A DNA stretch of 64,000 bases from Limnoperna fortunei (Eukaryota; Mollusca; Bivalvia; Mytilida; Modiolidae): positions 20,237,714 to 20,301,713 of the forward strand of contig OX104122.1 in NCBI GenBank assembly GCA_944474755.1, in the 5' to 3' direction. Each line of letters begins with the position of its first letter. Within the stretch, counting starts at the first letter, position 1. The translations under genes were made by a program, and so were the position numbers. The notes below the pieces were generated by a model. The model had not been told where the DNA came from. It was given only the letters and a program-made list of their open reading frames with translations, and searched no databases. Below are positions 1 to 64,000 of this stretch, one piece after another.

Positions 1-461
1 GAAGAGATGAATACATTTTTGTCAGCATCAAAAAACCCAATTCAATAAATTTTAGATGAGTGAAAACCCAATTAACTTATTTTTGAGTGGGTGAAAAAAA
101 ATGATAAAAGTGATATATAAAAAAATACCCAATGAAATAAATCATCACATGGGTGAAAAACCCTATGAAGAAAATCTTATCTGGAGCTCTGTCAATATTA
201 CACTGACTGTGAGATATTTATCATGCTCAGAAATCACGAATGCGTGAAAACGGGTAATAAATGTTAATAAACATAACTTTTTTATGCTTATCGCTATGTG
301 CAGCACTTACAGTACTGCAATTTCCAAATCTTATGTGTGGCCTCTTGGTATGTGGTCTAGTTTACATTAGGTCAGGTCTAGTAAATTCTTAAGTTACCAA
401 GCTTGCTGGTCTGGCAATAAATTAACTTAATGTCTAACCCTGTGCTTTGATAAAATCTTAC

Positions 462-3400
462 CACAATCACAGCAAGTAAAACAGGAAACATGATAAACTT
501 GATCTTGTGCTCGACAGCCATTAGTCTCACCCAGAACCTTTCTATTACAACGACAGCAAATTCCTGAAAACAAAACAATATTAAGTACAGTAATCTACTG
601 TGAAAAATCACTTAAACCTTTGAACAGCAAAGATGAGTATAATACACATGAATAGTTGCATCACGTGTTAAAAACATAGGGCTATGTGTGTGTAAATAAA
701 GGTACTTCAATGTGTATTATACACACTCAATGGTATATCAATGCCAATGTGTATTATACACACTCAATGGTATATCAATGCCAATGTGTATTATACACAC
801 TCAATGGTATATCAATGCCAATGTGTATTATACAAACTCAATGGTATATCAATGCCACTTCATCATGGATAGCAAATAGACATTATGATATTCAGAAGAA
901 AACTCCTGTAGTAACAAGAAATTAGAAAAAATGTATGACTTCCATGAAGAATATATTTTTGTGACAATATTAAAAAAAAAAACTGGAAAAAAGTCTCAAA
1001 AGTCTGAAATTACTGGGTTGCTAAGCATGTGATTTAATAAATAGGGAAAAGTTGGAAGGTTTTGGGTCCATGTTAAAAAAATGATGGTGGAGTTGATTAC
1101 ACAAAATAGGTACCGTCTTCTGCAAATGTTCTGAAAAATAACTAAGATCCCAAGTATGGAAAATTAAGAAAAAATCCTTGAACCCTTGGATCTCTGACCA
1201 CTCACCCAGCCAAAAAACTCCCATTAAATCAGCAGTGCTTTTCACAAAAAGTCGCACATGTAAAATAAATTGTAAGTGCTTACGTCACAATCTATTTCCT
1301 TTGATCTTCCAACATACGACTTTTTGGGAAATTAACTGCTGTATTTTTGTGAAAATGTAAATATCCAATTTGGTAAATACATGTCAAAAGATAGTGCTGT
1401 TGTAATTCTATACACTCAAATCTGACATCAACTTAACTTACCCATAAAATCAGGATCCCCAGAGGAAGACATGTTCTCCATCAAAAGACTGGTTAATGCA
1501 TCTACTTCTGCTTCCTTGTTTCTACTAGTTCCCTGTTCCCTGGTTGCTGCTGGTACCTGTGGTCCAGGCACAGGTCTGCTCCCATCATCCTTCAATTATA
1601 TAAAAATGTTTAGATATCTGGAAATGACAAGAACATGTTTACTTTACTGATTTAAAAAACTCTCAACGGATCTAAACTATAGTAGCTAATTATAAAGTAA
1701 AGGTGGAAAAAGTGTGAGATTGTATTTCTTTACTAACTTTGATTTCCATGGATAATGCCAATCTAATAAAAAAAATGTTCCTTATTGTACTTGTACAGCT
1801 CCCTTTTTGATTGACATGTCTTCATGCAATAAAGACACATTGGAGTTGGATTATTTTAGAAATATTTGTCTTATTGATAGGAATTAAGACATTATTTTAT
1901 AAATACTGCGCTACATACTGTTTACATTTGATATTTTGAATTTTGTGTAGCAATATTAATAAATAATAATACTTATTCATTATTAATTAGTACTATTTAT
2001 GAGAAATATAAAATACTTACATATCTGGGAGAAAATCCACCGGACCCAGTACTTAACTGCCTGGACCTTTCACTGTTGTTTTGTTGACCGTAAAACTGAT
2101 TTGGTGAACCACTTTGTTGTGGAGGGGAAGATTCACTCTGTCTCTGGTACTTGTACTGAGTAGGAGAACTAGCCGAGATGTATGATGGTGAATTGGTATT
2201 ACTTGGTGGTCGATTGAACATTTCATTTGAGGCTCCACGAACATTTGGTTTGGCATAAATTGGTGCCTCCTGCGGAACAGGGGAAGACGACGAATAAGCT
2301 GACTGAATGGATTCAATATTGGCATAGTTGCTTTTTGGTTGATATGATGTGGGAGGATTACCTTGATAAGATCTCTGTCTTTCATCTGCTTGATAGGTAT
2401 TGCTTATTGGAGAGTTGGTCCGATAAACCAAATCAGATCTTTCCTGAACCTTACTAGACTGGTATCCTCCAGAGCGTGGTGAATACTGGTTTCCATATGG
2501 CATGCCTTGTGAGCCATAGGAAGACTGTGCACTGTATTCTGTTGTTATATGTATTGGAGAAGTAACATCATGACCTGTTGAGGACTGTGGCGGTGGTGGA
2601 AAATCGTCATGTACCTCCTGGTAGGCATAACTCCGCCCCTGATCTGGAGGAGGTGGTGGAAAGCTTTGTTCATCTACATATGATGTCTGTGGTGGTGGAG
2701 GCGGGAATTCTTCTGTTCGCTGAAATTGCCTGTATGTTGTACCTCCTGTAAGTTTAAATAAATTTTGACTTAAGACATGTTCAATTGATTACCAGTTATT
2801 AAAAGTCACTTTCCTAATTACCATCCCACAGTTATATCTGACACAATATTTATAATAAAGAAGCGTATATTTGTTTCTTTGTGGCATTTTGTTTTCTTAT
2901 GTGTAGCTCAATCAATGCTTCCTCCCACAATAAAAACTGTATGAAATGATATACTAGTAGCTGAAAAAATGCTGAAAGTGAAAATAAAAAAAAAACCAGA
3001 GGCTCTTAAGAGCCTGTATCACTCACCTGATTTTATAGGAAATGAAGATGGCATTTCCCTGATGTTAAAGTAAGTCCTGTAATTTTCAATAAACTTTAAT
3101 TAGGACCATCCAAACAATATTACTAGAAAGCTTTGTTTCATTAGTTAACCGGTTGTATACAGAAGATTTTTTTTATTTGCCCATAGGGTCCTACATGTAT
3201 GTTAAACTAAGTCCTGCAGCGGTGGTGGCCATTTTGAATTTCCAATTGCCATAAAAAACATAAACTTTATAAAGGACCATCCAAACAATATTGCTAGTAA
3301 GTTTTTGCTTCCATTGATTAACCGGTTTCAGAGAAGAAGCCTTTAAAAACTTTTTCCCATTGGGTCCTATGTTAAACTAAGTCCTGCGGTAGCGGCCATT

Positions 3401-5182
3401 TTGAATTTCCAATTGCCATAAAAAACATAAACTTTATAGAGGACCATCCAAACAATATTGCTAGTAAGTTTTTGTTTCCATTGATTAACCGGTTTCAGAG
3501 AAGAAGCCTTTAAAAACTTTTTCCCATAGGGTCCTATGTTAAACTAAATCCTGCACTAGCGGCCATTTTGAATTTCCAATTGCCATAAAAAACATAAACT
3601 TTATAGAGGACCATCCAAACAATATTGCTAGTAAGTTTTGTTTTGATTGGTTAAACGGTTTCAGAGAAGAAGCCCTTTTAAACTTTTTTCTCATAGGGTT
3701 GAATGTTAAACCAAGTCCTGCGGTGGCAGCCATTTTGAATTTTCGATTGGGATAAAAAACATTAACTTTATAGAGGACCATCCAAACAATATTGCTAGTA
3801 AGTTTTGTTTCCATTGGTTGACCGGTTTCAGAAAAGTAGCCTTTCAAACTTTTCCCATAGGGTCCAATGTTAAATTAAGTCCTGCGGTGGCAGCCATTTT
3901 GAATTTCCAATTGCCATAAAAAACACAAACTTTATAGAGGACCATCTAAACAATATTGCTAGTAAGTTTTTGTTTCCATTGATTAACCGGTTTCAGAGAA
4001 GAAGCCTTTTAAAACTTTTTCCCATAGGGTTCTATGTTAAACTAAGTCCTGCGGTGGCGGCCATTTTGAATTTCCAATTCCCATCAAAAACACAAACTTT
4101 ATAGAGGACCATCCAAACAATATTGCTAGTAAGTTTTGTTTTGATTGGTTAAACGGTTTCAGAGAAGAAGCCCTTTTAAACTTTTTTCCCATAGGGTCCT
4201 ACTAGTATGTTAAACTAAGTCTTGAGGTGGCGGCCATATTGGTTTACCAATCAAAATAAAAAACACAAACTTTGTAAAGGTCCATCCAATGAACATTATG
4301 GCCAAGTTTGGTTTCAATTGGCCAAGTGGTTTCAGAGAAGAAGATTAAAATGTAAAAAGTTTACAGACGCCGACGACGACGACGCCGACAGACGCAAAGT
4401 GATAACAATAGCTCACCTCACCCTTTGGGTCAGGTGAGCTAAAAACTATTCAAACAACAATTATGTCTACAGCCATTGTAAAGTTCACTAAAACTGTGAT
4501 GGACATTCATTGTGTGTTCTCATTAACAAATTCATAGATTGATTAATGTTGTTTAATGTCCATGAAGCAATTATTCAGCTATAATCAGAAAATGTTCATT
4601 ACCAGTAATAACAGCATACTAGTATAACACTTAAAAAATGAAATATAATATCATAATGTATAGCACCTAGTATATTTACTAGTAACACTATAAATTTATT
4701 TTAAAAAACTGTGAAATTATGTCAACAATGATAGTTGTAAATAAATTATAATATGAATGAACTGAGTAAAAATGTTTCCAAAATTGGGCCCCTTCAACAA
4801 AAAGTTTGAACAAGTTTGTTTTGACATAATTTTTTATTGTAATTAACAGTATAGCCAACCCCAAAACTGCTGTCATCAGAGAGCATCCTTAAATACATGT
4901 ATACTAGTGGTGGGCGGTATTAATGGTATATCGGTGCATTGCGATTGGTCATTGGATACAATTTACATGTTTAAGATCCTTAGCATGAAATATATGACAA
5001 TATATTGTGATACGCTTTGCTTTGTGATGTCCCTCGAAAATATACCAAATGCAAATCAATGTACCTGGTCTAAAAGGCTTTGGAGAAGTATTCAGAACTT
5101 TAGGCTTTGGTGCTACAGCTGGAGGGACCTTCTTCTGACCGTCAGTAATAATTAGCTGTCGAAACTGACCATCGAGTGACAT
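462..5182 (-). CDS. Zyxin-family LIM protein, 5' exons (3' end beyond left edge)
   Basis: Four exons join in phase: 5182-5065, 2745-2021, 1589-1442 and 563-462. The start at 5182 lies just after a splice acceptor near 5223, so an upstream 5'UTR exon is likely. Seen in the protein: an N-terminal PAVAPKPK motif (residues 21-28), three FPPPP motifs (about residues 53, 68, 88), then a long Ser/Pro/Gln/Tyr-rich disordered stretch. A VDALTSLLMENM helix follows, and then the first LIM domain, C333-x2-C336-x18-H355-x2-C358-x2-C361-x2-C364. Family knowledge: FPPPP binds the EVH1 domain of Ena/VASP, and zyxin, LPP and TRIP6 carry three C-terminal LIM domains, acting at focal adhesions and stress fibres. 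The remaining LIM domains must lie left of the window. Intron 1 (5064-2746) carries a large repeat element. Zyxin versus LPP cannot be separated here. Confidence 0.8.
709..857. repeat. 37-bp minisatellite, four copies
   Basis: Four head-to-tail copies of a 37-bp unit lie in a zyxin intron. Each unit contains the palindrome TGTGTATTATACACA; the fourth copy has a substitution that breaks it. The frame stays open through the array on the + strand, but the predicted peptide is only the translated repeat and I do not call it a gene. Confidence 0.9.
3001..4440 (+). mobile_element. Pearl-like (Helitron-like, non-autonomous) element with ~166-bp core repeats
   Basis: The element opens with the palindrome GGCTCTTAAGAGCC (3001-3014). 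About seven full copies and a partial first copy of a ~166-bp unit follow, recognisable by a GCGGCCATTTTGAATT block recurring near 3227, 3395, 3560, 3728, 3890, 4058 and 4226. It ends in a (GACGCC)-like tract and a terminal hairpin at 4411-4439 with arms of about 12 bp. Bivalve pearl elements are known for a left arm, tandem core repeats, a short microsatellite and a right arm, and have been grouped with Helitron-like elements; assignment to that class is by architecture. It sits in intron 1 of the zyxin-like gene and has no coding capacity. Confidence 0.7.
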
Positions 5183-5222
5183 CCTTTATTAATATGAATC
5201 TTGTCTTCTTGATAAAATTTTC

Positions 5223-8200
5223 TGAAAATAAACAAAGTTTTCTTTTACAATTGTGAATTTGTATAATATTAAATGTTGATAGGACATTTAAAGCTCTTAT
5301 TTTGAGGATGTCAACATTTTACTGGCTTCCACATAGCAACAATAAAAAATGCTAATTTCAAAATACATGTAATTATTTTTTTTTTATATATTTTTATTTC
5401 AAATTGAATCCATCTACCTCTAATATATTTTGTTACTGAATATTCACATTTAAATCAAGCAAAACATATCATTAACATTTTAAATGCATAAGCATAGTTA
5501 AAAAAATTATGCCCTTTTTGAAGATACAAATGAACACTGTAGATAGTTCATTAGTTGTGTAGCCCCCACAACAAACTTTATAAATGAATACATGTATGTA
5601 CTTTTACCACTATAGATATATACCGATACATTTGACCCCAAAAAATCTTTTCAACTGAATTAAAGATGGCCACAAAAAACCTCCTTTTTGAATATTTTAA
5701 TAAAAAAAAATTACAAAATAATATACACACAGCTGATGCTCCCCAAAATTTACATGATGTAGATTTCATATATTTGTTTCATTTACATATCTGTAACAAA
5801 GTGGCATGACCCTGACATCATAACATAATATTTGTATCTGACCCCAAAACAGGATATAGCTGATTAATTAAATACCTACAGAAACATTTATATACACAAG
5901 GCCTTAATATATCTGAGGGAAAATGATCAAACTTGTGTCATGTGATCTTACAAGAGAACAGAATTAGGTTATGTTAAACAGGAACATGGTCAGTTTATTC
6001 TGGTTTAAATTAATATGAATAAATGTACACTGCAAATGGAAATTAAAGTTGAAGTGACACATGTTGATGCTTAAGAATGTGTTTAATGAAGACATGTTGG
6101 ACATTTAGTAAGGTTCTGTAATGTACTGAACTGAACCAAAAATACCATAATTGATAGTGTAGAATGGTCAATGGTATTATAAGTATATATACAATCAATC
6201 CAAAGTTCTTAAACCAAGTGATTCAATTAAATTGACTTTACAAGTACTTGACATGTTGTGTAAAATGCTTACCTAAGATATATCAGAAGATATTTCAATA
6301 ATAATAAAATTAATAAATACTATTACAATACAACCTTTTCTGCAATAGTTAAAAGTTTATAAATGATTGCTATACTTGGATCGAATGAAGATACCAGCAC
6401 ATATATGGTAGAAAATAAAATGTTTCCACTTTGTGAAGATTAGAAAAATTAAAAATTTTTGTACTGAAAGTGTAAGTAATTACTGACCTTTATACTACCT
6501 ATATTACTTGTATATATACTGGTATGAATGAATTATACATTCTACTAGTAGGTCAAAGTTAAACAAGGTGAGGAATTTATTGTAAAACATACATTTTGAG
6601 TGATTAAATATGTTTATCACCTCAAATGCATGTATAGTCACATTCCAACTAAAATATGTTGTTTTGCACTTCATTTTCTTAAGGTTTTTCTTATTCCAAC
6701 CTCCAGGCTAACAAATTAATAATAGATGTAAAACTCTTAAAAAAAAAAAACTAAAGAAATTAATTTTATACATACAAATGTACAAATTAACATGATTAAA
6801 GTGAAATGAATTTTACTTTACAAAGATACATCTACACATTAAAAAAAAAAGTGATGAAAATCCAAAAAAGGCTTTGTAACAGTTATAGTATATTTTGGCA
6901 AAATCAGTACATGTATATTTTTAACCTTAAACATGTTACAAGTACATACATACTAGTAGAAAATAATAATATGTAAATTTACTAATTAACTTTGCATACA
7001 TGTATCATGATGTACATGTACATATACACAGTTTTCGAAATTAGCACTGGTCCGACGGTCTGCAGTAAAACAGACCGTCGGGCTGGTGCATTTGTCTGCC
7101 CAACTGACCGGCAAAAATTACAAGCCATGTTACCTTTTATGTGGTGTTTCTCAAATTGTAGCTATTAAACAAGTTGTGTATATAACTATATATGGTTTGA
7201 TTACCTCGTCTTGTCGTAATTTTCTGATTTAATTGATCTATCATCGGTAATAAAATAATTGTACTTGACTTGGGGAGTTTTTTACGTCCTACACTGACAA
7301 CTTAATACCCTTGGTCGGACGAAATAATTGTAAACATTTGCTTTCTATTTATAAATAAAATTTACATATAATGCTGTATGCATGCACAGTTTCAGATTTT
7401 TCTAAATGTGGCGACCTCCATGTTGAGTTACATCACCGGAGCAATACCAGGACATTGACCTGCTAAAGTTGACCCCAATTTTTTTTTGGACCTGTCAATT
7501 TTCATTCGGACCTGTAAAAATTTTGGATCTACAGGTCCGACTGACCTGTGGATTCAATATATAATAACAAACAAACTTCAAGATTCTGTTTTAAGTCTTC
7601 CACAAAATTAAACTTTGACCAGAAATTAGTGTCAAGTCCTGTCATCTCAACATAAACTAGTAACATAATGACCCAAAGTACATGTAATTAACATGCAATC
7701 AACAATCATACCTGTCATTAACAAGAAATAAACAAAAGTTCACCAAATGCAACACTGTATATCAAAACAAGTTCCAGAAACTAATTTTCTAGAACAACTC
7801 AATACAATTTGTCTTGCTTCTGAGTTGTTTAATATACATGTACTACTGTATGCATATTCATTTTAATAAAAAATATACATACTTGTGAATGCCACTTCAC
7901 GATGTGGAGGTCAAGATTTTTAACATTTCACCATAGCCTTGTCAATTAAGGTTGGAGTAGAGCACAATCTGCCCTCAATAAAATTTGAACTCAAACCTCA
8001 TAGACCAAATTCTTTTGTCTCTATAGTCAAAAATATTTCTCAATTCTGGATTTCATATCTATTTTGACTTTTTTTTTTCTTTTTTTTTCCAAAAGTCAGA
8101 AAAGAAAATGAAAAAAAAATTGTGAAATTCTGTCTAAAACCTCAATAATTACGCACTGATTTTTTCAATGTACTTAGCAGATGACTTACTATGTTAACCA

Positions 8201-8860
8201 CTCAGCCACAGAGGACACATAAAAGACTACAAACAAAGGTCAAAGTGTTGTATGTGACAGATCATTTGATAAATATTGGGCTTGTACACAGTAGTAGACT
8301 AGTACTAGTAAAAACAAATTAATTGACAATTTATTATTTAACCTGTCATTTATATCAATTTCATAAAAAGCAGCTCCAATGTTACGATGATGTAGTTTAC
8401 ATTACTAGGCTTTGAATGGAATTATTTGGGGGTTAACTGACTTGAAGGCCGGAACGAAGAAAAACTGATTTTTTACCAAATACATGTCTAAAGTCTACTT
8501 ATTTACTTACAACTCGAAATAACGACACGGAACACATGTAGTGTCTAGTGATATTGTTTATACTTACTTATCTTCGTAATTAATTAACTAACATTAAAAT
8601 GTTTTATAACAATATTTACTTCTTAACAAACGCTCTACACTACGCACCCTATACTACAGCACCGGGTAATTGGTTTCCTTCTTAGAAAGACCCCTCCCCC
8701 CTTTTAGTGTAAAAATTAAGACAACTCAGATTAACAAAACTTTGTAACTTACTGAATTTCAAAATGGCTGAGATACAAGTCTTTCCGTAATGTGTTCAAT
8801 GAATAAAGCGTTATTAATGGTAGAATTTGTTTTTTTATAAGGAGTGATTCACAACAAATC
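5223..8860. other. Gene-free AT-rich stretch upstream of the zyxin-like gene
   Basis: I find no convincing exon in this 3.6 kb. It presumably holds the zyxin 5' flank or first intron. Two hairpins stand out: 11-bp perfect arms at 7052-7062 and 7071-7081 (CCGACGGTCTG and its complement), and 10-bp arms (CGGACCTGTA) at about 7515-7545. They sit in what looks like one decayed repeat (7040-7555). A possible donor-like site on the - strand near 8752 could end a 5'UTR exon but is not provable. Confidence 0.5.
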
Positions 8861-8988
8861 CTGTTGTCTTCCTAAAAAGGAAGCACAGTAGACCAGTGAG
8901 TGACGTCACTTCCTATCGGGGGTTTTGTGAAGATTGCAATGCAATCTTTAATACGTTCGGTTTTCAGGTAAGACAATGAGAACCCATC

Positions 8989-9061
8989 CTCACAAGTCAG
9001 GGTTCCTGCGTCCACATGTGTCCACGAAACACATGTGGACACAGAAACCCTGACTTGTGAG
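8989..9061. repeat. Long imperfect hairpin
   Basis: Two arms of about 32 bp (8989-9020 and 9029-9061) are near-perfect reverse complements around a short loop; the inner parts are CCACATGTG/CACATGTGG and the outer parts CTCACAAGTCAGGGTT and its complement. The flanking 8870-8985 segment has no clear gene. It could be a small foldback element or a site made by template switching. Confidence 0.75.
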
Positions 9062-9524
9062 AATGTGAGAACCCGCCCCGCTAAAAACAAGAGCATGAAT
9101 AAATACTGAAGAGATAAACTATTTTATGTATTTTAATTATTATTATAATAAAATACCCAAACAGAAAAAGAGAAAACAAGTTTGTTTATATGGTGATGTT
9201 AAAAATTACGTGGAATTTTTGATTGTTTTAAGGAAAAGATTTTTCTGGTCGGCGTTAGACAAATTTTAAAGACCAAGTTTTAAGGGCGAGTTATCTGACA
9301 GAGAAAAAAAACAAGATCGAGACCTGAACAGTATTCTTGTTGAACATCACAATCCAGCTAGGTAAGACAATTGCAGGTTCGATCGCAATCAATCAATCAA
9401 AAATGCAGTGTGAAAACACAGTCGTTTCTTGTGCAATTCGCATGCGTAAAAACTAGTTAATTTCCGCAAATTAATTATGTGTTTGTTTGAATGGCATTTA
9501 ATGCCACTTTGTGCATATATATAT

Positions 9525-10080
9525 AAGAAATATTTAAGTACTGTTGAAAACGTTGAGACGAAAATAAAATGAATTCCAAATGATATGTAGAATTTTAAGA
9601 TCGACACAGCAGTATCGTATCTCCCATTTTTTACAATATTTTTAGATGTGAATTGGCCACCACCTACAGTGAGGTCGCCACTAGTGATATAACAGGACTA
9701 CGTATCTTCTTTAACACTCTCCCCCACGATGATTTTCGCAGCAAACGCATTTTCACTAAAATCAGAAATATTATTACAAATCGATTTGTAATCAAGTCTA
9801 AAAAGTTGGTAAAACAGTGTTCATTTAACTTACAAATTTAAATAACTATGATCGTTTGCGTCCGGTTGTATTGGGAAGGAGTATGCGGAGAAATGGAAAA
9901 TTAATGTTCATAACTAACATATTTTGCGACCTCACTGTGGGTGGCGGCCAATTCACATCTAAAAATATTGTAAAAAATGGGAGATACAATACTGCAGTGT
10001 CGATCGTTAAATTTCTACATATCATTTGGAAGTCATTAAATTTTGGTCTCTCCGTTTGCAACAGCACTAAAATATTTCTT
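9525..10080. mobile_element. Foldback (MITE-like) element with ~154-bp inverted arms
   Basis: The left arm (9525-9678) and right arm (9926-10080) are reverse complements over essentially their whole length, with scattered mismatches and small indels. They enclose a ~247-bp spacer that itself contains the 20-bp palindrome ATTACAAATCGATTTGTAAT near 9776-9795. Open frames across the arms are by-products of the repeat. No transposase is present, so this would be non-autonomous. I did not identify a target-site duplication. Confidence 0.75.
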
Positions 10081-10192
10081 CTTTTCCCTACCAAATACAA
10101 GAACGCATTGAAGGAACTGATTCAAATTTTCTTCTTTGACAACAATTGCTAACGATATATTATTAGTAGAAACAAGTCTTAGTTTATAAATA

Positions 10193-10432
10193 TGGGCCTC
10201 GGTGGCCGACTGGTCAATTTAGTTAGTACTTTAATATTGATCACGTGCTTATCAACATTGATTGCAGCTATGAAGAGGGTGTGCTCGACTCAAACCTTAA
10301 TTGACAAGGAAAGGGATCTGGTGGGTTCCCCTGGTACTCCGGTTTCCTCCCCCCAAAAAACTGTAGGCCATGATATAGCAGACAAATTTCAGAAAGTGGC
10401 GTTAGACAGAATTCAAACACATAAACGTCGTT
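10193..10432 (+). mobile_element. tRNA-derived SINE (old copy)
   Basis: It begins with the GGGCCTCGGTGGCCGACTGG head, an RNA polymerase III A-box-like segment. It continues with the family body (a TGTGCTCGACTC block, then AATTGACAAGGA, then TACTCCGGTTTCCTCC) and ends with a degraded GTGGCGTTAGACA tail near an AAACAC tract. The B-box region is decayed. The same family recurs in this window at about 26105, 28744, 46861, 50492, 53118 and 57683. Confidence 0.85.
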
Positions 10433-10439
10433 AGTAACC

Positions 10440-11576
10440 ACTCGAACAATAAGTGAAGCTAATTTGTTGATATTTTCATATCTTAATATTACATATTTGT
10501 TATGTTAGCTGCAGAGTTTTTCAACTATAGTTGACATTATATTATGTTCTAATTATGACCACCCCTTTTCTTATAGTTTTATATTTTGAATGAGAGGCTT
10601 CATGCAGGGGCTACTCCAGAAAAATCTGAAGTAAGTTTTTATTCACATAGTGTGTAAATAAGTCACGGTTTGAATATTGTTTATCTTAGTTGTCCTAATG
10701 ATCTTGAAATAAGGATATTCAGACGCTTACAAAAAATATATTCCCTTCCTTGCCTTACCTTCACTTGGAAATTTATCCTGATTTTATAATAAAGCAATGA
10801 ATGTTTGCTGATTATTATTGTATACTGGTAATTTGGTAAGTATATGTTTGATATCAGGTTTCAGTTTAACAAATACAACAGATATAACGAAAAAAAACTT
10901 TGAATTAAAAAACACTCAACATTTACAAAATTAAATCTATGTAGAAACTAACAAAGAAATACTCACATCACTACAACAGAATATAATTTTCTTTTGCATT
11001 TTTTTCTCAACAGCACTATACCAATATACCAGTTGAGATTTTTTTGTGAATTGATTGTTTAAGTATGCTTAGAAGTAATACTTAATAACTATATTCTTCT
11101 AATATTTGTTATTCTGTATATGTACTTTTTTCGAAATCTGTTAATGACGAGGTAGATGATGGTAAAGCTTATTCGAAAGTCTCTGTTCAGCGAAAAACAA
11201 CAAAATTGACAAAAATATATAAATCTTCTTAGTTATAAAGATAGGCTTCATTCAATATGTTTTCGAACATTGGAATATAGACAGAAGCGAAACGATATAA
11301 TACAAGTTTAAAGGGCACTTTACAGCACAAACGATATTGACTGCATAAAATTGCTTTATCACCTAGTAACATTACTAGGGTCACAACTGAAAACTTTTCT
11401 ACATTAAATAAAGAACGACATAGGTTTCAACTCTTACCATTCAATCGAACAGCTTTTCTAAAGATTCGGTATCGGCGACATAGATAAGGAGACCTGTAAT
11501 AACCATAAAATTAACAGCTCCTGTTAAATACCAGCGCATATCAACATATATTTAAATAAGTTAAATTAATCGTCGT

Positions 11577-11625
<49 letters not shown>

Positions 11626-12100
11626 ACAAACTAACCTGATGATGATGAGGTGGTCTTTAAAAGCCAAATGGATTATTCAATGACCAAAAGGAATGGTACA
11701 AAAGAGAAAGGAATATTTAGGAGTGGAACACGGTAACTAACCACTAATCAACTGGGGAAAGGGTGGAACAACGAAACACAATTTGGGCTGCCACATGATA
11801 AGTATGTAGTAATGTGTAGTAACGGAGAATTTAGCTTTTTCTACGGCGACAGTGAGCTTACAAGTTTAAGTACTCTGCAAAAGAAGTCTAGCTGTTATCC
11901 AAAAATTGTTTTATTGAAAAGAAATCATTTCTTAAAAGCATAAAAAGGTCATCTTTCAAAATAGCCACGGGCATTAAAAATATACCACTGTCATTGGCGA
12001 TTATTTGTATTGTTGTTCATAATCATCGACTGATTACCGGTATACTGTGTATACACAGTAACTCAAGGAACTGCTATACATGTACAGTATTGATCAATAT
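10440..12100. other. Gene-free stretch with (AG)n microsatellite
   Basis: I see no gene. A perfect (AG)n tract of about 22 repeats occupies 11579-11622. The remainder is AT-rich unique-looking sequence up to the left LTR at 12101. Confidence 0.55.
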
Positions 12101-14428
12101 TGTGACCGGGGCTTCTTGCTGGTCAGTGTGTGTCTCATTGATGAGACGGGTGACTGAGGCGACGATGCCGTACAATGAATGGCGATGACTGTAGTTAGTC
12201 GGATGCCAATTTTCCAGAGCGACTTACTTTGGCGTAGGGTTGACTCTCAAACTCAAATACGATAAATGATTTAATGATCCAGTACAGACTAATTTTACAA
12301 TAGTGGATATGTCAGTAACAGAGTTCTGACTCCAACTGACAAAATATGTTTTATCATCATATTTATACAGGAAAACTAATATGACCTATAATACTCAATT
12401 CAATTTGACACATGGTTTGACTTGATTAACATATTTTCTTTATAATTAACACTGTAATGTCTAATTGGATTAAGTTGCATAAGTGGCAGATAATTACAGG
12501 TAAAAGGTGTCATATCTTTTAACACAATAATGTCTAATGGATTAAATTTACACAAGAGAAAGATAAAAGGTAAAATGTGTCACTCATTAATTACATGTTC
12601 AAAATGGAATGTTAAACATCAAAGAAGATTAAAAACCTGTATAAAAATACATAGTACAAAAATACTGAAAATAATGAAAGATTGATGTATAAAATTTTGT
12701 CTATATTTCACTCGGTCATATTTGCCTCTCCTCCCGGAAAACGCGTCCCCGCGTTTAGCACTCAATAAAATCCTCCTCCTATATTGTTAAATCTTCCACG
12801 ATGTTGAAAACGTTGTGGTTGGACTAATTGGTGTGGTTGAATTCTTAATTGCAAATTATCATTCTCGGTGTTTAATAATTGTATTCGATGTTTTAACTGT
12901 ACTATTTCCTCTGACAGATGTTGTAGGTGCACTGTTAAATTTTGTTTCTCTTCCCTTTCTTTGTTTATTTCTGCGGTATGTAGTAAATTGTTATGCTGAT
13001 ATCGTTCTGATAAAACATTGATAACATTATTCGCACTGTCCAACTCTTGCTGTAGCTGTTTGATTTTTTCTATATAATTTGTGACATTGTCCTTAGAAAA
13101 ATGCATTACACTCTCTGAAGAATCCCGATGAAATGTTTGTAATTGTTGCTCTAGCATGCGAGTTCTTTGCTCTGATGTTTCCTTGAGGTCTTTAAGTTCG
13201 TTTATTTTACTTTCTGTTGTTTTAGTTAAATTCGATAATTTTTCCTCTAATAACTGTACATGTTTTTTTATAACTGCTAGTCATATTTCTGTTTGATTCT
13301 TGTTGCTTCCTGAGTTTTTCCTTGATTGAGTTAAGTTCCAATTTAACAGATTGAGACTTATATATATCTAAACAATTATAAAACGACTTAGTTCTAACAT
13401 TTGAAAATGGTAGTTCTCGGAGAAGTTTCTTTTTGTCATTAAATTTTTGTATTCTTTCGTAGTCTCGTTTCTTTTTCTTATCTGATTTTTGTACTGGTCT
13501 TGTTATTCTTTGCATATATTTTGGAATTCGTGTTGCACACATCCTTGAAAAATGTCCACTTTTGTTGCATGAAAAGCAATGCTTTCTGAAAGCTGGGCAC
13601 AACTGAGACTGATGTTTATTTCCGCACCTTCCACAATATGGCAAATAGCACATTTGAAAATTCCATGGTTTCCATTGTGGTCGAAAGCTGTATTCCATTT
13701 CTGTACGTTCTGTGTTGTCAATAGATGTCTTGGGGAATTATCGCTTGTTGCTTGAGGTATCAGGAACGTGTGTTAACTAAGAAGTTAACGCGCCACGGAC
13801 TCTGCACCAACTGTGACCGGGGCTGCTTGCTGGTCGATGTGTGTCGTTGATGAGACGGGTGAATGAGGCGGCGATGCCGTACAATGAATGGCGATGACTG
13901 TAGTTAGTCGGATGCCAATTTTCCAGAGGAACTTACTTTGGCGTAGAGTTGACTCTCAAACTCAAATACGATAAATGATTTAATGATCCAGTACAGACTA
14001 ATTTTACAATAGTGGATATGTCAGTAACAGAGTTCTGACTCCAACTGACAAAATATGTTTTATCATCATATTTATACAGGAAAACTAATATGACCTATAA
14101 TACTCAATTCAATTTGGCACATGGTTTGACTTGATTAACATATTTTCTTTATAATTAACACTGTAATGTCTAATTGGATTAAGTTGCATAAGTGGCAGAT
14201 AATTACAGGTAAAAGGTGTCATATCTTTTAACACAATAATGTCTAATGGATTAAATTTACACAAGAGAAAGATAAAAGGTAAAATGTGTCACTCATTAAT
14301 TACATGTTCAAAATGGAATGTTAAACATCAAAGAAGATTAAAAACCTGTATAAAAATACATAGTACAAAAATACTGAAAATAATGAAAGATTGATGTATA
14401 AAATTTTGTCTATATTTCACTCGGTCAT
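12101..14428 (-). mobile_element. Compact non-autonomous LTR retrotransposon
   Basis: Two nearly identical direct repeats of about 618 bp (12101-12719 and 13812-14428) flank a 1.1-kb interior, and a 5-bp AATAT target-site duplication lies at 12096-12100 and 14429-14433. LTR ends are inverted (TGTGACCG and CGGTCAT). Transcription runs on the - strand: just inside the 13812 LTR is a candidate primer-binding site beginning TGGTGCAGAGTCCGTGG (2-nt offset), and just before the 12719 LTR is a purine-rich tract, GGGAGGAGAGG. The interior encodes only one zinc-knuckle/coiled-coil frame; protease, reverse transcriptase, RNase H and integrase are absent. Most LTR differences cluster in the first ~130 bp, so insertion looks fairly recent. 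It must have been mobilised in trans. Confidence 0.9.
12762..13698 (-). CDS. Gag-like zinc-knuckle / coiled-coil protein of the LTR element (one frameshift)
   Basis: The first segment (13698-13222) starts with two zinc knuckles: C22-x2-C25-x3-H29-x4-C34 and the classic CCHC C41-x2-C44-x4-H49-x4-C54. A Lys/Arg-rich stretch follows. The second segment, in another frame, continues to a stop at 12762 and is a Leu/Glu/Gln-rich coiled coil ending in a Gly/Phe/Arg tail. The frames connect at a run of seven T on the + strand (13263-13269), where the downstream frame is +1 to the first; coiled-coil character spans the junction. Either an indel broke a single ~300-residue protein or a +1 frameshift is used. 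Zinc knuckles at the N-terminus rather than after a capsid domain are unusual for Gag. Nucleic-acid binding and oligomerisation are inferred. Confidence 0.7.
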
Positions 14429-14816
14429 AATATTATGAATCCAATTTCATTTAGCGGTCTTAATGGTGTGATAAAGTTTTCATGCCATGATACGCTTTTT
14501 ATAAGGATTTATTAAAACAAATAGAACTACGGTTTCTCATCAACTTATATGCGATTAATCATGAGTTTACGTCAGAATTGTATTTTTTTGCAATAATGTC
14601 GTTTCATTCATATTTACACCATCTCCGAAATTTCCTTGACCAGTCATGTAAGGCAAATTTTGTTTATGTCAAGCAAAATATTACTGTAAATATAACAGTA
14701 AGTTTGTCGGAAAAAAGTCTCAAAAATGATTGAACGGCTGGCAAAAATGTGTGAGGTCAAATTTTAATTACAATATTTGCATGTGAAATTTATCTAAAAA
14801 TAATCCTAGTATCTCG

Positions 14817-14857
14817 CAGGGACAGTCTATACTAACTACTAGTATAGACTGTCCCTG
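14817..14857. repeat. Perfect 18-bp hairpin flanked by direct repeat
   Basis: Arms of 18 bp (14817-14834 and 14840-14857, CAGGGACAGTCTATACTA and its exact complement) surround a 5-nt loop, ACTAC. A 7-bp direct repeat, TATCTCG, abuts both sides, as a target-site duplication would. The perfection of the arms implies recent origin. Confidence 0.85.
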
Positions 14858-14861
14858 TATC

Positions 14862-16340
14862 TCGTAACATTTTAAATTGCGCAAATGAAGTGCATGAAAA
14901 TCGTGTTCACTTTCGTTAATAAATCATCTCGATCCATTTTCCGAACCATTTTTATTTTTTAATGTTCAATCACGTTTAAAACAACTATATTTGTGGACAA
15001 GAAATATGAAAAAAAAACGAATTCTGAAATGAAAATAAATACAAGCTTTTACTAAATAGATTAAAAAATTTTTTTTCAATTGACATAAAAAACATTTTTG
15101 TCTATAAGGTACATGCTTTTTGCCCGCGGGTGCACTTATAACTATTGTTGTTATGATACTATAAAGCGGCGATAAAAATAAGGAAAGCACATTCATACAG
15201 TTTTACATCCACATCATTCAACTTTATTGAATGTTTGAATATGCATTACACAATGCGCATCCGTTCTGCCAAATGTTTGTATTGTAGAACCAAGTTCGTT
15301 TTCAGCACCAATCTTTAACCAGTACAACTTATTTATGAAATTTAACCCTCCTAGTTTTTAATCCGCGATCTTTTAAAACGTGGTCTATATATTAGAAATA
15401 TACTCTGCATATTATGGAGGAATTCGAAATTTCCACTTTGCCAGTTTTAAGGTTTTAAGCTGTATTCGTTACCAATGGTGCCCTTTATTATAATCAACTT
15501 CTAGTAGCATACGCATTTCAAGTTGGAGTTTTATAATTAATGGAATGTTTCTGTATGAATTTATACTATGGTAATATTTCAGACACTGCACAATTTTCAG
15601 TTGTTTTGATTAATGCTTTTATCACGTATGAGATGCCGCAAACGGTTATAGGAATCACGATAAATTAAAAAAAATAATACAAAAAAGTGTACTATCAGTT
15701 TTTTATATAAATAACCATTGCCTTGAATGTATGTTATGATCGTTTTCTAAAATATATGTTCTGTTTGCAACCTTTACGATGTACGACCAAATTGTCACAT
15801 GCGATTCTTTAAGCAAATTCAGACAAAAAACACGAACACAATACAACTCTGGTTGCACTCCGGCAATTGCACTGCCTGCTTCTAATTATACACCCATCCA
15901 GTCACTCATTGTCACGTGATTTGCTGTCGCTCGATATAAAATATAGACAAATTTTTGGTCTGACCATGTTCTAATTCGCATAGAGCCCGCTCGCAATAAT
16001 CTATTTCTTAAATGGTACTGAAAATTGCGCTTATATATTAAATTTTAAGACACAGAAAAATTATTATTAGTACAGCGTTTTTTATAGAAGGCAACATAAG
16101 ACTGCGTGGGCATTTTCTGTTTTGTTACGTCTGCCTGTGTTAAAATTTTTTTCCGTTTTCACTAAAATCAAAATTACATGAGGACTACCAATCTTTAAAA
16201 TCGCATTATTTCCTGGTTCTTCCGTGACGTTTCACGGATACAATCTGGTAAATCACGATGATTGAAACATGTTTTTCAGCTGTGTCATAATTTGATAACT
16301 GTAATTATATCAAGTTTCATGTAAACGTTGTCACTTATAT
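14862..16340. other. Intergenic, upstream of the first cysteine-rich gene
   Basis: No gene is seen. A TATA-like GATATAAAATATAG lies near 15932-15945 and a TATATATA near 16338, either of which could serve the cysteine-rich peptide gene whose start is at 16376. No stronger promoter signal is visible. Confidence 0.4.
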
Positions 16341-16375
16341 ATATGGCAGCATTTTTCTACATAAGAAAAACGAAA

Positions 16376-19300
16376 ATGAACACACAGCTAATTCTTTGTG
16401 TTTTTATTATGGCAGCGTCAACTAGTTCTGGAAGTGATGTAGCAGACTCCAACACAGTTACAGTTCCTCTGATCGATGATATGAAAGCCCATGCGACATT
16501 AGACATGTCAAAAGCAAACGAAAACATGAAAAAATATGTTAAAAAAACAATTGAAGAAAAGATGGCACAGTTGGTGAAAACGAAACTGGGCGATCCGTTG
16601 TATGTTAAATTAACGGAGAATCTCAAAACATACGTTGTAAACTTGGAGAAGATAAAAGGTATGTTTAACTGTAATTCGATATCTATGCATGTGAATGGAC
16701 GAGAAAACATGGACCGAAAATACAATTGTTCAGCAGCATGTTTCATAAAGTTAAACGTCACTTATCAAAATTTTACATTAATATTAATGCCTGTTGATCA
16801 CGTGTATTGAAAGTTGATTATGACGGTTTCTTTCCATTTCCTTTGCCAGCCGAGGAAGCGAACTTGGGGACTACATTATGAACAAAGTCGGGTTTATTTT
16901 CTTATGTCACGTAGGAAAGTGAGTACACATATTTGTAAAGTACAAAACAGGCCGCAAAATGGTAATACAATCTAAAAAACCTGGGGTCTAGCTACAAAAA
17001 ATTGCTTTATGCCAAATTTGATTTATGACAAAGATTTATTCTAACACTAGAGGTGAATTTGGAGCTGATTTTTAACCTACAGAGCACAAAAGTTCGACTT
17101 CTTATATTGTAGATATACATATATTAAATTACAATGACTTTCTGATGTATCCAGGAACCTATAATGAGTCCCAGATTTATCTTATTAATAAGATAGAATC
17201 GCATCTTTAGTCTTGGACAGTAAAAGTTAGTATCTAGTTGCGTTGGTCGTTTCATTTTTAATCTTTATGTAGTAGCGTTAAGGGGATATGGCCTATATAA
17301 AGCTTAATAGGTATTTAGTGTTCGCATTTTACATATTAATTTAGGTTATGTTTCTTAGTCTTTCTATATGGGTCAGTTGTCAACACTGATAGAAGAAAAA
17401 AGTGCTTAACATTTCTGTTAATTGTATCAAAAAGTTTAAAAGAAAAATTTTGTATACAGCAAATTATCACCCAGCATTTATGACCGTTAGTCGTTACACA
17501 AGGAAAACTTATCTGCACCTAGCATACAGTAATGGACTCTATACACAGATAGTATAAATTGGCCGTCTGTAAATTTTTAAGAATGTTTGACTTGCCGGTT
17601 GTGAAAATATATAGCATAACTTAAATATGATAGTTGCTATCTTTTATAATTTTATATATGAAATAGTTGAATAATAGTCGAATTCAGAATACTTCATAAC
17701 ATGGGATTTTGCTTAAATAAAAAAATGTAAACTTGATTATTAGCTTTATGTGTTACACGATTGTAATTGCTTTACTGAATTGTAAATAAAGATGACACAT
17801 ATTTGTTAACATGTGTGATAGCTTTCATGTTAACATTGCAATAAGTTGACAACATTAAAGGCCCAATACTGTTATAAAATTATTCTTTTATTAGTCATTT
17901 TTTACTATTTTGTTCTATAGTAGATTCCAGCAATAAGATAAGTTTAGGATTGGACTATGACTGCCAAAACTATATTTATTAAATGACTAGACTCGATAAT
18001 GTTACAAAATTGTACTTTTTGTTTTCATCATCACATATTTATTTTTTTATCTATTGACACAGATTCTATAAAGATAAATAAGCACAAAGTGGCTCTGGCA
18101 ATGTGTTTAGGAATTTCGGCTGATGGTCGTGACGTTAGAGCTATCAAGAGAACGTTCTGTGATGGAACAAATGACGGCACTTGCGATAACATATGTAGAC
18201 GTATTGATAATAGGTATTACTGACATACGCAGTTATACTAGGGGATAACTTATATTGCTGTATAGACAGAAAAGTCACTTTCCTAATTATTGTTAATGGT
18301 TAAATTATACTGATTTTAATAGTTATTTTTACTGTTTCGTCAACACAGCGAGTAAAGGGGGTTAAAAAAAGGGACGCCTACTAGACTCAAACACCAGCTT
18401 TCTAAATTATACTATTCAAAAATGACATTGAAAGTCATTTCTTAGTTTTATACAATCGTTCTAACATAAGTTTAACAAAATATTATAAACAGAAACACCA
18501 TCAAATCTTGCTGTATTAGTATTCCGTACCTTTTCTGTACTTTATATTATCAATTTATAATTTTGCTGTCTTTTAATAACTCCAATACCCTCAACGGGAT
18601 TTTTTTGTACAGTGCCGGATTGACTTTTTTAAATATCTTGTGCGGATTGTATGGTTTAAAAAAAACTGAACAAAAAATTCAAACAAATTTCGTAAACACA
18701 TTTTACATTACACCAACTCCATGGTCGATGTACTGGTTATCAGCTACATTAACTTTAAATCAGCTACATTAACTTTAAATTGTCAAAATATCACAATTAA
18801 CTATATTATTTTCAGGCAAGTAATGAATTTTGTTCTCAGTATCTGACATTGTTGTTATTCTTATGGTTCTAGAAATAGATTAAAAAATTCATTTGTACAT
18901 ATTCAGTGGCTGAGTATCAATAGATGTCAATATAAAGTATTAGATGAATTGCAATTAATAAATATAAAAAATAGACTGTTTCTTTAGTCAATATCAACCT
19001 CGGACTACTTCCTCGATCGAAATCTCGTTTGAAAATTTTGTTTAAAATAACTACGTATTTTAATTGTTCTTTTCACGAAACGATATCTATAAGGTGAAAA
19101 TTCAGCCAGTTCAGCTTTTAGAAAATAATATGCTACAGATTTTTTTCTCGTGTATCATATAAACACTAAATTAAATATTTGTAAATATCTATATTCATTT
19201 AGATTGAGTTGTTTTGAAACAGTCCACATTCACATTAAAGACTCGATTGATTGATTGATTAATGGTGTTTAACGCCCGAGCAGCAATATTTATGCTATAT

Positions 19301-19413
19301 TCAGGCGATTTAAAGACTCGATGACGTACCTATCTGGACATAGATACCTCAGCGCTGGATGTAGCAGTACGGGTTGTGGACCAAACTTTTGTTGTTGCAT
19401 AATGATTAGCTAA
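16376..19413 (+). pseudogene. Secreted 10-cysteine peptide gene, interrupted by an insertion in exon 3
   Basis: Three exons: 16376-16658, 18063-18213 and 19203-19413, with phases 1 and 2 and consensus GT-AG ends. I chose ATG 16376 over the in-frame upstream ATG because a hydrophobic signal sequence follows it directly. Exon 1 encodes the signal and a ~75-residue Lys/Glu-rich helical, cysteine-free propeptide-like segment. Exons 2-3 encode the cysteine module, spaced C-x17-C-x7-C-x3-C-x8-C-x24-C-x4-C-x4-CCC if a 75-bp insertion (19248-19322) is disregarded. As it stands the insertion puts a TGA at 19252-19254, so the last five cysteines but one cluster are not translated. An AATAAA (19412-19417) overlaps the stop. 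The paralogue at 30.2 kb shares exon structure, phases and all ten cysteines. Antimicrobial function is only a guess from size and cysteine content. Confidence 0.75.
19248..19322. mobile_element. 62-bp SINE-tail-like insertion with 13-bp target-site duplication
   Basis: The 13-bp sequence TTAAAGACTCGAT occurs at 19235-19247 and again at 19310-19322. Between them lie 62 bp that open TGATTGATTGATTAATGGTG and continue with TTTAACGCCCGAGCAGC. This resembles the reverse complement of the 3' end of the local tRNA SINE family (compare 53118-53170). The insertion length of 75 bp is a multiple of three but introduces a TGA in exon 3 of the cysteine-rich gene. Confidence 0.85.
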
Positions 19414-20282
19414 TAAAATTTCTATATTCCTGATAATTGTCTTCCTTAGACTAAACGTTTACTTTCCATTACTGGCAAAATTCTGTCACCCTCTTGATTT
19501 TCAAGAACACCAGCCGTGTTGTTTCCGCAGGAATATATGTATTTACAATGTAACTTTTTATGCAAACGCGTTTAAAACGTTTTTATACTGCCCCTACTAA
19601 TCTATGAAATTTCAATACTTTTACAATTTTATTGCAAATTTGAATCACTATACATGAAAATGAACATTTGTCATATGCCAGTTAGATTTTTTCGGAGATC
19701 CATTTGTGCATGTTTTCTTCGTATATTGTAATCTGTGTATTTAAAATTTAAATTAAATTACATCATTATTTTGTGTAATACAATACAAACATTCCATTTG
19801 ATTGTTGTAAATGTACATGTACATGAAATTTTCCCAAGTAACATTGAATTGCGTGTATATGCCCGACACCTTGCTATTCCAGGTAGCAATGGAAAATATT
19901 CTTGTACACTGAAACCAATAGTATGTAGTATTTGTTACTTTATATTTTAACATTTAACACATGTGGATGTCACACGATCAGCTTACGGTCTGGAAATGAC
20001 ATTGCCTGATTTCTTATCTGTTGCTGTGACATTTTAAAATCGGATATGGAGACAAACTAGTATTCTTTTATCTCGACTTCGTGATCCTCTCCTCTGTCAA
20101 TCAGTTTTACTGTAGACTAAGCCATCTTTCAATGGCTCAAACAAACAAACAAACAAACACTACAAACAAATTCTTCATTTGTCAATTAAGACGCCCATTA
20201 AAATAAACAGTACAATAAAAACAGAATCAAAGTATGCAAATGATTAGAATTATTGGTCTTGATTTTAGGTAAATTAATCTGT

Positions 20283-20287
<5 letters not shown>
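19414..20287. other. Gene-free stretch
   Basis: No gene seen. A (CAAA)n tract near 20137-20158 may be the remnant tail of a SINE. A (TA)n microsatellite follows at 20288-20340. Confidence 0.45.

Positions 20288-20340
<53 letters not shown>
20288..20340. repeat. (TA)n microsatellite
   Basis: An uninterrupted run of about 26 TA dinucleotides at the 3' side of the tRNA-derived SINE. Confidence 0.95.
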
Positions 20341-20343
<3 letters not shown>

Positions 20344-20344
20344 G

Positions 20345-20545
20345 TCTGAAACATCAGAAATACAGGGTTAATATCAAATATTTATATATACGTCTACAAA
20401 TTAATCCCAACACTGTTTAAATTAGATTTTTAACACTGTCAAATTTTTGCGTTCCCTCAGCGGGATTCGAACTCACACTGTTGTGACACTGTGGCACCAA
20501 TTCGCCAGCGGTCTAGACCCCTCGGCCAAATCCGCTATAAATATA
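20345..20545 (-). mobile_element. tRNA-derived SINE of a second family
   Basis: On the - strand the head reads GCGGATTTGGCCGAGGGGTC (A-box-like, as in Leu/Ser tRNAs). About 60 bp later comes GTGTGAGTTCGAATCCCGCT (a good B box). A non-tRNA body with the CAGTGTT/TTAATTTG blocks follows, and the copy ends against the (TA)n microsatellite at 20288-20340, which may have grown from its tail. The extra length between the boxes and the continuation past the tRNA 3' end argue against a functional tRNA gene. Confidence 0.8.
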
Positions 20546-21103
20546 TATATAAACGGTCAAGAGTAGATGTACTAGACTTATTATGCTGTAATTGTGCATG
20601 GAGCACGAACGCACCATAAAACAACACTATTCTACCAACACTGATGCCTAGATTAAGAGCAACTCTTTTGAGGCTTGAATTCATTGAAGTTTTGTTGTCA
20701 GGTACTATGTATGGACCCCTCTCTCAATAGAACGCAACCCCATGTATGATTCCACAAAAGGGATGACAAACGAATCTCTTAAAGGAATATAAAGAAAGGA
20801 GATATAAGCATAGAAACATCTATATAAACACTATTGAAGCATTTTAACATGTTGAAGCTAGATGGTGTGTAATAACAAGACTAACTTTTATCAGCTTCTA
20901 AAGATTTCGGCTCGACAGAATTGCACCAGAGAACTCAGAAACTGAGTGTACAAGTTGTTCCTTCCTATGCGCCGACTTGTTTCTGCTTACAAGTAGCAGA
21001 TGTATTCAAGATAACAGTTGTTTTTAAACACGGCTTTTGAGTTTCGTCCTCAGATTTTGTACTTGCGTTCTCAGTATATACTTACATTCTTTATCATGAC
21101 TTA

Positions 21104-21331
21104 CGTCAATTTAATGTATTCAGCATTAAATTCCTTTATCGAAGGAAGACTGACTAGTATAGTTGTTGGCTGTTGTTGCTTTCGCTCTAGTATTCCTTAA
21201 ACACATGATTGGTGATTGGTTAAACCTGTCTTAAAATAGAAAAACCAAATCGAGGTTCGGTCTTTTTGAAAATCGTCTGCAAGGAGGTGACAGGAAAAAT
21301 GTCGGTTTGGCAATCTAAATTTTTTAATCCT
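21104..21331. repeat. ~228-bp segment duplicated at 26909-27134
   Basis: This segment, from GTCAATTTAATGTATTCAGC to GGCAATCTAAATTTTTTAA, recurs almost base for base at 26909-27134 in the same orientation. The sequences diverge abruptly on both sides. The first copy lies just before the LINE remnant. Confidence 0.9.
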
Positions 21332-21619
21332 TATTAATCTTCCATTCAACAACACTTCTTTGGAAGAAAAAATTGTTTAATTATCTTCCAAACCCAGAAA
21401 TCTCGAAAAATGTTATTTTGTTTCAGGATGGTTTTACAATTTCTTTAATTTTAGCACAACGGGAAGCATCGTGGAGCTCCCGACATTTTATCAATATCTT
21501 GTAATTCTAGTTTCATATTTCCCCTAAACAATAATAATAATAATGTTATGTTATGGACATATTAATACGAGTAAAGCATTTCTATTTAAATAAAAATAGG
21601 AATAAAGCCCTGCTTCCCT

Positions 21620-22149
21620 CCTATCACGGTCACAGCTTTTTTTGACAGTAAACCAATTGATAAAAGTGGTAAACTTCTTGAATACGTGTCAAGAATCTGG
21701 ATTAAAAATACTAAATGGTAGAACAATTGGAGATTTATTAGGAAAATACACTTTTGTGTTACATATAATGGATGTAGTGTGGATTATATTATTGTTTCTA
21801 ATGATATATTTTTGCTGATTTTACGGTACATGATTTCACTTCTTTATGAAACCATTGTATGTTAGTTGTTCATTGTTAACAAATTTTCATGTAAAGAGCA
21901 GCTTTCAAAATTCATTGGAACCACTTCCATGTAAATTTATATCGACAAAAGAATCGGTCTAACTGTATTCCCAGAATATAAATGGCATTGAAAGTAAACA
22001 AAAACTTGATACATTTATGACAACTAAATTTAATGACATTAATTTGTCTACTGATTCCTTAACCACAATTTTACAAGAAAATGCAAAAAAATCAGCTAAA
22101 ATTGTTAAACCCCCTAGCAACATTTAAAAAAAAAAAAAAAAATAAAATA

Positions 22150-22212
<63 letters not shown>

Positions 22213-22279
22213 AAAATATATATATAATATAATAAAACTAGACACGGGTTCTCAGATTCATGTAAAGATCTCAGGAACA

Positions 22280-22317
<38 letters not shown>

Positions 22318-24660
22318 ATGAAAAACTTGTAAATAGATTTCCTGGAAAAGATTAATATAGGAAAAATTCTATTCATTTAGATCAAAATACAGACATCTTT
22401 GCAAATTTGAAGAAAAGTCATATAAAACAATTTGTTCTGAATTAAGTAACAACTGTGCTAAGATCCAAATGTATTTTGGAACATGATAAATAAACTTGAA
22501 AGGGAATCAGCTGGTCAAATTGAAGACACTGATATTCCAAAGGAAGAATTCATATCATTTTACAAAAAACTAAATAAAGCTGACACTGCATATAGTAATA
22601 AACAACAAAATATCACTCGGGAATTTGAGACCCTAAAATCAAATATTAACTTCTCAGTCTCAGGTGAGTCGAACAATGAAATCACCTGTGAGGAGATGAT
22701 AAAAGCAATTAAATTACTTAAAAATGGTAAAAGTGCATCATCAGACCTCATCTCTAATGAAATGCTGAAGAATAGTACCACAGCATTAATTAAACCACTC
22801 TGTAAACTTTTAAAATTTTTTTCACATGGTATCTTCCCTAAATCTTGGAATGAAAACTATTTAGTTTTATTACATAAAAAAGGTAATAGATTTGACCCTA
22901 ATAATTATAGGGGAATATCTATCAGCTCAAACTTAGGAAAATTATTTAATAAGATTATATACAATCGACTTTTGGAATTTATGAATAATCACTTTCTAAT
23001 AAGTAAGAACCAAATAGGATTTAAAGAGAAGTGCAGGACTTCTGATCACATTTTTATTCTTAAAAACTATCACAGATAACTATAAAATGAAAAATCAAAG
23101 TGTTTGCAGCCTTCACTGACCTAAGAAAAGCCTTTGACACAGTGTGGAGAATCGGTTTTTATTTACAAACTGCTAAAACATAACACTCCTAATGAAATAT
23201 TTAAAATTATATACTCCATGTATACTGATACTATGTAAAATTAAATTTTCAAATGATCTAAGTGAGCCATTTATATCTGAAAGAGGTGTTAAACAAGGTG
23301 ATGTTTGGAGTCCTCTTCTCCTTAACTTTTTTATAGATGATATAACAAAAAAACTGGAAAACAACATATATTACCCAGTGGTCTTGGGTGGTATTAGAGT
23401 AAGCATTCTTCTTTATGCTGATGATACTGTACTAATATCTCAGAGTAAGGAAGGGTTGCAAAACTGTCTCATTGCCATGCAGGAATACTGTTCAATATGG
23501 CATTTACATGTAAATACTGATAAATCCAAAGTAGTAGTATTTAATTCGAATGGTAAAACCTTTTTAAACCAATTAAAATATAAAAATTTATATATCTAGA
23601 AACAGTATCTCAGTACTGTTATCTAGGCATTTTAATAAAATGTAATGGCAACTTTAATCTAGCTATTAACACATTGATGGAAAAAGCCAAAGAGCATATT
23701 TTGAAAATTAAAAAGCTAATTGGATTAAATAACCCTTGCAAATTATTAGAAAAACTCTTTGATACACTAATTTTACCCATTATCACATACTGCAGTTAAA
23801 TATGGGGTATTTTCTCCAACTTTAAAGATACTGAACCATTTGAAAAATTACATCTTAATTTATAAAAGAAATTCTAGGTGTACATTGCAAAGCTACTAAT
23901 GATGCATGTCGAGCTGAACTATGTCGACTTCCCTTAAAAAGTAAAATTCTGTACTCAAGCATCAAATATCTAGAATATATTATAGACTCGGAAAATTCTT
24001 TAGTAAAAACTAATTTTGAAAATTCTGTTCACTCAACCAATTGGTTTATCAAACTGAAAACAGTATTAAATAATTTAGGTTTTTCATGATTTAAGCTCAC
24101 TTAAACAATACTTAAATCAAATAAAAATTAGATTAAATGATCAAAATCTCCAAAATCAAAATACACTTATAGACACTAAGACACATCTCCAAAACTAGAA
24201 TTTTTTCAAAATTTTTGTTTTTAAATGGGATGCAGACCTCGCTATTTAGATATCTTAAAGAAAGCTAAAGACAGGGCTGCTCTTTGTAAAATGCGTTTCA
24301 GTGCTCATAATCTAATGATAGGAAAGGGAAGATACCAAAAACTAAATAGAAAAGATGGAAACTGTCTAGTTTGCAACGCAGGAGAAATTGAAAATGAAGA
24401 ACACTTTCTGTTGCATTGCAAACATTATAAGCTGATAAGAAGTACATTTCTTAAGAAAATCAAAAGTTTAATCCCAAATCTTTTAACAAATCCCTATTAT
24501 GCTTTTTGTTGAATAGCAAATCTGAATTTTGTCTAAAACTTACTGCTACATTTATTTTAGAATGCTTTGAATTAAGAAGAAGTTGTATCATATAAAACGT
24601 AATTTTAATTGGTTATATCATCTGTATACTATATAATATAATATAATATAATAATAAATA
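21620..24660 (+). pseudogene. Broken LINE (non-LTR retrotransposon): endonuclease, reverse transcriptase, C-terminal zinc motif
   Basis: Remnants of one ORF2 in several frames. At 21620-21870 is the end of an apurinic endonuclease domain (a VDYIIVSNDI block). The longest open piece, 22483-23079, holds the start of the reverse transcriptase (NNYRGISISSNLGKLFNKII). Motif A (TDLRKAFDTVWR) is read near 23115-23155 in another frame. The piece 23192-23599 has GVKQGDVWSPLL and the catalytic YADD. The piece 24225-24512 has a C-terminal C-x2-C...H...C motif followed by AT-rich microsatellite tail sequence up to 24660. Frameshifts, stops and an internal low-complexity block at 22121-22316 show it is dead. 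The clade cannot be fixed from this. Confidence 0.85.
22121..22316. repeat. (A)n-(TA)n-(A)n low-complexity block inside the LINE
   Basis: A poly-A run, about 28 TA repeats, a short unique segment and a second poly-A run of ~36 bases interrupt the LINE ORF between the endonuclease and reverse transcriptase parts. Two poly-A ends suggest the 3' tail of another inserted retroelement, but no body is recognisable. Confidence 0.7.
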
Positions 24661-26104
24661 CAATTAATGTAAAGAATTGTATTACATTTGTATAACACAC
24701 TTTGTACTGATCCTTTAAATTGTGCCTTAACATGTACTGTACCATGAGTTTGTGCTAGTAAATATTTGTATTCGTATTTGTATTTTGTCCACATTTTCTT
24801 TTAACATATATTATTGTTCTGTATTCACAGGAATGAATACACCTTAATTTTCTGCAACCATTTATGTTAATAAAGGCACTAGTCATACCGGACCCACCTT
24901 AACTAAGACTGGTTACAAAATTGATTGAACTACCGGCATCAGTTTCATTTTACATTTCTTTTATGGTAACCGTTGTTTTTGCAACAATTTATGATATGGT
25001 CAGTTAAAATAAATGAATTACATGTATCTCCGGCAATTTTTATTATCAAAATAATTTAACATCTTATTTCTTGGCACACGCCAGCTGGGCGTCTATAGTT
25101 CTGCGTTTTAGAGGCCCAGACTTGATCCAACACGCAGTGGGCACCGGACTACTTGTTTAATTCAAAGACTAATTTCACATTGGTATGGCAACACATTCCT
25201 CCATGGAAATAATTGTCAACTGAAGATATAAAATCTCTTGGAATGCAGAAATCCAATGTTTTTTCAAAAATTATATTAGAATCCCTTCATGTAACTAAAT
25301 TTTAACTGTTTACACATAATTTACACTTTATATCTTTATAAACGTTTGTTGCTTTTAATTCTAGTATATACATGCATATTAGCAAAACACTACAGATTCC
25401 GAATGCTATACAAGTTTGGCAGGTCAAACATCTTGTAATATATTTTGCTAAATCGTTAATGAAATTGGTACTTCGCTTCCTTTTCTCGAATATTTTCAGG
25501 TATTGGGTCAGCTTGGAGCTTGTGAATTGAGGAGCCTTGCAAGGAAACACAAGTTCTGCCTTGTTTGCTTATACATCATAAGGAATGCATTAACTCAATG
25601 GTTATATTGGAACCTTTATTAAATTGGAAGACCCTCCAAAAATTTATTATGATAAATATTGGGCGGAAAGATCTTGGTAATGTATTGGTTAGAATGCAAT
25701 TCTGGATGTTATTATTCTCTGGTTGCTGGAAATTTTTAAATAATTTGACAAATTGTGTTCGTGTTATTGACCAAAAAATGTTACATAAACAAATATTTAG
25801 ACAAATCTACATGCTGCAATTATTTAGATTACTATGACATATACATACTAAAAATTCGTATTAAATTGGATGACCCTCCAAAAATTTATTATGATAAATA
25901 TTGGGCGGAATGATCTTGGTAATGTATTGGTTAGAATGCAATTCTGTATGTTATTATGCTCTGGTCGCTGGAAATTTTTACATAAACAAATATTTAGACA
26001 AATCTACATGCTGCAATTATTTAGTTGACTATGACATATGCATACTAAAAATTCCTAATTGTATATCTGTTTTGCAAATATTTAGTTAAATTTATATACT
26101 AGAG

Positions 26105-26225
26105 CAAGTTTTCCCACCGTAGGTCGGGATGCTCTCCGGCTTTCTCCCCCAATAAAAAACTGAACGCCATGATATAGTTGAAAAATTGCTGTAAGTGGCG
26201 TTCAACAACATTCAAACCAACAACA
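26105..26225 (+). mobile_element. 3' half of a tRNA-derived SINE
   Basis: Contains the SINE body and tail: GGTCGGGATGCTCTCCGGCT, AATAAAAAACTGAACGCCAT, then a GTGGCGTTCAACA tail. The tRNA head is missing, as in a 5'-truncated copy. Confidence 0.8.
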
Positions 26226-26761
26226 TAAGTATACTAGAAGTTCTGAATTTGAATATACATTCAAGCACAGACATTCATGTGCTATTTCAATTTGTTATTC
26301 ACATTTATATTGATGTAGATATGCCATATATATACTAAAAATATATTATATTGAATATAACAGTGCTATTTGAATTTCAATTTGTTATTTATATATATAA
26401 ATATGCCATATATATACTAGAAATACATTATATTATATATTAGTTATATATCAGTTATATATTAGTTATAGATATATATTTAACAGTATTGGCACAGCTG
26501 TGCAGTTCAAACCCCCCCATTCTGTGGCGGTTGCCTGAAACGACACATGACGAGCATCTGTCATTTCAGTCAATTTGGCAGATTTTTCACTGCACTGGCC
26601 CCCCTTTTTATTAACTGTCAACTAGCAAATATCTAAATTCTGGAGTAACCTCTGTTTCCCAGGGTTGCTCATGCCCCATATATATCAGTTGCTAATTCAT
26701 TTATGGTCTGCCATCAAGTTGCGGCGACCAATATATAGACTTGAACTTTAATCTTATCTTA

Positions 26762-26832
26762 TATTTCAAATATATATATTTATTTATTTATCTATTTATT
26801 TATCTATTTATTTATTTATTTATATATATATT
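26762..26832. repeat. (TTTA/TCTA)n microsatellite, duplicated at 27556-27616
   Basis: Interrupted tetranucleotide tract with TA runs on both sides. The second copy at 27556-27616 was duplicated together with its flanks. Confidence 0.9.
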
Positions 26833-27879
26833 ATTGTACTTGTATAATAAAGCTGTGGCCAAATACTGCCAATCTAGATCTTTGTCTTTATTCAGCATTC
26901 TCTGAGATAAGTCAATTTAATGTATTCAGCATTAAATTCCTTTATCGAAGGAAGACTGACTAGTATAGTTGTTGGCTGTTGTTGCTTTCGCTCTAGTATT
27001 CCTTAAACACATGATTGGTGATTGGTTAAACCTGTCTTAAAATAGAAAAACCAAATCGAGGTTCGGTCTTTTTGAAAATCGTCTGCAAGGAGGTGACAGG
27101 AAAAATGTCGGTTTGGCAATCTAAATTTTTTAAACCCTCCCACCCACCTCCATTACATAAACGCACAACGTTAATACATTTTGTAATATATTTTGCTAAT
27201 AATCTGGTTAATGAAATTGGTACTTCGCTTCCTTTTCTTGAATATTTTCAGGTATTGGGAAAGCTTGGAGCTTGAGGATTGAGGAACCTTGCAAGGAAAA
27301 AGCACAGTCTTGTTATCGCCGTGGAGTGTGAGAAGAGTGCAAATGGTGGTTTCGGACAATAAGGCAGATTTTTCACTGCACTGGCCCCCCTTTTTATTAA
27401 CTGTCAACTAGCAAATATCTAAATTCTGGAGTAACCTCTGTTTCCCAGGGTTGCTCATCCCCCATATATATCAGTTGCTAATTCATTTATGGTCTGCCAT
27501 CAAGTTGCGGCGACCAATATATAGACTTGAACTTTAATCTTATCTTATATTTCAAATATATATATATTTATTTATTTATCTATTTATTTATCTATTTATT
27601 TATTTATTTATATATATATTATTGTACTTGTATAATAAAGCTGTGGCCAAATACTGCCAATCTAGATCTTTGTCTTTATTCAGCATTCTCTGAGATAAAT
27701 TAGAAAACTATGCAGCAAGTGATATTTTCTTAATTAACATCACGCAAAAAATAAAGAACAGAAAACTTATGTACTTTTTGTACAGAAATGTAAGTAAGAA
27801 TATTTATACACATAATGACACAATGTCGGTTATATTTAGTTTTTACTCGCTAATGCAGTAAAATATATTGAACATAAAA

Positions 27880-28145
27880 CCTGGTTTAACCCACCATTTC
27901 TTTTGAAATGCCCGTACCAAGTAAGAGTAAGGACCATTACTGTATTGCACTTGATTGTTGATTTTGAATTTACGGTTTGCTTGTTTCATATACTTCAAGG
28001 GGTATAAGGGTTTGTCATACTATTAAACCTGGTTTAATGAACAATTTCTTTTGAAATGTCTGTACCAAGTCAGGACAGTACAGTACAGTAGTTCCTCTAT
28101 TATTGGTTGTTGGTTATCGGGTTTGATGGTTTCTTGGACTTTGAT
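27880..28145. repeat. Two copies of a dispersed AAACCTGGTTTAA repeat
   Basis: Copies begin near 27880 and 28024, each with AAACCTGGTTTAA, then TTTCTTTTGAAATG, then GTACCAAGT. Further copies are at about 47625-47790 (+) and 63690-63785 (reverse orientation). This is a short dispersed family without coding potential. Confidence 0.8.
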
Positions 28146-28383
28146 TATAATAACAAATACAGCTTATATAACATACAACACATTTCATCGACTAAATATC
28201 TAAGCTCTCTAGTCTTTCCTAACTAAAAAAGTATAAAAACTAAATAATGCTTCATGAAATATAGGAGAAAGGTTAACAATTACGGCAAGTAAAAGATTGG
28301 GAAATACAAGCACCGACTATAGTAGTACAATTTTGCTTGATCACAAAATTTGAGTTCAAAGTAGACGTATTTTAGCAAGAAAA

Positions 28384-28743
28384 ATGAAATCCGAAATAAG
28401 ATTTATCTACCAGAATTTGTCGTCGATGTTTGGTCTGGATCTTATTGTTCGTCTTTTTTTTGTGTTGGTTCTCGATAGTTGTTTTTGTTTGTTTGTTTGT
28501 GTTATATTTGCTTTGTGTATTTTTTTAGGTCACATGTTTAACAATATTAATTTACGATTTTGTAGATCCTTTTGCTTTTCGTTGGTCGGAAAATTAATTA
28601 TTATATGATTCATTTTTATGATTCATTTTGGGGATTTGGCGCTAGTAGCTATACATTTTAGCTATACTTTGTAGAAAATTAAATAGCCTTTCTGAAATCA
28701 AGTTGCAGTTACACAATCTTAATAAGATATCTTTCATTTACAA
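28384..28743. other. Gene-free stretch
   Basis: An open frame at 28384-28608 gives a hydrophobic, Phe-rich peptide, but base composition is as in the flanks and there are no splice or family signals. I see nothing else here. Confidence 0.45.
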
Positions 28744-28945
28744 GGGCCTCAGTAGCCGAGTTACCCATCTGGTATTGATCACTTGGGCGCCAACATTGGA
28801 GTTGCTATCTTATCTGTCTGACAGGGCAGGGTGTGCTCGATTCTATTCTTAATTGGGAATTCTCACGATCACTTCAGCTTTCTTCCGTAATAAAAACTGA
28901 ACGCTATGAAAAAACTTAATTTAAAGCGGCGTAAACACCATCCGC
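28744..28945 (+). mobile_element. tRNA-derived SINE (degraded)
   Basis: GGGCCTCAGTAGCCGAGTTA head, TATTGATCAC, a GGTGTGCTCGATTC block and AATAAAAACTGAACGCTATG match the same SINE family. Internal deletions remove much of the middle. Confidence 0.75.
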
Positions 28946-29040
28946 ATCCGGACAAAAACTTAACCACACTTAAAGACATTATGATGAGTCCTTTTATTAT
29001 ATCATAACTGACGCTCACAACAGGTCTTTTCAAAATATCG

Positions 29041-29357
29041 TCTGGGTTAATACCAGGAGGGTTCCCAGTGCTAGATCCACAGAGCAGCCCTGCGTGGCGG
29101 ATAGAGGACACCCTCTCGTTGGAGGGTTGTCAAGTCATAATACGGAAAGCCCGGCATCGGACCATAATAGGTGACGTGTTTGGTGAATGCTACGATCCTT
29201 GCAAGATAAAGACCACTTTTGTAGATTTTGAAAAAGAGTAGGCTACCACTATAATGTTTCAATTAATACATTGTGGGATAACTTGTTCTGTTCCTGAATA
29301 TGGCTGAAATACTGCTCGCTGGAGGAAAAGCAAATATCCAATCAATCAATCAATCAG

Positions 29358-29397
<40 letters not shown>

Positions 29398-29398
29398 C
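29041..29398 (+). mobile_element. Dispersed repeat (GTTCCCAGTGCTAGATCCAC family) with (CAAT)n end
   Basis: Shares blocks with copies at 39305-39660 and 43594-43745: GGGTTCCCAGTGCTAG, ACACCCTCTCGTTGG, TACGGAAAG, GATAAAGACC, CTTTTGTAGAT, AGAGTAGGCT, and GTTCCTGAATATGGCTGA at the 3' side. This copy ends in a (CAAT)n tract at 29337-29397, in the manner of a retroposon tail. The class is unassigned; it has no ORF. Confidence 0.7.
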
Positions 29399-29499
29399 AA
29401 TTTGTTTTCAGTTGTGGCTATGTTATACTACTCGTCAGACCATGCTCAGTATAAATATATATGTAAGGATAAAACTAAAAATCGATAGTGCAGTGTCAG

Positions 29500-30090
29500 A
29501 AGAAATATAAACAGTCTATCCCGCTTATTAACTATATTGGTATGGATTTAAAAAATCTCTTCCCAAACAAAGTACCATTAATCTATTCTACACGAACTGC
29601 ACAAACCAGCTGTAGAGTTGAAGTAGTTTAACATAATATATTTTAATTATACAATTTTTTGTTGAAATTCATCGAACATCCAATAAATCAATTCCGAAGA
29701 CTTTTTCAATATCATTGTTGAATCAGCGAACTATTGTGCAAGTAGAAATAGTTTTTAACAGAACTTCGTATTTTGTTTTTTTTATTTTTCGAAGAAATAA
29801 TTTGCCAATATGAATAAATCCGTTTATATATTAAAATCAATCAATTTTAAATATTTCATAGTGGTTCTATACTTTATACGGATAAAAACATACACATACA
29901 ATTATAAAGTTGGTTTTATTAATGCATCGAATGCCCAAATTTCTATTTGTTTCAACGATGCTTAGATATACTATTCGGACTTTTCATTGATTTGTCTTTT
30001 GCACAAAATCTAATCCAGGGAATGACTTAAGTCTGGTATGATACAGCTATACAATACGATGCGAAAGTAAATTGCGTTGTCGACATCCAG
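29500..30090. other. Gene-free stretch before the second cysteine-rich gene
   Basis: AT-rich, no gene seen. It should contain the promoter of the peptide gene starting at 30166, but no strong TATA box is evident. Confidence 0.4.
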
Positions 30091-30165
30091 TTTCACGTGG
30101 TTAAAGTTAAAATCTTATTTACGTTTCATTATTATTATGTGAGTATGAGATACGAAAAAAAGAAC

Positions 30166-32237
30166 ATGAAAACGATCTGTTGTTTTGTTATTGCAGTTTT
30201 AACTAATTCCAGAACTTGTGCAAACTCAGCAGAATCTGCGAATTACGATATTTTGCAGACTGAAGGTACGTTTAATTTTTCAAAACTAGAAAGGTAACAA
30301 CAAAATACATCTTGTTAAGCAGCATACTGCTTAGAGTTAAGAGTAACATCACTTTTATGTCTTACATATCAAATGGTCTCCTTTGAGTTTTTTTTTCACA
30401 TTTCGATAGTAATATGGATTACATTTTTACATATAAGCAAAATTACGTTCGTTTGAGTTCAATTATTTTTTAAAACGATAAGAAATTTTCGATGAGTTTT
30501 AGATAGTTTTTCAATTACCCTATCACGACAACGTGTAACTCGCTGACTGTCTAATTTAAAGCACCTTAGCAACTTTGTTTTTTTTGTTTGTCTCGGTTTT
30601 CTCAATTTGTTTTTTTTTGGGTCTTGAGGGTTAGTCCATTTCATTCCAATTGTGATTTTACTATATCGCCACTTTTCATCTTTATAACACGCTACTCAAA
30701 ATAAGGAAAGATTCGCGAAATGTTATGAAAAAATAGCATTTAAAACAATTACTGACATAAACGGTTAAAAAATTTAGGCAATACAATAAATGGCGTTATT
30801 GGTTTTTATCGAATCTGTTAAAACTGTACTGCGGATTATTTTAGTTGTGTTGATTGCATATATCCGGAAGGTCTTTCCTTTTCGCCATTAATATCAACCA
30901 AATTATTATTGCGCATTTGTTTTTTGTACAATGACCTTGTTAGGACGAAATTCTAAATTATGCGTTAAAAGTTTTGTAACTAGGCCAGTTGAAAAAAAAT
31001 TACCTTACGGTACAAACAGCCTGATTGATTGCGATTGGGTACAAGAAAATCCGGGGTGGGGAGGAATTTCTTCGATAAAATTTATAATAAAATTAGTAAG
31101 TATTGTAACTAAAAAAATCTTTCAACCCATTATATAAACATGATCAACATTGGCGTTGTTGTTTAATTTTTAATTATTTGATCTCCTTCAAATTTTATAT
31201 TTTACATTATCAAATATGCTGGAAACCAAAACGCAAAGAGAAAGAACACATTTTTGTCCGTTTATATATCACATATTTTGTCTGCATTTAAATAGAGTCC
31301 AGAAAGACAGAAATTGCACTCTCTGCGTGTTTAGGAAGTTCATCTGGTGGGCATGACGTGGTAGCAGTAAAAAGAACATTTTGCGATAGACAAAATGACG
31401 GAGCATGCCATCATGTGTGTAAACGTCAAAATCAAAGGTACGACAATAAGTGTATCATTCCTGTTATAATGTTGGTAACAAAGGCTGCTAACTCAGCATA
31501 ACCTGCAAAATTGGTTTAATCCAATATAAATGGCGACTTTTTCAAAAATTTCTAAGCATTTAAACATTTATTACGTAACACACTCAAATTTTTAATTTCT
31601 CCATTTGTAACAGATTCAGTTACTATATTTTTTATTCAAATACTATGGGTAACAGTACACGTACAAATAAACGAATACAGAATTTATTAAATATAACATA
31701 CATAAACATTACTACATAAAAATAAAAACAGTTATAGGTCATCTTTCCCTTGTTCTAAGGCCTGTTTAAACAAAGCTGTCGTTATCTGTTGACTTTCCAA
31801 GAGCTGTTTTTCCAGCGGTTCGGACAAAAAGAACTATTATACGAGTTTTGCTGGTTATAAAAAACTTGTTTTTTTTGTCTAGGTTAACACGTTTTAGTCT
31901 TTATCTTGACGACCAATTTGACAATTGTTTTAAAAGTATGCATACTACAAGAAATTGGACCAATTAAATTTCAACATGATTTGCATGCAGGTTTTGTTTT
32001 TTCACAATTGAATTTATTGAATATTACTAATTAAATTTTATCGTTTCTTGTATTCCACACTTAATTCTTTTCGTATTCAGTGAATTTGAAACTCTTTATG
32101 ATTTTAGTCTGAGATGTTTTAATGCTGTCAGCGTTCACAACAGAGACTCAGCGTCATACGCATCTGGACATAAATACAACATGGCTGGATGCAGTTTTTT
32201 AGGATGTGGGCCGAACTATTGTTGTTGTCAATATTGA
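30166..32237 (+). CDS. Secreted 10-cysteine peptide precursor, about 123 aa
   Basis: Exons 30166-30265, 31296-31437 and 32108-32237 join in phases 1 and 2 with GT-AG ends to give an uninterrupted frame. ATG 30166 is chosen because the next residues (KTICCFVIAVL) form a signal peptide; the cut is probably near residue 19-22. Exon 1 is short (33 codons), unlike the 94-codon exon 1 of the paralogue at 16.4 kb. The mature part has C-x17-C-x7-C-x3-C-x8-C-x24-C-x4-C-x4-CCC, identical in spacing to the paralogue, plus conserved VKRTFCD and GCGPNYCCC. AATAAA follows the stop at 32244-32249. I do not recognise the family. Bivalve cysteine-rich antimicrobial peptides, including myticusins, are the comparison to make. 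A defence role is inferred only from secretion and cysteine density. Confidence 0.75.
31438..32107. other. Intron 2 of the cysteine-rich peptide gene
   Basis: GTACGA donor to TTTTAG acceptor. No repeats or nested genes seen. Intron 1 (30266-31295) is likewise unremarkable. Confidence 0.6.
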
Positions 32238-32249
32238 TATGTTAATAAA

Positions 32250-33934
32250 TATATATTTAAATTTGAAATTAACTATTAAATGAATAATACATATTGGTGG
32301 ACTTTACTAAAAGAACATGTTAGATGTTTCCAATACTTTGAAATTGCTTACTTTTGTCAAAGGTTTTGGGACTGTTTACATATATTGCTCTAAGACTAGA
32401 TCCACAGAGCCGTCCACAGCTCTCTGTGCCTAGTTCAATATCAGTTTCGGTGCACTTAATTGAGCTATTTGAGCACGTTTAACAACGCATTACACAGACA
32501 TAACCGCTAGTGTTATAAGTGCAAATTTATGCATAAAAGTTTCAGATATGACAATTTTCTATTTATTTTAAAGCGCATAAATTAACTGTTATGCTTTTAA
32601 ACAGTCGTAACTATTTCAATGTGATGTACATCAAACAGTGACAGAGTTTTGTTACGAAATTTAATAGGTGAATTGTCCTATCTTTTTAAGAATGCGCACT
32701 TTAATGAAACCGATTGGATGAAATGGCAGTAAACTGATTGTTATGTTATTCTGACTTGCAAAATGTTGCACATAGACACAGTATACAGGTTTCAGCATCG
32801 AATTGAGTGTTTTAAAACAATTGTGCAATTCTTAGGTGTTGGAAAGACCTTAAATTCAGAAACATTTATATAGATTTATTAACTGAAAATTAACTTGGAA
32901 AACATAAACAGCTTCGTCCGATAATGGCGTGTTTGCTACTATGTATTTTCTATACGCGGGAAGCGGTTGGCAAATAAGCTGCTTAAGCAAGAATACACAG
33001 CTATTATATAAATTATACCCTCTTGAGTTTTAGTTTTAATGTCATCATTAGTTGGTCAATCACTAGAGATTTCCAATATACTAACTCGGGAAGGTTTTTT
33101 TTTATTCAAAGAATAAGGAACATATTTCACAAAGTTGTTATTATCAAAGCAGGAGGTATCTACTATTTAAATAATCCAGAACTTACTTCTCCAATAAAGT
33201 TAATGCAATGTGCCCTGGTTTTGGGTTCAAAATTTTGTTAATGTGTAGTAATAATTAAGATTGACGTGATGACCCCTCTAGTTAATTTTGTTTTAGGTTT
33301 TTAGTATTTTGTGATTCATAAGATAACTTCTTTTGATATGTGAGAACATATTGCGATAGAAAAAACCACCTACTGTTGTCAATGTACATGTCAGCTTCAA
33401 CATCGTCAATGATAGATCAATCTTGAATCATCATATTTATATCCATCCCACACAATAAGTGCAGTTATGATACTCTGGTTCAAATCATGGAAATCTGGTT
33501 TTTCTAACTTCAGACACTTAATTTTATAACGACCTTACTCTTTAGTTTAATAACACATTACTAAAAAATCGTGCTCCGTAACCTTAAGCTAACTATGAAT
33601 ATGTATTAAAACAAATTACAGTTTAAAACTTTCAGCCTGACCTATAGCAGTCGCTTTGTAAAGACGATAAGCTGCTTCCGGTACTGGACTAGACATTCAA
33701 AGGTAATCAACATTTTGCTCCATATACCTGTAAATACATATACCTCGCTTTCTTTCTGCTTCTAAACGCAATGTTAAATTAAATGATTAATACGTTTGAA
33801 TAATATTTGTGACAGATAAACCAACATGAAAATGATGCAAACTATGCGTTGCATAGATATAAGCTCAGTTCTGAGCCTTCATTTTATACGCTACTGGCCA
33901 TTCTTCATACTTCTAAAATCTCTATATATATTTA
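32250..33934. other. Gene-free stretch
   Basis: A small imperfect inverted repeat (CTAGATCCACAGAGC...GCTCTCTGTGCCTAG) lies at about 32394-32436, similar to the start of the 29041 repeat family. Otherwise I see nothing. Confidence 0.45.
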
Positions 33935-34098
33935 AGTTGGAGTGAGAAAGTTTAAGATCAATATGTTATGACTTGTCTACGTCATTTATTTATATTGACA
34001 GTCAATGACTAAGGCCATTCGTTGGTCAGTCTTTGTCTAAATTTTTGACAAGACACACAGTCATTTGTATCGTTGCATATTCTTCTAGACTTGTAGGG
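33935..34098 (+). repeat. Solitary partial copy of the 514-bp ribozyme satellite
   Basis: From AGTTGGAGTGAGAAAG to CTTCTAGACTTGTA this matches the part of the satellite unit that runs from the end of one unit into the first ~140 bp of the next (compare 52797-52950). It stops long before the hammerhead segment, so it contains no ribozyme. It shows that the unit is dispersed as well as tandem. Confidence 0.85.
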
Positions 34099-35775
34099 GA
34101 AGGTATAGTTATGTTTTGCACGTTGTTAACAATTCAAGTTCTAATTGTTGACGATTGTAAGACTAGGCTTGTAGGTAGAATGTAAGATGATAAAAATAAC
34201 TGATAACAAATTATACCTTTGACGATTTTTACAAAGGTTTGTAGGTAGAACGCCCGAATAATACCCATAGCTGATAAGAATATTATTGACATTTGTTAAA
34301 GGTGGAAAAATTGGGGTTTACCTACCACATTTGGGTATTTGGGTGGATGTTTATTAAAACAAAAACAGCTTGATAGATGTTATAAATTACATACGACGAT
34401 TACAGTTAGGTGAAAAAAGGATGGGTCATAACAAATGGTAACTTAAATGAAGATGAAGACTAGCGCGTGCGTGGTTCTTAAAACAAGTTTGCCAAAGTAC
34501 AAAACCAGAGATTTAAAATTTTTAAAGACGAAAGCAAAAATCTGAAAAATAACTTGTACCAGTTCAAAAATCTTTGTTTCACGCTTTTTAAAAGTTTATT
34601 AGAACTGATATTCAATGTACCATTAATCAATAAATATTAATCAATAGTAAAAATGAATCATAAATACAAATATTTGCCAACTTATTGAGTCGAAACTTTA
34701 TGTGTGATTTCTAATTCTATGAAAATATCATTTATATAATTCTCTGTATACCATTTTATGATATATTGTATCCTAATTATTCATATTATTTATAATAAAC
34801 TGTAACACTTTGTTTTTTTTTCAGAACGCTAACAATCAGTGATGTGAAGATTATATCTGACGTGTGTAGATATAATAAACTCAGTTTAAAATGCGTCCAT
34901 AAATCGTAGGCATTCTCTTAGAACTATGGCAAATAACGTCACTGATGAGAGAGAGTAACTTCTGTGATCAATTGTCGATGTCGTCATCAGCATAACAAAT
35001 TATAAGACAGCTTAGTAATATATATTACGTAAATGAAATCAAAGACTAAAAAAATTATTTAATCATTTGCATGAAAATATTGTCCTTTTAAAGCTCGAAA
35101 AGTTTTATAGGAAAATCCTTTATCACAATAAAAAAATAATTCGTATATAACCGTTTTCTTGTATAATTTTGTACTAAAAATTAAAACAAAAGGTAAAACA
35201 AATAGAAAATAATTTATAATATACGTTAATGCATAGATACTGAGCTAAAACATATTTAACAAAAATGACGAAAACAACTCAGGGTCGTATAAAACATACA
35301 TACCAGATACTATAAGTTATGCAATTTAATAATCAGGACGTTGCGTTAAAATTATAAGACAGGAATAGAAGAATGGCGCTCTTGGGGATATTGGGGCTGG
35401 TTGTACAATATGCATTTATTTGTTCACTTTAAGGCAGTAATAACAAGCCCTAAACGCCCTTTGTCCAGAATGAGTGCAATTTGATAGAATAATTAATTTA
35501 TTTAATGTTTCCTTAGCGTCCAGCGAAAAATATTTCATTTACATTTTTCAAGCTTTAGCTCATGATGTAACATCGAGCATTTGATAATATAAGTGTAACA
35601 CTTTTTACATCATACAGCGGACTAACACTCTTTACACAATACAATGGACATGTTTTGTAAATTGTGAAATTTTATGAATTTAAAGTCAGTTTATATCATG
35701 TATTTCCTATTCTTTGGGTTCAAGGATCATAATAAACACTTATACAAACCACAATTTACAATATACCATGCCATT
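34099..35775. other. Gene-free stretch
   Basis: AT-rich sequence with no exon, repeat family or RNA gene that I can support. A CACTGATGAGAGAGAG string near 34938 lacks the rest of a hammerhead core. Confidence 0.45.
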
Positions 35776-35779
35776 TAAT

Positions 35780-36712
35780 TAATTTGCCCGGTTTCTTCTT
35801 CTTCTTTCTTTTCATTTTCAAAATGGCCGCCGATTAAAAAAAAATGGTGGTCGTTGTCAGATCTCAGTAATGGCCAGAACAATTTCAATGAAAACTGGTA
35901 TAATGATACAGCTAACTTTCCTGAGCATTTTTGGCAAAAAAAAGAAAATTGGACGCGAACGACGCCATTTTGTGATGGCCGCCGTTTCACCACTTTCCCC
36001 CTTAACGTCAACTTAGTCCGATTGCAACGAAATTTGATATGTAGGTAGATTTTAATGCACAAACTAAGAATATAATGTCTATTTGGGGGTATTCAACATG
36101 CACAAGAATATAGTGGCAATGAGGGTTTCCACTTTTTCTAGATCGTCCGACACATTTCTCAGACACCCTAATATAATAAAATGAAACTTGGCACACTTGT
36201 AGATCGACATATTGAGGGGTGCAGTCAATAGCCAGAGCTTTGATAATGGCCGCCATTTCAAAATGGCTACCATTTGATGACACCCACCCAAAAATGGAAA
36301 ATTTTTTCCTGTGGTCCGATTTCAAGGAAATTTGGTATGGAGGTAGATTTTAGTATTTCTAGTGAAACGCTACTTTTGAAATTTTTTCCGATGTTGTGTT
36401 TCAAAACGGCGACAAAAAACGTATTTAATTTTCAACGTTATCCGATCTCGATGAAATTTAATGTGCTCCAATTGCAACAAAATTTGGCGTGGAGGTAGAT
36501 TTGAGTGTCCCCAATGGAAATCCACATTAGGATTTCTTGTTCAAACCTGCGTTTCAAAATGGCCGCCAAAAACGCGTCAAATTTTTAACGTCCGAATTTA
36601 ATGAAATTTGATGTGTAGGTATATTTTAATATCCTGAATGGAACGCAATACTATCCATGGGGATTTTGGGCGACTTCTGTGTTGGCATCCCAACACAATT
36701 TTTTAATATATT
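35780..36712 (+). mobile_element. Degenerate tandem-repeat element (AAATGGCCGCC family)
   Basis: Blocks such as CAAAATGGCCGCC, GAAATTTGGTATGGAGGTAG and GATTTTAGTATT recur in diverged form near 35820, 35970, 36240, 36330, 36490, 36560 and 36610. The element ends in a TGTTGGCATCCCAACA hairpin (about 36682-36697) followed by AATTTTTT. A terminal hairpin plus internal repeats again suggests a non-autonomous Helitron-like element. The open frames on both strands here are repeat-derived. Confidence 0.6.
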
Positions 36713-36714
36713 GT

Positions 36715-38456
36715 GAAGTGTTGTCACTTTTAATGTCTAATCAATTAAATATAAACAACGATTTTTGTCACAGAACATTTAAGCCATATACCGCTGTGGC
36801 TGTCTTTGGACTTGCACATTAATGCACATTATCATTTGTTAAATGTACACTGATTAGCTTAAATTGTTTCTTTTCTTTTTAAAATGATAGAACATAATGA
36901 TAGCTGCGAACGCTCTTATTTTACTAGGAATATTTTTAAATTTTTTTTATTGACAAATAACTCCAATTCTAACTTGTTTAGGCTTCCGATATTTACAATA
37001 GATGTTTATGTTGTATTAACACCAGAATAAACCTGCCGTGATCCAAAGGATGTGAGAAAAATGTTGACTAATATTCTCCAGATGTTGTTTTCAAAAATTT
37101 ATTTTGTTAACAACTGTTAAGACCACTTTTCTAATGTTTTTTTCCATATCAGAAACTTTTGCTGTGATTACTTTTAATTGTATCAAGGTGTTTGTTGATG
37201 TTCTGACGAAGTTCAATCATTTCAAAAGTCATTTTCCTTTGTTGCCTTGAACGTTGTTCTTAAACAAATATGTTATCTTCGATATTAACCAAACAATTTT
37301 CTGCTTTTTGGTAGGCTTCTCGTTTCTTCATATTCTTGATAAGATATTTTCACACTTTGAATGTACTGTAATGCATACTACAGAGAAGACTGATATGCTT
37401 GCCTCTTATCTCTACAACTTGCGACAATGGACAAAATTAGTGGAGTTAAAGTCTAAAATCTGCAATTAGAATTGTCGCGTAATTTTGTGATGCCACTGAA
37501 TTTGCATGGTACTGTTTACATTCCGCACATAACGCCTGATCACATTTCACCCAGTTAACGGTCTGTCAATATATATTATGTTTTTAGAAAAAAAACAGCA
37601 CAAGCTTTTCCCCATTCCACCATTTTCAATCGTCCTGTAAGAAATAACTTTCATAAGATTTGAAATGTGTGGTCTATTAAAAGTAATAAGGTGTAAATTT
37701 TGTTTGTTTTTTGGAAACTTATAGTTTCTATATCAACATGTGGGTAGTGCTTATGAAAGTATTAGTCAAACACAGAAGAAATTCTGTTTAGGGAGGCCAT
37801 TGGAAAATTGAGCAGATTAAATTACACGGTAGATTAATTATTGTTGGACATGAGTATAACACTATTGAACACAATGTAATTTTTTGCATACTTTGGTACC
37901 TTGAATGATACAACACGAAATTGGATTATTTAAAAATTGGTTAAAAATTGGTTAACGAAACCTTACATATAATATAAACATCATTTACGTGTGTAAATTT
38001 TTTAATATATGGTGCACGTATGTGCGTGTTTGTACGTGCATTGGCGTGTCACATTAAAAAGAAATATCAAAGAAAAAATGTGCTCTTTTAGTGAATGAGT
38101 GTGTTTTTTTCTAATTAACTATGGTACAATATCGATTTGAGATTTCATAGTTCTAGATCGAGATCAATTAAAACCATACCATGTTATTCCTTCCATATTT
38201 ATCTTCAATATGTTAATGTGAAAAAACAAACATAATTGAAAAAAATGAAAAAAATGCCAGCGTTGTTAAATGAGTCAACTTCTACCTGTTGATTTCTATA
38301 ACATGAGGGTTGTAGATAAACGTTGAAAGATAACACATACCCAATAAAGTTCTAATTTATACACTTCTAGGGGTAACAGAATTAGGGCTTACCTACGAAT
38401 CTTTGTTGCCGGTTTATCATACCAGATAAAAATTTGACCGACTTGCTGCACAAACG
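36715..38456. other. Gene-free stretch upstream of the aldo-keto reductase
   Basis: No exon or repeat family recognised. The last few hundred bases must include the promoter and 5'UTR of the aldo-keto reductase at 38457; no clear TATA box is seen. Confidence 0.45.
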
Positions 38457-41400
38457 ATGGACATCACATTAAATAATGGAATTAAATTTCCAATGTTTGG
38501 ACTTGGAACTTGGCAGGTAAAAAAATAACATTTATGTTATATTTATTTAATTTTATATCATTCGTGTTCACCTCAACTAGGCAATTTTTACGTTTTAAGT
38601 TTTATTTAGGAAGGCCGCAGGAGTACCAAGAAGAAACTTCAATCGTGGACATGCGCGAGTAACTCGCATTTTGGTTCGAATGTAAACAGAGCGTTACTTT
38701 TTAAAATCTTTTATATTGTACATAATATTGTTAGAAAAATTAAGGCTTATAAATGTTGGATTCCAGTCAGTTTTTTTTAAACTACCATTGCAGCTATGGT
38801 ATATACAATTATACATAATTTATATTAGTTGATAGAAATTTACCTAATGGTGAGATGAGTTGACACGATATCTAATTGTCCCGTTCAAATTTTTAACCAT
38901 TAGATAAATCGTGAATCATGTCTTTGGAAAGACAGTTCTGCATTTAGAGCATAATTAAATGCTTTTTCAGAGTCCAAAAGAAGAAGTAAAGACAGCTGTG
39001 AGAGAGGCCTTGAATGCTGGTTACAGACATATTGATACAGCCTACATGTACGGTAATGAGGATGCTGTGGGAGAGGTCATTGAAGAATTCATCAAGTCAA
39101 AGAAATTGAGAAGAGAGGAAGTTTTTATAACAACTAAGGTAATAGATTTACTTTATTATTGTGTAAAACTGTATAACGTTCGGATGAATGAAAGAAAATT
39201 ATTTATTTAAAATTTAAGGTAACTCGTGATCTATAATAATACTGTATGTATAATCTTATATAAAAACATGTATGACCTTATAGAAAAGTACACAGTTTTA
39301 AACATGTTGACTGGGACCATACTGTGAGGGTTCACAGTGCTCGACACACAGAGCTGCCCAATGCGTCCCCGGCCGGTTGATAAGGGATGCCCTCTCGTTG
39401 GGGTGGCAGGTCATTATACGGAAAAGCATGACCCCGGCCACAGTGAGTAACGTGTTTGGAGAATTCCACACCTTTCACGTTATAGGCCCCTTTTGTAGAT
39501 GTTGATAAGAGTAGGCTCATTGTAGCCTCTACCAATTGCTAAATTTTCCACCCTTACCAATACCAGATAATTTTCCAGTGCGAACTGATTTATTGTTTGT
39601 TAACTTGTTCTTCTCCTGAATATAGCTGACGTCATGTGCAAGAAAATAAAAAACCTAGAACTTGAACGTTAAAACATGCAATTGTCTTATTTCTAAATTG
39701 ACAACAATGGCAGTTTCGTTGTTGAAAATTTTAGCCGTACGTTCCGGATTCCTCACTAATAAAAACTTGACGCATTTTATAGCAAAAATCTATTTTACAA
39801 CCATATGCTTAAAAGTAAGAGATATTAGCATACCTGAATCTGATTGTTGTTTAATTAGTGTTACAGGTAACATCAAAAGTTTGTCACTGTTATTAACCAA
39901 AAAGTTCAAAATATATTGTTAAATCCACATGAAAAAAAAATCACCTAAGATTAAGATTTCAATATTAGATCTTGGATATTTGTAGAACCTGCACAATCTG
40001 GAAAAGAGCGATTAAACATCACTATGTCAACGATTTCTTTTGTTTTTCTTATTCAGCTGCCGGGTATACATACTCGCTCTTCAGATGTAGCCCTGTCTTT
40101 AGACATTAGTTTAAAGAACCTTAAGTTGACTTACATAGATCTGTATCTTATACATGGCCCTATACCGTTAAAGGTAAGTTGATCATATCTGAAATTTAAT
40201 AAATGTTGACAAAATGCTTTTTGATTGGACCAAAACAAATTGTATTGGAAAAAATCATAGAGACATGCCCACCTTATTGATTTATGTGATTTATGTTCGT
40301 ATTAATACGCCATTAATTAAAATATTGTTTAAAATTGCTTAAACTTGTTCATTATTTTGTTTTTTATATTGTTGTTTTCGGTTACTTCAAGACCTCAATT
40401 ATAAAGTATTGCATAAAGATATCAGTTTCAGAAGTTGCTTAAAATTTATTTGAAGTGTTATTAAAGATACAACCCTTATAAGATAAATACAATAAGAAAA
40501 CACATCTTCCATTTCTGTCCCCTTTCTATTTTTATGGAAATATTATCAAACAACTAAAACATTTTAGCATGATCTTGTTATACTCACTACATATGCAACA
40601 CATCTCGATAAAAAGGGTTACAAATAAGGTACGATTGTATAGTATAGTAATTTCTTGATTTCAATTAAACATATGTAATACAGATTTACTGGCCTCTCGA
40701 GTCGATTTAGGATTCTTTAATATAAAGATGAACAGTTACCGAATTGATTGTCTGAGGGTTTCCTCGAGTCTGTTTTAGTTTTCCCGGATTATTTATTTTT
40801 TGTGCACATGCGGTTGTGTTCTCTATTTTGGAATGTCTGCCTTTCTGTTATGCTGTAAATATTTTATTTCTTGGGCAACAACTAGCTTTTATCTAAGTAA
40901 GGACCTAGTTTATTCTTAAAGCTCTTGCTACAAAAATTAGTGTTACTGATTTTAGTTTGTGATACTTCGTAATAACCCCATGTATACATCTGTAAATTAG
41001 AAGTTATTTTTGGTAAATGTAACCATTTATTTCTTTATCTAAAATATTTCCTTTTAAGCAGCGTAATGTTGTTTGTTGATTTTTATTTCAGACGCTTCGA
41101 GATCGGTTTACTATTGTATAGGGTCTAAGAGTCTTTCTTGTTCAGACGCTGACCTGCATGTTTTCCTCTGTTTCTATATGTTTTTTATTCTACTTTAACG
41201 TCCCATCAGTTCTTTAATTTATGTATTTGTATTTCACAGTTTTGCGTTAGTATGTGTCGTGAAATCTTCACCATCTTGTTTGGATGGTATTGTGGAAGTG
41301 TAGCATTTTTCTTTGCTGAAAAAGTTTTTCATGTCTGTGTTGTATGGGAAATTACATTTAAAATGGGTTTGGGATCCTTTTAACCATTTTAACTCCGGTA

Positions 41401-44400
41401 AATGATGTCTTTTGTAAATGATACACACGCTGATATTTCATGCCCCCATTTTTGTTCTTTTTGTTGTTCGTTATTTTTTGGTGATTTGGTTTCCGTCGTT
41501 TTTATTGAGATGTTTGGGTTTGGTTTGTATACATTTATATATTCAAACATTGTCTAAATCCAAACTGCAAAAAGAGTACATCTAGCATAAAAAAGATACA
41601 AAAAGGGATACATATTACGTCATTTATCTGTCACGATTCACGCATCAATACAGTCATCACACTGTTTTTTCTATTTAGAATACTGGACCATTAAACATTT
41701 ATCCAATGGAGAATGGCAAATTACTGGTTGACGATTTTGATCTTGAGGGTACATGGAAGGTATAGTTTTACAATACATATGTAAAATATACAAATAAAAA
41801 AAGAAATAAAAAGAAATACCTGTATACAAACGTAAGAGCCAGGGTGAAAAGGAAAATGACGTTCACAAATCAACATAAAATAAGCAAAGATGTGACGTTA
41901 TGAAAATACACATATATAGTAAAAAATAGAAATGACATATGGACAATACAGAAACTGTATTAGCACTAGAATGCGGAAAAACTATCAGTCTATTATTTCC
42001 AAATCGGATAATTTCTTACACTTTCTCCTTTGAGTAGCATAAATATTTTTTGATAAATATACACATTATTACTAGTCATTGTCATTAACTAAACTGGTTT
42101 CATATTGTTTTTGCAGGCCATGGAAGCAATGGTAGATCAGGGAAAAGCCAAATCTATTGGAATTTCTAATTTCAACAGAAAGCAAATTGAAAGAATATGT
42201 AGAGTAGCAAGAATTTTACCAGTGACAAATCAGGTATTGATACAACAGTTAATGAAAGTGTACACAAACACATTTACATTCAATATATTGGGGGGAGGGG
42301 CGGTATTTAAAAACCAACGCTTCAAGCTTTGCGAGAAAAGTATATGCAATACAGGAGTTTAGAATTCAATTTGAGTACTATAAAGTGTTGGCTTACCTAA
42401 TTCCACCATTCAAAAGACATTTTAAGATTGTTAATAAATATAAACACATTGTAACTGCATCTCATCTACTATGAACATTATGGTGTCTTCGTAACCATAT
42501 ACATTCAACTAAACTCAAAGGCCAAATTAATATTTTTTCATGCAACATTACTTTATTATATCAGTGTCTATTAAATCTCTTTATTTACAAGTCGTTTTCT
42601 GTATACTCTGCAGATAAGTTCCTTTATTAACACTCTGCTCGGTATCATAGGTGGAATGCCATGCATACTTTCCTCAAACGGAGCTTGCTGAATTCTGCAA
42701 GGAAAAGAATATAGTTTTGACTGCATATTCTCCTCTGGGGTCACCTGGGAGACCAGCGGAATTGGGGTAAAAATTATTACAGACGTATCTGCAGCACTAT
42801 TGTATATATTTCAATGATCATTTACATACAACGGTAACTAAATTCATACGTACCAATTTTATTTAAAAAAATCTTTTGAAATCGTTTTAAGCTGCTAAAA
42901 ACGCAAACATTTATATACGTAATTGATACAATGAAGAATTTAACAACTTGACTTTTATGCGAAATTCAAAAGAGGTTGATTTGAAATACCTAAATTTATA
43001 TGTACACATTAGATTTAGGTTACCAAAACCTATTTGAAATGAAAATGGCATTGATGTTCTTCATCGATTTGAAATGATTTTCGCCTTGATACATGATAGG
43101 CAAATATTTGTCTTTGTCGTTGATCTGCTAAACTGAACAGAAAATTAATCGATTGTAGAAGGCTTTATTACCGCAAAACTTAGACATTTTGAAAAAGACT
43201 TTAATAGAAAGTAAATTATTCATGCTAGGTATTATTTACTAACTCTGTGTTTTGTTTTAGTAATGAAGGAGATATACTTTTGGATGATCCTGTAGTGAAT
43301 GAAGTAGCAAAAAAGTATAAGAAGTCCCCAGCTCAGGTAAACTTTACTACAGCATCTTGCTGAAACATGCTGAAACACACTGAGCTTAACCAAAAACTGA
43401 GATGTACTACATTACACATCTATGTTCCTGATAATATTTTGAAAAGCCTTAAATTGAAAAGATTCACTGCAGTGACTCATCATGAAAAAGAACTAAAACA
43501 GTTCCTATAATATTCATCAGTTTTTATCTGGAAGACTTTATATTTTAGCTTAGTAATGTTGAAGTAGTGGTCAGTAATTATTAAAATTAAATCGTGGTCC
43601 ACCGTGGGTACGTTTTTGGAGAGTACCACGCTCCTTGCACGCTAAAGACCCCTTTTGTAAATGTCGATAAGAGTAGGCTCGTTGTAGCTCCCGCCCCTAC
43701 CCGATATTTTGTCAGTGGCATTCAAGTTTTTCCCGGCAGCGATGTTTTCATCTCATTCTTGTTTTTTCTATTTTGTGCAAACAGATTCTCCTTCGATGGT
43801 TGTTGCAGAGAAATATAATGGTCATTCCAAAAAGTGTCACACCGTCCAGAATAAGAGACAATATCAAGGTCAGTTCTTAACAAATTTACATTCATTTTAT
43901 TTCTCTTTATTGGTAAATTGCATTCTATTGTTAATAATATTCTTACAATTGTTATTGATATAGAGGTTTTTGCAACTTTCAGCAATTTTTCAGCTTAATC
44001 ATAGCCTCTCTTTTAATATGAAATTGGAAGGCCTAACACTCGGTAGGAAGCTCGAAGATTGATTGTCATGAATTAATGTTTTAATTGAAGCAGACGTTGA
44101 CATATATTGATAGCGGATAAACTCATAACTGAACTTTTTAAATATAACTATGAATACTAAGCCGCAAAAAGTAAATTTTTACTATAGAGTTCTATTGACA
44201 AGATCGCTACTGTAATGGTGGCAGAAACCACTGGCGTTACTTGGTATGGCTGCACAACAATATTGCTAACTTATCTCGCTTTGTTTAAACTTTTTTGTTG
44301 ATTCATAGGTGTTCGATTTCTCAATATCAAAAGAGGACATGACAAAGCTTGGAAAGTTAAAACATCGAATTCGTTATATCGAAGGCAAAATGTAAGTTCG

Positions 44401-45399
44401 CGTATATAAACCTGTTGCACGAACCATGGCAAAATCCAACTAAGAAATCGGCTTAACTTTTTGACAGAAATGCATTAATCGTACCTTAAATAGAGAAACG
44501 TCTAGTATATTTTAAAGTGTATTTGTTTCATTTTTGTTGGTCTACTATGTTATCTTTCTATTGTAATTATTTTAAGACATTTTTACCACCAAAATAAACG
44601 TTCTAAGATTTCCATAAAAATTATCTTTCCAATGTCTCACACAAGCAAAGCATGCAGTACACAATAAATTTATAATTATAATGGTCGGATGAAGAAAAAC
44701 ATGATTATCCTCATTTTAGTGTGCAAACTATCGTTTTTACTGCTTGGTTATGCATAATGAACACAGGGGCAATTATTCAACCATTTCATTGTATGAACCA
44801 AGTCTGTGTAGTGTATTTCTATTACATGACATACCATAAGTACGTAAAGTGAACTATTACAACACACGGCAATTTAGTTTTCTTTAGTTGTTCTATTTGT
44901 TGTTTGCTTTTTCTGTGTGCTTTTCAATCACACCATATTGGATAATTTTATTGTGCCAAACAATTTGAAGGACTTGCTAACTGCGATTTGTGTATGTTTG
45001 CAAGAATAAAGGTTTACATTAAATGTACTTCATACCCGAGGTAATTAGTGTCAGTCTAACCTGCACAGCAAAAGTATGTTCGATCCACGGTGTGGTCCAC
45101 AGAAACGTAAATGTAAAATGTTTGTGAACACCGAGTCAGACATAATGTGCAGACAGTTACAACACACTGAAAATCAAGATCAGCGTATTGCCGTTTGTAC
45201 AATTTAACATTTAATGAGAGGCTGGTGCCTCTGTCATCATCAACAGTAACAGTTTGCTTTTAGTTTTTTTTATAATTACCTGATTTCATAAACATTATTT
45301 TTTTAATGTTGAGCGCAATTTAGTATTTGTATAGTTATATGTATTATTGTTTTTAGGTATTCTAGCCACCCTGAGTATCCATTTCATGATCCGTATTAG
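38457..45399 (+). CDS. Aldo-keto reductase, complete, 10 exons, ~314 aa
   Basis: Exons: 38457-38516, 38971-39138, 40057-40173, 41679-41759, 42117-42233, 42651-42766, 43261-43336, 43785-43868, 44309-44391 and 45357-45399, all GT-AG and phase-consistent. Catalytic tetrad: D42 (HIDTA), Y47 (YMYGNE), K76 (FITTK) and H109 (YLIHGP), each one residue before the human aldose reductase numbering. Cofactor motifs: [14 protein letters not shown] and the NADPH-binding IPKS (K261). The C-terminus [10 protein letters not shown] is the classic AKR1 ending. An in-frame TAA at 44393 lies just inside the exon 9 donor (AAAAT|GTAAGT), so reading straight through would falsely end the protein. It is predicted to be a cytosolic NADPH-dependent carbonyl reductase; the substrate is unknown. 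The Gly after H109 replaces the usual Trp. An AATAAA lies at 45485. Confidence 0.93.
39305..39660 (+). mobile_element. Dispersed repeat (GTTCCCAGTGCTAGATCCAC family) in AKR intron 2
   Basis: Carries the family blocks AGGGTTCACAGTGCTCG, GATGCCCTCTCGTTGG, TACGGAAAAG, CCCCTTTTGTAGATG, AGAGTAGGCTC and CTCCTGAATATAGCTGA. It lies between exons 2 and 3 and does not disturb them. Confidence 0.7.
43594..43745 (+). mobile_element. Fragment of the same dispersed repeat, 40 bp before AKR exon 8
   Basis: GGAGAGTACCACGCTCCTTG, GACCCCTTTTGTAAATG and AGAGTAGGCTCGTTGTAG match 39440-39530. The fragment ends about 40 bp before the exon 8 acceptor at 43784, so it has replaced part of the usual branch-site region of intron 7. 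Confidence 0.7.
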
Positions 45400-45484
45400 A
45401 ATCCTTGTAGCAAAACGATGGATTGACGAATCTAGAATGTGCACAATACACCAAATTGTTGAATTTGTTTGTTGTACCTTATTA

Positions 45485-45490
45485 AATAAA
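45485..45490 (+). terminator. Poly(A) signal of the aldo-keto reductase gene
   Basis: AATAAA 86 bp after the TAG at 45397-45399, with a second AATAAAA overlapping just after it. The reverse-transcriptase remnant starts immediately beyond. Confidence 0.6.
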
Positions 45491-45504
45491 ATAAAAGTCT
45501 TAGG

Positions 45505-47540
45505 GATTATGCACTTGATGTTGAAAGAATAGATCCATTAACACCTAAATACAGATTTACTAGCATCATTTGCGACATAGCGTCTTTCCGTCATTTCACA
45601 CCTGAACGGACAGAACCTCTTCTGGCTGAGAATAAAAAAATTCCTTCACAATTCAAAATAAAGGAAATGATGCAGTTAACATCAGCAATATTCTTAATAG
45701 AACAGAAGTGGAAGATCAGATCCGTACATATTTTAAAAATCAATCTAGTTCTATCGTGTCTTATAACACCAACACCATTGCCCGTAAAATCTTCAACTAC
45801 AAACCAGCATTGCAGAACCTAGACATTGAAACTTACATCAAGCAACCTATTAAATAAACTTGTTCTCATTGTCCTTACATATACAATCACTCTGGTCATG
45901 TCATTACTGGTGATCTGAAGATCATTTACAACGAGAATCTTAGAAACATTATTTCTCGTGGTCCAAAATCCAGAGAACCTCAAGCAGTAGACAAGAATTT
46001 AAATTTCAAAACTATTATGGAATTAGTTGAAGAATACTCCAGAGAATGGATTAAGAGAGAAAGGGAACAAGACCCAGAATTAGATGCACTGTCTAACTAG
46101 GTAAGGACAATAAGGTCTTTGGTACAACGACGAATTAAGAATCTTAGACACTGCATTAATGATCGACCTAAATCCGTATTCAAAGACAAGGATGTAATGA
46201 GGTGTCTCAATTCCCTCTATGACGAATATGTTGTCGTCCCTGCAGACAATGCTTCTAATAACTTTGTGTTTGTATGTAAGTCATATTACTAAAAATGCTT
46301 CATCAAAGAACTAGGCATCAAGGATAATTCTGGTAATTCTGCATACAAACGTACAACATTTGACAAAGATGAAATCCTGGCTAACCATAAGTCCTTCATG
46401 ACTTCTTTGAGTATTAATTACGATATAAATTCAGACGACATACCATACTTGTATTAGATTCCTAAATTACATAAAAATCCTTACAAGGAAAGATACATAG
46501 CCGGCTCAGCTACATGCTCTACCAAAGAGTTGTCAAAACGGTTGACTAATATATTGTCTGCAATGAAAGAAGGACTGCAAATATACTGCGAAACTGTTTA
46601 TTTGCGAAGTATTATAAATCATATGTGGACTATTAAAAATTGAAAAGAACTTTTGGAAAATTTATAATCAAGATTAATATCTAAAACTTCATTAGAACCA
46701 ATCTATTAGAACCTTTGATTTTGCAACTCTTTATACCACCTTGCCGCACGAAAATCTAAACGTACGTCTTTATAATACATAAAACCTTCGCTTCCACAAA
46801 TGAATACACATAAGTAGTTTTAGGTTACGACAATACGTTATTTTCTACTAAAGATTTTTTTGTTTGTGTGGTGTTTTACGCCCCTTTCTGCAATTTTTAG
46901 CTATATCATGGCGTCCAGTTTTTATTAGGGGGAAGCCTGACTACCCGGAGAAAAACCCCGACCTTCGGAAGGAAATATGGCAATTCTTGTCAATTAAGGT
47001 TGGAGTCGAAGGACAGGTTTATAGCATGCTAGATTTGCAGATTAACAACCTATTTGTAACTTTTGGAGTATGTGTTTTTCAGCTATCAATCGGAATTCCA
47101 ATTTGTACAAACTCAGCCCCACTCCTTGCCGATTTGTTCCTATATTCTTATGAAACTGAATTTCTTCGACGTCTTATTAAAGAGAAGATAGCAGCAGCTT
47201 GGTCCTTTAATTTTACATATAGATATGTTGATGATATCCTTCCAATTAACTACCCTCAGTTTGCTCAGTGGCTTCGTTGATATATATCCTTCAGAACTAG
47301 AAATTTAAGAAACCACAGAAACAGCTTCATCTACAGCATGTTTAGACTTAAACCTCGAATATGCAAAAAAAAACCGATTAAAAGAAAAAAGAAAAGTCTT
47401 GTCCGCGCCTTTAATAAGTCTTACTATAGATAAAACTTTCTTGTCGAAAAATCTCGTTTGAAAATATGGTTACAGATAGTTTTCACAATTTTTTAATTCA
47501 GAGTACCGTGAATGTGGTAAAATGATTATTGGATACACCT
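45505..47540 (+). pseudogene. Dead reverse transcriptase, probably Penelope-like element
   Basis: Successive frames carry an N-terminal part (TIARKIFNYKPALQNLD), a Cys/His segment with HSGHVITGDLKI, GPKSREPQ, YDEYVVVPADNAS, IPKLHKNPYKERYIAGSATC, CSTKELSKRLTNILS and a degenerate FDFSTLYT-type motif. They continue with VFQLSIGIPICTNSAPLLAD, LFLYSYETEFL and the catalytic YVDD (near 47224-47238), then YPSELEI. The usual GIPMGTN has become GIPICTN. Many in-frame stops (for example at about 45854, 46098, 46287, 46456) and a SINE insertion at 46861 show it is dead. Assignment to Penelope-like elements rests on the IPKLHK and GIPMGTNCAPLLADLFLYSYE signature as I remember it. It starts right at the 3' end of the AKR gene. 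Confidence 0.7.
46861..47018 (-). mobile_element. 5'-truncated SINE inserted in the reverse transcriptase
   Basis: Reverse orientation: TTTGTGTGGTGTTTTACGCC, CATGGCGTCCAGTTTTTATT, GAGAAAAACCCCGACC and TTGTCAATTAAGGTTGGAGTC match the 3' two-thirds of the SINE at 53118-53386. The tRNA head is absent. Reverse-transcriptase coding resumes immediately after it. Confidence 0.85.
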
Positions 47541-47589
47541 ATTAGTGACTCGTGGTATATGATACCCATCTGTTTTAATCAACTAACCA

Positions 47590-47790
47590 ACTCACATTAT
47601 ACAGCAATGGAAGCTGGAGGTTTGGCATGCCATAAAACCTGGTTTAACCCACTATGTCTTTTGAAATGCCTGTACCAAGTCATGACCATTGCTGTAATTG
47701 CTGCATTTTTTGTTGTTGGTTCTGGAATTTGCCGGTTTCTCGGACTTCGATTTGTGAATTTTCTTTTTTGACAGTTTCATCGGTGTTCGG
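47590..47790 (+). repeat. Dispersed AAACCTGGTTTAA repeat
   Basis: GGAGGTTTGGCATGCCATAA, AAACCTGGTTTAACCCACTA, TTTTGAAATGCCTGTACCAA and a TTGTTGGTTCTGGAATTTGC segment match copies at 27880, 28024 and, reversed, 63690. An open frame crosses it by chance. Confidence 0.75.
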
Positions 47791-47799
47791 TTTTTTTGT

Positions 47800-49730
47800 T
47801 ATTACATTCATTCATTAGTGGGTATATCTCATACAATAAATACATTAATCAGATTTTGTTTGTTTGTTTGTATTACTTTTCATTGATTTGGCTACTTATA
47901 TTGTGCAACAGGACAACATAAACAACTGTGGGCAAATCGACTTTCAAAACCATTTTGTAATGAGTGACATGTTGAAGTTTATGTAGCAATCTTTTTATCA
48001 CGACGTACTTAGTTAATGTTTCATAGAATTTTCTATTATAAACGCAAACATTTTCGTCTGTATAGCTGGAACTCGACCTATGGTTATCCACTTTCCCCTT
48101 CTAATTATTATATTTCCCCAAGCGAAGTTTATTGAAATTTACTTTTGTTGTATGTTATTGTCAACCAAGTTTTTTTGTTTTTTTTCCTGTTATTTGTGTT
48201 TCGTTCATTGTGTTATTTTTGGTTCAGTTTAAGTTATCTGTAAAGTGATACGAATTATTTCATTGTGTAGAATTTCAAAGGTTTGTTTGTCGTGACATTG
48301 TAACCCAAAGAGAAGAAACTGTGGATTTTTACGCTCCTGTAATTTGTTCTGGTAAAAAGACGATGCAGCGCACAAAAGATTAATGTTCATTGTTGATCCT
48401 AATGTGAATGATATTATCTTCAGGGTATGTGAAGACAGTAGGATGCTGCTTAACCTTACGATGCCGTCCGGTATTTCAACCCACCTAAGCATAAATTTTG
48501 CAATTTGCAGTTACAAATTATATTTTCGATATTTTTAACAAATCTTTAAAATAGATAGAACTGTATGCCTGCGAACTTAATTTAACGAAAAACTTTGCTT
48601 AACATCATGCAAATTAAGGAAACATATGGCTTACAAGTGTTTACATCGTGTGTGACCATGTCCGGTAAATCCGCTCATGCATATTAATGAGATGATCCTA
48701 AAAATTGAAACATGTGTTTTCTGCGTGGTTTTATTTGTCGTTCGGAATATTTCTTGTAAAAGGAGGTATTTTTTTCTTCAACTTGTTGTATGATCATAAT
48801 TTAATATCTACCTAATACCTTGCAATGAAATTCGAAGATTTTCAGTCTTTCAGCGGACTGTTGACAACACGTTGAAGACGAAGTTTACGAAAAATAACGT
48901 TACTGAAAGTGGGCGGATTAACCGGACGGGCGGAATTACCGGACTCGAGTGTATTTGAAACACTTTTCTGTTAGCTAAAGCAAATAAAGCTTCATGGTGT
49001 GGATCATTTTGATTGAGTCGGTGGTCGTTATGTATCTATAAAAAACAAAACTAAACATAACTTAGAGATGTTTAAGCTATGGATGCAAGTTCTTGTTCTT
49101 TGGCAGAATGGTTAATCCATTTTGAAAATTTTAACAATTGAAGTTTGCATAGACCAAATGTTTAATTGACTTTTGCAGTTCAAATAGTGTAATAGGCACA
49201 TAAATCACCGAACATGTGGTATTAAAAAACAATCAATTTCTACTAAGTAGTCGCCCTGAAGAGGGAAAGGTTATGAGGGTTTCTGAACAGACACTGCACA
49301 TAAAATGAAGTATTGTTGTTTCATTCAGTATGAATGTAAATTTTCTGCCAAGTTAATGCCGATATATATGTACACCCTGACGACTAAAACGATTAAAACG
49401 TACAAATTTGAAATGATTGTTGTGTTACACTGTGGTTGAATGTTTCTGCTTGATTTTAGAAAAGTGCAAGAACATTTTGTAACTAAGATGGTCCGAACAT
49501 TAATACATGTAGAATTTATTAAGAATATTAGAGGAATAATTTTTAAAGAAACCGATCTAATAATAAAGGCTTAAAGTTAAGTGACAATAAATGCAAACTT
49601 GAACAAACATACACAACATGAAACAAAAAACAAAAACACACAAACAGACAGTGAACATTTAGAACCCAATAAGAACCATGGTTGCAGTCGGGTGCTCCGA
49701 ACGAGTAAGCACCGGCCTCTAATACGACAA
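47800..49730. other. Gene-free interval between the two aldo-keto reductase copies
   Basis: No exon recognised. A TTTATT at 49515-49520 (AATAAA on the - strand) lies about 215 bp beyond the stop of the second AKR copy and may be its poly(A) signal. The rest is AT-rich. Confidence 0.45.
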
Positions 49731-49733
49731 ATA

Positions 49734-52700
49734 TTAGAAAAGATCCCTAAATGGATATTCTGGATGATCTTGCATTCTAAAATAAAATAAATAAATAAAT
49801 ATATACTCTTATATAAATTACAAGTAGTGCAATGTATTTAACAAGGACTTAACATTCAAAGAAACGACAACACAATGAACAGAAAAAACCAAACCTACAA
49901 AAAATACGAAAAAGCATATACAATATTTAAGCGCTATTTATGGTAATATAAAAATATGATATAGACCATAAGAAATAAGAACATTTCTCATATTAAATTC
50001 TACATATGAAAGTATACTACATGTTCGAATAAGTAAAACACAATTCAATTGGCTAATATGATTTAGATTATTCAGGACGAACTTTTTATGTTTGTTTAAT
50101 ATAGATATTGCTATGGCAATTGTCAATCAGCAAAGCCAGAAAAATAATACTGCTGAAGATTAAGATGGACCAAAGCTGTGAGATAAAAGAAAAAAAGTCA
50201 TAAATATTCTCTAAAACATTCACCTTCCTTATTTATACTTACAAGTCAATTGAAAAATAACGAGGACAATAGCCCAAATTTCCTAGTTTTTCCATGTCGT
50301 CTTTTGATATTAAAAAATCAAATACCTAATAAATATAAAGATATACAATAAAATATGGCGTTATAAAATATCCAAATTAAAATACCCAATTATTTTGGCA
50401 TTTAAATTTAACCTGTTTTGTTGTTTCTTGACATGTTCTTGTCATGAATATATCTGAAATATGTAGTACATTTTTATCATTATTTATGCCTTGGGGCCTC
50501 GTTTGCCTTGTGGTTAATGTAGTTCGTATACTATTAATCACGTGGTCTGTCAACGCTGAGATTGTGGGTTCGAGTCTCACTGGAGGCAGGGTCCTCGACT
50601 CATTTCTTAATTGACAAGGATTGCCAGTTTTCCTACGGAAAATTGAGGGTTTTTTCCTGGTAATCCGGCTTCCTCCACCGACAGAAAATAGACGCCATTA
50701 TATAGCTGAAAAATTGCTGAAAATTACAAGCAAACAAACAATATTATTTATGCCTCCTTCCATAAATATAAGTAAGACAAAACATTAAAATAAACAAGAC
50801 TAGTGCAATTTGCAAAAATTTTACTCAAAATAATTGAGATAAGAGATACAAACTAACATATATACATTGCACATTAAAGTCATAAAAATAATAACAAGTA
50901 CACAATATGTCGGCTTGGCCTAAAAGGGGTAAATAATCACCATTTGGCCTAAAAAGGGGAAAATTATTTCCTGTACAAGACACAGCATGGATAAATCGAA
51001 CATTAAACATCACAGCCTAAAATGAAGCAAATAATCTCATCTAAAAAATATAGATGTGATACATAGAAAAGGAAGCATACTAATAAACTGAAATAAAAGA
51101 CAAAAATATTTAATAATAATGGTGATAATATCATAAAAATAACGAATAATGTGCAGATATAAAAATGATATAAAAATATATAACAAAATGGCGATGAAGG
51201 GGAAGGTGGCTGGGTTTAAAAGTTCTTAAAAAACTGAAATCCTTTATTTCTGTTATCGTGACTTGGGCTAATGAATAAATAATCAGCTGATCATTATCTC
51301 TTGGCCAATTAAAATCATGTATTATACCTTATGTCAGAAGCTCCAAAGAGGATAATATAAATATTTTGATGTTAATTCAATAATTCGAGAATATAATAAA
51401 TCAATAAAGTTCATTTCGTTGGCATAAAACATGTCATAAGAATATAATTGCATATTAAACGTGCTTTAGACAAAAACTGCAGTTAAAATGCAATATTAGT
51501 ATATATAGTACCTGCGTATTCTCTCTGATTCTTGAAGGTGCTACACTTTTTGGTATAACCATTATGTTTCTTTGTAATGCCCAACGTATCAAAACCTGTT
51601 TTAACATTATTTTAATTTTTAATTTTTAACTTACTGGATATGAAAGTTTTGATTATACGACAACAACACTTGTTCTATATAGTCTTGGGTTTGGTCAGTT
51701 AAGATGTCTTCAGTATTTTTAATTAACGTACTCGTAAAAGATAAAATAACCATGGTTTAAACAAAATATATGTCGTATACAATATTTCTAAAACAGGTAT
51801 TTTAGCAGTTTTATTAGAATGTCTAGCTAAACAATATAATTTACTAACCCTTATGTGTATGGACTAATCGCGAAAGCGGCAACATACCATTTGACCATAT
51901 GAATTAGCTTCACACACTTATAACTACCTGTGCTGGCGACTTTTGATATTTCTCTGCTAATTCATTTACCACAGGATCATCTAATAGTTGGAGATTCTTT
52001 GTTTTATCACTATAACATATAATACAGTAAACTTGTGAATACTGATGTATCTTGATGTGTTCCTCCAAAATGTTGTGTACAATGCCGAAATCAGATAAGG
52101 TGAAATATCAGAAGACTCAGTACAAGAAAATACAAGGTTCTGTTTACGAAAAAACTCCAGAACACAATAAGTACCAAACAACAAAACAAATATAAAACGC
52201 GAACCCGTATACATCGAATAAAGAACATGTTTGTCATATTAACATGGCTCTTGGTTGTATTTGAGTAGATAGAAATGGGAATGTAATTAATATATATATT
52301 AAGATCAATATGTTATGACTTGTTAACGTCATTTATTTATATTGACATTCAATGACTAAGGCCATTCGTTGGTCAGTCTTTGTCTAAATTGTTGACAAGA
52401 AACACCGTCATTTGTATCGTTGCATAATCTTCTAGAGTTGTATATTATTTTTTGTTTATGCTGTATCGTCATGTTTGTCGAACCGATACTTAATAAGCTT
52501 TACTGGTTGGTAGACTCTTTAGATGTTCATATAATATTTTGAACTACCTGTATTGTGTTTTTACACGATCCCAGTGGACTTATATTATTCCATCACCGAA
52601 TGAAAAAATACTTGAAGCATTTAGAGTTAAACGCCACTGATGAGTCTTAAGTAGACGAAACGCGCGTCTGGCGTAATGAATTTGTCACCTTGGTAATTTT

Positions 52701-55381
52701 GATTACATCTTGTTGATATATTTGAGGAAAGCCAAGTAACAGCACGGCACGTCCGCGGCTGGCGGACTTGAAAAGCCACTATTTTGGGTTAAGTTGGAAA
52801 TGAGAAAGTTTAAGATCAATATGTTATGACTTGTTTACGTCATTTATTTATATTGACATTCAATGACTAAGGCCATTCGTTGGTCAGTCTTTGTCTAAAT
52901 TGTTGACAAGAAACACCGTCATTTGTATCGTTGCATAATCTTCTAGACTTGTATATTATTTTTTTGTTTATGCTGTATCGTCATGTTTGTCGAACCGATA
53001 CTTAATATTAAGCTTTACTGGTTGGTAGACTCTTTAGACGTTTATATAATATTTTGAACTACCTGTATTGTGTTTTTACACGATCCCAGTAGACTTATAT
53101 TATTCCATCACCGAATGATGTTTGTTTGTTTGTTTGAATGGTGTTTTAACGCCACTTTCAGCAATTTTTCAGCTATTTCATGGCGTCCAGTTTTTATTGG
53201 GGGAGGAAGCCGGAGTACCCGGAGAGAACCCCCGACATGCGGTAGGAAAACTGGCAATCCTTGTCAATTAAGATTGGAGTCGATTACACCCTGCCTGCAG
53301 TGAGAATCGAACCCGCAATCTCAGTGTTGACAGACCACGTGATCAATAGTAGACGAACTACCTTGACCACTCGGCCACCGAGGCCCCATCACCGAATGAA
53401 AAAATACTTGAAGCATTTAGAGTTAAACGCCACTGATGAGTCTTAAGTAGACGAAACGCGCGTCTGGCGTAATGAATTTGTCACCTTGGTAATTTTGATT
53501 ACATCTTGTTGGAATATTTGAGGGAAGCCAAGTAACAGCACGGCACGTCCGCGGCTGGCGGACTTGAAAAGCAACTATTGTGGGTTAAGTTGGAAATGAG
53601 AAAGTTTAAGATCAATATGTTGTGACTTATTTACGTCATTTATTTATATTGACATTCAATGACTAAGGCCATTCGTTGGTCAGTCTTTGTCTAAATTGTT
53701 GACAAGAAACACCGTCATTTGTATCGTTGCATAATCTTCTAGACTTGTATATTATTTTTTTGTTTATGCTGTATCGTCATGTTTGTCGAACCGATACTTA
53801 ATAAGCTTTACTGGTTGGTAGACTCTTTAGATGTTTATATAATATTTTGAACTATACCTGTATTGTGTTTTTACACGATCCCAGTGGACTTATATTATTC
53901 CATCACCGAATGAAAAAATACTTGAAGCATTTAGAGTTAAACGCCACTGATGAGTCTTAAGTAGACGAAACGCGCGTCTGGCGTAATGAATTTGTCACCT
54001 TGGTAATTTTGATTACATCTTGTTGATATATTTGAGGAAAGCCAAGTAACAGCACGGCACGTCCGCGGCTGGCGGACTTGAAAAACAACTATTTTGGGTT
54101 AAGTTGGAAATGAGAAAGTTTAAGATCAATATGTTATGACTTGTTTACGTCATTTATTTATATTGACATTCAATGACTAAGGCCATTCGTTGGTCAGTCT
54201 TTGTCTAAATTGTTGACAAGAAACACCGTCATTTGTATCGTTGCATAATCTTCTAGACTTGTATATTATTTTTTTGTTTATGCTGTATCGTCATGTTTGT
54301 CGAACCGATACTTAATAAGCTTTACTGGTTGGTAGACTCTTTAGATGTTTATATAATATTTTGAACTATACCTGTATTGTGTTTTTACACGATCCCAGTG
54401 GACTTATATTATTCCATCACCGAATGAAAAAATACTTGAAGCATTTAGAGTTAAACGCCACTGATGAGTCTTAAGTAGACGAAACGCGCGTCTGGCGTAA
54501 TGAATTTGTCACCTTGGTAATTTTGATTACATCTTGTTGATATATTTGAGGAAAGCCAAGTAACAGCACGGCACGTCCGCGGCTGGCGGACTTGAAAAGC
54601 AACTATTTTGGGTTAAGTTGGAAATGAGAAAGTTTAAGATCAATATGTTATGACTTGTTTACGTCATTTATTTATATTGACATTCAATGACTAAGGCCAT
54701 TCGTTGGTCAGTCTTTGTCTAAATTGTTGACAAGAAACACCGTCATTTGTATCGTTGCATAATCTTCTAGACTTGTATATTATTTTTTTGTTTATGCTGT
54801 ATCGTCATGTTTGTCGAACCGATACTTAATAAGCTTTACTGGTTGGTAGACTCTTTAGATGTTTATATAATATTTTGAACTATACCTGTATTGTGTTTTT
54901 ACACGATCCCAGTGGACTTATATTATTCCATCACCGAATGAAAAAATACTTGAAGCATTTAGAGTTAAACGCCACTGATGAGTCTTAAGTAGACGAAACG
55001 CGCGTCTGGCGTAATGAATTTGTCACCTTGGTAATTTTGATTACATCTTGTTGATATATTTGAGGAAAGCCAAGTAACAGCACGGCACGTCCGCGGCTGG
55101 CGGACTTGAAAAGCAACTATTTTGGGTTAAGTTGGAAATGAGAAAGTTTAAGATCAATATGTTATGTCTTGTTTACGTCATTTATTTATATTGACATTCA
55201 ATGACTAAGGCCATTCGTTGGTCAGTCTTTGTCTAAATTGTTGACAAGAAACACCGTCATTTGTATCGTTGCGTAATCTTCTAGACTAACGTCTTGTATA
55301 TTATTTTTTTGTTTATGCTGTATCGTCATTTTTGTCGAACCGATACTTAATAAGCTTTACTGGTTGGTAGACTCTTTAGAC

Positions 55382-55461
<80 letters not shown>

Positions 55462-56726
55462 TTGGGATAAGTTTTTCTCAACAATAACCAAATAATATTG
55501 TTGTCTGGCATATGAAGTATGCTAATAAATGTAACGGATTTTACTTAACTGGGGAATAATTTCAGACTTCATGTGTAATTAGCACTACTTAGTATATGCT
55601 TTTAAGTATAAATAATTGATTTCTTAGTCAAGTAGTTCAAGAATATCGATGGTAACTTAACGTACTTAACAAACTCTGCAGGTCTTCTAGGAGAGCCAAG
55701 AGAGCAATAAGCGGTCAAAACTATCTTTCGTTTCTCGCAAAATTCAGCGAGTTCTTTTTGTGGAAAGTATGGATGGCATTCCACCTGTCACATATAAAAG
55801 CATGATTAGATTTTATTACAAATATTTTCTAGTCGTAAGATTTCATGACATACAGATGGTGAGATGGAATATATTATGTACATGAGTATTTGTTGCTCAT
55901 CAACTAATTGAATTGCTACTTAAAATGGTGAGAACAAGACGCTGTAGCGTACATAGTTTACTTTATCTGATTGGTTGAGTTAAAATAATTTGCACATTAT
56001 GATTCAACTAACATTCCACACAGACATATTATTATATCTCACAGTTGGTCAATCACTCTGATATTACATGCATTTTGCAAACTTTAATCTTTGTTCATTA
56101 CAGCTTACTTACACTGGTTAGCAGAGTACTGTTTGAATTGAGGGAGAATTTGATAATAGAAAAATTCACGGTGGAGGATGTTTTGTACAAAACTATTTAG
56201 TCTGCAACAAAGACAATATATAATTAGACTACTGCGGATTTTAATAAATATTTAGTAAACAATAATAATGCTTGCACCTGATTTGTGACTGGTAAAATGG
56301 ATGCAATGTCGCATATTCTTGAAACTTGCTTTGAATTAAAATTAGACACTCCAATTGATGTAGCCTTTCCTTGACGTACCATTTCTTCCATTGCCTGTAA
56401 AATCAACGAGTACAAAACTATGAAGCTAAACTTCGCAGTATGTGTTTGATTATATGGTACAACTGTCTTCGTTTGTGTTTAGAATGAGAGGTCATATAGA
56501 CACTCAAATCGAAATGTTTACGTTTAATTTTATCTAAACTAAATTTGAACATATTATAGCTATTAAAGTTTCTCACTAAATGTAGAATCGTAATAATCTG
56601 CATAGAATACACATCAATAAATACAAAGTAATTTGAAATGTATACCTTCCAGGTACCTTCTAAATCTGTGTTATCTGTCAATAATTTACCGTTTTCGATT
56701 GGGAAACAATTTGTCGGTCCTGTATT
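49734..56726 (-). CDS. Second aldo-keto reductase copy, only exons 4-10 visible
   Basis: Exons 56726-56646, 56394-56278, 55784-55666, 52009-51928, 51595-51512, 50325-50243 and 49776-49734 match exons 4-10 of the AKR at 38.5 kb, five of seven with identical length and all with identical phase. Motifs seen: GVSNFN, IPKS, the VFDF start of exon 9 and the HPEYPF C-terminus. The exon 6 AYSPLGSP loop reads AYCSLGSP, losing the conserved Pro. Exons 1-3, which carry the whole catalytic tetrad (Asp, Tyr, Lys, His), are not found anywhere upstream to the window end. All visible frames are open. It is either a 5'-truncated tail-to-tail duplicate or a gene whose 5' exons lie more than 7 kb away past other genes. 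The intron between 55666 and 52009 holds the ribozyme satellite. Confidence 0.8.
50492..50752 (+). mobile_element. tRNA-derived SINE, near full length
   Basis: GGGGCCTCGTTTGCCTTGTG head (A box), a good B box GTGGGTTCGAGTCTCACTGG, AATTGACAAGGATTGCCAG, TAATCCGGCTTCCTCC, ATAGCTGAAAAATTGCTGAA and an (CAAA)n-type tail. It lies in the intron between exons 9 and 8 of the second AKR copy. Confidence 0.88.
52631..52674 (+). ncRNA. Hammerhead ribozyme, unit 1
   Basis: Stem I ACGCCA/TGGCGT (6 bp), core CTGATGA, stem II GTCT/AGAC with loop TAAGT, core GAA, stem III ACGC/GCGT (4 bp, no loop), and cleavage after C52668 (GTC|TGG). All core bases of the hammerhead are present. The loopless 4-bp stem III is typical of repeats that cleave best as tandem dimers or circles. 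Confidence 0.95.
53118..53386 (-). mobile_element. Full-length tRNA-derived SINE inserted in satellite unit 2
   Basis: On the - strand: GGGGCCTCGGTGGCCGAGTG head with intact A box, B box GCGGGTTCGATTCTCACTGC, the body (AATTGACAAGGATTGCCAG; TACTCCGGCTTCCTCC; AAAAACTGGACGCCATGAAA) and a CAAACAAACAAACA tail. A perfect 13-bp duplication CATCACCGAATGA flanks it (53105-53117 and 53387-53399). The other satellite units show the empty site, which fixes both ends. It is the best reference copy of this family in the window. Confidence 0.97.
53427..53470 (+). ncRNA. Hammerhead ribozyme, unit 2
   Basis: Identical in all 44 positions to unit 1. It lies 796 bp from the previous ribozyme because a 269-bp SINE and its duplication sit between them; predicted cleavage follows C53464. 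Confidence 0.95.
53941..53984 (+). ncRNA. Hammerhead ribozyme, unit 3
   Basis: Identical to unit 1; exactly 514 bp after the unit 2 ribozyme. Predicted cleavage follows C53978. Confidence 0.95.
54455..54498 (+). ncRNA. Hammerhead ribozyme, unit 4
   Basis: Identical to unit 1; exactly 514 bp after the unit 3 ribozyme. Predicted cleavage follows C54492. Confidence 0.95.
54969..55012 (+). ncRNA. Hammerhead ribozyme, unit 5
   Basis: Identical to unit 1; exactly 514 bp after the unit 4 ribozyme. Predicted cleavage follows C55006. The following partial unit ends before a sixth ribozyme. Confidence 0.95.
55388..55456. repeat. (TA)n microsatellite at the end of the satellite array
   Basis: About 34 TA repeats. 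In intact units this position reads GTTTATATAATATTTTG; here the TATATA core is expanded and the unit resumes with AATATTTTG before unique sequence, so the microsatellite arose inside the unit. Confidence 0.95.
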
Positions 56727-56739
56727 CTGGAACAAGAAT

Positions 56740-57680
56740 GACTGAACAAATTAATTTAATTTTAATGTAAAATCAAGCAGTTTTCAAGCAGTCATACCAA
56801 TTTGTTTTTGTTCATCATTTGAATTTTGATAAATATATCTATATGTATCGAACGTTTGCAAAATAAAAGTCATCAAAACGCAAGCAAACAAAACAACAGC
56901 ATTACTAGTACTAGTACTACTAATACTACTTCATAGAATTAGATGCAGAAATAGAATGTAATCCCAATTTTTCTTAGTTTGTAATATTCCAGCAATTTTT
57001 TGTACTTTGAAGCAATTATGTCTTCGTTAAATATTTTCAATTGTCTTTTTCAATTTATATTTATTTTTGTTCATTTTTATAACCCGCCGCACAAACTTGT
57101 GGCATATTATGTGATCATCTTTCGTATGAATATGAGTGTCCCTCCGTGCCTGGGTGGTTTCCAGATGGTAACTTCATAACGTGTAAATAGCTGTTAAGTT
57201 GAAGATGAAGTTGAGTTTTCAGCACATTCTAATTTGTAGTTTTCAACTAAGGTTAATTCAATTTTTTTCCAAATGATAACTAGAAAACACTTCAACAGAT
57301 TTTGTTAAAACTTTGCCCAGTTGTTGGGTACTATAAAATTAAGATAAAGTGTAATTTTCGGCATAATTCCTTTAGTTGTTTTTGAGTAAGACCAATTAAA
57401 AATTGGCTTTTTTTAAAAAAGATTACTTGAAAAACGAATTTTTTTTAACTTTACACAGCTGTAGTACTATAAAATGAAGATCAAGTTGAATTTCAGCACA
57501 ATCACATTTGTAGTTTTTTTAGTTGGACCAATTTGAAATTATTTTTATAGGTCCAAGGTCAAGGTAAAAATTGTCTTCTGAGATGTACTTTTATCATGCT
57601 CAGCTCATGTCTAAAGGCTTATTTGTAATTCAGTAAAATATGTACAATAATTTTGTTGGAAATGGGTAATCTATTTAACT
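56740..57680. other. Gene-free stretch where AKR exons 1-3 would be expected
   Basis: I looked on the - strand for the exon 3 (IDLYLIHGP) and exon 2 ([11 protein letters not shown]) equivalents and found neither. AT-rich with short CTAGTACTAGTACTA-like runs near 56905-56925. Confidence 0.5.
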
Positions 57681-57682
57681 AT

Positions 57683-57945
57683 GGGCCTTGGTGACCGAGT
57701 GGATAAGGCAGTTAGGCATCAGCTATTGATTACGTGCCTGTCAACACTGAGGATGTGGACTCGAGTCTCCATTCGGGCATTGTGTGCTGGATGCTAATCT
57801 TAAATGACAAGGATCAACCGTATTTCGACCTTAGGTCGAAGGTTTTCTTCTGGTATTCGAACTTCTTCCCTTTATAAAAACTGGACTTATAAAGTGATGT
57901 AGATGAAAATCTGCTAAAGGTGACGATAAATACCATTAAAAATAT
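57683..57945 (+). mobile_element. tRNA-derived SINE (diverged)
   Basis: GGGCCTTGGTGACCGAGTGG head with A box, a decayed B box (GTGGACTCGAGTCTCC), AAATGACAAGGATCAAC, and AAAAACTGGAC ahead of the tail. Same family as 53118-53386 but clearly older. Confidence 0.85.
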
Positions 57946-59014
57946 TTATTTAATGATTAAAACAATATAAGCTGTCAAAATCGTTATTTTTTTTTTGAAG
58001 TTGCTTTATGGCCTGGAATGGTACATATGCATCTAATTATCAGACATATATCAATTTTATTCAGTTATGTGATTGCTAACATCGATAAATTGCAAATAAA
58101 TGCGTTGTTTATCTTCTGTCCTATACGAACCAATAATGCACAGTAACACTCCGCCTTAATTATGTCAAATTTTATTTTGGATGTCACTGCAAAACGATAG
58201 CACGAGCTTCGAATATCAGCTTTTCATTTGATTAGTCGAATATCGGTCTCACCATAATAAAGTTCCGAAGACTTCCGATGCTGATGCGAAATTTCCATCG
58301 TGAATAATCGATAATGGACTACGAGGTAAGATTTTCATAAACAACGTATTTTACTAATATTTTAATGAAAGTATAACAAATTTTGATCTTTTGTATACGA
58401 TAAAGCTTCATAACAACTACTTGTCTATGAAATAATAGATTTCATGTCTGAAATCTAGAGAAAACGTCAGGAATCACGCAGATATTGATGTTTGGGGTGC
58501 AGAGTGGGAAAATTCAAATGTGCATACGTGTATTTAAAACATTGAATTGAAAAAGAAAGTTTTTAAACGATGAAAAGATTAACTATTTGTTGATTAATAT
58601 CATAATTACATAATTACTAGTACCGTTTAACGATATTGATGACCGAGAAGAACGACACATAAATAATTAAAAAAATAAATAAATAATAACTTTGGGTGTT
58701 CTAGGGGATGGACCATTTATATTATGCTAATGTTACAACGTTAATGGATTTTTACGAAAATAATAATTTGACTTAAAAATTGTGAAAATAAATAATTTTA
58801 TTCAAATATGCAAAAAAACAGTTTTTTTTTTTAAATTTCTATGAACAAAATTTTTATATTCACACTACTAAAAAAATCTGATGTTAAAAAATGGATTTTC
58901 GAGATCAGTAAAAAAATTAATTCAAGGTAAAAATCCATATCCCACAGAGTTTTATAGTCTGGTTTCCTACACGTTGTAAAATGTCCTTTTCAATTTCAAA
59001 TCAAACAAGTGTGG

Positions 59015-59625
59015 ACTGTGAGCACGCTCACAAAGGGATACCCCCCGCTTCGCTTCAAGTCCAATTATCTCCCCTGAATAATATCCGACAGCGACGAAAA
59101 TTCTTCATGCACATCTACATATGATGTACTCCCTTCATGTAAAGTTTCATCAAAATCTGTCAAGCGGTTTAGGAGGAGAAGCGCTTACGAGGTCCCGCAC
59201 TGAATACTATATTTTAAAAGTCTAAGTCCAATTATCTCCCCTGAATAATATCCGACAGCGACGAAAATTCTTCATGCACATCTACATATGATGTACTCCC
59301 TTCATGTAAAGTTTCATCAAAATCTGTCAAGCGGTTTAGGAGGAGAAGCGCTTACGAGGTCCCGCACTGAATACTATATTTTAAAAGTCTAAGTCCAATT
59401 ATCTCCCCTGAATAATATCCGACAGCGACGAAAATTCTTCATGCACATCTACATATGATGTTCTTCCTTCATGTAAAGTTTCATCAAAATCTGTCAAGCG
59501 GTTTAGGAGAAGCGCTTACAAGGGATGTGGACAGACGGACAGACGGGTGGACAGACGGACAGACAGACAGACAGGGTGATTCCTATATACCCCCCCCAAA
59601 CTAGTTTGCGTGGGGTATAATTAAT
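59015..59625 (+). mobile_element. Pearl-like element with three ~169-bp core repeats
   Basis: Starts near a GTGAGCACGCTCAC palindrome and GGGATACCCCCC. Three copies of a ~169-bp unit follow (GTCCAATTATCTCCCCTGAA at about 59060, 59226 and 59393), the first two almost identical and the third shortened. A (GACAGACG)n tract runs 59528-59572. The end is a TATACCCCCC...GGGGTATA hairpin at about 59585-59618. Left arm, core repeats, microsatellite and terminal hairpin are the pearl layout. It lies upstream of the P2X7-like gene. Confidence 0.75.
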
Positions 59626-59690
59626 ATAGGAGGCATGAATAAATTTTTATGGATAAATTAATGTTGTACCATTATGTTGCTAGTTTTTAG

Positions 59691-61005
59691 ATAACAGAAG
59701 TACTTCATCACGTTCCTCAGCCAATTCTGAAGAGCAACCTGTTCGTGGAAGGAGAGGACAAGGACGTGGTAGGCCAGGTCGGGGTCGAGTCGGAGGCAGA
59801 CAGACACGACGGGGGCGACAAGGTGGAAGAGCTTTGTCAGCACCTGTGCCTAACAGGGCAGAGATTGCTGCTGAAGCAAAGGCAGAACGAGACAGGCAAA
59901 TGCAGGTATATCATCGATTTTGCTTTCCATTATCTTAGGAGAATTAAAAGTTATTGTACATTTCTTACCTTTTTTTGAACTCCAAAACAATAAAATATTA
60001 TACCCCTCTTTCCAAGAAAGTATATGGGTATTTTTCTGTCGTTTTATAGGGGCTTGTAAACACAACTCAACTTTTCTACAGTTTTTGATGAAACTTTATA
60101 GTGATAAAACATATATAATAATATACATGTATAAGACTCAAGGTTCACAATTCAAATTGTTCCTTGAACAGACTCACTGTTGTATTTATACTTTTTTTCA
60201 GGAAAGAATAAATAACCTGTCATTGGAAGATATGCGGACCACCATGTTGACTGCCTACAGAGAACAGCCCAGCTTCATTTTTCGTGTTCTGGATATTGGC
60301 AGTCAACATGGTGGTCCAGACCTAGATACACCAGCAGAGCCCCAAAGTGATCAGCCAACATGGTGCCGTTGTGGGAAATGTAGGGAAATGCCAACAGATG
60401 TGGAGAAGAGGTAGGGCAACCAGATTCCACAGAATTGTCATTCCCAGTTACCAGTAAGTCTCAGATATGACACTCAAACATAATAAAGCATAAGGAGTTA
60501 CATTATGTCATCCTACACTGACTGCATTTATCATTTAATAAAACCGAAGAACACAAGTTAATCTGTGAGCTCATGTTCACTAGTGATACCCGTGCTTCCC
60601 CATTATGCCTTGCTTCAAATTTTAAGTATCCAGTAAACAGGAAGTAGATGACCTAAGAGCATAAAATCACTATATAATGTCATAATAGGTCAATGCCCTT
60701 TGTGGAAAAATGTGTGAATGAAATATACTGTTTTATTTCAGGATTTCCATAATGTTGTTTTGGACCCTTTGGTTCTTGAAGTGGCCATGCGATACAGGAA
60801 TGATATGCTGGCACAGCCTGTTGACCAAGACTACAATCGATGCCACTGACATGCTGCCTATCGCCAGTATATTTTCTGGATTCATGGATATCTGGGAGCA
60901 GGCAATAGACAGGTCATCCCCAGCTGCTGTGCTTGGGGAATCAGAGACCGCTACCCAGATCCATCTGGCCAATATATTGGTTTTAATGGAGGACGTTTTC
61001 AATAA
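59691..61005 (+). pseudogene. P2X7 C-terminal-domain protein, two in-frame stops
   Basis: Exons 59691-59905, 60202-60453 and 60742-61005 join in phase 0; the first coding exon is not resolved. Exon 59691 encodes a disordered Arg/Gly-rich tract. The next has LEDMRTTMLTAYREQPSFIF and WCRCGKCREMPTD. The last has [43 protein letters not shown] and GQYIGF, then TAA. This aligns along the cytoplasmic zinc-binding 'ballast' of the P2X7 receptor (WCxCGxC, RHxAYR, LPSCCxWxIR, GQYxGF). No channel part is visible; bivalves have many stand-alone genes with this domain. Two stops break it: TAG 60412-60414, where a conserved Cys-Cys pair is expected, and TGA 60847-60849 at the Arg of RHxAYR (CGA to TGA). 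Both flanks stay in frame, so decay is recent or the stops are variants. Confidence 0.8.
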
Positions 61006-61039
61006 ACCTTGCATTTATTTTTCCATGTGTTTGATTGTT

Positions 61040-61465
61040 TTATATTTTATACCCCAACTCGTAAGAGAGGGGGCTATATTGCAATCACTTGTCCGTCTGT
61101 CTGTCCGTCCAAACTTTTGTAACAGATTTCTCAGCTTCAACTAAAGGGATTTATTTCAAATTTCATACACAGCTTTAGCATGATGAGTTGTACCGTGCCT
61201 CCCCTTTCCAGGTTAGTCACGCATCTACTTCCTGTTTTCCTAGCCGACTTAGACTTTTTATAGGGTAAAAAATGGACAATTTTCTGTAACAGATTTCTCG
61301 GCTGTTAATGAAGGGATTGATTTTAAATTTGGTGCACAGCTTTAATACGATGAGTTGTAATGTGCCTCCTTTTTCCAGGTCAGTTAGGCATCAACTTCCT
61401 GTTTTCCGAATGGTCGAGTGGGGGTATCCTTAGCACGACTTTGTGCAACCCCTTGTTTTCTATTT
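61040..61465 (-). mobile_element. Small pearl-like element with two diverged repeats
   Basis: Begins with TATACCCCAACTCGTAAGAG and a (GTCC/GTCT)n tract (61080-61100). Two ~180-bp repeats follow (TTTTGTAACAGATTTCTCAG at about 61113, and TTTCTGTAACAGATTTCTCG at about 61279). The end is GGGGGTATCC...AACCCCTT. The microsatellite at this end suggests orientation opposite to the 59015 element. It separates the two convergent genes. Confidence 0.6.
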
Positions 61466-61669
61466 TGTTTGAATTAGTATCTTTAATAAAATAACATCCC
61501 ACCTTATGGGAGCTCATTCTGATGCTGTATGCCAAATATCAAGAGGCTGTGATTAGTAGTTGCTGAGAAAACTGTTACAAAATTATTTCCCCACCAGCCA
61601 TTCTGACACCATTTTATAACTTGGGAATTCCTGCCAAAAATTAGGAGAAAAAATAAGTGGAAAATAAAT

Positions 61670-64000
61670 TTATTCATAAGACTGCCAGTCAGAGTCAATT
61701 GTACTGTCTGGGTCTTCTCTGCTGAATCTAGACACTTTGTCTCTGAGAAGTTCACTTGAAGGTGGTGGAGGCACTGGAGCAATGGTTGCGGATAATCTTC
61801 TTGGATCATCCAACTCTAGGAAGACTTTCTGATTCATACCAACGTTATCTTCCAGTCTAGCCATTAAGATTTTTCTTAATAATGTTGGGATGAATTCATA
61901 TCTCTTTGGTTCTTTCACTTTATTTACATTCCAACAACCACCTTTCTTGCTGTAGTATCTCTGCAGTCAATAAAGAAATAAATAATGAAATTCCACATTG
62001 ACAGAGAGTTTATGGCGTTGTTATTATTTGCTATACTGGAAATTTATCATGTACATAACAGAAAACATATATCTGGAATATAAAGAAGCAATGAGGTACC
62101 AAAGGGGCATCCGAATATTAAAACTGAGAACATTGACCCAACATTTGTGTGATCTAAATAAACACGCATAATATGATTACATAATTTTATTAATTAATAA
62201 AAAGTATATAATTGTTTAAAACATCAAATTTCTGCATTGGTGCTGGATATTTTTTAGTGTTTTGATCAGTTTTGATTCAAATGCAGCTGATGAGAGGTTA
62301 CTCCTTGAAATATGCATATACAGAATAACCAAATTTTATACCCATTTTGGTATTTGCATTATGTACTAAAAACATCCGCAGTTTTGTAAAAATTTTCTAT
62401 TAAAATAAAGTTTATTCAGAGGTGCCCAAATCTGAAAATTTTGATATGTAAAGAAGATGAAGGTCATAATTACCGGTATGTTACTTACCGTTCACTCCCA
62501 TCCTTGTTTCTGACAATTTCTCTGTCAATGTGAGCATTATGGTCCAGTGCTGCCATCTTATTCCTGGCTGCATATGTGTTTGGTCCATAGGAATGTCGCT
62601 TGGAATCATACTTCAAAATGACATTTTGAAAGTTTTCAAGTTCAGCTGTACTCCTAAAAATTTGGAATAATTTTAAACAACATTGATAAAACTGCTATCA
62701 TAGAAGTGTTAGTCTACATTATTAAAGTGTATGTGACATATAACTTATCAAATTACAAAGCATTAAAGTGTGTTTCCAATAAAAATGCTAGATGTACCAC
62801 CCATCCCACACAACTATTTTTGGAATACCCTACCAATTTAATGATGACCATAGGAGACATTTTGGTCCATCAGCACTCATTTTAAAACACAGAGAATTAA
62901 TGAGCAGGCCAAAAATGAAAGTTGTGGCAAATTTATAATTTGCTGTTTGTGATAAAGAAAATATTATAAATTTAAGAGCTTAGACAAATTAGGATAGCTA
63001 AATAGACTACTAACCGGCACTGTACATAGTATGGCATCTTTTTCAGTAATATCTTGTCCATTACTATCTTTATCAAGGCATCATGAAGTGGTGTTGCAGC
63101 TGTAAGCCAACCTTTGTCTCTTTGTGTTGATAAAGGTCCATGGTCACATTCAATGGCTGCATAGTCACTGTATGATATCATCCATTGATGTTTGTTAACT
63201 GTGTGGTGAATAATACCAAACCATACACCCTGAAAGTTTATACCAGTGTGTAATAAAGTAGCCTTACTATTATGCATGTTATTGACATTATTAACAGGGA
63301 TATAAATATGTAATTTAGTAGATCTTCTCAAAGTATAATGTAACTAAACTGAGAATATTACATTATTGTGGACAAATGGAAAAAAGCAAAATAAAAGATA
63401 TCTGTAAAACACTTTAGAGGATGTAATTTTATATTTGGGACTAAAAAGCTATGCTGACAGGACATGAAACAAACAACAATCAATCATTCCTTTGTTCGTT
63501 GACAGGGTCTAAATTAGAATCTCTTTTTACAACTGTAAACTTACAACGAACTCTTCTTTGGTTTCTTTCTATTCTTTAGCAACCTGAAATTTAAAATATT
63601 AAATGTTATAGGAAATAAAGGTAATAACAAAATTACCGAACTTGGAGGATCAATCTCAAATGTCCATGAGAAATGACAAAACAAGGATGACAAACCGGAG
63701 AAATTGAAGATCGCCATGGTCCTGACTTGGTACAGGTATTTCAAAAGAAATGGTGGGTTAAACCAGGTTTAATGGTGTGCCAAACCTCCCCCTTCCATTG
63801 CGGTCTTTGGGTCCAGTAGTTACACAAAACACAACACGGTTGTGAAGACATAATAGGGATATTGAGATGATCATCTCAGTATAACAACCAGGCAAACACT
63901 AATCAAAACAATCGCTTACCATTTCGTCCAACATAATTTTGAATTTTTCCACCAGTGGCTGATAACGAAGGAAGAATTTTTTTAGGGATCGTATGCGTAT
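61670..64000 (-). CDS. Unrecognised multi-exon gene, 3' part (runs off right edge)
   Basis: Exons 64000-63920, 63229-63015, 62653-62489 and 61958-61670 join in consistent phases (0, 2, 2) to a TAA at 61670. Acceptors are TTTCAG, TTTTAG and CAGAG. Visible in the protein: FGIIHHTVNKHQW, a CDHGPL...RDKGWL segment, HDALIKIVMDK, then TAELENFQNVILKY with KRHSYGPNTYAARNKMAALD, a YSKKGGCW segment, RYEFIPTLLRKILMARLED, and a Pro-rich tail with SREDPDSTIDSDW. I recall similar uncharacterised proteins in corals, molluscs and fishes, sometimes with transposon-like N-termini, but cannot name the family. No frameshift is seen. It converges on the P2X7-like gene 665 bp away. Confidence 0.6.
63690..63785 (-). 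repeat. Dispersed AAACCTGGTTTAA repeat, reverse copy
   Basis: TTGGTACAGGTATTTCAAAA, GAAATGGTGGGTTAAACC and GTGTGCCAAACCTCC are the reverse complement of the repeat at 47600-47700. It lies in an intron of the unrecognised - strand gene. Confidence 0.75.

Follow-up and report, generated by a model that had tools for sequence, protein, structure and literature searches.

A tandem hammerhead array in an aldo-keto reductase intron of Limnoperna fortunei as a probable copy of a retrozyme-like mobile repeat

Among the closest described systems is the non-LTR retrozyme of the mussel Mytilus galloprovincialis, in which about 5000 type I hammerheads of two families are reported, usually in repeats of 350-390 bp (PMC7229834). 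This retrozyme is transcribed into linear and circular RNA, the circles being abundant and visible on northerns, with ligation by RtcB; a cloned monomer measures 353 nt, and a cloned repeat cut at about 0.1 per min when the template carried a genomic copy of it (PMC7229834). For metazoans as a whole, the same paper gives repeats of 150-450 bp and circles of ~170-400 nt, with 150 to >1000 nt in its Discussion, and describes animal circles as abundant though their hammerheads are predicted to be free to fold, which suggests a block other than self-pairing; some mussel circles, in which self-pairing may block the hammerhead, are the exception. As regards the ribozyme itself, most invertebrate type I hammerheads are described as having a stable helix III and cutting well as monomers (PMC7761336).

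In the 64-kb stretch of L. fortunei DNA analysed here (the window), five hammerheads lie on the plus strand at 52631-52674, 53427-53470, 53941-53984, 54455-54498 and 54969-55012, with predicted cuts, placed after GTC, following 52668, 53464, 53978, 54492 and 55006, respectively. The covariance search proposed in a first-pass annotation (Rfam cmscan, whole window) assigns each of them to Hammerhead_1 (RF00163) with 39.0 bits and an E-value of 2.4e-6, against a gathering score of 34 bits, and the type I core is intact in all five. Rfam lists no further hammerhead in the window, whichever strand is read and even with the E-value limit raised to 5, and a loose core pattern finds exactly these five matches, compared with a mean of 0.12 in shuffles, of which 0 out of 100 reach five. 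The annotation's claims of five identical 44-nt hammerheads and of a 514-bp spacing with one lengthened step both hold, the 44-mer being the same in every copy and successive cuts lying 796, 514, 514 and 514 bp apart. Its reading of this identity as a sign of recent spread or of selection loses its second half: about 1.4 variants are expected in 5 x 44 nt and finding none has P 0.24, while in the linear unit 111 of 471 stretches of 44 nt are equally invariant. Motif identity is thus no evidence of selection, which is rejected as its cause.

The hammerheads belong to an array of about 5.5 units (about 52299-55464, plus strand, from blastn of the unit against the window and reading of the junctions), which begins at unit position 142 and stops at about 385, counted from the predicted cut, neither end being such a cut. 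The reference unit u4 (54493-55006, plus strand), free of private variants in the comparison of units, is 514 bp long; it is GC-poor (35.2%) and non-coding, its longest ATG ORF on either strand being 23 aa. Six units or part units show 20 variant events between them, 18 private to one and two common to more than one. Private variants are found in each of the left piece, u1, u2 and the right piece, with 4 to 6 in the left, u2 and right pieces, against one in u3 and u4 together (P about 0.01, for a comparison chosen after the data had been seen); u3 and u4 differ by a single base. The two events common to several units and the near-identity of u3 and u4 hint at exchange within the array. A (TA)n run that lies within the last unit or at its right end (55385-55460, tandem repeat finder and junction reading) interrupts and blurs the right end of the array, and inspection by eye revealed no target duplication flanking the array.

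The 796-bp step is made up of a 267-bp insert in u1 (53119-53385, minus strand as judged by eye from its tail), the perfect 14-bp duplication CCATCACCGAATGA that borders it (53105-53118 and 53386-53399) and a unit of 515 bp. Stretches similar to the insert occur elsewhere in the window, and these, together with what we take to be the look of a SINE, make it SINE-like; ARAGORN found no tRNA in the window. Outside the array, the window has a fragment of the unit lacking the ribozyme (33932-34095, plus strand, unit 121-285, 95.2% identical by blastn). It stands 18 kb away, directly after a (TA)n run and in flanks that differ from those of the array. The left junctions of array and fragment are both (TA)n/TTAAG, and (TA)4 or (AT)4 within the preceding 12 nt is seen at only 0.43% of window positions, by a criterion chosen after the junctions had been seen. 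In length, the unit exceeds the cloned 353-nt monomer of the mussel retrozyme (published sequences MN642551-MN642576) by 161 nt, close to the 164 bp of the fragment.

By blastn against a plus-strand paralogue, part of an aldo-keto reductase gene occupies 51517-56406 on the minus strand, with exon stretches at 56406-56276, 55786-55672, 51988-51925 and 51601-51517, whose joined translation matches Pfam Aldo_ket_red (E 4e-23); three more paralogue matches lie beyond this interval (56728-56641, 50729-50685 and 50328-50276). The array is contained in a 3683-nt intron (51989-55671, minus strand), the edges of which are those of exon similarity (55786-55672 and 51988-51925 against the paralogue) and not mapped splice sites. 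With the array subtracted, 517 nt of intron are left, the matching paralogue intron being 512 nt long. The intronic location had been recognized correctly in the first-pass annotation, which missed the unit fragment at 33932-34095, the good joint fold of two copies and the minus-strand position of the gene; because of this position, the hammerheads are antisense and absent from the gene's own pre-mRNA. The idea that the host pre-mRNA is cut by hammerheads of its own is rejected, the gene being encoded on the minus strand, where no hammerhead match was found.

Stem III, earlier taken to be fully paired, is predicted to consist in a single copy of 2 bp closed by a palindromic GCGC loop, whereas between two copies the predicted co-fold gives 8 bp. 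For the isolated motif, the active monomer fold has -8.1 kcal/mol against a minimum of -11.3, a predicted fraction of 0.0007, and the two-copy co-fold is a double hammerhead with the 8-bp stem III at -34.3 kcal/mol. In a 558-nt tandem RNA, the ensemble energy is -143.2 unconstrained and -141.6 for the dimer; a single monomer hammerhead brings it to -131.5 and two of them to -124.4, all of these fold energies leaving out tertiary contacts. Cutting as a cis dimer is thus predicted, two-copy pairing being far more favourable than one. The good monomer cutting described for most invertebrate type I hammerheads (PMC7761336) weighs against such a dimer step. In the predicted single-unit circle, 0 of 12 hammerhead pairs are formed, and self-pairing alone may therefore block the hammerhead there; this counts against explaining the persistence of circles by a dimer switch. 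A specially folded circle is rejected: of 200 shuffles, 126 match or exceed its stability, and its paired fraction of 63% is the same as the mean of the shuffles; this fraction falls short of the over 70% self-pairing described for the unit RNA of retrozymes (PMC4918200).

The array is probably a genomic copy of a retrozyme-like, non-coding mobile repeat of the animal non-LTR kind. Tandem type I hammerheads, low GC, the lack of a long ORF and a class already demonstrated in mussel (PMC7229834) all fit this reading. By the same features the earlier assignment to retrozymes stands for the metazoan kind; the plant layout that it also invoked does not apply, metazoan units being described as having no LTRs, PBS or PPT (PMC7229834). 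A plant LTR retrozyme, for which type III hammerheads in LTRs with PBS and PPT are expected, does not fit either, the motifs here being type I by Rfam. Under the favoured reading, the plus strand of such arrays would be transcribed by read-through, and neighbouring hammerheads on one transcript would pair via the palindrome ACGCGCGU; cleavage, mainly in this cis-dimer form, would free 514-nt units to be closed by a host RNA ligase. A single-unit circle, with one hammerhead and a poor active fold, would survive; a reverse transcriptase starting internally could copy circles into multimers with arbitrary ends, to be joined into AT-rich DNA. The array at about 52299-55464 would have arisen by an insertion of this type, with private mutations, the SINE-like insertion and growth of (TA)n changing it afterwards. 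For this array, we infer both the transcription and the 514-nt circle.

Part of this route has a precedent in a Penelope-like protein whose preferred DNA is AT-rich with a 5'-ATT-3' motif and which begins reverse transcription internally (PMC11167929). Insertion by that protein did not need hammerhead cutting and uncut RNA was its main substrate (PMC11167929); a circle intermediate is therefore not favoured for that particular helper. No intact helper was found among the eight scanned ORFs of the window. The unit has no match among phage and plasmid records, its word has none in viral contigs, and hammerhead patterns gave 0 matches in viral contigs and bacterial and archaeal genomes, all of them collections not meant to hold animal genomes. 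Counted against the mobile-repeat reading are the unit size of 514 nt, above the reported metazoan sizes, the lack of a visible target duplication, the hints of exchange within the array and the lack of a second array in the window.

Alternatively, the array could be plain satellite DNA, expanded as DNA through unequal exchange or slippage, with the hammerheads as inactive passengers from an old element. The near-identity of the middle units u3 and u4, next to left, u2 and right pieces with 4 to 6 private changes each, is consistent with such growth, as are the antisense position within an intron and the lack of special folding in the circular unit. Against it stand the 18 of 20 private events, which are not nested and are expected if identical units arrived together, as well as the fragment 18 kb off with a similar junction and the intact catalytic cores in all five copies, though chance suffices for the latter. 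On balance this explanation keeps some weight but is unlikely.

A more specific version of the retrozyme reading, in which a ~353-nt mussel-type part is joined to a segment of ~161 nt, itself also present on its own, and hammerhead activity requires a cis dimer, is rather unlikely. Were it true, the need for a dimer would serve as a switch, with multimers cut and single-unit circles left closed, and would contribute to explaining why animal retrozyme circles are not cut again; the antisense position in host introns would then be the survivable orientation, with host intron RNA complementary to the circles. Independently of this composite version, a unit whose hammerhead is predicted to fold well only as two copies per RNA is a simple candidate for the block in circles, which have only one copy, self-pairing of the circle being the rival candidate for the 514-bp unit. 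The locus also suggests asking whether self-cutting repeats in introns are biased in orientation.

The repeat could also derive from an autonomous Penelope-like element, as its pseudo-LTR or a terminal part, the five units then being a tandem remnant of that element; this we regard as highly unlikely. At about 46.4-47.4 kb, the window has a degenerate reverse transcriptase, which we presume to resemble that of Penelope-like elements, but the one ORF tested there has no significant Pfam match and the unit does not align to this region at E up to 1 (blastn). Nor does the unit, with no long ORF, encode a reverse transcriptase with a GIY-YIG endonuclease. Such elements do occur in tandem, and they carry minimal type I hammerheads that possibly cut as dimers (PMC7761336); the (TA)n/TTAAG junctions fit an AT-preferring endonuclease (PMC11167929). 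An assembly artefact in the array or its copy number, conceivable as long repeats are difficult to assemble and u3 and u4 differ by only one base, is extremely unlikely given the private variants in the left piece, u1, u2 and the right piece and the insert and duplication that mark one unit. The copy count of the array could still be wrong.

With regard to other known systems, the hammerhead satellites of newt and axolotl are likewise tandem; their stem III is weak, a tetraloop is present and they cut much better as dimers (PMC7229834, PMC6155905); their units are about 330-350 bp long compared with 514 here, and stem III has 1 or 2 bp in axolotl and 2 bp here. The minimal type I hammerheads of Penelope-like elements share the weak or missing stem III, the tandem copies and possible dimer cleavage (PMC7761336), but are located in a reverse-transcriptase element, whereas none is linked to the 514-bp unit in the window. 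The amniote hammerheads of RECK and CTCL also lie within an intron of a protein-coding gene; these are conserved motifs with a suggested role in mRNA biogenesis (PMC6155905), in contrast to the antisense tandem array found here. With the M. galloprovincialis retrozyme, the unit has in common type I hammerhead repeats, low GC and no coding sequence, and differs, as far as the published description goes, in its length of 514 bp against about 350-390 bp; it also exceeds the reported metazoan range (150-450 bp repeats, ~170-400 nt circles), which is no strict limit. A 514-bp unit was not seen in PMC7229834 and PMC7761336, as far as consulted, or in the titles and opening abstract lines of papers on hammerheads in Mytilus, mussels or bivalves. 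The class itself is already known and the array would be a further case of the animal retrozyme kind; new here are the 514-bp unit, the ribozyme-less fragment 18 kb off and the (TA)n/TTAAG left junctions of both.

The five hammerheads are real and far from a chance occurrence. As the first-pass annotation had claimed, the same 44-nt sequence recurs in all five, and the covariance search it had proposed gives five matches to the Rfam model Hammerhead_1, each at 39.0 bits (E 2.4e-6 apiece) against a gathering score of 34 bits, all on the plus strand within 52631-55012 of the window; no further hammerhead match was listed by this search on either window strand. With a loose core pattern, the same five motifs and no others are detected in the window (shuffles: mean 0.12, and none of 100 with at least five). 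Successive predicted cuts lie 796, 514, 514 and 514 bp apart, and the claimed 514-bp spacing with one longer step thus holds, the 796-bp step being explained by a 267-bp insert at 53119-53385 with a perfect 14-bp duplication. Similar stretches recur in several other parts of the window, and these copies together with the look of the insert suggest a SINE; no tRNA was found in the window by ARAGORN. With the unit counted from the predicted cut after GTC, the array starts at position 142 (52299) and stops near 385 (55464), which amounts to about 5.5 units, its right end being swollen by a (TA)n run (55385-55460) beyond which a few more unit bases seem to follow. Inspection by eye showed no target duplication at either end of the array.

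Other repeats are found in the same window. Two tandem arrays (3089-4343 and 59057-59523) share a 167-bp period, and a 620-bp direct duplication (12101-12720 and 13812-14429, 98% identical) flanks an ORF with a zinc knuckle barely below the Pfam cut-off (20.6 vs. 20.8). At 8982-9068 (minus strand), matches to two Rfam microRNA families score 48.4 and 45.9 bits, far short of the respective cut-offs of 90 and 95; at a guess, this is perhaps a small inverted-repeat transposon. Two reverse transcriptase pieces lie in separate ORFs at 22462-23599 (plus strand), one scoring 65.4 bits with Pfam RVT_1, above the cut-off, and the other 24.5 vs. 29.6, below it. A degenerate reverse transcriptase spread over several frames at 46401-47400 (plus strand), of which 46855-47009 resembles the SINE-like insert, may resemble Penelope-like proteins, but the single ORF of it that was tested had no significant match in Pfam.

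The location within an aldo-keto reductase (AKR) intron is likewise confirmed. Seven minus-strand stretches match the plus-strand AKR paralogue, and four were taken as exons by this similarity (56406-56276, 55786-55672, 51988-51925 and 51601-51517), their joined translation matching Pfam Aldo_ket_red (E 4e-23). The two paralogues (39019-43863, plus; 51517-56406, minus) are oppositely oriented and their four exon pairs are 76-81% identical. The array sits between the second and third exon stretches, in an intron of 3683 nt, or 517 nt without the array, against 512 nt in the paralogue (edges from exon similarity); about all of the extra length is due to the array, and in sequence the two introns are not significantly similar. 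The hammerheads lie in antisense orientation to the host gene, whose own transcript therefore carries none.

Stem III had been described as fully paired, which a single copy does not bear out, since it has just an A-U and a C-G pair under a GCGC loop. The active fold of the lone motif is predicted to be poor (-8.1 kcal/mol, the minimum being -11.3; fraction 0.0007), while two motifs are predicted to co-fold at -34.3, forming a double hammerhead whose stem III has 8 bp. For a 558-nt RNA that contains two motifs at their natural spacing, the predicted dimer ensemble (-141.6, unconstrained -143.2) lies 10 to 17 kcal/mol below that with one (-131.5) or two (-124.4) monomer hammerheads, all these energies excluding tertiary contacts. 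The ribozyme is therefore predicted to be at its best as a dimer. Newt and axolotl hammerheads are known to cut as dimers (PMC6155905, PMC7229834), and the same is proposed for Penelope-like ones (PMC7761336). A strict dimer requirement is opposed by reports that most invertebrate type I hammerheads cut efficiently as monomers (PMC7761336), that a cloned genomic mussel repeat is cut at a rate of about 0.1 per min, and that an axolotl hammerhead whose stem III has 2 bp is 22% cut in 1 h as a monomer (PMC7229834); given such monomer cutting, weak rather than no cutting is expected from a single unit.

Multimeric transcripts would then be cut, and a single-unit circle would stay uncut. For most animal circles, some mussel ones excepted, the hammerhead is predicted to be free to fold, yet the circles are closed, and a block other than self-pairing is accordingly called probable (PMC7229834); dimer dependence would be one such block to re-opening. 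Self-pairing is a rival block here, because none of the 12 hammerhead pairs forms in the predicted minimum-energy circle, which hides the hammerhead as in some of the mussel circles described (PMC7229834).

Variants were compared among four whole units (u1 to u4, u1 without its insert) and the two part units, the right one up to the (TA)n run. The pattern is star-like: 18 of 20 events are private, each occurring in a single piece (4 in the left part, 3 in u1, 6 in u2, 1 in u3, 0 in u4 and 4 in the right part), and the other two are shared, a TA step between u1 and the left part and a C/T between u1 and the right part. Such a pattern fits units arriving together as identical copies. Private changes are scarce in u3 and u4 (1 vs. 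6.6 expected, P about 0.01), a post hoc observation that makes some later exchange or duplication within the array possible. The identity of the motif had been advanced as an argument for recent spread or selection, which fails as regards selection: no hammerhead variant is seen against 1.4 expected (P 0.24), and 111 of the 471 44-nt stretches in the linear unit are invariant, so that this identity carries no information on selection.

A ribozyme-less solo fragment of the unit (33932-34095, 164 bp, unit positions 121-285, 95.2% identical) shares its left junction with the array, both having (TA)n followed by TTAAG, at different points in the unit (121 and 142, respectively), which contains TTAAG three times. 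By a criterion set after the two junctions had been seen, (TA)4 or (AT)4 occurs within the preceding 12 nt at 0.43% of window positions. For one purified Penelope-like protein, a preference for AT-rich DNA bearing an ATT motif is reported, as is initiation of reverse transcription inside its own RNA (PMC11167929). Such properties could produce junctions of this type as well as ends that bear no relation to the ribozyme cut; we infer a link to activity of this kind. Insertion by that protein is described as not needing hammerhead cutting and as using uncut RNA as its main substrate, which lends no support to a circle as the intermediate (PMC11167929).

Judged from its sequence, the array is a real and well-preserved one of the animal retrozyme kind, with its hammerheads antisense in an intron. 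Against the retrozyme reading count the longer unit, the absence of a visible end duplication and ordinary folding; transcription, too, is something we infer. The predicted circular unit is no stabler than chance, with equal or greater stability in 126 of 200 shuffles and in 32 of 100 stretches of the window matched for GC, and 63% of it is paired, as in shuffles, whereas published unit RNAs are described as highly self-paired, at over 70% (PMC4918200). That retrozymes occur in metazoans, as had been stated, is borne out by Mytilus galloprovincialis, for which about 5000 hammerheads of type I are reported, most often within repeats of 350-390 bp, with slow self-cleavage and circular RNA on northerns (PMC7229834), so that the kind is established even in a mussel. 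The cloned monomer in that species measures 353 nt (PMC7229834), and the difference from the present unit, 161, is near the 164 bp of the solo fragment; the unit may be a retrozyme of this 353-nt type that carries an insert. What is new here is a member with a larger unit, 514 bp against the usual 350-390 bp reported for M. galloprovincialis (PMC7229834), within an already established kind.
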